NCBI GenBank assembly: GCA_005882115.1
Contig: VBEG01000036.1
Location: forward strand, 1-38,485
From: Chloroflexota bacterium
Lineage (GTDB): Bacteria > Chloroflexota > Dormibacteria > Dormibacterales > Dormibacteraceae
Reading direction: 5' to 3'
DNA: 38,485 nucleotides
Positions 1 through 38,485 of this stretch are shown one piece after another. Every line of letters starts with the position of its first letter. Position 1 is the stretch's first letter. The notes below the pieces were generated by a model. The model ran no database searches and was not told the origin of the DNA. It saw only the letters and a list, made by a program, of their open reading frames with translations. The position numbers were made by a program, and so were the translations under genes.

Positions 1-108
1 CACCGCGCCGGCGCGCGCCAGCTTGATGTGCTCGACGCTGACGATGGACAGCAGCTGGCCGTCCATCTCGAACATCATCCCGTTCCGAAAATCGTTGGTT
101 GAGATCAC
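1..108 (-). CDS. efp: Elongation factor P, N-terminal part (runs off window)
   Basis: Only the first 36 codons are inside the window. The start is a GTG at 108-106 that overlaps the aroQ stop (GTGA). The peptide opens (V/M)ISTNDFRNGM and continues EMDGQ, which is the N-terminal KOW-like domain of EF-P, the factor that rescues ribosomes stalled at polyproline. The tip of the modified loop reads HIKLARAGAV where most EF-Ps read HVKPGKGxAF, so residue 32, normally the modified lysine, is arginine, and the flanking PG/G residues are changed. Position at the end of an aro cluster (aroK-aroB-aroQ-efp) matches a synteny known in many Gram-positive bacteria. Identification is firm; the modification type is unknown. 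Confidence 0.88.
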   Translation of the reverse strand, partial: MISTNDFRNGMMFEMDGQLLSIVSVEHIKLARAGAV

Positions 109-533
109 TGTTCCGCCAAGAACTCCAGCGCCAGTCCATAGCCGGCAAATCCGAGGCCGGTGATCACGCCCCGCGCCGCACGCGCGGTGACGCTCTTCGA
201 TCTGAACTCTTCGCGCGCGTGGATGTTGGAGAGATGAACTTCCACCACCGGCAGCGCGAGCGCCTGCAAGCAATCGTAGAGGGCGAGCGAGTAGTGGGAC
301 AGCGCGCCGGGATTGATCACGATGCCGGCCGAACCCGGACCTTCTTTTTGCAGGAAGTCGATGATGTCGCCCTCGCTGTTGCTCTGAAAGAGGCTCGCGT
401 CGAAGCCGAGCGAGCGCGCTTTCTCACGCACGGTCTGGTTCAGATCCTCGAGCGATCGAGTGCCGTAGATGTGCGGCTCGCGCTTGCCGAGCAGATTGAG
501 GTTGGGTCCGTTGACCACGACCACGCGCTTCAC
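105..533 (-). CDS. aroQ: 3-dehydroquinate dehydratase, type II
   Basis: Catalyses dehydration of 3-dehydroquinate to 3-dehydroshikimate, step 3 of the shikimate pathway, as a cytosolic dodecamer. The 142-residue length is normal for type II enzymes. Visible motifs are NGPNLNLLGKREPHIYG (catalytic Tyr at residue 23), NPGALSHYS (substrate-binding Asn; the family's usual Tyr in NPGAYTHTS is Leu here) and EVHLSNIHAREEFR (catalytic His and phosphate-mimic-binding Arg). The start chosen is the GTG at 533, which overlaps the aroB stop as GTGA and gives a family-length N terminus; the frame stays open further upstream, but that extension only shadows aroB. The stop overlaps the efp start in the same way, so aroB-aroQ-efp are translationally coupled. 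Confidence 0.95.
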   Translation of the reverse strand: MKRVVVVNGPNLNLLGKREPHIYGTRSLEDLNQTVREKARSLGFDASLFQSNSEGDIIDFLQKEGPGSAGIVINPGALSHYSLALYDCLQALALPVVEVHLSNIHAREEFRSKSVTARAARGVITGLGFAGYGLALEFLAEQ

Positions 534-1606
534 GCGAGCGACCTCGTGACGACGCGCCGGATGATCGCGCCCGGCACCGAATGGCCGATCTCGGCGTGGC
601 CGATGCGCCGAGGCATCACCCACGCGACCTTGCCCCGCCGTGCCTTCTTGTCGAGCGCGATCGCGGCGAGGACCCGCTTGGGATCGGCTCGCGGCGCGGT
701 GTCAGGCAGGCCAAGAGACCCAAGCAGCGCATCCTGCGAGTCGACGACGCGCTTGCTGCAGAGGTCCATGGCCAGGGCGATGCGGGCGGCGACTCTCATG
801 CCGAATGCCACAGCACGGCCGTGGGTGACACGGAATCCGGTCGCGGCTTCGAGCGCGTGGCCGGCCGTGTGCCCGTAATTCAGGATCGCGCGCGGCCCCC
901 GATCGCGCTCGTCCTTGGCCACGATCAACGCCTTCGCCGCCACGCAGCGAAAAAGCACGCGCTCGAGCATCGACAGGTCGCGCTCGAGGAGGCGGGGAGC
1001 ATTCCGCTCCAGCAGTTCGAACAGTCCGCGGTCCATGGCGACGGCGTACTTTACAACCTCGGCGAAAGCATCCCGGTAGCCGGGGGCTGGCAGTGTCTCG
1101 ATCGCAGCCAGGTCCGAGATGACGGCTGACGGCTGCCAGAAGGAACCGATGGCGTTCTTCGACCTCCTGCCGTTCACGCCGGTCTTGCCGCCAACGCTCG
1201 AGTCGACCATCGCCAGCAGCGTGGTCGGCACCGCGACGAGCCTGACCCCGCGCTGCCACATCGAAGCCGCGAGGCCGGCCAGGTCGCCGACCATGCCTCC
1301 GCCGACCGCGATGACACATCCGCCGCGATCGATCTGCTGCCGTTCGAGGAAGGACAGCACGCCCTGCAGCTGCAGCATCGACTTGGAGCGCTCGCCCGCA
1401 GGTATGGCGTGGATCGCAGTCTTCAAGCCGGCCCCCTTGATCGCCTTCGCGACCTTCACCGCCCACGGCCGAACGTTGGTGTCGGTGACGATGGCCGCCC
1501 CAGTCGGATCCATCCGCGTGATCACGTTGCGCAGCTCGCGCTGCAGGTTGGTGCCCATCAGGACGGGATACCCGCCCGATGGCGAATCGAGGATCAGGCG
1601 GACCAA
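530..1606 (-). CDS. aroB: 3-dehydroquinate synthase
   Basis: Converts DAHP to 3-dehydroquinate using NAD+ and a divalent metal (step 2 of the shikimate pathway). The product is 358 residues, normal for the family. Motifs seen are the nucleotide-binding GGGMVGDLAG, TTLLAMVDSSVGGKTGVN, and metal ligands in AEVVKYA (Glu), NYGHTAGHALE (His) and THGRAVAFGM (His). The start is a TTG at 1606, because an in-frame TGA lies only four codons upstream with no ATG or GTG between, and the protein N terminus fits the family from this codon. It overlaps the aroK stop by 13 bases and its own stop overlaps aroQ by 4. Confidence 0.95.
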   Translation of the reverse strand: MVRLILDSPSGGYPVLMGTNLQRELRNVITRMDPTGAAIVTDTNVRPWAVKVAKAIKGAGLKTAIHAIPAGERSKSMLQLQGVLSFLERQQIDRGGCVIAVGGGMVGDLAGLAASMWQRGVRLVAVPTTLLAMVDSSVGGKTGVNGRRSKNAIGSFWQPSAVISDLAAIETLPAPGYRDAFAEVVKYAVAMDRGLFELLERNAPRLLERDLSMLERVLFRCVAAKALIVAKDERDRGPRAILNYGHTAGHALEAATGFRVTHGRAVAFGMRVAARIALAMDLCSKRVVDSQDALLGSLGLPDTAPRADPKRVLAAIALDKKARRGKVAWVMPRRIGHAEIGHSVPGAIIRRVVTRSLA

Positions 1607-2061
1607 AGCTTCATCACGTCATCGGCGACCTCGCCCGCCGGTCGATCTCCGTCCACACGATGCGCCGCCTGTTCGTAGCGCTTGCGTCGCCCTTCGAACA
1701 GTGCCTCCACCTCCGAGGCCGTCCGGCCCGAGATCAACGGACGGCCCGCCAGCTTGCCGATTCGCCGCCATGCCGACTCGAAGGAGATCTCGAGGTAGAC
1801 GGTGAGTGCGCGCTCGGAGATCAGCACCCAGTTATCGTCGTCCATGACCGACCCTCCACCCAACGCCACGACCGAGTCGGTCTGCAGCGCCTGAGGCAGC
1901 ACCTTCCTTTCGAGAGCCCGAAACACCTGCTCGCCACTCGTGGCGAAGATCTCGGCGATCGACATGCCGGCTTCATGTTCCACCAGGTGATCGAGGTCGA
2001 AGAATTTCGCGTGGGCGCGCTCCGCGACGAGCGCACCGACGAGCGTCTTGCCCGACCCCAT
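1594..2061 (-). CDS. aroK: Shikimate kinase (start codon unclear)
   Basis: Phosphorylates shikimate with ATP. Seen are the Walker A core GSGKT, FFDLDHLVEHEAG (shikimate-binding Asp), SGEQVFRALE (Arg in the RxxE motif), ALGGGSV, and the lid region GRPLISGRT. The coordinates use the first canonical start, ATG 2061, which would begin the protein at MGSGKT and remove beta strand 1. The codons before it encode LALLGF, exactly the family strand, but no ATG, GTG or TTG occurs back to the in-frame TGA at 2139-2137. CTG at 2073 is the best alternative start. Either the gene uses a non-standard start, or the N terminus is short. The preceding PH-domain gene ends at 2096 and aroB follows with a 13-base overlap. 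Confidence 0.85.
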   Translation of the reverse strand: MGSGKTLVGALVAERAHAKFFDLDHLVEHEAGMSIAEIFATSGEQVFRALERKVLPQALQTDSVVALGGGSVMDDDNWVLISERALTVYLEISFESAWRRIGKLAGRPLISGRTASEVEALFEGRRKRYEQAAHRVDGDRPAGEVADDVMKLWSA

Positions 2062-2095
2062 GAAGCCGAGCAGCGCGAGCGGCCGGCGAGAGTGG

Positions 2096-2641
2096 TTAGA
2101 CGCCGCTGGGGTTGGCCGGTACCGGAGCCGGGGACGTCACCGCCGCGACCCCGCCGCCGCGCCGCTTCTCCGACTGGACGAAGACCTGGTCGCGGAAATC
2201 ACCTGGCTTCGGTAGGTGGTCCAGGACCTCAGCGCCCTGGGCGCCGGCGGCGTCCACTTCGACCCGCCCGTAGCCGAGGATGCGGCCGATGAGCGACTGC
2301 CTCGTCGTGCAGTCCTGCACCCGGTCGATCGGGATGATCTTTTCCTGGCGGCTGAAGACGCCCGCCTGGATCGTGATGCGCTGGTCGGTAAGCGTGTAGG
2401 TGATCGACTTCCAGCGGATCCAGACGACGATGAACCAGAGCAAGGCGAGAGCGACCACGCCGATCGTGAGGAAGGTCCGGAGCTTCGGCACGTAGAGGCC
2501 ATAGCCCGGTCCGAGCAGCGTAAAGTCGGCGACGATCGCGACCACGAGCAGGACCGCGGGGACGACCAGGCTCTTGACGACCGTGATCCAGTGTGGGTGA
2601 TCCCTCAAAACGAGGTTCTCGCCGGGCAGGAGCTTGCTCAT
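2096..2641 (-). CDS. Membrane protein with bacterial PH domain (YdbS/YdbT-like)
   Basis: This 181-residue protein has two membrane segments near residues 23-45 and 58-77. They are followed by a bacterial pleckstrin-homology domain (bPH2 type) recognisable by YTLTDQRITIQAGVFSRQE and IPIDRVQDCTTRQSLIGRILGYGRVEVD. The N terminus (LLPGENLVLRDHPHW) is typical of the family. The tail is low-complexity and rich in Ala, Pro and Ser. The molecular role is not known for most members. It lies 16 bases after the prepilin peptidase and just before aroK, in the slot where aroC often sits in actinobacterial aro clusters. ATG start. Confidence 0.8.
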   Translation of the reverse strand: MSKLLPGENLVLRDHPHWITVVKSLVVPAVLLVVAIVADFTLLGPGYGLYVPKLRTFLTIGVVALALLWFIVVWIRWKSITYTLTDQRITIQAGVFSRQEKIIPIDRVQDCTTRQSLIGRILGYGRVEVDAAGAQGAEVLDHLPKPGDFRDQVFVQSEKRRGGGVAAVTSPAPVPANPSGV

Positions 2642-2657
2642 GGCCGCGTATTGTCGC

Positions 2658-3335
2658 CTACTTGAGCGGGTCCAGCAGCATGATCAGAGCCCCGGCCGCG
2701 AGGTACGGGCCGTACGCGATAGTGCCCTTCAGCGACCGGTGCCACGCAATGTATCCGATGGCGACGAGGCCCGCCAGCACCACTCCGTAGAACATCGCCG
2801 TGAAGGTGTAGGGCCAGCCGAGCACCAGCCCCATGAAGGCCGCGAGCTTGACGTCGCCGAAACCCAACGCCTCGGCTTTGAAGATGGCCGAGCCTGCGAG
2901 GGCGAGGGCCAGGAACAACACGCCGGCGATCATTCCCATCAGGATTCCGATCCACCACGGTTGGTGCCACAGGCCCAGCCCCGACGCGAAAAGAGGCGAG
3001 AGGCTGACCAGCAGCGCAAGCGCCATCGCCGGAAACATGACGCGATCCAGGATCAGGCGATGCTCGAAGTCGAAGAAAACCACCTGGATGAGGACCAACG
3101 CGAAAACACTGCGGACCAGGAGCAGCGGAAACGGTGTGATCACCAGCGCGAAGACCGCGAACACAACCGCGCAGAGAATGGGTGGCCCGAATTCCTGCCA
3201 GCGCCGGTGACCCGGCTCGAGGCCCTCCATGCGGGCGAGGCGAACAGAACCCCATCGCACGACCCACCCCGCCCCCCCGCCGACGATCGCCCAGAGAGCG
3301 GCGAGCAGGTACGGGCTGCCGTCGACGAGTGTCAC
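2658..3335 (-). CDS. Prepilin peptidase (A24 family, GxGD aspartic protease)
   Basis: Integral membrane protease that cleaves the leader of type IV prepilins and Tad pseudopilins. About six to seven hydrophobic segments are visible. The two catalytic aspartates of the A24 family are in FFDFEHRLILD (Asp89) and GFGDVKL (Asp161). The protein is 225 residues from the GTG at 3335, which overlaps the aroE stop (GTGA); longer in-frame extensions only shadow aroE. The loop after the first membrane segment is short and has no CxxC pairs, so the N-methyltransferase zinc site of PilD-type enzymes is absent; this resembles CpaA/TadV-like forms. It probably processes the TadE proteins encoded at 23-24 kb, an inference from the lack of another peptidase in the window. 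Confidence 0.88.
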   Translation of the reverse strand: MTLVDGSPYLLAALWAIVGGGAGWVVRWGSVRLARMEGLEPGHRRWQEFGPPILCAVVFAVFALVITPFPLLLVRSVFALVLIQVVFFDFEHRLILDRVMFPAMALALLVSLSPLFASGLGLWHQPWWIGILMGMIAGVLFLALALAGSAIFKAEALGFGDVKLAAFMGLVLGWPYTFTAMFYGVVLAGLVAIGYIAWHRSLKGTIAYGPYLAAGALIMLLDPLK

Positions 3336-4117
3336 GGGTCGAGAGTTTCGCGCATCGCGTCTCGCGGCGCGGCCCGACCGGTCCACAGCAGAAACGAGAT
3401 CGTGCCTTGCGCGAGTAGGACCTCCCACCCGTCGACCGCCGGCACCCCGAGCGAGCGGGCCTTGCGCACCATCGGCGTTCCACCTTTTACGTAGACGAGG
3501 TCGATCACGGCTCCATCCTTCGGCAGCGCCGCCGGACGCAGCGGCATCTCGTCGTGCCTGCCGAGCGGGGTGGCATTGATGAGCACGTCCGCGGCACGCG
3601 TCAGCGCCGGCACCGACGGATCGCTCCAGCCGACGACCTTGCCGGGGACGTCGGCGCCGGCTGGATGGCGCAGCACAAACGTGACGTGGCCCCCCTCCAG
3701 CGCGACGGCCGCCGCCCGCGCGGCCCCTCCGCCGCCCAGGATGACCGCGTTCGCCCTCGCCCGTTCGACGCCGAGCTCCTCGAGCGCCGTCCGGATCGCG
3801 GGGATGTCCGTGTTGAAACCGCCCAGCGTGCCGCCGTCATTCACGATCGTGTTCACCGCGCGGGCGCGCAGCGCCTCGGGTGCGACCGAGTCGAGGTGTT
3901 CCATCACCGCCTGCTTGTAAGGGATGGTGACGTTGGCGCCGCCGACATCCGGCGCTCTCAGCCGGCGCACCGACTCCGCCAGCTGCTGGCGCGGGATGTC
4001 GAGCACCTCGTAGGTCCAGTCCATGCCTAGGTTTTGGAACGCGGCGTTGTGCATGGCGGGACTGCGCGAGTAGGAGATCCCTTCACCCAGCAGAAAAACC
4101 TGCCGTCTCGCTGTCAG
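3332..4117 (-). CDS. aroE: Shikimate dehydrogenase (CTG start proposed)
   Basis: NADPH-dependent reduction of 3-dehydroshikimate to shikimate. Seen are ISYSRSPAMHNAAF (substrate-binding serines), NVTIPYK with catalytic Lys68, GGFNTD (catalytic Asp), the nucleotide fold GGGGAARAA, NATPLG, DLVYVKGGTP and the closing LLAQGTISFLLWTG. The family N terminus (about seven residues before the first strand) falls at a CTG, 4117-4115, which overlaps the mltG stop as CTGA, exactly like the GTGA overlaps elsewhere in this chain. No ATG, GTG or TTG exists near it; the next ATG would delete the active-site serines. From the CTG the product is 261 residues, a normal length. Its stop overlaps the prepilin peptidase start. 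Confidence 0.92.
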   Translation of the reverse strand: MTARRQVFLLGEGISYSRSPAMHNAAFQNLGMDWTYEVLDIPRQQLAESVRRLRAPDVGGANVTIPYKQAVMEHLDSVAPEALRARAVNTIVNDGGTLGGFNTDIPAIRTALEELGVERARANAVILGGGGAARAAAVALEGGHVTFVLRHPAGADVPGKVVGWSDPSVPALTRAADVLINATPLGRHDEMPLRPAALPKDGAVIDLVYVKGGTPMVRKARSLGVPAVDGWEVLLAQGTISFLLWTGRAAPRDAMRETLDP

Positions 4118-5166
4118 GAGGCGCTCACACCGTACTTCTTGATGTCGTTGTCGAAGTCCTGCTGGTTGGTCTCGAAATGCGTTGTTCCCTGCTTGTCCGT
4201 GAAGTAGAAGAGATAGCTGGTCGCCGGAGGATTGATGCACGCGGCGAGCGCTTCCTTGCCGGGGTTGCTGATCGGCGTCGGCGGGAGACCTGTGTGTTTG
4301 CGAGTGTTGTACGGCGAATCGAGGCTGAGCTCGGGCGCGGTCGGCTCCGGCGTCAGGCGACCCAACGCGTAAAGCAGCGTAGCGTCGACGCCGAGCGGGA
4401 TGTTCCGCCGCAACCGGTTGTAGTAGACGCTGCAAACGTTGCCGCGATCGGTGGCGTTCTTGTTGTTGGCCTCGCGATCCACCATCGAGGCGAGGATCAC
4501 GATGGTGCGCAGGTCTTCTTTGGGACGCCCTGACGTGGACTGCGCAATCAGTGCTCGCCAGTCGGCCGAGAACACGGCGTCGAACTGATCGAGCTGCGCC
4601 GCAACAAGGCCTTTCGCGCCGAGGGTCGGGTCGACGAGGTACGTGTCGGGAAACAGGTATCCCTCGTAGGGAAAGTCACCAGAGGGCGGTTGCGCAGGCA
4701 GGAACGAATACGCCTTGGCAAGCGCCGGATCCTGAGCCGCCTTGAGGTAGTCGGCGCCGGTGAGGGTCCCGATCTTCTTGCTGTCGACCAGCGCGGCCTG
4801 ATAGCGAAGCGGAAAGCCCTCGGGAAAGGTGATCGTCTTCTCGTCGGGCCGCCCGTGCTGCAGCGCGGAGACGATCTGGACCAGTGACATGTTGGTGTTC
4901 AGCACGAATGAGCCGGCCTGGAACTTTGGGCCGGCATCGGTCAGTCGCGTGTACATGTCGAACGCGATCGTGCTGCGGATCAGGTGCAGGTCGTACAGGT
5001 CGCTGCCGATTTGCGCGGGCGACTCACCCAGGTCGACGTGGAACGTCACGTTGTGACTGGTCGAAGAGATCGGCGTGTTCACGTTGAAGTTCCACCAATC
5101 GAACGCGCGGGAGGTGCCGAACCCGAGCACGGCGAGGATCACGATGATCGCGACCAGGCGCTTCAT
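4114..5166 (-). CDS. mltG: Endolytic murein transglycosylase MltG (YceG-like)
   Basis: Cleaves nascent glycan strands at the membrane and is thought to set strand length. There is one N-terminal membrane anchor (residues 3-20), a LysM-like region (about 40-110) and a YceG catalytic domain with FPEGFPL, YEGYLFPDTY, ILASMVDREA, VYYNRL, SPYNTRKHTGLPPTPISNPG and YLFYFTDKQGTTHF. The 350-residue length is normal. The usual ASxxExEA motif reads ASMVDREA: the first acidic residue (230) is Asp, while Glu232 is kept. The ATG start overlaps the DUF1292 stop (ATGA), and its TGA overlaps the aroE CTG. The order ruvX-DUF1292-mltG-aroE is a conserved synteny. Confidence 0.93.
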   Translation of the reverse strand: MKRLVAIIVILAVLGFGTSRAFDWWNFNVNTPISSTSHNVTFHVDLGESPAQIGSDLYDLHLIRSTIAFDMYTRLTDAGPKFQAGSFVLNTNMSLVQIVSALQHGRPDEKTITFPEGFPLRYQAALVDSKKIGTLTGADYLKAAQDPALAKAYSFLPAQPPSGDFPYEGYLFPDTYLVDPTLGAKGLVAAQLDQFDAVFSADWRALIAQSTSGRPKEDLRTIVILASMVDREANNKNATDRGNVCSVYYNRLRRNIPLGVDATLLYALGRLTPEPTAPELSLDSPYNTRKHTGLPPTPISNPGKEALAACINPPATSYLFYFTDKQGTTHFETNQQDFDNDIKKYGVSAS

Positions 5167-5384
5167 TCCACCGCGTCCTGCTCAAGTGCTTGCATGACAC
5201 GCTGGAACTCGTCGCCGTCGACCGTCTCGAGCCCCGAGCCGGATTCCCGCAGCAACATCACCCGTGCGGCGTCGTTCGCATCTTCGACCAGGTAGTAGGC
5301 GACCCCATCGAGGTCGAAAGCGTCGTGCAGCCTGAATCGCCTTTCGGCCCCGGTCTCATCGACCAGGGTCACATGGTCAGACAC
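5163..5384 (-). CDS. DUF1292 family protein (YrzB-like)
   Basis: This is a small acidic protein of 73 residues with the DUF1292 pattern: VTLVDETGAERRFRLHDAFDLDG, then YYLVE and ESGSGLETVDGDEF. Function is unknown, but it is regularly found between ruvX and mltG in Firmicutes, which is the position here. It starts at GTG 5384, overlapping the ruvX stop by 8 bases, and ends in an ATGA overlap with mltG, so its synthesis is probably coupled to both. Confidence 0.88.
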   Translation of the reverse strand: MSDHVTLVDETGAERRFRLHDAFDLDGVAYYLVEDANDAARVMLLRESGSGLETVDGDEFQRVMQALEQDAVE

Positions 5385-5790
5385 GTTTGCGATCCAGGTG
5401 TGACTGCAGGAGAAGGGTGGCCGCCACGCGATCTATGCTCGCGCGTCTCTTGTCTCGACGTAGGCCGCCGGCAAGCAAAGACTTTTCCGCGGCGGCCGTG
5501 GTCAGTCGCTCATCGACCAGCTCGACGCGCAGACGCGAGGCGCGGCGCAGCTCGCCCGCGAGCGCGCGCGCGGCCTTGGCTTCGGGCCCGAACGAGCCGT
5601 CCATCCGGCGGGGCAAACCGACGACGATCTCCTTCGCCTCGTTCCGGGCCGCGATCTCAGCCAGCCTGGCCACCAATGTCTCTACCGGCTCTGCGGGGAC
5701 GGTGGCGAGTGCCTGGGCGATCGTCCCGGTGGGGTCGCTGAGGGCAAGCCCGACCCTCTTGGAGCCGGGATCCACGGCCAGCACCCTCAC
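5377..5790 (-). CDS. ruvX: Putative pre-16S rRNA nuclease / Holliday junction resolvase-like RuvX (YqgF)
   Basis: RNase H-fold nuclease of 137 residues. Motifs seen: LAVDPGSKRVGLALSD (catalytic Asp7), IVVGLPRRMDGS, ELVDERLTTAAAE (catalytic Glu in the DERLTT motif) and ASIDRVAATLLLQSHL (C-terminal Asp). In E. coli the homologue takes part in 5' maturation of 16S rRNA. It follows the baseplate-J-like gene by 8 bases and overlaps the DUF1292 gene by 8. Confidence 0.93.
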   Translation of the reverse strand: MRVLAVDPGSKRVGLALSDPTGTIAQALATVPAEPVETLVARLAEIAARNEAKEIVVGLPRRMDGSFGPEAKAARALAGELRRASRLRVELVDERLTTAAAEKSLLAGGLRRDKRRASIDRVAATLLLQSHLDRKRV

Positions 5791-5798
5791 CTGGCGTC

Positions 5799-7391
5799 CT
5801 ACGGCGAGTGCGGCGACGGCGACGCTGTCGTTGTTCCCTCCGACGCGGCTTCAGCCGAAGGCGCGTTGGATTCGACGACGTAATGCAGCTGGATACGGCG
5901 GTCCAGCAGAGGCATCAGCGGGAGCGCCAGCGGCTGCTCCCTGATCGCCACGGAGCGGATCGGCAGCTTCTCGAGGTAGAACCGTGCCTGCGCGACCGGC
6001 CGGCCCACGATCTGGGCGCGAATCTTCTCCTCGTCGAGTCTCGGCGCCACGTAGGCCGACCCGCTCCCCACGAACACCAGGTAACCGCCTTTTGCCGCGC
6101 TCAGCAGGCGGTACGTGACCTGGATGGGGCTCTCGGTGAGGAGCTGCTGGTCGTTCGGCACGCGCTGCGACAGATACGTCTTGAACGCCTGGACGACATC
6201 AGCGTCCGTGTAGAAGTCGCCCTCCCCGCTTACTGTCATCGTGCCGGTGAAGGTCGGCACCTTGTCGTTGGGCTGGTGGTCGGTCGTGAACTGCGGCGGG
6301 CCGAAGACAATCGTGTCGCTCAGCTTCTCTCCCGACTGCGCGCCGGCGGCGAGCTGCTGGGCGATCGCTTGGTGCAGCGACTGCTCGAGCTGCGCCCGGG
6401 CGGCGTCGAAGTCGGCCTCGGTCATGACCGGCGTCGACGAAGGATCCGTCCCGCCGCCGGTGGCTTGCGGGTTGGTCACGCTCAGCTGGTCATACGGGTT
6501 GTGCTCGATCTGAGTGATGGTGTCGCTGCCGACGTTACCCACGGATCCTGGAGTGACCGCGACGATGTTTGCCTTCGCCGTCCCCTTCCAGGGCACCATC
6601 GTGTTCCCAGAGATTTGGAAGTACTCGAGCCCGTTGGTGTTCTGCAGATACTGGTTCTTCGGCACGACGATCCCAGGCGACCCGCAGTTGATACCCGGGC
6701 AGTGCGGAGGCGGGAAGTTGTTGCTGTAGACGACCTGGCCGGTCGCAGGCGCCAGCGGGACGTTCTTCGACCCTGTGACCTTGAAGCCCTGCGAGTTCGA
6801 CTTGGAGATGTTGACCGGGCGCACCTTGATCGGCGGCTTTCCGGGCTGGGCCTGGATCTCGACGTCCTTCTGGGTGAACGGCTGCGCCTGGGCGACGAGG
6901 GTCACCGAGGCGGAGGGGACGAACACGGCGGCCGCAAACAGCCCGACCAGGATCAAGGTGATGGCCGTGACGTAGAGCAGGAAGCGCCCTGGCTTCAGCT
7001 CCGTCGCCGTCTTGGTCAGGAGGCGGGTCGGGGCTGCGATGCCGATGTGGGTTGTCGCCTCCGTGCGCCCACGCCGCCACCACCTGCGCATGGGCGGCGG
7101 CGCTTCTGCCTCGCTGGGCACGCCCTCGCCGTGCGGACCGACGGCGCCGAACACAGGAAAACCGCTCTCGGAAGCCATCTTCTGAACAGCCGGGTCGTCG
7201 CAGACCACGGTGACCCGCTTGCCCAGGCGGGCGGAGTAATTGCGCAGCAGCTGGAAGTTGAAGCGGCTCTGCCCGATGCGCGAGCGCATCGGAAGGACCA
7301 CCATCGTGTCCTCGCCGTGGTAGCGCCGAAGGCGCTCGACGAGTTCGGGGATCTCCTCCTCGGTTTCGACGTAGATCGGGTTCGTTGCCAT
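5799..7391 (-). CDS. Single-pass membrane protein, baseplate-J/gp47-like
   Basis: 530 residues. Residues 1-85 form a Rossmann-like cytoplasmic domain (LPMRSRIGQSRFNFQLLRNY, KRVTVVCDDP, ASESGFPVFG). A basic/proline linker follows, then one membrane segment (about 138-157). A large extracytoplasmic beta-rich region starts FVPSASVTLVAQAQPF and includes GNVGSDTITQI and repeated VTYRLL/FVGSGSAYVAP-like strands. The tail is Ser/Ala/Thr-rich. Proteins of this layout in Chloroflexota are labelled baseplate J-like, but nothing here is phage-related. It is encoded directly after the FtsA-like gene, suggesting that the actin-fold protein acts on its cytoplasmic domain (inference). True function unknown. 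Confidence 0.7.
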   Translation of the reverse strand: MATNPIYVETEEEIPELVERLRRYHGEDTMVVLPMRSRIGQSRFNFQLLRNYSARLGKRVTVVCDDPAVQKMASESGFPVFGAVGPHGEGVPSEAEAPPPMRRWWRRGRTEATTHIGIAAPTRLLTKTATELKPGRFLLYVTAITLILVGLFAAAVFVPSASVTLVAQAQPFTQKDVEIQAQPGKPPIKVRPVNISKSNSQGFKVTGSKNVPLAPATGQVVYSNNFPPPHCPGINCGSPGIVVPKNQYLQNTNGLEYFQISGNTMVPWKGTAKANIVAVTPGSVGNVGSDTITQIEHNPYDQLSVTNPQATGGGTDPSSTPVMTEADFDAARAQLEQSLHQAIAQQLAAGAQSGEKLSDTIVFGPPQFTTDHQPNDKVPTFTGTMTVSGEGDFYTDADVVQAFKTYLSQRVPNDQQLLTESPIQVTYRLLSAAKGGYLVFVGSGSAYVAPRLDEEKIRAQIVGRPVAQARFYLEKLPIRSVAIREQPLALPLMPLLDRRIQLHYVVESNAPSAEAASEGTTTASPSPHSP

Positions 7392-7419
7392 GGCGTTTAC
7401 AGGTCTCCTACACGTCTGG

Positions 7420-8679
7420 TCAGACTTTTATAGCGCTTAGGACCCGTCTCATGACGGTGTTCACCGTATCGCGCTCCTCGGCTTCGGTTCGCAAAGCGTG
7501 GTTCGCCAGGCCCATCGGGGCGATGTCCTGGGGGCTCGTGAGCTGTCCGGTCGAGTCGGTCACGTTACGCACATCGGGCGGTACGAGGTGCCGGACCCGA
7601 GGCTCCCGCGGGAATGGAAGCCCCGCCGACCAGTTGTTCTTGACCATCTCGAGGGTGAGCTCGGGCAGGAGGCTTCCTCCGCCGCAAAGATAGATGTTGG
7701 TCGGCAGCCGCTCGCCGCGCGACAGCTCCTTGATGCTCAGGGCAAGGCCCTGGAGAAGGACCTCCGCATCGGCGCCCAACAGGTCCGAGACCTGCCGGTG
7801 CTGCTCCGCGGACAGCAGGCCCTCAGAATGGCGCAGCTTGCGCGCTTCCGCTTCTTCGTAGCTGAGTCCGAACGCGAGCGCCAGTCGTCGCGTGAACGCG
7901 CGGCCGCCGAGGTTGAACATGCGAGTGCCTTCGACGCCACCGTCGCGGATCAGCGCGACGTCCGTGGTGCCTCCGCCGATGTCGACGAAGATGCCGCCTT
8001 CGGCCCATACCTCCTCGTTGGCGCATGCCCGCGCAAGCGCGTACGGCTGCGCCACCGCGGCAGCGAGCTCCAGGTCGAGCTCGCGCACCACCGTCTCGAT
8101 GGCGTCGATGTGGGTCATCGGCGCGAAAGTGTTGAAAACGGTGACCTCGAGATTCTTGCCCGTGAAGCCGACGGGGTTGGTGACGGGATAGCCGTCGACG
8201 CGGACGTTCGTGATCGCGGAATGGACGAGACGAGCCTCCAGCTGGCCGTAGCTGCGCTCCATCTCGAGCAGGTGCTGAGCCTCGCGCAGCGCGCGGCGCT
8301 GCACCATCTGAAGCATCGTCGACATCTCGCCTGACCGTACGCGGGACTTCGAGTTCTCGCGCGGGTACGCGATGGTCGACGAGAAACCCTTGATCAGCTC
8401 ACCGGCGATGCCGACCACGACCTGGCCCGGCACCGTCCTCGCCATGTCCTCCGCCGCCTCGAGCGCGCGATTGCAGGCCAGGATCACCGATTCGAGGTCC
8501 GCGATCGCCCCACCCGACATGGCGGCGGGTGCCTGCGGCTCGCGGCCGACGCCCAGCACCTCGCCGTCCGGCCCCTCGCGGCGGACGACCAGGACCTTGA
8601 TCAGGTCGGTGCCGATGTCGAGCACTGTGAAGTGGCGGTAGTAGTCGCTGCGCTTGCGGAGGAACTTGAACTTGGTCAC
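7420..8679 (-). CDS. FtsA-like actin-fold ATPase (SHS2 domain)
   Basis: 419 residues with the actin/Hsp70 nucleotide-binding signature. The phosphate-1 loop is FTVLDIGTDLIKVLVV (18-32), the phosphate-2 loop is IFVDIGGGTTDVALI (230-244), and the adenosine motif is YLCGGGSLLPEL. Between the phosphate loops lies an FtsA-type SHS2 region (about 85-205). The C terminus MRRVLSAIKV could be a weak amphipathic membrane anchor, as in FtsA. It starts with GTG overlapping the alaS stop (GTGA). It is not beside ftsZ, so whether it is the divisome FtsA or a paralogue serving the neighbouring baseplate-J-like membrane protein is open; I favour a dedicated partner. Confidence 0.75.
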   Translation of the reverse strand: MTKFKFLRKRSDYYRHFTVLDIGTDLIKVLVVRREGPDGEVLGVGREPQAPAAMSGGAIADLESVILACNRALEAAEDMARTVPGQVVVGIAGELIKGFSSTIAYPRENSKSRVRSGEMSTMLQMVQRRALREAQHLLEMERSYGQLEARLVHSAITNVRVDGYPVTNPVGFTGKNLEVTVFNTFAPMTHIDAIETVVRELDLELAAAVAQPYALARACANEEVWAEGGIFVDIGGGTTDVALIRDGGVEGTRMFNLGGRAFTRRLALAFGLSYEEAEARKLRHSEGLLSAEQHRQVSDLLGADAEVLLQGLALSIKELSRGERLPTNIYLCGGGSLLPELTLEMVKNNWSAGLPFPREPRVRHLVPPDVRNVTDSTGQLTSPQDIAPMGLANHALRTEAEERDTVNTVMRRVLSAIKV

Positions 8680-11243
8680 CTCAGCGCCTCGTCGAGGCGC
8701 TGAAAGGCCTCCTGCGCGGGAACCGTCAATTTGCCGCTGACCAGCTGCGGACGGCCGCCGCCCGTGCCAAAGAGATCCTTGAGGCGCGTGGCATCGAACT
8801 GCGACACGAGGTCATTGGACACCTTGATCACAAACTTGTCCCCGGCGACAAGGGTTACGACCCCCGATTTCACCCTTTCGAGGTAGCGGTCGGCGTAAGC
8901 CTTCAACTCGTCGATGTTCGACGCCTCGACGGACTGCGCCACATAGTCCACGCGGCCGTGCTTGACGGCGAAGCCGTCCCCTCCGCCGACGCGGGCGGTC
9001 TGGAGCTGATCGCGAACACGCGCAAGCTCCCGCTCCTTCTCCTTGAGCTCGGCGCGCAAGGCCCGGATTCGCTCCGGCATGGCCTCAGGGCCCGCGTTGA
9101 ACGACCTGGCCATCTCCGACAGCAGGTCGCGATCTCGGGCGACGAGCTCGTCGGCGGCCTCGCCGACGACCATGTCGATGCGGCGCAGCCCCGAGCCGAT
9201 GCTGGACTCGGATACGATCACCGCCGTCCCGATGTCCGCGGTGTTCCGGACGTGGGTGCCGCCGCACAGCTCGCACGTCCAGTCGCCGAAGCACACGACC
9301 CGGACGATATCCCCGTACTTCTCCTCGAACAGGTGCATCGCCCCTTGCGCGACGGCATCCTTGTAAGGCTTCTGGCTCTCGTGAAACGGAAGCGCTTCCC
9401 GCACCTTCTCCATCACGCGTCTGTTGATCCGATGCAGCTCGTCCTTGCTGATGGCTCGGTTCAGTGGAATGTCAAACGTCGTGTGGTCAGGCCCGACCCA
9501 CGACCCCTTCTGAACGACCCGTTCGCCCAGGGTTTCGCGCAGCGCCTTGTGCAGCAGATGAGTCGCCGAGTGGTGGCGCATGACCTGCCGCCGCCGCTTG
9601 TCATCGACCGCCGCGGTCGCCTTCTCCCCCACACGCACCTCGCCGGTGATCACAGTCCCGAGGTGCGCGAACGCACCCTCTGATGGCTTTTGCGTGTCCT
9701 CGACGCGGAACCTGCCGCTCGGTGTGGTGATGATTCCCGTGTCGCCGACCTGGCCGCCGGATTCCGCATAGAACGGAGTCCGCTCGAGAAAGACGTCGAC
9801 CACGTCTCCTTCCACGGCGGAATCGACGCCCTCGCCCGACCTGCGGATGCCGGCGACCCTGGTCTCGGACGTGAGCTCCTGGTAACCGGTGAACTCGGAC
9901 TTGGGGATGTCCTTGGCGAGCGCCCATCCGTGGGTCACGGCGTGGCGCGAGCGCTCGCGCTGCCCGGCCATCTCGGAGCGAAACCCCTCCTCATCGACCT
10001 CGACGCCTCGCTCCGCTGCCAGCTCACGTGTGAGCTCGAGCGGAAAACCGAAGGTGTCGTGCAAGCGAAAAGCGTCCGCACCCGAGATTGCCTTTCCACC
10101 GCGCGACTCGATCTTTTCAAACTGTTCCATCCCCTGCTCGAGGGTCCGCGCGAAGCGGTCCGCCTCTGTGTCGATCGTTTCAGTGATGAATCGCTCGCGC
10201 TCGCGCAGCTCTGGATAGTGGTCACGGAAAATCTCCACCGTGCGATGCGCTCCCGCGGAGAGCTTCTCCGACATCGCAATGTTCCGCGAGTGCAAGCCCG
10301 CGCGGCGGATGAGTCGCCGCAGGACGTAGCCGCGACCCTCGTTGGATGGCACGACGCCATCAGAGATGCAGAACGTGATCGCGCGCATGTGGTCCGCAAT
10401 GATCCGCTCCGACAGGGTCGCCGGCTTTCTGCTGTGGTCGTGGACGAAGTCGACGAGCGGACCGAGCAGGTCGGTCTCGAAAACGTTTTCCTTTCCCTGC
10501 AGGATGAAGCTGATCCGCTCCAGGCCCATGCCCGTGTCGATGGCAGGGTGCTGCAGAGGTACAAGGGCGCCGTCCGCGATGCCGCGCTGGATCGACTCCG
10601 CGGTCGACGGAGGCCCGGACAGGTCCGCCCGCTGGTCGTACTGGGGCAGCACCAGGTTCCAGAACTCGGTGAAACGGGTGCAGTGGTCGGGATAGCAGTC
10701 CGGCTGGCCGCATCCCGCATCCCGTCCGCGGTCCCACCAGATCTCGGAGTCGGGCCCGCAGGGTCCACGACCCAGCCCCCACCAGTTGTCGCCAAGCCGG
10801 GTCACGTGCTCCGCGGGGATCGCTGTCTTGGTGGTCCAGATCTCGAATGCCTCGTCGTCCGAGGGATGCACCGTCGCGCGCAAACGCTCGACCGGCATCC
10901 CAAAACCTTTCGTCACGAGCTCCCAAGCCAGGGGGATCGCCGTCTCCTTGAAGTAGTCGCCAGTCGGCGCGAAGTTGCCGAGCATCTCAAAGAAGGTGAG
11001 ATGCCGTTCCGTCTTCCCCACCTCCTCGATGTCGCCTGTGCGTAGGCATTTCTGCGAGCTGGCCAGTCGGGGCGCGGGCGGTTGACTAAAGCCCAGGTAA
11101 TAGGGCTGAAGCGGCTGCATTCCGGCCGAGATGAAGAGAGTGCTCGGGTCACCGTGCGGCACCAGCGGCGCGCTCGGCAGGACCAGATGCTCCCGACTCG
11201 CGAAATGCTCTAGAAAGCGCGTGCGGATCTCGTTCCCGGTCAC
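8676..11243 (-). CDS. alaS: Alanyl-tRNA synthetase
   Basis: Charges tRNA-Ala and edits mischarged Ser/Gly. 855 residues, slightly short but complete. Aminoacylation domain: TRFLEHFASREHLVLPSAPL, SQKCLRTGDIEEVGKTERH, FFEMLGNFAPTGDYFK. The editing domain carries the zinc ligands HHSATHLLH and CELCGGTH. A coiled coil (RALRAELKEKERELARVRDQL) and a C-Ala domain with GTGGGRPQLVSGKL close the protein. Start is GTG 11243, 17 bases after pdxH; no Shine-Dalgarno-like sequence precedes it. Position upstream of ruvX and mltG follows the Firmicutes alaS-yrzL-ruvX-yrzB-mltG order, but two other genes occupy the yrzL slot. Confidence 0.97.
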   Translation of the reverse strand: MTGNEIRTRFLEHFASREHLVLPSAPLVPHGDPSTLFISAGMQPLQPYYLGFSQPPAPRLASSQKCLRTGDIEEVGKTERHLTFFEMLGNFAPTGDYFKETAIPLAWELVTKGFGMPVERLRATVHPSDDEAFEIWTTKTAIPAEHVTRLGDNWWGLGRGPCGPDSEIWWDRGRDAGCGQPDCYPDHCTRFTEFWNLVLPQYDQRADLSGPPSTAESIQRGIADGALVPLQHPAIDTGMGLERISFILQGKENVFETDLLGPLVDFVHDHSRKPATLSERIIADHMRAITFCISDGVVPSNEGRGYVLRRLIRRAGLHSRNIAMSEKLSAGAHRTVEIFRDHYPELRERERFITETIDTEADRFARTLEQGMEQFEKIESRGGKAISGADAFRLHDTFGFPLELTRELAAERGVEVDEEGFRSEMAGQRERSRHAVTHGWALAKDIPKSEFTGYQELTSETRVAGIRRSGEGVDSAVEGDVVDVFLERTPFYAESGGQVGDTGIITTPSGRFRVEDTQKPSEGAFAHLGTVITGEVRVGEKATAAVDDKRRRQVMRHHSATHLLHKALRETLGERVVQKGSWVGPDHTTFDIPLNRAISKDELHRINRRVMEKVREALPFHESQKPYKDAVAQGAMHLFEEKYGDIVRVVCFGDWTCELCGGTHVRNTADIGTAVIVSESSIGSGLRRIDMVVGEAADELVARDRDLLSEMARSFNAGPEAMPERIRALRAELKEKERELARVRDQLQTARVGGGDGFAVKHGRVDYVAQSVEASNIDELKAYADRYLERVKSGVVTLVAGDKFVIKVSNDLVSQFDATRLKDLFGTGGGRPQLVSGKLTVPAQEAFQRLDEALR

Positions 11244-11260
11244 GGGGGTCGGCGACTAGC

Positions 11261-11860
11261 TTAAGGGGCGAGGCGCTCGATGCGCCAAGCGCCCGTAGAG
11301 GCCCGCCACGTGTAGCGCAGACGATCGTGCAGCCGATCCTCGCGGTTCTCCCAGAATTCGATCCAGTTGGGGCGCAGCGCGTAGCCGCCCCAATCGTTCG
11401 GCAAAGGGACCTCGTCCGGATATCTCGCGTCAAGCTCGGCGACCCTCTTCTCGAGAATCTCGCGCGAGCGGACGAGGTGGCTCTGGTGCGACGCCAGTGC
11501 CGAGAGCTGGGCACCGCGGGGCCGGCTGCGGAAGTACTCCTGCGTCTGCGGGCGACCCAGCTTGCGCACGGCCCCCGAGACGCGAACTTGATGGCGCGTG
11601 ACGGCCCAGTAGAAGACGAGCGCGGCGCCGCGGTACCACGCCAGGTCTCGGCCCTTGCGACTTCCGTAGTTGGAATAGAAGAGGAAGGCGCCGTCCTCGA
11701 TGCCCTTGAAAAGCACCATCCGCGCCGACACACCCTCTTCGCCCGATGTCGCGAGAGTCATCGCGTCGGGCTGTAACGCCCCGGCGGCGGCGGCCTCGCG
11801 AAACCACCGGTCGAAGAGCGCGAACGGGTCGCGCGGCGCCTCCGACTCGAGGAGCGGCAC
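11261..11860 (-). CDS. pdxH: Pyridoxamine 5'-phosphate oxidase
   Basis: FMN-dependent oxidase making pyridoxal 5'-phosphate from PNP or PMP. 199 residues with the family hallmarks RMVLFKGI and FYSNYGSRKGRDL (FMN/phosphate binding), RHQVRVSG, RPRGAQLSALASHQS, PLPNDWGGYALRP, IEFWENREDRLHDRLRY and the C-terminal IERLAP. The GTG start at 11860 abuts the TAG of the sigma-factor gene with no gap, so coupling is likely. There is no obvious functional tie to the sigma factor. Confidence 0.95.
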   Translation of the reverse strand: MPLLESEAPRDPFALFDRWFREAAAAGALQPDAMTLATSGEEGVSARMVLFKGIEDGAFLFYSNYGSRKGRDLAWYRGAALVFYWAVTRHQVRVSGAVRKLGRPQTQEYFRSRPRGAQLSALASHQSHLVRSREILEKRVAELDARYPDEVPLPNDWGGYALRPNWIEFWENREDRLHDRLRYTWRASTGAWRIERLAP

Positions 11861-12646
11861 CTAGCTCGCGCTTTCTTGTGGCACGTACTTGCGCAGCTGT
11901 TCCAGGGCGGCGCGCTGCAACCGCGAGACGTGCATCTGACTGATCCCGAGGCGGCGCGCGATCTCTGACTGCGACATCTGCTCGTAGAACCTCATGGCCA
12001 TGATGGCGCGCTCGCGAGGGGTCAGGTGCTCCATCGCGCGGTCGAGCACGTCCCGCATCTCCACTCGTTCGAGCTCGGGATCCGCGCTTCCGATCTGCTC
12101 CGCCACCGAGCGCGTGTCCTGCCCGTCGGTGGTACCGACCGGCTGGTCCAGCGACACCGGGACGTAAGCCGGGCCCATCTCCATCGCGTCTGTGACGTCG
12201 TCGGGCGAGACACCCAGGCGGTCCGCCAGCTCGCCCACCGTCGGCTCGCGGCCGAGCTCGTTCTTCATCTGCTCGTTGACGCGCACGACCGATTGGTGCA
12301 GCTCTTGCAGTCGGCGCGGGAAGCGGATCGCCGTCCCCTTGTCGCGGAAGTACCGCTTGATCTCCCCCGCCACAGTCAGCGTCGCGAAGGTCGTGAACTC
12401 GTAGCCGAGGTCAGGATCGAATCGTTCGATCGCCTTGATCAGGCCGAGATACCCGACCTGCACGATGTCGTCGAGGGGCTCGCCGCGGTTCTGAAACTTG
12501 CGGGCCAGAAAGTAGACGAAGTCGTGGTAGGCCTCAACGAGCTGCGCCCGGATGCGATCGCGCTCGGCCGGATCGGTGGTTTCCTTGTAGCGACGATGGA
12601 GCGCCCGCAGCTCGTCGCGCGGAATCCGCGTCGAAGTAGACGACAC
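11861..12646 (-). CDS. RNA polymerase sigma factor, SigB/SigF/SigG family (group 3)
   Basis: 261 residues. Region 2 shows VYFLARKFQNRGEPLDDIVQVGYLGLIKAIERFDPDLGYEFTTFA followed by KRYFRDKGTAIRFPRRLQEL. Region 3 is LGREPTVGELADRLGVSPDDV. Region 4 is LTPRERAIMAMRFYEQMSQSEIARRLGISQMHVSRLQRAALEQL, a complete helix-turn-helix for -35 recognition. This is the family controlling general stress or development in Gram-positives. GTG start 12646. The gene 25 bases upstream encodes an RsbW-like protein, the usual anti-sigma position, but that protein lacks ATP-site residues. No RsbV-like antagonist is seen. Confidence 0.93.
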   Translation of the reverse strand: MSSTSTRIPRDELRALHRRYKETTDPAERDRIRAQLVEAYHDFVYFLARKFQNRGEPLDDIVQVGYLGLIKAIERFDPDLGYEFTTFATLTVAGEIKRYFRDKGTAIRFPRRLQELHQSVVRVNEQMKNELGREPTVGELADRLGVSPDDVTDAMEMGPAYVPVSLDQPVGTTDGQDTRSVAEQIGSADPELERVEMRDVLDRAMEHLTPRERAIMAMRFYEQMSQSEIARRLGISQMHVSRLQRAALEQLRKYVPQESAS

Positions 12647-12671
12647 CCCTACAGTCTCCGCCGGTCAGAGA

Positions 12672-13097
12672 TCAGCCTGCCAGGTGCTTGACCATTCGGA
12701 AGCTCACGTGACCGGTACGTGGCTCGATCGACGGCCGAAAGTCATCGACGAAACAGCGGATCATCTCGTAGGCGAGCCGCTGCAGCTCCGGGTCGATCGA
12801 CGTCTCGTGCTTGACGGCCGGCAATGGAAGCGCGGCGCCGGTCGGCATGAGGTCGACGTCGACGACCAGGGCACGGTTGGTCGCGAAGTACGTGAGCTTG
12901 AGGTCGGATGGCATGCCCAGGTCGTCGGCTGCCGAGATCGCGCTGTCACAAGCCTGGGTGAGCGCGATCGCCAGCTCGTCCAGGTCCATCAGGCTCAAAC
13001 CCAGCTGGCCGCCAAGCGTCGTGGCCACGCGCTTGGCGACGGGGATGAACGCGGATGTCGCCGGGATCTTCAGCTCAGCGAGGTTCCGCTTGGCCAT
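12672..13097 (-). CDS. RsbW-like GHKL-fold protein with degenerate ATP site
   Basis: 141 residues. The N-terminal half follows the RsbW/SpoIIAB pattern (basic N-terminal strand, then a helix DLDELAIALTQACDSAI aligned to the N-box IAVSEACTNAV). The N-box Glu is Gln48 and the Mg-binding Asn is Ser52. I cannot find the DxGxG or GxGL boxes: the region after the N-box reads LKLTYFATNRALVVDVDL and the end reads FRMVKHLAG. Its place right before a SigB-type gene suggests an anti-sigma or adaptor role without kinase activity. That is an inference; a clear family match would be needed to be sure. ATG start. Confidence 0.6.
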   Translation of the reverse strand: MAKRNLAELKIPATSAFIPVAKRVATTLGGQLGLSLMDLDELAIALTQACDSAISAADDLGMPSDLKLTYFATNRALVVDVDLMPTGAALPLPAVKHETSIDPELQRLAYEMIRCFVDDFRPSIEPRTGHVSFRMVKHLAG

Positions 13098-13107
13098 ACC
13101 GGGTTGC

Positions 13108-13437
13108 CTATTCCTCCAGGTTGGTCGAGGCCCGCTGCATCCTGCGCGCAGCTGTCGCCTCGAGCTCTTCCCGCTTGCGGCGGGCCGCGGCCACGCCGTC
13201 CTGGATCGCCTTGCCGACCGGGTGCTCGGGATCGGTGACCATGGTCCGCGCCTTTGACGCGGCCTCCCGTGCGCGCTGGACCGGCTCGCTGCCGCTCAGC
13301 TCGATGGTCTTGCTGCGCAGGCTTTCGACCTGCTCACGACCGGGACCGGTCGCGATGTAGGCGCCGATCGCGACGCCAACGATCCCGCCGAGGATGAACC
13401 AACCGAATCCGCCGCCGCCGTCTCTCTCGTCAGCCAT
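13108..13437 (-). CDS. YtxH-like small membrane protein
   Basis: 109 residues. A glycine-rich start (DERDGGGGFGW) leads to one membrane segment FILGGIVGVAIGAYIATGPG at about 13-32. A long charged helix follows, rich in Arg, Glu and Ala (REAASKARTM, RRKREELEATAARRM). This is the layout of YtxH, a SigB-controlled general stress protein of B. subtilis. It overlaps the DUF948 gene by 8 bases and lies 10 bases before the RsbW-like gene, so a link to the stress sigma factor is plausible. Confidence 0.7.
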   Translation of the reverse strand: MADERDGGGGFGWFILGGIVGVAIGAYIATGPGREQVESLRSKTIELSGSEPVQRAREAASKARTMVTDPEHPVGKAIQDGVAAARRKREELEATAARRMQRASTNLEE

Positions 13438-13774
13438 CGCTTTCTCCTCTTCTTACCGTGCGAACCAGACTTTGACCCGCCACCCTCACGCCGTACGCCG
13501 CCGATTTCACACCCCGGCCGAAAGCGGCCAATCCGCGCCCGCCAGTGCGGAGCCCGACATTCACACCCGACGTGATGTCGTTCACGTTCTCGATGGTCTG
13601 TCGCACCTCAGGCAGCGTCTCTTTCATCTCTTCGTTCGTCGTATCGAGCAGCGCTTCCACCGCACCCAGGGTGCCGCGGAGCCTGATGAGGACCGCCGCC
13701 AGGGCCAACGCCACCACCAGGGCGGCGACGCCGAACGCGATCCACATGAAGCTTTGACCGCTCATCGACTGCAT
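13430..13774 (-). CDS. DUF948-like membrane protein
   Basis: 114 residues with an N-terminal membrane segment (FMWIAFGVAALVVALALAAVLI) and then a helical region GTLGAVEALLDTTNEEMKETLPEVRQTIENVNDIT, the typical DUF948 pattern of a methyl-accepting-like coiled coil. The tail is basic and Gly-rich. DUF948 and YtxH proteins are often paired, as here (8-base overlap). Start could be ATG 13774 or the second ATG at 13765. Function unknown. Confidence 0.7.
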   Translation of the reverse strand: MQSMSGQSFMWIAFGVAALVVALALAAVLIRLRGTLGAVEALLDTTNEEMKETLPEVRQTIENVNDITSGVNVGLRTGGRGLAAFGRGVKSAAYGVRVAGQSLVRTVRRGESDG

Positions 13775-13810
13775 ACCCCCGCTGCCCCGGCGGCAAACAC
13801 ACCCGCAATC

Positions 13811-14107
13811 TTAAGTGCGTGCGTTTGGACCCGGTTCCCTGGGTTCGCGGCTCGGCCTGGGCACGAACCGGGCGAGCGGTTGCAGCAGCAGAGCGAAGCC
13901 GAGGGCCGGCAGCAAGTTGGCTTGGCCCAGCCGGAGGGAAGGCAGGCCCAGGTAATCCCACGCCTGGCCGAGGGCAAAGCCGAGCGCGGTCATCACGAGC
14001 ACCGGTATGTAAGCCCGGCGGCGGAACGGCAGGACGGCGAAGAAGAGTTGGGAGGCGATGAGGATCAGCAGGAGGGCCACGATCAAGCCGGGCGGGATGT
14101 ACTTCAT
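13811..14107 (-). CDS. Small three-pass membrane protein, function unknown
   Basis: 98 residues, not recognised as a named family. Hydrophobic stretches are IPPGLIVALLLILIASQLFFAV (4-25), YIPVLVMTALGFALGQAW (33-50) and ANLLPALGFALLLQPLARF (63-81). The C-terminal tail is Pro/Arg-rich. It is the first gene after the 373-base structured spacer behind aspS, 36 bases before the DUF948 gene, so it may open the stress-type operon. Confidence 0.55.
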   Translation of the reverse strand: MKYIPPGLIVALLLILIASQLFFAVLPFRRRAYIPVLVMTALGFALGQAWDYLGLPSLRLGQANLLPALGFALLLQPLARFVPRPSREPREPGPNART

Positions 14108-14186
14108 GGCTGTGCCGGTTAACGCCCCTCTTCCCAGATCCCGCTCCCCTGTGGGGAGAGGGGGCGATTGCTGCCCTCGTGGCGCC

Positions 14187-14246
14187 GGATAGTCCGGACT
14201 CTCCGAGGTTTGCTTTGGACTCCAGCTCGGTTTGTCCGGACTATCC
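14187..14246. repeat. 60-bp palindromic repeat, copy A
   Basis: The ends are a perfect 13-bp inverted repeat, GGATAGTCCGGAC at 14187-14199 and GTCCGGACTATCC at 14234-14246. Inside them, CCGAG and CTCGG pair after a symmetrical three-base bulge, giving a long hairpin with an AT-richer loop. The same element, 54 of 60 bases identical by eye and equally long, is at 36210-36269. This is the form of a REP/MITE-like extragenic repeat. Confidence 0.85.
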
Positions 14247-14257
14247 GCTGGTAGGGG

Positions 14258-14279
14258 AAAAACGCTCCCTTCGGGTAGC
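14258..14279 (-). terminator. Possible rho-independent terminator after hisS-aspS
   Basis: Read on the minus strand: GCTACCC, loop GAA, GGGAGC, then G and TTTTT. The stem is six pairs with a single bulged A. It lies about 200 bases past the aspS stop and ahead of the next gene. The stem is short, so the call is moderate. Confidence 0.45.
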
Positions 14280-14480
14280 GGGGGTGGGTTGTCCTGAGCA
14301 TGCTCAGGTGGGTCCCCTGCCTCGGCTCTCCAAGTCCCGTCCCGGGGGTCCCCGCGAAATCGAGGATTTCGTGAGGTCTTCGGGCGGGCATTTGGTCGAC
14401 CTTGCGGACTCCGGGGTCCCGATGGATGAACTGTTGGGCAACGCGCACATGCCCGCCAGCCCGTTGGGAACGCTTCAATA

Positions 14481-16241
14481 CTACGAGCGGTCTTTCTTCG
14501 GTGGAACGACCTTGATGTTCAGCTCGTCGAGCTGTGACTGGTCGACCTCCGAGGGCGCGCCGAGCATGAGATCCGACATCGACTGCGTCTTCGGAAACGC
14601 GATCACGTCGCGGATGTTGTCGGTGCCACCGAGCATCATCACGATGCGGTCGATGCCGGGCGCGATGCCTCCATGCGGCGGCACGCCGTAGGTGAAGGCC
14701 TGGAGCAAGGTCCCGAAGCGCGCCCGGATCACGTCGAGCGGCATGCCGAGCAGCTGGAAGACGCGCTCCTGCATCCCGGGGTCGTAGATCCGCAGGCTTC
14801 CTCCGCCGAGCTCGTAGCCGTTGCACACGATGTCGTACGCGTGCGCGCGTACGTCGTACGGCCGCTCTTCGACGAACGACATGTCCTCGGCAAATGGCCG
14901 CGTGAAGGGGTGATGCGCGTAGGTGAGCTTGCCCTGGTCGTCCTCGTCAAAGAGGTACGTCGGATTGATCCATAGAAACTTCCACTCGCCTTCACGGATC
15001 AGCTTGCGGCGGCGCGCGATCTCCTGCCTGATCAGTCCCATCACCGTCTCGGCCTTGCGCCTTCGGTCGGCGGCGATCAGGACCAGGTCGTCGGGGCCGG
15101 CCATGGTCAGCCGCTTGATCGACTCGATCTCCTGCTCGCTCAGGAATTTGTCGAGCGGACCGCCGGGGAGCCATGCCAGTCCCTGCCCACCCGCCCCTTT
15201 CGCAACAGTGACCAGCTCGTCGAGCTCGCGTCGCGCCATGTCCCGGCCGTGCGGCACGCTCAAGGCCCGCACGACGCCGTCCGCGGCCAGCACCTTGCGA
15301 AATATGTCGGCTTTGGTGTTGCCGAGCGCATCTCCAAGGTCGGCGATCTCCAGCTCGTACCTAAGGTCGGGCTTGTCCGATCCGTAGCGCAGAAACGACT
15401 CTTTGATGTCGAGGCGTGGAAACGGCGCCGCGAGAGTCACGCCGGCGGTCTCCTGCCAGAGCTTCGCGAAAAGTCCCTCGATCAACGCGAACACGTCTTC
15501 CTCGTTGCAGAAGGACATCTCGACGTCGAGCTGCGTGAATTCCGGCTGGCGGTCGGCGCGCAGGTTCTCGTCACGGAAGCAGCGGGCGATCTGGTAGTAG
15601 CGCTGGACGCCAGAAACCATCAGAAGCTGTTTGAGCATCTGTGGCGCCTGCGGCAGCGCGTAGAACTCTGCCGGATGCAAGCGCGACGGAACGAGGAAGT
15701 CGCGCGCGCCTGAAGGCGAGCTCCGCGTCAAGATCGGCGTCTCCACCTCGATGAACTCCCGCTCCTCCATGTAGTCGCGGATGATGCGGTTGACCTTGTT
15801 GCGAAGCTCGAGCATCCTCGTCATGCGAGGGCGGCGCAGGTCGAGGTAGCGATACTCGAGGCGCGTTTTCTCGTCGGGCTCTTCCGAATCCTCGAGCGGG
15901 AATGGCGTCGGCTCGGATGGGCTCAGGACTTCGAGGTCTGACGCCGCGACCTCGATGTCGCCAGTCTCGAGCCGCGGATTCTCGGACCCGCTTGGTCGCC
16001 GCCGGACAGACCCGGCGACCCGGACCACGAACTCGGACCGGAGATCGGACGCGGCCTCATGCGCGGCCGGCGCCACGGCCGGGTTGAAGACCACCTGGAC
16101 CTTGCCCCAGCGGTCCCGCAGGTCGATGAAGATGACGCCGCCCATGTCGCGGCGGCGCGCCACCCAGCCATAGAGCTCGACGTCGCGGCCCTCGTCACTT
16201 GCGCGGAGCGAACCGCAGTGTGGAGCCGAATAACCGCTCAT
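14481..16241 (-). CDS. aspS: Aspartyl-tRNA synthetase, bacterial type
   Basis: 586 residues. N-terminal OB-fold anticodon-binding domain (VELYGWVARRRDMGGVIFIDLRDRWG). Class II motif 1 is near FIEVETPILTRSSPSGARDFLVP, motif 2 is YYQIARCFRDENLRADRQPEFTQLD, and motif 3 is GIAPGIDRIVMML. The long bacterial GAD insertion (about 285-420) is present. Residue 33 is Met at the position that is Leu in E. coli and His in some non-discriminating AspRS (from memory), so tRNA specificity (Asp only, or Asp/Asn) cannot be read from it. The ATG overlaps the hisS stop (ATGA). Confidence 0.96.
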   Translation of the reverse strand: MSGYSAPHCGSLRASDEGRDVELYGWVARRRDMGGVIFIDLRDRWGKVQVVFNPAVAPAAHEAASDLRSEFVVRVAGSVRRRPSGSENPRLETGDIEVAASDLEVLSPSEPTPFPLEDSEEPDEKTRLEYRYLDLRRPRMTRMLELRNKVNRIIRDYMEEREFIEVETPILTRSSPSGARDFLVPSRLHPAEFYALPQAPQMLKQLLMVSGVQRYYQIARCFRDENLRADRQPEFTQLDVEMSFCNEEDVFALIEGLFAKLWQETAGVTLAAPFPRLDIKESFLRYGSDKPDLRYELEIADLGDALGNTKADIFRKVLAADGVVRALSVPHGRDMARRELDELVTVAKGAGGQGLAWLPGGPLDKFLSEQEIESIKRLTMAGPDDLVLIAADRRRKAETVMGLIRQEIARRRKLIREGEWKFLWINPTYLFDEDDQGKLTYAHHPFTRPFAEDMSFVEERPYDVRAHAYDIVCNGYELGGGSLRIYDPGMQERVFQLLGMPLDVIRARFGTLLQAFTYGVPPHGGIAPGIDRIVMMLGGTDNIRDVIAFPKTQSMSDLMLGAPSEVDQSQLDELNIKVVPPKKDRS

Positions 16242-17494
16242 GCGAGTCGGGTTGGCAACTCAACCCACGCCAGCTCCACCTGGTCGCCCGTCGACATCTC
16301 GCGCAGCTGGGCCACCCGGCGCGCGGCGTCCTCCGCGCTGATGAGGACGACCCACCGCGCGCCCAGCTTGTTGGCCGATCGCATCTTCGCGCGAAGGCTC
16401 TTCGCCTCGTAGTCGACGGCCACCGAGCGGACCGCGCGACAGATCCGGGCGACCTCGGCGGCCTCTACCGCGAGCTCGCCGTCGGGAAGCACCAGCACGT
16501 CCGCCGGCGACGAGGTCGTCAGCTCGCTCCCGGCAGCCGCTATCAGTTCGGTGACCCGGTCCAGGCCGCCTGCAAATCCAACGCCCGGAGTCGAGGGCCA
16601 GCCCTCGGCTTCGGCGAGGCCGTCATATCTCCCGCCCGAAGCCAGCGCATCCTGCTGCCCGGTCGCGCCGCCGGGATAGAACTCGAACACGGTGCGCGTG
16701 TAGTAGTCGAGACCGCGGACCAGATAAGGGTTGAGTTGGTACTCGATGGATGCGGCATCGAGCAGCCGGCGCACCGAGGACCAGTGCTCCGCGCATTCGT
16801 CGCAGAGGTGGTCGATGATCTTCGGCGCACCGTTCTTGAAGGGCTGCTCCTGTGGCACTTTGGAGTCGAGCAGCCGCAGCGGATTGCGCTCCAGGCGCAG
16901 CTGCGAGTCGCCCCCCAATTGAGATTTGAGCGGCCGGTAGTACTCCTTCAAGCGCTCCAGGTATGGCGGGCGGCATTTACCGTCGCCGATGGTGTTGAGC
17001 TCCAAGCGCAGATCCTGCAGGCCCACTTCGTTGAGCCAGTCGCCGGCCAGCTCGACAACCTCGGTGTCCAGTCCGGGAGCCGCGCTGCCGATCGCCTCCA
17101 CGTTGAACTGGTAAAACTGCCTGTACCGTCCCTTCTGCGGGCGGTCATAGCGAAACATCGGACCGAATAGATATAGACGCGAGGGTTGCGCGCCCTGATT
17201 GAGGGCGCCTTCGAAGTACGCGCGCACGACGCCGGCGGTCGCCTCGGGCCGCAGGGCGAGGTTCCGGCCGCCGCGGTCGTCGAACCGATAGAGCTCCTTC
17301 GCCACGGCGTCAGTGTCTTCGCCGACCCGCTCGATCAGCTCAGCGTGCTCGATGATCGGCGTGATGATCTCTTCGTAGCCGTATCGCCTGGCCACGGCGG
17401 CGGCGCCGGCTTGGGCCGCGCGCCATACTGGCATTTCGGCGGGAAGGATGTCGCGGACGCCGCGGACAGCTTTGATCGGCTCGGAGCGGGGCAT
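16238..17494 (-). CDS. hisS: Histidyl-tRNA synthetase
   Basis: 418 residues, normal length. Class II features: KAVRGVRDILP at the start, LRPEATAGVVRAYFEGAL (motif 2 entry), YLFGPMFRYDRPQKGRYRQFYQ (motif 2 arginine), histidine-binding LVRGLDYYTRTVFEF and ASGGRYDGL, GVGFAGGLDRV (motif 3), and a C-terminal anticodon-binding domain from about residue 325 with DVLVLPDGE. ATG 17494. A TACAAT hexamer only 11 bases upstream suggests a nearly leaderless transcript. First gene of the long minus-strand chain. Confidence 0.96.
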   Translation of the reverse strand: MPRSEPIKAVRGVRDILPAEMPVWRAAQAGAAAVARRYGYEEIITPIIEHAELIERVGEDTDAVAKELYRFDDRGGRNLALRPEATAGVVRAYFEGALNQGAQPSRLYLFGPMFRYDRPQKGRYRQFYQFNVEAIGSAAPGLDTEVVELAGDWLNEVGLQDLRLELNTIGDGKCRPPYLERLKEYYRPLKSQLGGDSQLRLERNPLRLLDSKVPQEQPFKNGAPKIIDHLCDECAEHWSSVRRLLDAASIEYQLNPYLVRGLDYYTRTVFEFYPGGATGQQDALASGGRYDGLAEAEGWPSTPGVGFAGGLDRVTELIAAAGSELTTSSPADVLVLPDGELAVEAAEVARICRAVRSVAVDYEAKSLRAKMRSANKLGARWVVLISAEDAARRVAQLREMSTGDQVELAWVELPTRLA

Positions 17495-17505
17495 CGGAGT
17501 GTTCG

Positions 17506-17511
17506 ATTGTA
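17506..17511 (-). promoter_or_regulatory. Candidate -10 element for hisS
   Basis: Minus-strand TACAAT (one base off TATAAT) ends 11 bases before the hisS ATG, predicting a 5' leader of about five bases. No convincing -35 box is visible at 17-18 bases upstream. Confidence 0.4.
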
Positions 17512-17531
17512 GAAGCGGCCTTGTTGGGGGT

Positions 17532-17537
17532 TAGAAT
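17532..17537 (+). promoter_or_regulatory. Candidate -10 element for the membrane gene at 17547
   Basis: TAGAAT ends nine bases before the GTG start, predicting a transcript beginning within a few bases of the start codon. No clear -35 box. Confidence 0.35.
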
Positions 17538-17546
17538 GCCGCGCCG

Positions 17547-17879
17547 GTGACCGCCTACATTCAGCTGATCTCTCTCGGCCTGGCGAGCCTCGCGCTCGTG
17601 ATGGGCGCCTACCTGCTGATCATCGGCAAGCGGCCATGGCGCGGTGGTGAGTCGGCGGAGGTCGCGCCACGGGTGCGGCTCCTGGGCGTGAGCTACATCC
17701 TCGTGTTCGGCTCGGCGATGGTGCAGATCATCGCCCAGCCCGCCGGCGTCGAAGCCGAAGCGCTCGGAGGGTTGATGGTGCTGGGCGGGATGATCGTCAT
17801 CGTGGTCGTCTACCTCGAGGCCCGTGCTTCCCGGCGCGCGACGCGCGAAGACCGGCTCGACAACCGCCTGAGGAGCTAG
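17547..17879 (+). CDS. Small membrane protein, function unknown
   Basis: 110 residues from a GTG start. Three hydrophobic segments: AYIQLISLGLASLALVMGAYLLII (3-26), LLGVSYILVFGSAMVQIIAQ (45-64) and ALGGLMVLGGMIVIVVVYLEA (72-92). It ends in a highly charged tail (RRATREDRLDNRLR). I do not recognise a family. It stands alone, divergent from hisS and convergent with the kinase-like gene, with a hairpin region after its stop. Confidence 0.6.
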   Translation: MTAYIQLISLGLASLALVMGAYLLIIGKRPWRGGESAEVAPRVRLLGVSYILVFGSAMVQIIAQPAGVEAEALGGLMVLGGMIVIVVVYLEARASRRATREDRLDNRLRS

Positions 17880-17887
17880 AGCCAGCC

Positions 17888-17929
17888 GCCCTCTCGCCAG
17901 GGAGGGCAACCTGCCCCGAAGGGAGAGGG
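17888..17929. terminator. Hairpin region between convergent genes
   Basis: Two alternative stems can form: GCCCTC (17888-17893) with GAGGGC (17902-17907), or CCCTCTC (17889-17895) with GAGAGGG (17923-17929). It fills the 55-base gap between two convergent stops and could serve as a two-way terminator, but no T-run follows on either strand. Confidence 0.4.
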
Positions 17930-17934
17930 AACAG

Positions 17935-19545
17935 TTAGAGCCCGGCGCTCTCTCGGTTCGTCCGGTAACCGACGGCCGCCTTGAGCGACTCGGTGAGGTC
18001 CTCCAGTCGAATCGGTTTGCTCATGTAGTCGTCGAATCCCGCACGAAGGCATCGCTCCTGGTCGCCCGGCCCGGCCATGGCGGTCAGCGCGATCAGTCGA
18101 GGCCGGTTTCCCCGCGGCCAGCGGCGGCAGATCGCCTCGGCGGCCACGAGACCGTCCATCTCGGGCATGAGGACGTCCATGAGCAACGCGTCGTATGGCT
18201 GCTGGGCGACCGCGGCGACGGCCTCGCGGCCGTTCGAGACGACGTCGACCGAATGGCCAAGCTTGCTGACCAGCCTCTTGAGCAGGTTCTGGTTCAAGGC
18301 GTTGTCGTCCGCGATGAGCACCCGGAGCGCCCCGGGCACTACCTCTTGTGTGGACTGAGGCTGAGCGCCGCGTCCACCGACCTGGATCATCACGTCATGT
18401 AGGGTCCGCGGCGGGACCGGCTTGGTCAGGGTCGCCTGGATGACGCCGCTGTCGGCGGCCTCGGCCTCGGCCGGCCCGGGTGTCATCGAGCTGATGAGCA
18501 CGATCGGCATCTGTTCGGCCCGTCGCACGGCTCGAAGCGACGTCGAGATCTCGAGGCCGTCGATGGCCGGAGCGCGGTGCTCGATCAGGGCGATATCGAA
18601 CGGCCTGCCCATCTGGATCGCACCCAGGGCGTCTTCCGGCGTCGCCGAGGTTGCGTTGGCCCCCCACTGCTCGACCTGAAGCGCAAGCACGCGCTTCTCA
18701 GTCGGATCGGCGGCGATGACGAGCACCCTCATCCCCTCGAGCGTCAGGAGCGTGGTCGCCACCGCGCCGGGCAGCGCCTCCGCGAGAATAGTGAAGCCAA
18801 AAGTCGTGCCGGCGTCAGGCCCGGCCTCCACACCGCCCTGCTCGACGCGAAGCTCGCCGTCCATCAGCTCGATCAGTTGCTTGGTGGTGCGCAGGCTGAG
18901 GACGGCAAGGCGATCTCCCGGCTCGAGCTTGTCGTAGGGACCGGTGACCCCGTCCAGAGCTCCACGCAGGATCCTGGCCGGCACCCCGCGGCCGGTGTCG
19001 CGAATCTTGAACTGGAGAGCGACGAGGCCGCCCCGGTCGTCGGACGAGAGCTCGACGCCGATGCCGCCCCGATTCGTGCGATCGACGGCGCTATGGAGCA
19101 GGGTCAAGAGGATCTGCTCGAGGCGGCGCGAGTCGCCGATCACGACCTTGGGGACACCGGGCGCCGCGTTGAAGGAGATGTCCAGGCTCTTGGCGCCCGC
19201 CGCCTCCGAAACGAGTCCGAGGCAGCTCTCGACCATCGAGCGCACATCGAATGGATGCAGCGCCAGCTCGAACTCGCCGCTCTCGATCGTCGCCGAATCC
19301 AGCCACTCGTCGATGATGCGTGCGACCTGCTCGGCGCCAGCCTCGACGATCGCGGCGAGCTCGCGTTCCTCACTTGTCTCGGCTCCGGTCGAGAGCAGGC
19401 CGGCCGCGCCGACCACAGCGTTGAGCTGGTTACGCAGCTGGTGGCCGAGGTCCGCGAGGACATCCGCGTCGACGTGAACGAGGTTGCGGTGGCCATCACC
19501 AGCATCGCCTTTCGGTGGAGCGCCGAGCTCGCGAAATTCACCCAT
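17935..19545 (-). CDS. Hybrid histidine-kinase-like protein with two receiver domains, catalytic motifs degraded
   Basis: 536 residues, no membrane segment. A HisKA-like helix carries His35 in GHQLRNQLN, where the usual HE(L)RTPL residues are Q, N and Q. The HATPase region has DTGRGVP (183-189), but the N-box NLLxNA reads TLLHSA, so the Mg-binding Asn is Ser152. Receiver 1 (about 272-388) has Glu322 in place of the phosphorylated Asp (ALIEHRAPAIDG) and Lys375. Receiver 2 (about 407-526) is intact: ADD, MDVLMPEMDG with Asp457, LTAM and SKP. The ATG overlaps the cpaF stop (TGATG), tying it to the Tad operon. Probably a scaffold or regulator read out through receiver 2, rather than an active kinase; inferred. 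Confidence 0.85.
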   Translation of the reverse strand: MGEFRELGAPPKGDAGDGHRNLVHVDADVLADLGHQLRNQLNAVVGAAGLLSTGAETSEERELAAIVEAGAEQVARIIDEWLDSATIESGEFELALHPFDVRSMVESCLGLVSEAAGAKSLDISFNAAPGVPKVVIGDSRRLEQILLTLLHSAVDRTNRGGIGVELSSDDRGGLVALQFKIRDTGRGVPARILRGALDGVTGPYDKLEPGDRLAVLSLRTTKQLIELMDGELRVEQGGVEAGPDAGTTFGFTILAEALPGAVATTLLTLEGMRVLVIAADPTEKRVLALQVEQWGANATSATPEDALGAIQMGRPFDIALIEHRAPAIDGLEISTSLRAVRRAEQMPIVLISSMTPGPAEAEAADSGVIQATLTKPVPPRTLHDVMIQVGGRGAQPQSTQEVVPGALRVLIADDNALNQNLLKRLVSKLGHSVDVVSNGREAVAAVAQQPYDALLMDVLMPEMDGLVAAEAICRRWPRGNRPRLIALTAMAGPGDQERCLRAGFDDYMSKPIRLEDLTESLKAAVGYRTNRESAGL

Positions 19546-21038
19546 CAGTACAGCTGCTCCGGGGAAGGTTGATTGGTCGGCATGAACATCGCGGCGGGAA
19601 ACTCGACGCCATTGCTCTGGAAGTGCGCCTGGTAGTTCGAGCGCACGCCCGTCGCGGTGTGAAATCCGACCGCGCGGCCTTCAGGGGTGACCGCGATCTG
19701 CCGGAAAGTAAACAGCTCTTGCAGCGCGATCTCCCCGTCGACCATGCCGAGCACCTCGGTGACGCCGACGATCTTGCGCGCGCCTCCGCGCAGTCGCTCC
19801 GTCTGGACGACGATGTTGATCGCCGACGAGATCTGCCCGCGGATCGCGCGCGATGGAAGCTCGGAGCCGGCAAGCAGGACGAGCGTCTCCAGCCGCGTGA
19901 TCGCGTCGCGCGCGCTGTTTGCATGAAGCGTGCTCATCGACCCGTCGTGGCCGGTGTTCATCGCCTGCAGCATGTCGAGAGCCTCTCCGCCGCGGACCTC
20001 GCCGACGATGATGCGGTCCGGCCGCATGCGCAGAGAGTTGCGCACGAGGTCGCGGATGGCGATCTGGCCATGCCCCTCGACGTTGGCGGGTTTGGACTCG
20101 AGGCTGATCACGTGCACCTGCCGCAGGCGGAGCTCGGCCGCATCCTCGCACGTGACGATGCGCTCATCCCCCGGAATGAAACCCGACAGGACGTTGAGCA
20201 ACGTGGTCTTGCCGGAACCCGTGCCACCCGACACGATGACATTGAGACGCGTCTTGACGGCAGCGTCGAGGTACTCGAGGATGGCCTCGCTCGAGCCGCC
20301 GGCGGCGACGATTCGCTCCGGCGTCAGAACCTCGCGTCCGAATTTGCGGATCGTCAGGCATGGGCCGTAAATCGCTACCGGAGGGATCACGACGTTAACC
20401 CGCGACCCGTCCTTCAACCGCGCATCGCACATGGGCTCCGACTCGTCGACGCGGCGACCGATCGTCGACACGATGCGGTCGATGACTCGGCGCAGACTCG
20501 CCTCGTCCTCGAACGCGAGGTTGGTCAGCTCGATCCGGCCGTGCCGCTCGACAAAGATCTGCTCCGGCCGGTTGACCATGATCTCGGTGATGTCCGGGTC
20601 CCGCAGCGGCGCCTCGAGCGGACCAAGGCCGATGACCTCGTCGAACAGGATCTCCACGAGGCGCTCGCGATCCGCCGCCGTGACCAGCGCGGCGGGGGGC
20701 TTGGCGCGAAAGTGCTCTTCTGTGAGCTGCATCAAGAGCCGCCGGATCCCGGCGCGGTTGCTGATGTCGATCGCGGCCGCGTGACGCCGCAGCATGTCCG
20801 CGTGGATCTCGGCCTTCGCCGCCGAAAGGGCCGGACTCAGGACCGTCGGTAGCTCCGCGGTCCGGGGGTCCGCCGTGACGGCCTGGTTGGGCGCGGTCTC
20901 GCGCGGCACGGCACGGCGTTCGACCGGGGCGATGGTCGGCGAGCCGTCGGGCGGCGTCGCCGGCTCGGCCGCCGGCTCGGGCTGCGTGGCGACCGGGGCC
21001 TGCTGGTAGCGGCGGTCGAACCGCTCGGAGAGCTTCAC
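19545..21038 (-). CDS. cpaF: Tad/Flp pilus assembly ATPase CpaF (TadA)
   Basis: Hexameric secretion ATPase powering Tad pilus assembly. 497 residues from GTG 21038, which overlaps the HEAT-gene stop (GTGA). A Pro/Ala-rich N-terminal linker (about 12-75) precedes the N-terminal domain. Motifs: DITEIMVNRPEQIFVER, Walker A SGGTGSGKTTLLN near 267-279, Asp box VTCEDAAELRL, Walker B RMRPDRIIVGEVRGGEALDML, and His box STLHANS. It sits on the minus arm of a divergent Tad locus, apart from the other tad genes on the plus arm. Confidence 0.95.
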   Translation of the reverse strand: MKLSERFDRRYQQAPVATQPEPAAEPATPPDGSPTIAPVERRAVPRETAPNQAVTADPRTAELPTVLSPALSAAKAEIHADMLRRHAAAIDISNRAGIRRLLMQLTEEHFRAKPPAALVTAADRERLVEILFDEVIGLGPLEAPLRDPDITEIMVNRPEQIFVERHGRIELTNLAFEDEASLRRVIDRIVSTIGRRVDESEPMCDARLKDGSRVNVVIPPVAIYGPCLTIRKFGREVLTPERIVAAGGSSEAILEYLDAAVKTRLNVIVSGGTGSGKTTLLNVLSGFIPGDERIVTCEDAAELRLRQVHVISLESKPANVEGHGQIAIRDLVRNSLRMRPDRIIVGEVRGGEALDMLQAMNTGHDGSMSTLHANSARDAITRLETLVLLAGSELPSRAIRGQISSAINIVVQTERLRGGARKIVGVTEVLGMVDGEIALQELFTFRQIAVTPEGRAVGFHTATGVRSNYQAHFQSNGVEFPAAMFMPTNQPSPEQLY

Positions 21039-21871
21039 TTCGCAACCGCCCGCCTGACCAGGCGGCGGTGGGCGCGGTCGGCCGCTGTCTTGACGACCGG
21101 GTCCGGATCGCTCTCGGCAAGCCGGCTCAACCCGCCGACGCCGGCACGATCGCCGATCGTCGCCAGCGCCTTGCACGCGGCGACGCGCACCCTCTTTGGC
21201 CACCTGCGGTCGTGCGCGATGCCAAGCAGCGGCGACACCCGGAGCACGTCGCGGCGCAGGCCGCAGGCGAGAACGGTCACCACGGCCGCGCGTTCGCTGG
21301 CCGGCTGTCGCATGAGGGCCTCGATGTCGACGTCGGAGGCGGCGCGGGCGAGGGCGATGGCCAGCCGGTAGACCGGAATCCGCTCTGACGACGCCATCAG
21401 GAGCTCGACCGCTCGGCGGCCGCCGAGCTGGCCCAACGAACGGACCGCAGCTTCGCGGACGGGCGGCTTCGGGTCATCCAGCAGGTCGCCGATCCACAGC
21501 ACCGAGTCGGTCATCCGGGCGGCGGCGCACAGCCGCGCCGCGGCGGCTCGGGTCGCCGGGTTGGAGCTGACCAGGGCGTTCATCAGCTCGTCGTACAGGT
21601 TGGAACGGCGAAAGAGCTCCTGGACCATCCAGTGACCGATCACCCCTACACCGGGGCGCCCGAGGGCGATCTCGATCAGGCGGGCGACCGGCTGCGAATC
21701 CGCGAGAAGCTCCGCCGCCGTGGCGTTAAGGACCGCGGCCCGCTCTCCGGCCAGGGCGGTATTAAGCACCCGGTCAACGCGCCCGGCGACCTTAGACCGC
21801 CCGACGGCGCGGTTGGGCGCCGAGATCGCGGGCCTGGTGTTTGAGCCATTGCTGCGAAGCGAAGGGTCCAT
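21035..21871 (-). CDS. HEAT-repeat protein, Tad-associated
   Basis: 278 residues of mostly paired alpha helices with HEAT/PBS-lyase-like repeats. Clear repeats are LLDDPKPPVREAAVRSLGQLGGRRAVELL, VRVAACKALATIGDRAGVGGLSRL, and DPDPVVKTAADRAHRRLV at the end. The N terminus is basic and Asn/Ser-rich. It has no signal peptide or membrane segment, so it is a cytoplasmic scaffold. It is the first gene of the minus arm, translationally coupled to cpaF and thus to the kinase-like protein, suggesting a three-protein module. Role unknown. ATG start. Confidence 0.75.
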   Translation of the reverse strand: MDPSLRSNGSNTRPAISAPNRAVGRSKVAGRVDRVLNTALAGERAAVLNATAAELLADSQPVARLIEIALGRPGVGVIGHWMVQELFRRSNLYDELMNALVSSNPATRAAAARLCAAARMTDSVLWIGDLLDDPKPPVREAAVRSLGQLGGRRAVELLMASSERIPVYRLAIALARAASDVDIEALMRQPASERAAVVTVLACGLRRDVLRVSPLLGIAHDRRWPKRVRVAACKALATIGDRAGVGGLSRLAESDPDPVVKTAADRAHRRLVRRAVAK

Positions 21872-21886
21872 CTGGGGGGAGCGCGC

Positions 21887-21893
21887 TACAGTA
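21887..21893. promoter_or_regulatory. Shared symmetric -10 element of the divergent Tad arms
   Basis: The plus strand reads TACAGT (21887-21892) and the minus strand reads TACTGT (21893-21888), overlapping by five bases. The first lies nine bases before the cpaE TTG, the second 16 bases before the HEAT-gene ATG. One site may therefore drive both arms. No -35 boxes stand out. Confidence 0.4.
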
Positions 21894-21901
21894 TCCGCGT
21901 T

Positions 21902-23203
21902 TTGAACGCCCGTGAGGTCCCGAAAACCTTACAGCGGGCGCGGGAGGAAGAGCCGAGCCAGGTGGGCGCCAGCGACAGCGCACCCGCCGGAGACCAGACG
22001 CCGTCGGCAGTTCAGATGCGGATGCGCATTCTGGAGATGTCCTCCGTTTTCTCGGAGCTGAGCGACGGCGCTTTGCGAGCGGTCGCCCGCCGCATGCGCA
22101 CGGTCGGGCTGGCGGCTAGGGACACCCTCCGCCTGGGCGGCCAGGGCGGTGATGTCGTGATCTTCCTGGCTTCGGGCCAGGTGGAGGAGTCGATCAGCGA
22201 CTCCTCGGGGAAGGTCCTGCTGACCAGGAGACCCGCCCCTGGCGACCTCGTCATCCTCCCCGCGCCCCGGACAGGCGGCCGCTACACGACCAGCATCTAC
22301 GGGCTGACCAGCGCGGTCCTTCTGACGCTCGACCGGGACGGCCTGGTCGAGGGACTGGGCGCAGAGGTCGAAAAGGTCGCCCTCGTCCTGGACAAGCTGT
22401 GGGAGCAGGAGCTATCCGCCGCCGCGGCGAGCGAGGCTCAAAGCGCCTCCCGCACGGCCGCGCCCCTCGTCGCGTTCTTCTCCGCCAAGGGCGGGGCCGG
22501 CACGACAACTCTGGCGATCAACACGGCGGCGGCCCTGGCTCGCAAGTTCCCTCGCCAGGTTCTCTTGATCGACCTCGGCGCGCCATTCGGCCACGCCGCG
22601 CTCTTCGCCGACCTGATCGCCACGGGATCGATCGCGAGCGCGACCAAGGCGGCTCAGGTGGATTTCGAATCGGTCCTGCGCGGCAACATCGTCAACCACC
22701 GCACCGGGATGGGCGTCCTTCCCGGAACGCTGCGGCCGGAGGAGGTAGACACGCTGACCGGGGAGCGCGTCGGGCGCGTTCTTGACGTTGTGGTCGCCTG
22801 GCAGAAAGTGATCGTCGTCGACCTGGGGACCTCGCTGGCCGAGGCCGCGCTTGCGGTGATCGAGCGCGCCGAGTGCCTGGTCATGGTGGTGCCGCCCGAG
22901 ATCGCGGCGATGACCGACGCGCGGCGGTCGCTCGCGATCTTCCGCGACATCATGAACGTGCCTGATAACCGGATGGAGCTGGTCCTCAACCAGCGTTCCC
23001 CCCATCCCCCGCTCGACCGCGCGGCGATCGAGTCGATCCTCGGCCGCAAGATGTCGGTCGTCGTCGGCTTCGACGACTCGCGCCCAGAGGACTCGACGCT
23101 GGCCGGTGGACTCGTCCTGCAACACGACCCGTCGTCGATGGTGTCTCGCGGAGCGACGGAGATCGCGCGGGTGGTCCTGGCCAGCCTCAAGCTCGATGCG
23201 TGA
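21902..23203 (+). CDS. cpaE: CpaE/TadZ-like ATPase with N-terminal cyclic-nucleotide-binding-like domain
   Basis: 433 residues. Residues about 45-150 look like a CRP/cNMP-binding beta-roll: VFSELSDGALRAVARRM, IFLASGQVEESISDSSGKVLLTRRPAPGDLV, TSAVLLTLDRDGL. Residues about 188-430 are a ParA/MinD-type ATPase with the deviant Walker A KGGAGTTT (196-203), LLIDLGAPFGH, VIVVDLGTSL and VLNQRSPHP. CpaE/TadZ helps localise Tad pili; known members usually carry a receiver-like N-terminal domain instead. The phosphate-binding Arg/Glu cassette of true cAMP binders is not obvious. The start is a TTG; no Shine-Dalgarno. Stop overlaps tadE by 8 bases. Confidence 0.85.
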   Translation: MNAREVPKTLQRAREEEPSQVGASDSAPAGDQTPSAVQMRMRILEMSSVFSELSDGALRAVARRMRTVGLAARDTLRLGGQGGDVVIFLASGQVEESISDSSGKVLLTRRPAPGDLVILPAPRTGGRYTTSIYGLTSAVLLTLDRDGLVEGLGAEVEKVALVLDKLWEQELSAAAASEAQSASRTAAPLVAFFSAKGGAGTTTLAINTAAALARKFPRQVLLIDLGAPFGHAALFADLIATGSIASATKAAQVDFESVLRGNIVNHRTGMGVLPGTLRPEEVDTLTGERVGRVLDVVVAWQKVIVVDLGTSLAEAALAVIERAECLVMVVPPEIAAMTDARRSLAIFRDIMNVPDNRMELVLNQRSPHPPLDRAAIESILGRKMSVVVGFDDSRPEDSTLAGGLVLQHDPSSMVSRGATEIARVVLASLKLDA

Positions 23204-23732
23204 CCATGAAAGGACTGGCCCCATCCCCCGGCTGAGCCGGGTACTTCCCCGCAAGCGGGGAAGAGGTCAGGCGCTGGTCGAGTTTGCCATTGCCCTTCCG
23301 GTGCTGGTCATTCTCGTCGCCGGTGTGCTCGAGCTCGGCCGCGGCTACGCATTCGCGGTCGAGACCTCCGACGCGGCTCGGGACGCGGCGAGGTTCGTAG
23401 CCGGCAAGACCGCGTCCACCAACGGTCCCGGCCTGGGGGCGATGTGCAACCTCATCACGGCCGACCTGGCTGCGGTCACGACGAACATCACCTGCCCAAC
23501 GCAGGTGAACCACGCACCCCCCTTCGTCGTCGGGACGGACTACACGAAACCGACCGCCGGACAGGCCGTGGTCGCGGTGTACTGCGGGACCAGCGTCAAC
23601 TGCACCGGGTCGATACCGACGCTCTATCAGTCCGAGATCGACGTCTTCGTCTACTACGGATTCAGCGACCTCAACATCCTGGGCGGCGGGATCACCATCA
23701 CAGGTTCGAGCCGAGCCACCACGTCGTGGTGA
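23196..23732 (+). CDS. tadE: TadE-like pseudopilin 1
   Basis: 178 residues. A basic leader ends RKRGRG, followed by the prepilin cleavage pattern G|QALVEF with Glu at +5, then the hydrophobic helix ALPVLVILVAGVLELGRGYAFAV and the TadE signature SDAARDAARFVAG. The exported part has four cysteines, including NITCP and VYCG. It would be a substrate for the prepilin peptidase at 2658-3335. The ATG at 23196 overlaps the cpaE stop by 8 bases; the first codons contain two strong hairpins. Its own TGA overlaps the next gene (GTGA). Confidence 0.88.
   Translation: MRDHERTGPIPRLSRVLPRKRGRGQALVEFAIALPVLVILVAGVLELGRGYAFAVETSDAARDAARFVAGKTASTNGPGLGAMCNLITADLAAVTTNITCPTQVNHAPPFVVGTDYTKPTAGQAVVAVYCGTSVNCTGSIPTLYQSEIDVFVYYGFSDLNILGGGITITGSSRATTSW
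23227..23263 (+). promoter_or_regulatory. Two adjacent hairpins within the first codons of tadE
   Basis: CCCGGC-TGA-GCCGGG at 23227-23241 is followed two bases later by CTTCCCCGC-AA-GCGGGGAAG at 23244-23263, a perfect 9-bp stem. Both lie about 10-22 codons into tadE. They could slow translation, attenuate the transcript between cpaE and the pilin genes, or be the remnant of a dispersed repeat caught in the reading frame. Confidence 0.5.
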
Positions 23733-24346
23733 AGCGCACCAAACACGGTCAAGCGCTGGTTGAGTTCGCGCTCATCGCCCCGGCCCTCTTCCTTTTGATT
23801 GGCGCGACTGTCGACCTCGGGCGCGGCCTTTTGATCTACACGATGCTCCAGGGCGCCTCGCGCGACATGGCGCGGCAGGCGGTGCTGGGCTACTACAGCG
23901 GCTCGAACACCCTCTCGCCCACATGTACGGCGCTCACCACGCCGTGCACCCTGGGCCCGCTGACCAACGGCGCTCACCAGCTCGACCCGCTCGGAATGTC
24001 CGTCGTGTACCAGGACTCGACGGCGATCTCCAGCCCTCCTACGTACGGGACATACGTCGCCAACGCGAACCCGCTGCAGCCCGGGACCATCACCCTGACC
24101 GGCGCGATCAATGCGAGCACCGTGTACGTCTTTGTCTATGAGCTCGATTCCACCGGCGGCAATCCCAACCCACGCTGGAGCTGTCCCTCATGCGCGGGGG
24201 CCAGTGGTGCGGCTGTCCGCACGTCCGGCCATCAGCTCGTCGTGGTCGACCTCAAGCTCCAGTGGAAGCCCGTCCTGAACTCGCTGCTCGGGATTCCAAG
24301 CACGATCACGTTCGACTCCCAGTCGGTGGAGACCCTCGAGTACTGA
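23729..24346 (+). CDS. TadE-like pseudopilin 2
   Basis: 205 residues from the GTG at 23729 (a second in-frame GTG is one codon upstream). The leader is very short (KRTKHG), followed by G|QALVEFALIAPALFLLIGATVDLGRG with Glu at +5 and the signature LQGASRDMARQAVLGYY. The exported portion carries four cysteines and ends with WKPVLNSLLGIPSTITFDSQSVETLEY, a C-terminal strand pattern common to TadE/TadF proteins. Coupled by overlaps to tadE on one side and tadG on the other (TGATG). Confidence 0.88.
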   Translation: MKRTKHGQALVEFALIAPALFLLIGATVDLGRGLLIYTMLQGASRDMARQAVLGYYSGSNTLSPTCTALTTPCTLGPLTNGAHQLDPLGMSVVYQDSTAISSPPTYGTYVANANPLQPGTITLTGAINASTVYVFVYELDSTGGNPNPRWSCPSCAGASGAAVRTSGHQLVVVDLKLQWKPVLNSLLGIPSTITFDSQSVETLEY

Positions 24347-26670
24347 TGCGCAAGCGCGAGCGTGGGCAGGTGCTCGTCATCGTCGCGGTGTGGATGCTCG
24401 CATTGATCGGCTCGGCGGCGCTGATTCTCCTCACGGGCTCCGTGGAGTGGCAGCGCAACCAGCTTCAGCAGCTTGCCGATGGTGCCGCGACCGACTCGGC
24501 GCTCACGATCGGCGTCGGGTGCACGGCTGGGTCGGCGAGCACCATCATCACGCAAGCCGACAACTTCCTGGCCACACAGCGGACGCGAACCGGCAGCCTG
24601 AGCATCGGCGGAAGCTGCGCGGCCGGCTACACCGGTACCGACACCTTTGCCGGCGCCATGAGCGAAACGATCCACTACCCGTACCGCGGCCATCAGCAAC
24701 AGGTCGAGGTGATCCTCACGGTCGCCCTGCCGATCTCCTTCGGCAACTACATGGGTGCGAGCAACACCAACGTGACCCGCCGCGCCGTCGGTCAGCAGCT
24801 CAGCGGATCGGCGACCGCGATCAGGGCCACGACCCTGTCGTGCACCGGCGGGCAGTTCAATGTCGGGGGCAGCCTTGAAGTCTCCAACGCGATCACGCTC
24901 AGCGGCAGCTGCGCCGTCTACGCCCATGACCGCTTTGAGGCGGCCTCGAGCACGTACTCGGACCTCGGCAACGTCACGGTCTACGCCAACGGCCAGACCT
25001 GGGTGGGCGGTGGCGGCTCCTGCGCGGCCGGCGCCAACTCCGGGTCGAGCAACGCCGTCTGCGCGGACGGCTCCGAGCTTTCGGGCCACAACGCCACGAC
25101 CTGCGGGACGTCGGGCGCGAGCGCGTTTCTGACCGCGGGGGTGGCCGCGATCAATGCCGATCCGTGCGCGGCGGGAAAGGGCCCTGTGCCGGTACCGCCA
25201 GTCTCTACGTCGCTTCCGCCGGAGCCGAACACCGACCCGGCCGCGATCGCGACGCTTCGCAACGGCGCAGGTGGAGCCCTCGGATCGGCGTGCAACCCGG
25301 CCGGGGTATATCCAAACATCACCGCCGGCGGGGTTGTGGTCGGCACGGGGCTTGGCCCGTCGCCCGCGAGCGCCGATGCGAGCGGCTTCTATCACTTCAA
25401 ACCGAGCTGCTATGGATATCTGAACCTGACCTCGATGGCGGGCGGCATCTCGAACCGCCAGGCCGGGACCAGGGTCGGACCCGTCAGCCACTTCGTCACC
25501 CCGACGCTGCCTGGTGCAAGCCTGGCCGGCACGCTGCTCGTGGCCGCGATCAACTGCCCGACGACCCCCAACCGTTTCCAGGCGCCCGCGAGCTGGGTCC
25601 AGGCAATGGAGGTCAACCTTGCGAGCGCAGGTCGAACGGAGATCTGGTATTACCCCAACAACCCAGGCGGGATCGCCAGCGCGACCTTCACGATCAACCC
25701 GGCGAACATCAACTGCGACGCCCAGATGACCGAATGGTCGGGCGTGGCGACGGCCGCTCCTCGGGACCAGACAGGCAGCGCGACCAACGTGCTCTCAGGA
25801 AGCCTGACCGTCTCGACCGCAGGAGCGATGGCGCAGAGCGGCGAGCTCGTCATCACCGCCGACGGGTTCAACAAGGGAGTCCCTGGCCAGACCTTCACGC
25901 GCGGCGGCGGCTGGAACGCGTTGTCCAGCGACCCCGCCAACGGCTTTGCGAGCGAATATCGCCTGGACCTGCCCGCCGGAGTCGCCAGCGAAACCATGAC
26001 GGCCAACCCGGCGACGGCGTGGTCGGCGGCCATCGCCACCTTCAAGCCGGCGACCGGTGGCGCCGGCGCCGTCCTCGATCCCGGCTTCTACAACTTCAAC
26101 GGCTCGGGCTTCGCAGGCGGAGGTGGCATCTGCCTGAACGGCGGCATGCTGCTCGCCCAAGACGTGACGATCGAGTTGGTCAACCAGGCGGGTCTTTCCA
26201 CGGGCACATGCGCGGCGGGCGGTGGCGCGAATTGCGCGGCCGCGACCTGCCAGTTCGGGTCCACGCCATGCTCGATCTCGGCGTGTCCCCCCAACGCCGT
26301 GGCCGACTCGGCGGGGGGCGGGTACACCTGGTTTGCGGCGCCTTGCTCGTCAGCTCCGAGCGGGGACGCGACCTGCCCAGGTTCGAGCTGGTGCCCGGTC
26401 GGGGATCGCGCCTGCTGGAACCTGCTGATCTACGCACCCGCGAGCAATACGGGCCAGATCGCGATCAAGGGCACGGCCGCCGAGCACTGGCTCCTTGGGT
26501 CCGTGTACTGGCCGGGAACGTGCACCGACACCGTCAACGGCACCAGCACGCTCGCCGGGACGCTGTCCTGCGGCACGCTTTCTGTCTCGGCGGCCGCCGG
26601 AGCGGGGATCGCCGTGGGCAGCGACTACGGGATCAACACCGCCCTGGTCCAGGCCGTTCTTGTCGAATGA
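24346..26670 (+). CDS. tadG: Large TadG-like secreted protein with inserted beta-sandwich module
   Basis: 774 residues. Basic leader RKRERG, then QVLVIVAVWMLALIGSAALILLTG, a membrane anchor like a pseudopilin but with Ile instead of Glu at +5. The TadG region shows LQQLADGAATDSAL, RRAVGQQL and repeated Gly/Ser/Cys-rich segments; I count 24 cysteines, half of them after residue 570. A segment of about 200 residues (about 369-568: GTLLVAAINC, EWSGVATAAPRDQTGSA, GGGWNAL, SEYRLDLPAG, WSAAIATFKP) looks like a separate adhesin-type beta-sandwich placed inside the TadG fold, which resumes with VLDPGFYNFNGSGFAGGGG. Likely surface-exposed at the pilus base or tip. Confidence 0.82.
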   Translation: MRKRERGQVLVIVAVWMLALIGSAALILLTGSVEWQRNQLQQLADGAATDSALTIGVGCTAGSASTIITQADNFLATQRTRTGSLSIGGSCAAGYTGTDTFAGAMSETIHYPYRGHQQQVEVILTVALPISFGNYMGASNTNVTRRAVGQQLSGSATAIRATTLSCTGGQFNVGGSLEVSNAITLSGSCAVYAHDRFEAASSTYSDLGNVTVYANGQTWVGGGGSCAAGANSGSSNAVCADGSELSGHNATTCGTSGASAFLTAGVAAINADPCAAGKGPVPVPPVSTSLPPEPNTDPAAIATLRNGAGGALGSACNPAGVYPNITAGGVVVGTGLGPSPASADASGFYHFKPSCYGYLNLTSMAGGISNRQAGTRVGPVSHFVTPTLPGASLAGTLLVAAINCPTTPNRFQAPASWVQAMEVNLASAGRTEIWYYPNNPGGIASATFTINPANINCDAQMTEWSGVATAAPRDQTGSATNVLSGSLTVSTAGAMAQSGELVITADGFNKGVPGQTFTRGGGWNALSSDPANGFASEYRLDLPAGVASETMTANPATAWSAAIATFKPATGGAGAVLDPGFYNFNGSGFAGGGGICLNGGMLLAQDVTIELVNQAGLSTGTCAAGGGANCAAATCQFGSTPCSISACPPNAVADSAGGGYTWFAAPCSSAPSGDATCPGSSWCPVGDRACWNLLIYAPASNTGQIAIKGTAAEHWLLGSVYWPGTCTDTVNGTSTLAGTLSCGTLSVSAAAGAGIAVGSDYGINTALVQAVLVE

Positions 26671-26713
26671 GTTGCTTTAGGGCGGCCGTTTTGTGAAGCT
26701 TGCGCGCAACTAA

Positions 26714-27514
26714 ATGTCAATTGCCTCCTCCGTCCTCGCCAGACCTCGCCGCGGCCGCCTGTACATCGTCATCGGGGCGGTGCTCGCGGTGCTCGCCTTC
26801 GCCACCGCGGCCGGCATCGCCAGCCTGCCTCTGATCCAGGGAACGACAACCGGCGTCAAGGTCGTGGTCGCCAGCCACGACATCCAGGCGAGGACCGTCA
26901 TCCAGGACTCAGACCTCACGCTCGCCAGCATCAACCCCACCCCGCCGCAGTCGTTCACGGCGGTCAACAAGGTCGCCGGCAAGGGAGCGCGCGTGGACAT
27001 CCCGGCGGGCATGCCCATCAGCTCCAACCTCGTGGCGCCGTCGGGCGACCTGGTGAGCAGCAGCGACGTCGCCTACCTGCCCATCCCCAAGGGTTGGGTC
27101 GCGGTAACCGTTCCCACGAGCGAGCAGGTCGGCGTCGGCGGCTATGTCCAGGTCGGTGACCGGATCACGATGCTCGCGACCATCAACACCCAGGCCTTCG
27201 GGCAGAGCCCCGGCCGGGCGGTCGTGCTTACCGTCTTTCGCGACATCGACGTCCTGCGCGTCGGACCAAGCGGCACCTCGAGTTCCGGTACGCCGACCGG
27301 CGTAGTGAGCAGTCTCACAGTGCTGATGAATGGATGCGACGCGGAATACCTCTTCTGGCTGCTCAACAACGCGGCCATGAAGTACGAGCTGGAGTCGTAC
27401 ACGGACTACCAGGGCCTCCCCACGCAACCCGACAGCAAATGCCCCGGCGTGTCATCGGCGACCGGCGTCGGTCCGAAAGACGTCGAGGCGCGCTGGCATT
27501 TCACCACGCATTAA
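26714..27514 (+). CDS. cpaB: Tad pilus assembly protein CpaB (RcpC), SAF domain
   Basis: 266 residues. One N-terminal membrane segment (YIVIGAVLAVLAFATAAGIAS) leads to an SAF domain: VKVVVASHDIQARTVIQDSDLTLASI and GARVDIPAGMPISSNLV. The RcpC/CpaB beta-clip follows: VAVTVPTSEQVGVGGYVQVGDRITML. In diderms this protein works with the secretin; no secretin is encoded here, which fits a monoderm envelope. The ATG lies 43 bases after tadG, the largest gap in the plus arm; no Shine-Dalgarno is visible. Confidence 0.88.
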   Translation: MSIASSVLARPRRGRLYIVIGAVLAVLAFATAAGIASLPLIQGTTTGVKVVVASHDIQARTVIQDSDLTLASINPTPPQSFTAVNKVAGKGARVDIPAGMPISSNLVAPSGDLVSSSDVAYLPIPKGWVAVTVPTSEQVGVGGYVQVGDRITMLATINTQAFGQSPGRAVVLTVFRDIDVLRVGPSGTSSSGTPTGVVSSLTVLMNGCDAEYLFWLLNNAAMKYELESYTDYQGLPTQPDSKCPGVSSATGVGPKDVEARWHFTTH

Positions 27515-27517
27515 CTG

Positions 27518-28459
27518 ATGGGCACCGCGATCATCCTGGTCGCGGTCGCCGCGGCCATCGGGGTGGGCCTCGTCGTCTTCGGTACCGTCCGCTCACAGCA
27601 GGCGGCAAGCCCTCAGGAGTCTGTCCGCGCCTCGTACCGGACGCTCGCCGACGTCCGCGAGCAGCTGCGTCGCCGGTTCGATCCCACAGGTACGCCCACG
27701 TGGATCGCGTCGGACGATAGGACCAGCAAGCTGCAGCGCGACCTCGTCAGCGCGGACCTCGAGCTGCGCCCATACGAGTTCCGACTCATCCAGGCCGGTG
27801 TGGCTTTGGTGCTCGCGGTGGTGGGGCTCCTCCGCTTCGGGATCGGCGCTGAGTTTCTCGTCCTCGCGGTCATCGGCTATGTGGTCCCGTCGCTTTACCT
27901 ACGCAACCGTCGAGGCCACAGGCTCCGCGAGTTCGACGCGGCGCTGCCGCGCACGATGGAGCTGATCGCCAACTCCATGAAGGCCGGGCAGTCGGTCGCC
28001 CAGTCGCTCAGCGCCGTGACCGACAACGCCGACCCGCCGGTCTCGGACGAGTTCGCGCTCGCTCGTCGGGAGATCGAGCTGGGTGCGTCTGTCGACAGCG
28101 CGCTCAACAACATGGTCAAGCGCATCGGCAGCAACGACCTGCGGCTGATGGTGATGGTGATCACGATCCAGCGCTCCGTCGGAGGCGACCTCCCCGCCAT
28201 TCTTGCGACTCTCGCGGACACGATGCGGCAGCGCGAGGAGATGCGGGCCGAGATCCTTGCCGCGACCGCTCAATCGCGCGCCAGCGCCCTGATCATCACG
28301 CTGCTGCCTATCGCGGCCGCTTTGCTTCTCTACTTCTTCGTCCAGGACTACTTCCGGCCGATGCTGACCAACCCCATCGGCTGGGTGATGCTGGTCTTCG
28401 CGGGCTTCCTGCTGTTCATCGGTAACGTCATCATCCGGCGCCTGACGGCGATCGCATGA
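27518..28459 (+). CDS. tadB: Tad pilus inner-membrane platform protein TadB
   Basis: 313 residues, T2SSF (GspF-like) family. N-terminal membrane helix (IILVAVAAAIGVGLVVFGTV), two central helices (about 92-130), a cytoplasmic four-helix T2SSF domain (FDAALPRTMELIANSMKAGQSVAQSLSAV to ADTMRQREEMRAEILAATAQSRASA) and two C-terminal helices. With TadC it forms the platform over the CpaF ATPase. Three bases after cpaB; overlaps tadC (ATGA). Confidence 0.92.
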   Translation: MGTAIILVAVAAAIGVGLVVFGTVRSQQAASPQESVRASYRTLADVREQLRRRFDPTGTPTWIASDDRTSKLQRDLVSADLELRPYEFRLIQAGVALVLAVVGLLRFGIGAEFLVLAVIGYVVPSLYLRNRRGHRLREFDAALPRTMELIANSMKAGQSVAQSLSAVTDNADPPVSDEFALARREIELGASVDSALNNMVKRIGSNDLRLMVMVITIQRSVGGDLPAILATLADTMRQREEMRAEILAATAQSRASALIITLLPIAAALLLYFFVQDYFRPMLTNPIGWVMLVFAGFLLFIGNVIIRRLTAIA

Positions 28460-29385
28460 ACGCGCTGCCCCTGATCATCGGGATCGCGGCCGCAGCCGGC
28501 GCGTACCTGCTGACCATCGGCATCATCGCCGCGCGAGCTGCCGACGCCACCGCGCTGGCCCGCGAACGCCTCTCGCGCCAGGAGATCGGCCTCGGACAGA
28601 GCGCGGTCGCCCTGCAACTCGAAAAGCCCTTCTTGCAGCGGCTGTTCGGCCCCGCCCGACGCTGGCTCGACCGCCAAACGATGCGAATGACCCCGGAGGC
28701 GCAAGCGGCCAACTTTCGCCGGCAGCTCGACTTCGTCGGCAATCCTCTTGGCCTCGACCCGGCCGGCCTGCAGACGCTGCGAATCGCCGCAGCGGCGGGC
28801 CTGGGTGCGATCGGCACCGCGGTCGGCCTTTTCATCGGTCCGCCCTTTGCCATCGGGTTGTCACTCGTGATCGGCGTCGCCCTCGGGTTCTACCTGCCGG
28901 TGTTCTGGCTCGATCAGCTCGTGCGCGACAGGCGGGCCGAGCTCGAGGCGTCACTGCCGAATGCACTCGACGTCGTCGCGATCAGCATGGAGGCCGGACT
29001 CGGCCTCGATCGGGCTCTCGAGCAATTGGTCCGGCACCAGGACGACTCGCTGACCCTGCTCGTGGCTCGAGCGCTGCGCGAGATCCAGCTGGGCCGGCCG
29101 CGCCACAAGGCGCTTGGGGAGATGGCCGAGGCAACGGGCATCGACGACTTCTCGTCGCTCGTGCGCGGCATCCTCTACGCGGAGCGGACGGGCGTGCCGA
29201 TCTCGCGCACGATCGCCGCACACGCAGCGCAGATGCGTGTGAAGCGGCGGTTGAAGATCCGCACCGAGGCGGCTCGTGCCTCGCTGAAGATCCTGCTCCC
29301 CACGGTGGGATGCGTGTTTCCGACCCTGTGGCTGGTCCTGCTCGGCCCCGCGTTGATCGTCGTGTTGACCCTCTCTTCTAAGTAA
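28456..29385 (+). CDS. tadC: Tad pilus inner-membrane platform protein TadC
   Basis: 309 residues, T2SSF family. N-terminal helix (LPLIIGIAAAAGAYLLTIGIIAARA), a central membrane pair (about 105-155), the T2SSF helices ELEASLPNALDVVAISMEAGLGLDRALEQL and LVRGILYAERTGVPISRTIAAHAAQMRVKRRLKIRTEAARA, and a C-terminal helix. Last gene of the plus arm. Its last eight bases overlap the end of the convergent hydrolase gene, so no separate terminator fits between them. Confidence 0.92.
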   Translation: MNALPLIIGIAAAAGAYLLTIGIIAARAADATALARERLSRQEIGLGQSAVALQLEKPFLQRLFGPARRWLDRQTMRMTPEAQAANFRRQLDFVGNPLGLDPAGLQTLRIAAAAGLGAIGTAVGLFIGPPFAIGLSLVIGVALGFYLPVFWLDQLVRDRRAELEASLPNALDVVAISMEAGLGLDRALEQLVRHQDDSLTLLVARALREIQLGRPRHKALGEMAEATGIDDFSSLVRGILYAERTGVPISRTIAAHAAQMRVKRRLKIRTEAARASLKILLPTVGCVFPTLWLVLLGPALIVVLTLSSK

Positions 29386-30004
29386 TAAAGGGATTCATTC
29401 GGCGCTCGCGGCCGATCGTGGTCGCGGGGCCGTGCCCGCTGTAGACGATCATCTCGTCGGGCTGCGACAGCAGCTCCGAACGAATGCCATCGATCAGCTG
29501 CCTGCTGTCGGAGTTGGCGAAGTCCGAGCGCCCGATCGAGCCGGCGAAGAGCGCGTCGCCGGTGAACAGGTAACCGTCGATCTTCAGCGTCACGCCGCCG
29601 GGGCTGTGCCCCGGGGTGTGCAGCACCTCGAACTCGAGCGACCCGACGCGATAGGTCTCGCCTGCCGCGAGGCTCACGATGTTGTCGAGCTGCGTCGCGA
29701 GCGGGCCGAACTCTCGCCGCAGCGGCTTTCCTTCGGCAACCACCTGCCGTTCGGCGTCGTGCACGGCGATCGGCACGGAGCCGAATGCCTCCCGCAGCTC
29801 GTGGAGTCCCGCGATGTGATCGAGGTCGGTGTGCGTGAGGATGATCGCCTTCACGTTGGCGCGGCGCGTACGTGCGACTTCGACGATCTGCTCGGGCTCC
29901 AGGTTGGAGTCGATGACAGCGGCGTCGTGCGTGTCCTCGTCATCGACCAGGTAGGAGTTCGTGGCGAACCGCCGGTCGGCGGTGACCTCGATGTGGATCG
30001 TCAC
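29378..30004 (-). CDS. Metallo-beta-lactamase-fold hydrolase (glyoxalase II/YcbL-like)
   Basis: 208 residues from GTG 30004, which overlaps the preceding GNAT gene stop (GTGA). Metal motifs: ILTHTDLDHIAGL (HxDxDH, where HxHxDH is usual), HTPGHSPGGV, FTGDALFAGSIGRSD and IVYSGHGPATTIGRERRMNPF. The first strands (ATNSYLVDDEDTHDAAVID) match glyoxalase II-like enzymes that hydrolyse thioesters, but the substrate cannot be told. Third gene of the rel operon. Confidence 0.88.
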   Translation of the reverse strand: MTIHIEVTADRRFATNSYLVDDEDTHDAAVIDSNLEPEQIVEVARTRRANVKAIILTHTDLDHIAGLHELREAFGSVPIAVHDAERQVVAEGKPLRREFGPLATQLDNIVSLAAGETYRVGSLEFEVLHTPGHSPGGVTLKIDGYLFTGDALFAGSIGRSDFANSDSRQLIDGIRSELLSQPDEMIVYSGHGPATTIGRERRMNPFIT

Positions 30005-31005
30005 AAGGTTTTGCGGACGATCAGATGCCGGTCGGTCTCGCGGTAGGGCTCGAAGCCGGCCCGGAGAAACATCTGGAGGGGACCGCGATAGTTCCCTTGC
30101 GGTGAGTCTTGCTTTCGCGCGGGATACGCCTCCGCGACGCGAACGCCGCGGGCCCGCAGGCGCTCCAGCGCGGCGTCCAGCAACGCGGCGGCCACGCCGT
30201 GATGCCGGTACGGGGCGGCGATGACGAAGCACGCCAGCGAGCCAACCCCCCGCTGCTCCGCTGCGTTGAGGCCGAACCGATGCATCACCCCGTTGAGCCG
30301 CGTCGTCTCGCCGTAGTTGGACCATCCGACCGCCTTGCCGTCGACGTAGGCGAGCAGCCCCGTCACCGTCCCGCCGGTGATCCCTTTGCTCATGTCCCGC
30401 CGGTTGTCGTCCGCGGTGCGCACCGCCCACTCCTCGTCCGTCTGGGTGCGGTGCGTCTCCATGCAGTAGCACGACTGCCAACCCGGGTAGTCGCGAAATG
30501 CGTCGTGATCGAAGAATGCCAGGTAGTCGGCCAGGCGCTCAGGAGTCACGTCATGGACGGTGATCTCCCCGATGGTGGGAAGGCGCGCGATCTCAGCCTG
30601 AGCCGCAGGATCGTGCTCAACCCGCAGTCCCTGCAAGATGTTGTCGGCTTCCGACTCGAGCAGGCCTGCCACCACCTCGTTGGCATCCCAAGACATGCGC
30701 ACCCGGCAACCCTTTCCGGCGCGCGCGACCTCCCATGTGAGCGTGTGCGGCGGCTGCTTCGCGAAAGCCGCCGAATACAGATACCTCGTGTGCATCACAA
30801 GACGTTTGGGCGCCTTGACCTCGACGATCTCTGATTCCTCTGCCGCTGCGCCGCCGGCATCGAGCCAGCGGATCGTGCTGCCTTCCGCAAACTCCCCGTC
30901 AGGGGTGAGCCGGTAGTACCAGCGATGGCGCTCGGGAGAGACGAGCGCGCTCCATGCGACCTTGGCATGGACGTCCAGGTGGACCTGGCGCGATCCGCGC
31001 GTCAT
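30001..31005 (-). CDS. SRPBCC (AHSA1-like) - GNAT acetyltransferase fusion
   Basis: 334 residues. Residues 1 to about 140 are an SRPBCC/AHSA1-type hydrophobic-pocket domain (VHLDVHAKVAWSALVSPERHRWYY, GEFAEGSTIRWLDAGG, APKRLVMHTRYL). Residues about 147-334 are a GNAT domain with the acetyl-CoA motif YRHHGVAAALLDAALERLRARG and the ending FLRAGFEPYRETDRHLIVRK. A Cys-Tyr-Cys stretch (WQSCYCMETH) starts the GNAT part. It starts at ATG 31005 overlapping the rel stop (ATGA). Substrate unknown; the SRPBCC domain could bind a small ligand or lipid that gates acetylation. Confidence 0.8.
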   Translation of the reverse strand: MTRGSRQVHLDVHAKVAWSALVSPERHRWYYRLTPDGEFAEGSTIRWLDAGGAAAEESEIVEVKAPKRLVMHTRYLYSAAFAKQPPHTLTWEVARAGKGCRVRMSWDANEVVAGLLESEADNILQGLRVEHDPAAQAEIARLPTIGEITVHDVTPERLADYLAFFDHDAFRDYPGWQSCYCMETHRTQTDEEWAVRTADDNRRDMSKGITGGTVTGLLAYVDGKAVGWSNYGETTRLNGVMHRFGLNAAEQRGVGSLACFVIAAPYRHHGVAAALLDAALERLRARGVRVAEAYPARKQDSPQGNYRGPLQMFLRAGFEPYRETDRHLIVRKTL

Positions 31006-33131
31006 GAGGCTTCGCGCGCGACCGTATGCACGTCTTTGACGCCTTCGAGCTTTTCCATCAGGCGCGAGAGCTGGGCGAGCGAGTCGATCTCCACCGTCGC
31101 CGAAACCACAGCGGTCTTGTCATCGTAGACGTGCACCTCGAGGGCGGACATGTTGACGCGGTTCTCGGCCACGACGGTGGCGATGTCGCGCATCAATCCC
31201 TGGCGGTCCCAGGCCTCGATCTTGATCGCGACCGGGTAGAGGTGCGTCGCGTCCGACTCCCAGTCGACCGGCACCACCCTCGCCGAGTCCTGCGCGTTGA
31301 CCGCGTTGACGCAGTCGGCGCGATGCACCGTGACGCCTTTCCCGCGCGTGGTGTAGCCGACAATCGCGTCGCCGGGCACAGGCTGGCAGCAGCTCGCGAC
31401 CGTGGTCAGGATCCCCTTCTCCCCGCGCACGAGGACACGAGGCGAGGGCTGGATCTGCGGGATGAGCGGGATGGTGCGCAGGTCGCCGCCTGGCGTCTCG
31501 AGACTGAGCGCCATGCGCATGACCACGGCGTGGGGCGAGAGGTCGCCGTAGCCGATCGCGGCCGTGAAGTCGTCGATCGACGCGTACCTGTGGAGGTTCG
31601 CGATCTCCTGCAGCTTCGCCTCGGGCAGGTCGGCGAGGCTGAGGCGATGCATCCGGTGGAGCTCCTTTTCCAGCAGGTCGCGGCCCTTGGTGACGTTCTC
31701 CTCGCGCCGCTGACTCTTGAACCACTTGCGGATCCGCTCCTTCGCCGACGCGCTCTTGACGAAGCTCAGCCAGTCGCGGCTGGGGCCGTGCGGGCCCTTC
31801 GAGGTGAGGATCTCCACGATCTCCCCGTTCTGCAGCGCGTAGTCCAGCGGCACCATCCGGCCGTTGACCTTCGCACCGATGCAGCGGTGGCCGACCTCGG
31901 TGTGGATGCGATACGCGAAGTCGACCGGGGTCGAATCCGACGGAAGATTGATGACGTCGCCCCGGGGCGTGAAGACGTAAACCTCGTCCTGGAACAGGTC
32001 GACCTTGACCGTGTTGAGGAACGACTCGGCGTCACCCACCTCGTTCTGCCACTCGAGCAGGCTGCGCAGCCAGGAGAGCTTCTGGTCGAAGCTCGCATCC
32101 TTGCCGCCCTCCTTGTAGGTCCAGTGCGCGGCGACTCCGAACTCCGCCACGCGATGCATGTCCTGGGTGCGGATCTGGATCTCGATCGGCTCGCCCGTGT
32201 GCGTGATCACCGTCGTGTGCAGCGACTGGTAGCCGTTGGACTTGGGCATCGCCACGTAGTCCTTGAACCTTCCTGGCATGGGCTTCCACAGCGAGTGGAC
32301 GACGCCGAGTACCCCATAGCAGTCGCGCACGCTTTCAACATGGACGCGGATGGCCGACAGGTCGTAGATCTCGGAGAAGTCCTTGCTCTCGCGGGTCATC
32401 TTCTGCCACACGGAATAGATGTGCTTCGGCCGGCCGGTGATGTCGGCCTGGATGCCCACCTTTTCCAGCTCGCGCGCGAGGATCTCGCGCAGGTCGTTGA
32501 CCAGGGACTCGCGCTCACCGCGCTCGCGAGCGATGCGGCTGACGACGTCTTCGTAAGCCTCGGGCTCGAGGTTGCGAAACGCGAGGTCTTCGAGCTCCCA
32601 CTTGATCTGGCCGATGCCGAGCCTATGGGCCAAGGGCGCGTAGATGTCGAGGGTCTCGCGCGAGATCTTGCGGCGCTTCGCTTCGGCGAGCGGCTCGAGG
32701 GTGCGCATGTTGTGCAGCCTGTCGGCGAGCTTGATGAGGACGACCCTGAGGTCCTCCGCCATCGCGACCATCATCTTCCGGATGTTCTCGGCCTGCTGCT
32801 GCTGGTCGGTCCGCAGCGAGATCCGGCCCAGCTTGGTGACGCCGTCGACGAGCCTTGCGACTTCGGGACCGAACTCCCGCTTGACCTCGTCGGCGGTCAG
32901 GTTGGTGTCCTCGACGGTGTCGTGGAGCAGGGCGGCCGCGATCGTCTCGGCGTCCAGCTCGAGGTCGGCGAGGATCGCCGCCACCTCCAGCGGGTGGTTG
33001 ACGTAGTCCTCGCCGGACAGCCGGCGCTGGCCCGTATGGGCCGCGGCGGCCCTCTCGTACGCCTTGCGGACCATCTGCTGGCCCGTAGGGTCGAGGTGGT
33101 CGGCGACTCTCAGGAGCTCGGAAACCGTCAT
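31002..33131 (-). CDS. rel: Bifunctional (p)ppGpp synthetase/hydrolase (Rel/SpoT family)
   Basis: Makes and degrades the stringent-response alarmone. 709 residues with the full domain order: HD hydrolase (RRLSGEDYVNHPLEVAAIL, then LLHDTVEDT with His70, Asp71, Glu74 and Asp75), synthetase (IYDLSAIRVHV, GRFKDYVAMPKSNGYQSLHTTVI), TGS (VFTPRGDVINLPSDSTPVDFAY), zinc-finger/helical region with SCCQPVPGD, and C-terminal ACT. The RFKD motif in the synthetase and the intact HDxxED make both activities likely. ATG start with no strong Shine-Dalgarno. Heads a three-gene operon and is divergent from the HD-GYP gene. Confidence 0.96.
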   Translation of the reverse strand: MTVSELLRVADHLDPTGQQMVRKAYERAAAAHTGQRRLSGEDYVNHPLEVAAILADLELDAETIAAALLHDTVEDTNLTADEVKREFGPEVARLVDGVTKLGRISLRTDQQQQAENIRKMMVAMAEDLRVVLIKLADRLHNMRTLEPLAEAKRRKISRETLDIYAPLAHRLGIGQIKWELEDLAFRNLEPEAYEDVVSRIARERGERESLVNDLREILARELEKVGIQADITGRPKHIYSVWQKMTRESKDFSEIYDLSAIRVHVESVRDCYGVLGVVHSLWKPMPGRFKDYVAMPKSNGYQSLHTTVITHTGEPIEIQIRTQDMHRVAEFGVAAHWTYKEGGKDASFDQKLSWLRSLLEWQNEVGDAESFLNTVKVDLFQDEVYVFTPRGDVINLPSDSTPVDFAYRIHTEVGHRCIGAKVNGRMVPLDYALQNGEIVEILTSKGPHGPSRDWLSFVKSASAKERIRKWFKSQRREENVTKGRDLLEKELHRMHRLSLADLPEAKLQEIANLHRYASIDDFTAAIGYGDLSPHAVVMRMALSLETPGGDLRTIPLIPQIQPSPRVLVRGEKGILTTVASCCQPVPGDAIVGYTTRGKGVTVHRADCVNAVNAQDSARVVPVDWESDATHLYPVAIKIEAWDRQGLMRDIATVVAENRVNMSALEVHVYDDKTAVVSATVEIDSLAQLSRLMEKLEGVKDVHTVAREAS

Positions 33132-33219
33132 TTTCTCGTCACTGGATGCCTGGCATGAAGTTTAAGTTCGCTATCTAGCTTCCCCAGAGGAACACGAACC
33201 TAGACTTACGAGCCGCCAA
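33132..33219. promoter_or_regulatory. Divergent intergenic region between rel and the HD-GYP gene
   Basis: The 88-base gap must hold both promoters. Possible -10 boxes are TAAACT on the minus strand (33164-33159, 28 bases before the rel ATG) and TAGACT on the plus strand (33201-33206, 14 bases before the HD-GYP ATG). No good -35 boxes are seen. Confidence 0.35.
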
Positions 33220-36204
33220 ATGGACTCATCGCGGCGGGTTTTGGGGTTCCGGATCGCCCTCTCGGCGGCCGCCGCGGTGCTGGTCCTGGCCGGCGCCTCC
33301 CTCAACGCCAGCGGTCGCGACAGCGGTGGGATCGCGCTTGCCGGCGTGACCGGCCTGCTCGCCGTCTCGTCCGGGGTGCTTTACCGCGAGTGGCGGCTCG
33401 CGGTGCCGCTGGCCGGGATCGCCTCCGTGGTCACGATTGTCATCGCCCAGTTCAACGCCCTCCAGGGGGACCTCGTCCCACAGGTCGCCGGACTCGTTCT
33501 GCTGGCGGTTGGCGGACTGGCGGGCGCGATCACCTACCGGAGCTTTGTCAGCGAAGTGCGGCAGCAGGCGGCGGAGCTCGAGGGGCTCAACACCAGGCTG
33601 GGACTGAAGGACCAGGCATTCATCGCCGCCACATCGGACGTCAACGGAAGCGCGACGGGCGACACGGCCGCGATCACGTCTGGCATCGCAGGGTACGTCG
33701 GTGCGGACTTTGCATGCTGCTATCTGGCATCCGCTGACGGCCGCCGCTACGTGCCGCAACCCCCGGGGCTGGGCGTCGAACGGCTGCGCCCTCAAGCCAT
33801 CAACAAACCGCACGGCGACCCGGGCCCGCTGCTCGCGGCGATCGAAGCGCGAAGCTCCTACAGCGCGGCGGACGAGAGCGGGCTGAGCGACCTGATCAGC
33901 TACCTCCCAGACGACTTTCACCTCCAGAGCCTGGTGGCGGTTCCGATGCCGATCGGAGACCACGTCGGCGGGTTCATCGTGCTGGGTCGAACCTCCGGCC
34001 AGTTCAGCGATGACGACCGGCGCCTCGCCGCCACGCTGGCGGGGCGCGCGGGCGCCCAGGTTGCCAGCGCTCAGCTGGTGGCGCTCACCCGGCACGAGTC
34101 AGCGCGGTACTCGCTGATGAACGAGCTTGTCAAAGAAGCCTCCGGGAAGACGATGAACGAGGTGCTGGAGATGGTGATCGGGCGAGGGTCCGAGGTGATC
34201 CGCTACGAAACCGGCCGCGCGCTGATGTTCCAGCCCGACAACACCTACCTCGTCCTCGACGGCGACCAGCCTGCCTCCGATCCCATCGATGGCCCCCTCG
34301 CGCGTGTGCGCGACGGCGAAACCATGCTGCGCAATCTCATCACTGAAGACGAAGGCATCTACAGCGGACTTCAGCCGGAGCGCCTGGGCGGGACGGTCAA
34401 CGAGGCCATCACCCCCATCCGAGGCAAGGCCGGCGTGATCGGCGCTCTGTGCCTGGGCCGTCGCGGCAATGCCGGGTTCAGCCAGCAAGACTTGGGCGCC
34501 CTCGACGATCTCGGCTCGATGGCCGGTGTGGCGGTCGAGAACTCGCGCATCCTGCAGGTCGTCACCGGACAGGCGTCCCGTCTCGACACCGCGCTGGACG
34601 CATTGGGAGAGGTATCCGCGGCTCTGACCACGGTGACGCAGGGCTCGCGCGTACTCGAGCAGAAAACTCTCGAGGCCGCCATCCGCGTGGTCGACGGCAG
34701 CGCAGGCCTTCTGACGCGCGCGACTGAGCAAGGGCACCAGACGGCGATCATGTCGGTTGGCTTCCCGTCGAGCCTCGAGGGCCTCACATTCCAGAACGGG
34801 CAGGGCATCGTGGGCGCAACGATGCTCAGCCGGCAGGCAACCGCGGTGAGCGACCTTGCGGCGCAGCCTGAGCTGGCCTCGCCACCCGATCTTGCTGACA
34901 GCGGGCTACAAGCGGCGATCTGCGCGCCGATGCTCGAAGAAGGCCAGCTCTGGGGCACGCTGTCGGTTTTCGACGACAAGAAGCGCGAATGGACCCCAGA
35001 CGACCATCGCGTCCTCGCGACGCTGGGCAATCAGGGCGTCGTCGCCGTGCGCAACGCAGAGCTGTACGAAAAGAACGAGCGCAGCATCTGGGAGCTCCGC
35101 AACCTACAGGAGGCGCTGCAGGCGGCGACCTCGACTCTGGATCTAAACCAGGTCCTGCAGCAGGTTCTTGCCGGTGCGGCGAAAGCGTCGTCGGCGCAGA
35201 TCGGCTGTCTTGCTCTCGAGGACAGCGGCCGCCTCGTCCTGAAAGGCGGGTTCGGGACCGACCATGCGACCGCCGAGAAGCTCGCCCTCGACATCGGCAG
35301 CGACATCTGCCGGCGGGTCATGGAGTCAGATGAACCCGTGATGGAGGCGCGCGTCCAGGAGTCGAAGGCGGAAAGTCCGCTGAATCCTCGGGCGGTGCTG
35401 TGCGTGCCGATCGCGCTCCGCGGCAAGTCGCTGGGCGTCGTCTTCCTCGCCAACTACCAGCCGGGCCACGCTTTCACCGCCGACCATCGGAACCTCGTCA
35501 CCGAGCTGGCGGCACAGGCGGCGGTCGCGATCGACAACGCGAGGCTGTTCAAGGATCGCGAGCAAGTCATCCTCGATTCGCTCGAGGCGTTTGCCCAGGT
35601 CGTGGACGCCAAGGATCCGTACACGGCCGGCCACTCCGAGCGCGTCACGCAGTACGCGCTGATGATCGCGCGCCAGATGCGCTACTCGCCTGACGACCAG
35701 AGCGCGTGGGTGCGGTTGGAGCGTGGTGGGCGGCTCCACGACATCGGCAAGATCGGCGTCCCCGATTCGGTGATCCAGAACACAGGCAAGCTGAGCGAGG
35801 ACGAGTTCGCGAAGATGAAGAGCCACCCGATCACCGGGTTCAACATCCTGAGCCGGTTGCGAATGCTTACGGACGAGCTCGTGATCGTGCGTTCGCATCA
35901 CGAGCGCTACGACGGCAAGGGCTACCCCGACCGCAAGAAAGGCGACGACCTGCCGATGTGTGCGTGGATCGTCAGCGCGGCGGACGCGATCGACGCGATG
36001 ACGTCGGACCGGCCATACAGGCGCGGGATGCCACTGCAGGTCGCGGTGCAGCAGATCCGGGAGGGCGCGGGCACGCACTTCCACCCGGACGTTGCCGAGG
36101 CGGTGCTCGACGCGGTCGGCAACGGCACGCTGGAGCTGATCCCGCAGCAATCGCTCCACCCGGACGCGCCGACGATCGGGGCGTTCGAGAACCCGGTCGG
36201 CTAA
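33220..36204 (+). CDS. Membrane-bound multi-GAF HD-GYP c-di-GMP phosphodiesterase
   Basis: 994 residues. Four N-terminal membrane segments (about 11-105) are followed by several GAF-type sensor domains. Visible GAF cores include FQSLVAVPMPIGDHVGGFIVLG-like, EAITPIRGKAGVIGALCLG, ICAPMLEEGQLWGTLSVFDD and VLCVPIALRGKSLGVVFLAN, so at least four. The C-terminal HD-GYP domain carries HSERV (about 805), RLHDIGKIGVPD (about 838), SHPITGFNIL, SHHERYDGKGYP (about 892) and SAADAIDAMTSDRPYR, all ligands for a catalytic metal centre. It therefore probably hydrolyses c-di-GMP in response to several signals. Single-gene unit, convergent with proS. Confidence 0.93.
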   Translation: MDSSRRVLGFRIALSAAAAVLVLAGASLNASGRDSGGIALAGVTGLLAVSSGVLYREWRLAVPLAGIASVVTIVIAQFNALQGDLVPQVAGLVLLAVGGLAGAITYRSFVSEVRQQAAELEGLNTRLGLKDQAFIAATSDVNGSATGDTAAITSGIAGYVGADFACCYLASADGRRYVPQPPGLGVERLRPQAINKPHGDPGPLLAAIEARSSYSAADESGLSDLISYLPDDFHLQSLVAVPMPIGDHVGGFIVLGRTSGQFSDDDRRLAATLAGRAGAQVASAQLVALTRHESARYSLMNELVKEASGKTMNEVLEMVIGRGSEVIRYETGRALMFQPDNTYLVLDGDQPASDPIDGPLARVRDGETMLRNLITEDEGIYSGLQPERLGGTVNEAITPIRGKAGVIGALCLGRRGNAGFSQQDLGALDDLGSMAGVAVENSRILQVVTGQASRLDTALDALGEVSAALTTVTQGSRVLEQKTLEAAIRVVDGSAGLLTRATEQGHQTAIMSVGFPSSLEGLTFQNGQGIVGATMLSRQATAVSDLAAQPELASPPDLADSGLQAAICAPMLEEGQLWGTLSVFDDKKREWTPDDHRVLATLGNQGVVAVRNAELYEKNERSIWELRNLQEALQAATSTLDLNQVLQQVLAGAAKASSAQIGCLALEDSGRLVLKGGFGTDHATAEKLALDIGSDICRRVMESDEPVMEARVQESKAESPLNPRAVLCVPIALRGKSLGVVFLANYQPGHAFTADHRNLVTELAAQAAVAIDNARLFKDREQVILDSLEAFAQVVDAKDPYTAGHSERVTQYALMIARQMRYSPDDQSAWVRLERGGRLHDIGKIGVPDSVIQNTGKLSEDEFAKMKSHPITGFNILSRLRMLTDELVIVRSHHERYDGKGYPDRKKGDDLPMCAWIVSAADAIDAMTSDRPYRRGMPLQVAVQQIREGAGTHFHPDVAEAVLDAVGNGTLELIPQQSLHPDAPTIGAFENPVG

Positions 36205-36209
36205 CCCCC

Positions 36210-36269
36210 GGATAGTCCGGACTGTCCGAGGTTTGCTTCGGAGGTCAGCTCGGTTTGTCCGCACTATCC
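36210..36269. repeat. 60-bp palindromic repeat, copy B
   Basis: Second copy of the element at 14187-14246, same orientation on the plus strand, six substitutions by eye. Terminal arms are GGATAGTCCGGAC (36210-36222) and GTCCGCACTATCC (36257-36269), with one mismatch. It lies six bases after the HD-GYP stop in a convergent gap and could act as a two-way transcription stop. Confidence 0.85.
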
Positions 36270-36317
36270 GTTGGTCGGTGACCTCTTAACAGGTTCCACC
36301 TGGGGTTGGCGGACGCG

Positions 36318-37784
36318 TCAGTAGGCCTTGGCCAGCGCGACTCGGAATTTTGCCGGCCTACCGCACACGAGGCACCTGCCTGACGCCTTCGCGTTCTGAT
36401 CGATGGTGCGAATTGTCACGCCGCCCGCATCGGCTTTGATGCGCTCCTCCTCGTCCTCTTCCCCACACCATTGCGTCCACACAAAGCCGCCCTTCTCGCG
36501 AAAGTGCGCTACCACCTCGTCGAGAGTGTCCAGCTCGGATGTGTTGTCGCGCTGAAACTTCGCCGCGCGGTCGAAGAGCTTTGTCTGAAACGCGTCCAGC
36601 TCGTTCCTGAGGCGCTTGGCGATACCTGACACAGGGACGATGATCCGCTCGCGGGACAAGCGGTCGACCATCTCGACCTGGCCCGCGTCGGCGTCGCGCC
36701 CGCCGACGTTGAGGCGGATGGGCACTCCCTTGAGCTCCCAGTGCGCGTACTTGTCTCCAGGGCGCTCGTCGCGCCAGTCGACGCGGTGCCGGATGCCGCC
36801 GGCCTTCAGCTCTGGCGCCCAACTGTTGATGAAGCGTTCGACCTTGGCGCGCGAGTCGGCGTCGCGAAAGATGGGCACCAGGACCACCTGGATCGGTGCG
36901 ACCTTGGGCGGGACGATCAGGCCCGAGTCGTCGCCGTGCGCCATCACGAGGGCTCCCACCAGGCGCGTGCTGATGCCCCACGACGTCGAGTAGCACAGCT
37001 CGCGCTCGTTCTCCTTGTTGGAGAAAGAGATGTCGTAGGCACGGGCGAAGTTCTGCCCGAAGTAATGCGACGTGCCCATCTGCAGCGCGAGTCCGTCTTT
37101 CATCAGGCCTTCCACGGTGAGCGTGTGCACCGCGCCAGGAAACGTCTCGGCCGGTGACTTCATACCGGTCAGGACGGGAACCGCGAGCCAGTCCTCGGCG
37201 ATGGATCGGTAGTAGCCGAGGATCAGGTCGGCCTCTTCCATCGCTTCCTCCGCGGAGGCGTGAAACGTGTGGCCTTCCTGCCACCAGAACTCGCGGCTGC
37301 GCAGGAACAAGCGCGAGCGCATCTCCCAACGGACCACGCTGTTCCACTGGTTGGTCAGCTTGGGCAGGTCGCGGTGGCTCTGGATGTAGCGCTTGATGAG
37401 GGGCCCGATGATCGTCTCCGAGGTCGGCCGCACCGCGAGGGGCTCCTCGAGCTCCTCCATCGAGCCGCCCGCCTTGGTGACCCACGCCACCTCGGGCGCG
37501 AAGCCCTCGACGTGCTCCGCCTCCTTGACGAGGAACTCGCGTGGGATGAGGAGCGGGAAGGCCCAGTTCTCGTGCCCGCTCTCTTTGATCATGTCGTCGA
37601 ACGCGCGCATGATCGCTTCCCACATCGCCCATCCGTAGGGACGGACGACCATCATTCCCCGCACCCCCGACCAGTCCGCCAGCTCCGCCTTGCGGACCAC
37701 GTCGGTGTACCAGCGGTCGAAGTCGTCCGACATCTTCGTGACCTCTTTCACGAAGTCCTGTTGCTCCTCTGTTTCCTGCTTCAT
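36318..37784 (-). CDS. proS: Prolyl-tRNA synthetase, archaeal/eukaryotic-like type (ProS type 3)
   Basis: 488 residues, without the editing insertion of the E. coli form. Features: DFDRWYTDVVRKAELADWSGVRGMMVVRPYGWAMWE at the start, AVRPTSETIIGPL, motif 2 RWEMRSRLFLRSREFWWQEGHTFH, TSHYFGQNFARAYDI, WGISTRLVGALVMAHGDDSGL (motif 3), an anticodon-binding domain, and the C-terminal zinc-type domain with WCGEEDEEERIK and CLVCGRPAKF ending in Tyr. ATG start chosen; in-frame Met at residue 18 is an alternative. It follows ispG by 66 bases on the same strand. Confidence 0.96.
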   Translation of the reverse strand: MKQETEEQQDFVKEVTKMSDDFDRWYTDVVRKAELADWSGVRGMMVVRPYGWAMWEAIMRAFDDMIKESGHENWAFPLLIPREFLVKEAEHVEGFAPEVAWVTKAGGSMEELEEPLAVRPTSETIIGPLIKRYIQSHRDLPKLTNQWNSVVRWEMRSRLFLRSREFWWQEGHTFHASAEEAMEEADLILGYYRSIAEDWLAVPVLTGMKSPAETFPGAVHTLTVEGLMKDGLALQMGTSHYFGQNFARAYDISFSNKENERELCYSTSWGISTRLVGALVMAHGDDSGLIVPPKVAPIQVVLVPIFRDADSRAKVERFINSWAPELKAGGIRHRVDWRDERPGDKYAHWELKGVPIRLNVGGRDADAGQVEMVDRLSRERIIVPVSGIAKRLRNELDAFQTKLFDRAAKFQRDNTSELDTLDEVVAHFREKGGFVWTQWCGEEDEEERIKADAGGVTIRTIDQNAKASGRCLVCGRPAKFRVALAKAY

Positions 37785-37827
37785 GCGATCTGCTCCCAGG
37801 TTGAAGTTACGAGTCGAGTCAAGGTGC

Positions 37828-37851
37828 GCCCGGGCCGGCGAAGGACCGGGC
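37828..37851. terminator. GC-rich hairpin at the ispG stop
   Basis: GCCCGG (37828-37833) can pair with CCGGGC (37846-37851), forming a 6-bp stem right at the end of ispG and ahead of proS. No T-run follows, so it may only be a weak pause or processing site. Confidence 0.3.
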
Positions 37852-38485
37852 TAACTCGGGAGCGAAGCCGGCGCAGGCGAGTGCTCGGCTGCGATCGCGT
37901 CGATCTCGGCCAGCAGCACTGGAAGCAATTCCTCCTGGGGCACGGTGCGATAAAGCTTACCTTTCTTGAAAATCACGCCCTTGCCGCGACCGCCGGTTAC
38001 GCCGATGTCCGCGTGGCGCGCCTCGGCGGGCCCATTGACGACGCAGCCCATGACGGCGACAGTGATCGGGATCCGCAGCTTGGCGATGTAGGCCTCCACC
38101 GCCTTCACCGTGGGCACCATGTCGTACTCGAGGCGGCCGCAGGTCGGGCACGCCACCAGCGTCGGGCTCTCGTTGCGGAACGCCAGCGTCTTCAAGATCT
38201 CGTGCGCGACGCGGACTTCCTCGCGCGGATCGGATGTCGCAAGCGAGACGCGGATCGTGTCGCCGATCCCTTCGCTCAGCAGGATGCCCAGCCCGACCGC
38301 GCTGCGGATGCTGCCTGCTTCGACCGGGCCTGACTCCGTGACCCCAAGGTGGATCGGATACTGACGGGCGGCCGCGAACTTGCGATTGGCGAGGATGTTC
38401 GTCCACACGTCCGTCGCCTTCAGCGACACTTTGATGAATCCCGGACCGTAGTCCAGCTCCTCCAGGATCTTGCAGTGTCCGAGCG
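37851..38485 (-). CDS. ispG: 4-hydroxy-3-methylbut-2-enyl diphosphate synthase (IspG/GcpE), C-terminal part
   Basis: The gene runs off the right edge; 211 codons are present, read through the window end as LGHCKILEELDYGPGFIKVSLKA. IspG is the iron-sulfur enzyme of the MEP isoprenoid pathway. Seen are YPIHLGVTESGP, GIGDTIRVSLA, the iron-sulfur cysteines in CPTCGR and MGCVVNGP, then ADIGVTGGRGKG and FKKGKLYRTVP. This is the bacterial two-domain form; the TIM-barrel start lies outside. The ATG-like codon inside the window is internal, not the start. Confidence 0.95.
   Translation of the reverse strand, partial: LGHCKILEELDYGPGFIKVSLKATDVWTNILANRKFAAARQYPIHLGVTESGPVEAGSIRSAVGLGILLSEGIGDTIRVSLATSDPREEVRVAHEILKTLAFRNESPTLVACPTCGRLEYDMVPTVKAVEAYIAKLRIPITVAVMGCVVNGPAEARHADIGVTGGRGKGVIFKKGKLYRTVPQEELLPVLLAEIDAIAAEHSPAPASLPS

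Follow-up and report, generated by a model that had tools for sequence, protein, structure and literature searches.

The CpaE/TadZ protein encoded in this Tad pilus locus, the putative positioning factor of this adhesion pilus, carries, in place of a receiver domain, an N-terminal cyclic nucleotide-binding (CNB) fold of the CRP type in front of its ATPase, and the residues with which canonical CNB domains hold a nucleotide have been lost from it. We read the CNB domain as a mainly structural coupling module that stands in the receiver's place and has lost cyclic-nucleotide control. We hold this reading with somewhat better than even confidence, as it draws on the helix geometry of a structural model and on work in a different organism. 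The window, meaning the whole stretch of 38,485 nucleotides that was analyzed, is one whole contig of a 3.36-Mb draft genome that is 96.5% complete, and its features are collected in Table 1.

Table 1. Features of the window relevant to the CNB-type CpaE and its Tad locus.
Feature	Position	Strand	Details	Basis
Hybrid histidine kinase	17935..19545	-	two receiver stretches; kept beside cpaF	Pfam; synteny
cpaF/tadA motor ATPase (T2SSE)	19545..21203	-	true start probably within listed ORF	Pfam T2SSE 2.8e-64
HEAT-repeat protein	21035..21871	-	divergent neighbor of cpaE	Pfam HEAT_2 1.5e-17; synteny
-10-like element TACAGTAT	21887..21894	+	7 nt 5' of TTG start	conserved (18 orthologous upstream regions aligned)
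CNB-CpaE (CpaE/TadZ-type ATPase, N-terminal CNB fold)	21902..23203	+	433 aa, TTG start	ORF and orthologs
CNB (CRP-type) fold	22007..22333	+	residues 36-144 (about)	Pfam cNMP_binding, profile score, AlphaFold model
Rebuilt phosphate-binding-cassette segment PGDLVILPAPRTGGRYTTSIYG	22238..22303	+	residues 113-134	column counts vs canonical paralogs
Continuous helix, CRP C-helix equivalent	22334..22441	+	residues 145-180 (36 residues); leads from CNB fold to ATPase	AlphaFold model
Deviant-Walker ParA/MinD/CpaE ATPase domain	22457..23191	+	residues 186-430	
tadE-like pseudopilin	23196..23732	+		Pfam TadE 8.4e-11
Second tadE-like pseudopilin	23744..24346 (start approximate)	+		Pfam TadE 3.9e-12
Large tadG-like gene	24340..26670 (start approximate)	+	no Pfam match	named by position
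cpaB/rcpC	26714..27514	+		Pfam RcpC 5.7e-11, SAF 1.4e-10
tadB platform protein	27518..28459	+		Pfam T2SSF 9.7e-18
tadC platform protein	28456..29385	+		Pfam T2SSF 5e-15
RelA/SpoT	31002-33131			
HD domain (HD_5/HD-GYP type) with GAFs	33220-36204			

The open reading frame of cpaE is a genuine gene, with genus-wide orthologs at 77-89% identity and a TTG start that is kept across their aligned upstream regions. These regions (18 aligned) share the consensus TACA(G/T)TAT within window positions 21887-21902, and the cpaE transcript is probably leaderless. A genome search for this motif returned no other copies, although the pattern used also misses the window's own copy, at three mismatched positions. 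The hybrid kinase, cpaF and the HEAT-repeat gene lie on the minus strand, and cpaE, the two tadE genes, the tadG-like gene, cpaB, tadB and tadC on the plus strand. To the extent of each contig, this layout is kept in all 27 orthologous loci, with cpaF, tadB, tadC, cpaB and the pseudopilins encoded alongside, in agreement with the initial annotation of the gene as the CpaE of a Tad locus. The HEAT-repeat protein adjoins cpaE and cpaF in both Tad loci (window 21035-21871; L035:9503-10441) and is possibly an unnamed Tad component. A further Tad-type locus (L186:4500-9230, G000:C28) encodes cpaB, cpaF, tadB and tadC; no cpaE was seen in the stretch examined.

The same annotation had taken the N-terminal domain to be CRP-like rather than receiver-like, and several lines of evidence bear this out. 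The Pfam model cNMP_binding covers residues 71-149 with an E-value of 1.1e-4 for the whole protein and of 1.5e-5 when the domain is searched by itself. This match falls slightly short of the curated cut-off; 72 of 76 full-length relatives also hit the model (best, 2.7e-25). A profile built from the paralogs only, with the window's own group (group A) left out, gave the window domain 62.4 bits versus 11.8 for the top of 5,000 shuffles, and about 0 bits for the N-terminal parts of receiver-type CpaEs. Profile-profile comparison between the window group and the canonical paralog returned a probability of 98.3%. We found no receiver match in the window protein; Response_reg was matched, at 1.4e-26 or better, by each of five receiver-type CpaEs tested from the class. 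The controls with shuffles and receiver-type CpaEs thus exclude both a receiver fold and a chance match. AlphaFold run on an alignment of 76 sequences yielded a model with pLDDT 82 and pTM 0.81, which was used instead of the single-sequence prediction (pLDDT 37). Rather than a receiver-like or unrelated fold, it consists of two helices (residues 36-46 and 55-62), an eight-strand roll (66-144) and the long helix that follows, with a short helix (121-124) in the cassette, a region modeled with only moderate confidence (block pLDDT 73-76). Taken together, the Pfam match, the paralog profile, the profile-profile comparison, the AlphaFold model and the receiver controls make the assignment of the domain as a CNB fold, and not a receiver, secure. 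In the PDB fold search with the full model the ATPase half dominates the ranking, and a search of a viral library gave one CRP-like protein at rank 5, a weak match (E 6.4e-5). The nearest PDB sequences to the window-group domain are the CNB-homology domains of KCNH1 (5e-5).

Three CNB-CpaEs are encoded in the genome: one in group A (the window, Tad locus 1), one in group B (contig C1) and one in group C (contig C7, second Tad locus). The group C locus has the order cpaB-cpaE-HEAT-cpaF-tadB-tadC-tadE-tadE, and its placement in a Tad locus recurs in 21 loci. The group B gene on C1 is surrounded by genes for a rhodanese, a glycosyltransferase, an Fe-S biosynthesis protein and a chaperonin, and none of the group B flanks examined contained a Tad gene. 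A plasmid search returned no relative of this Tad-less paralog. Group B proteins (L107, L106, L118, L134, L137) end in a Lys-rich, GFKLGR-like tail that is absent from the window group and possibly targets the membrane.

Among 42 draft genomes of the family, 29 encode a group A protein, eight encode other groups only and five none; a CNB-CpaE in 37 of the 42 rules out that the window protein is a lone oddity. The family is one of uncultured soil bacteria. Close relatives of the window's genome were assembled from metagenomes under the titles 'Chloroflexi bacterium' or 'Candidatus Dormiibacterota bacterium', and the labels of many of them give a soil depth. In 59 genomes from other families of the class, the matches listed cover the ATPase only. 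The fusion survey sampled the window's phylum, and in 400 of its genomes full CNB-plus-ATPase matches outside the family occurred only in three other families (f55, f67 and f9), which rules out a fusion restricted to the family of the window. The cassettes read in these relatives are mostly canonical-looking, and most of the relatives are not encoded near Tad genes. Several of these fusions from the other families stand in tandem pairs (L176, L177, L178, L179), again mostly outside Tad loci.

In a tree built from the ATPase domains alone and rooted with ParA/MinD, one change separates the receiver-type from the CNB-type CpaEs. CpaEs of sister families carry a receiver at the N-terminal position, and the CNB side holds the CNB-CpaEs from this family as well as those from other families in the phylum. 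Groups A, B and C each form one clade (bootstrap 99-100); the receiver side is weaker (65/93). The fusion of CNB domain and ATPase may have arisen once. One protein (L156:5473-7155, also L038) combines a receiver, a CNB domain and a ParA/MinD ATPase in a single open reading frame, and since it is placed inside the CNB clade, its receiver looks like a later addition. An ATPase-only relative within the CNB clade (L039:9232-10056) adjoins histidine-kinase genes. Most likely, the CNB domain took over the place of the receiver in Tad loci and serves there as a coupling or docking module, perhaps with a non-canonical ligand.

In canonical CNB domains, G118, E119, R128 and A130 of the phosphate-binding cassette hold the ribose and phosphate. 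The canonical G-E-x-x...R-[TS]-A cassette is present in none of the 26 aligned group A members, which instead have I118, L119 (25 of 26; V once), Y/F128 and T130, so that G-E...R-T-A has become I-L...Y-x-T. In this new form I118, P120, R123, T130, I132 and G134 are invariant (n = 26). Every one of the 26 group B members, in turn, has an intact G118-E119...R128-[TS]129-A130; G118 (21/21) and E119 (19/21) remain in group C, yet position 128 is Gln in 17 of 21. Cassette and locus partly guided the sorting of groups B and C for these column counts, and the ATPase-only tree gives the same groups. In group A, median dN/dS was 0.19 over the CNB domain, 0.14 over the ATPase and 0.56 over residues 2-35; group B gave 0.06 over each of the two domains (for part of the group B sequences), all by a counting method and with synonymous sites partly saturated. 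The group A domain is thus constrained but changed, under purifying selection. As the cassette is rebuilt in all 26 members and conserved in its new form, ordinary cAMP or cGMP binding by the window-group domain is unlikely, judging from the pocket as read in the alignment.

The ATPase half matches the CpaE-homolog model TIGR03815 at 1.7e-14, under the cut-off of that model, and the family profile matches the ParA-family structure 3ea0 at 4e-36. The signature lysine of the deviant Walker A motif (Lys196-Gly-Gly) is invariant in groups A, B and C. Thr takes the place of the P-loop lysine in the window protein; across group A this residue is Thr, Val, Ala or Leu, in group B Arg and in group C mostly Gly. 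The switch-I Asp position is His in nearly all aligned members (His231 in the window protein). From these residues, ATP binding seems plausible and ATP hydrolysis uncertain.

Class III cyclase domains number at least 11 in the genome, and one of them is part of a fusion with a CpaF motor. This CpaF-type ATPase and cyclase share one open frame (L184:2-3760, minus strand, G000:C51; L200:5244-10514, G003), which comprises T2SSE, cyclase and AAA_16 domains and reaches up to about 1,800 residues. About twenty further genomes of the family match the fused query over all or nearly all of its length (80-91% identity), which excludes misassembly as its source. The FTD motif of the predicted cyclase is kept in all 14 loci examined, two of which are the same gene. 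In the three genomes read, tadE, cpaB and tadB stand a few kilobases from the fusion, and no cpaE was seen in the stretch examined. As a hint of cyclic-nucleotide wiring these cyclases, with the fused one among them, are stronger than the RelA/SpoT and HD genes of the window. For this bacterial family we tentatively sketch a cyclic-nucleotide circuit within Tad machines in which the CpaF-cyclase makes a signal that a CNB-CpaE, at least the Tad-less paralog with its intact pocket, reads, and in which the Tad-locus copies, including that of the window, have gone over to another ligand or become structural, although we think it doubtful that the whole of it holds. That the Tad-less CNB-CpaE serves the CpaF-cyclase machine is a guess, and group B is also present in genomes in which the fusion was not seen. 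The literature searched, which left most subscription papers outside, contained no description of a CpaF-cyclase fusion.

The initial annotation proposed that pilus localization responds directly to a nucleotide or other small ligand bound by the domain. The CNB fold, the number of cyclase domains in the genome, the CpaF-cyclase fusion in the same bacterial family and the one paralog with a canonical pocket all fit a cyclic nucleotide in this role; however, with all four cassette residues (Gly, Glu, Arg and Ala) replaced in every group A member and the Pfam score under its curated cut-off, we consider it improbable for the window CpaE. Given the conserved new cassette residues and the purifying selection on the domain, another ligand is possible, and the domain might be a sensor of changed specificity whose conserved pocket binds a nucleoside, (p)ppGpp, c-di-GMP or a lipid and thereby switches CpaE assembly. 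There is a precedent in the regulatory subunits of trypanosomatid PKA, in which the cassette Arg and Ala are replaced and purine nucleosides are bound instead of cAMP (PMC10959531). The Arg and Ala are likewise replaced in the window group, but the trypanosomatid protein binds nucleosides via its cassette Glu, and the window-group cassette has no such conserved Glu. Moreover, packing or contact with another protein could explain the conservation just as well. Regarding the c-di-GMP and (p)ppGpp enzymes that had been placed close to cpaE, RelA/SpoT and HD_5/HD-GYP genes do exist, but they lie 8-10 kb off and outside the unit of cpaE, with other genes between and nothing that links them to CpaE, and we found no convincing GGDEF or EAL motifs across the window. 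A sensor of this kind seems to us rather unlikely.

The window protein could, alternatively, be a ParA/MinD-like regulator merely located in a Tad locus. The Tad-less paralog and the relatives from other families, mostly outside Tad loci, suggest that the CNB-ATPase family did not need Tad genes. Against this, the locus is kept in all 27 orthologs, a second Tad locus independently carries a CNB-CpaE (21 loci), and our search saw no receiver-type CpaE elsewhere in the genome, which together leave this explanation very little room.

As regards the reading that we favor, a mainly structural coupling module, the C-helix of CRP is the dimer interface. In the model of the window protein the equivalent helix runs directly into the ATPase and would tie CNB-CNB contacts to the ATP-dependent dimer of the ATPase, and the coupled dimers would assemble around the CpaF motor. 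In the Caulobacter model, six CpaE dimers ring the CpaF hexamer, and contacts between dimers are likely made via the receiver domains (PMC13170226); the CNB domain could make contacts of the kind proposed there. Cyclic-nucleotide control would have been lost by the pocket of the window's Tad-locus protein and was probably kept in the Tad-less paralog. The strong conservation of the rebuilt cassette is as expected if it still binds a ligand and counts against a purely structural role.

Compared with known systems, the window protein shares with CpaE/TadZ proteins (receiver plus deviant-Walker ATPase) the ParA/MinD-type ATPase, the signature lysine, the Tad locus and the two-domain layout, and differs in having a CNB domain where they have a receiver. 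The TadZ of E. rectale (PDB 3fkq) came at rank 31 in the PDB fold search, below ATPase-only structures (277 columns, TM 0.43/0.52, rmsd 7.9). With CRP/FNR and other CNB proteins it has in common the fold and the long C-helix, and the Tad-less paralog the canonical cassette as well; unlike CRP/FNR, it has no DNA-binding domain, its C-helix leads into an ATPase and the cassette of its group is rebuilt. The CNB-homology domains of KCNH channels, which top the PDB sequence matches for the window group, likewise have a CNB fold without direct cyclic-nucleotide control, but are part of a channel. No description of a CNB-CpaE was found in the literature searched (most subscription papers lay outside the search).

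CpaE/TadZ has been described as a receiver plus an ATPase, with the role of the N-terminal domain unsettled, and an unrelated fold in its place amounts to a natural experiment. Whatever job the two N-terminal domains share, such as dimer contacts or docking to the motor, must not need phosphorylation chemistry. In addition, the three paralogs of one genome, with pockets intact, half-lost and rebuilt, show CNB domains that stand nearer to or further from nucleotide binding, and make the loss or change of ligand directly testable.
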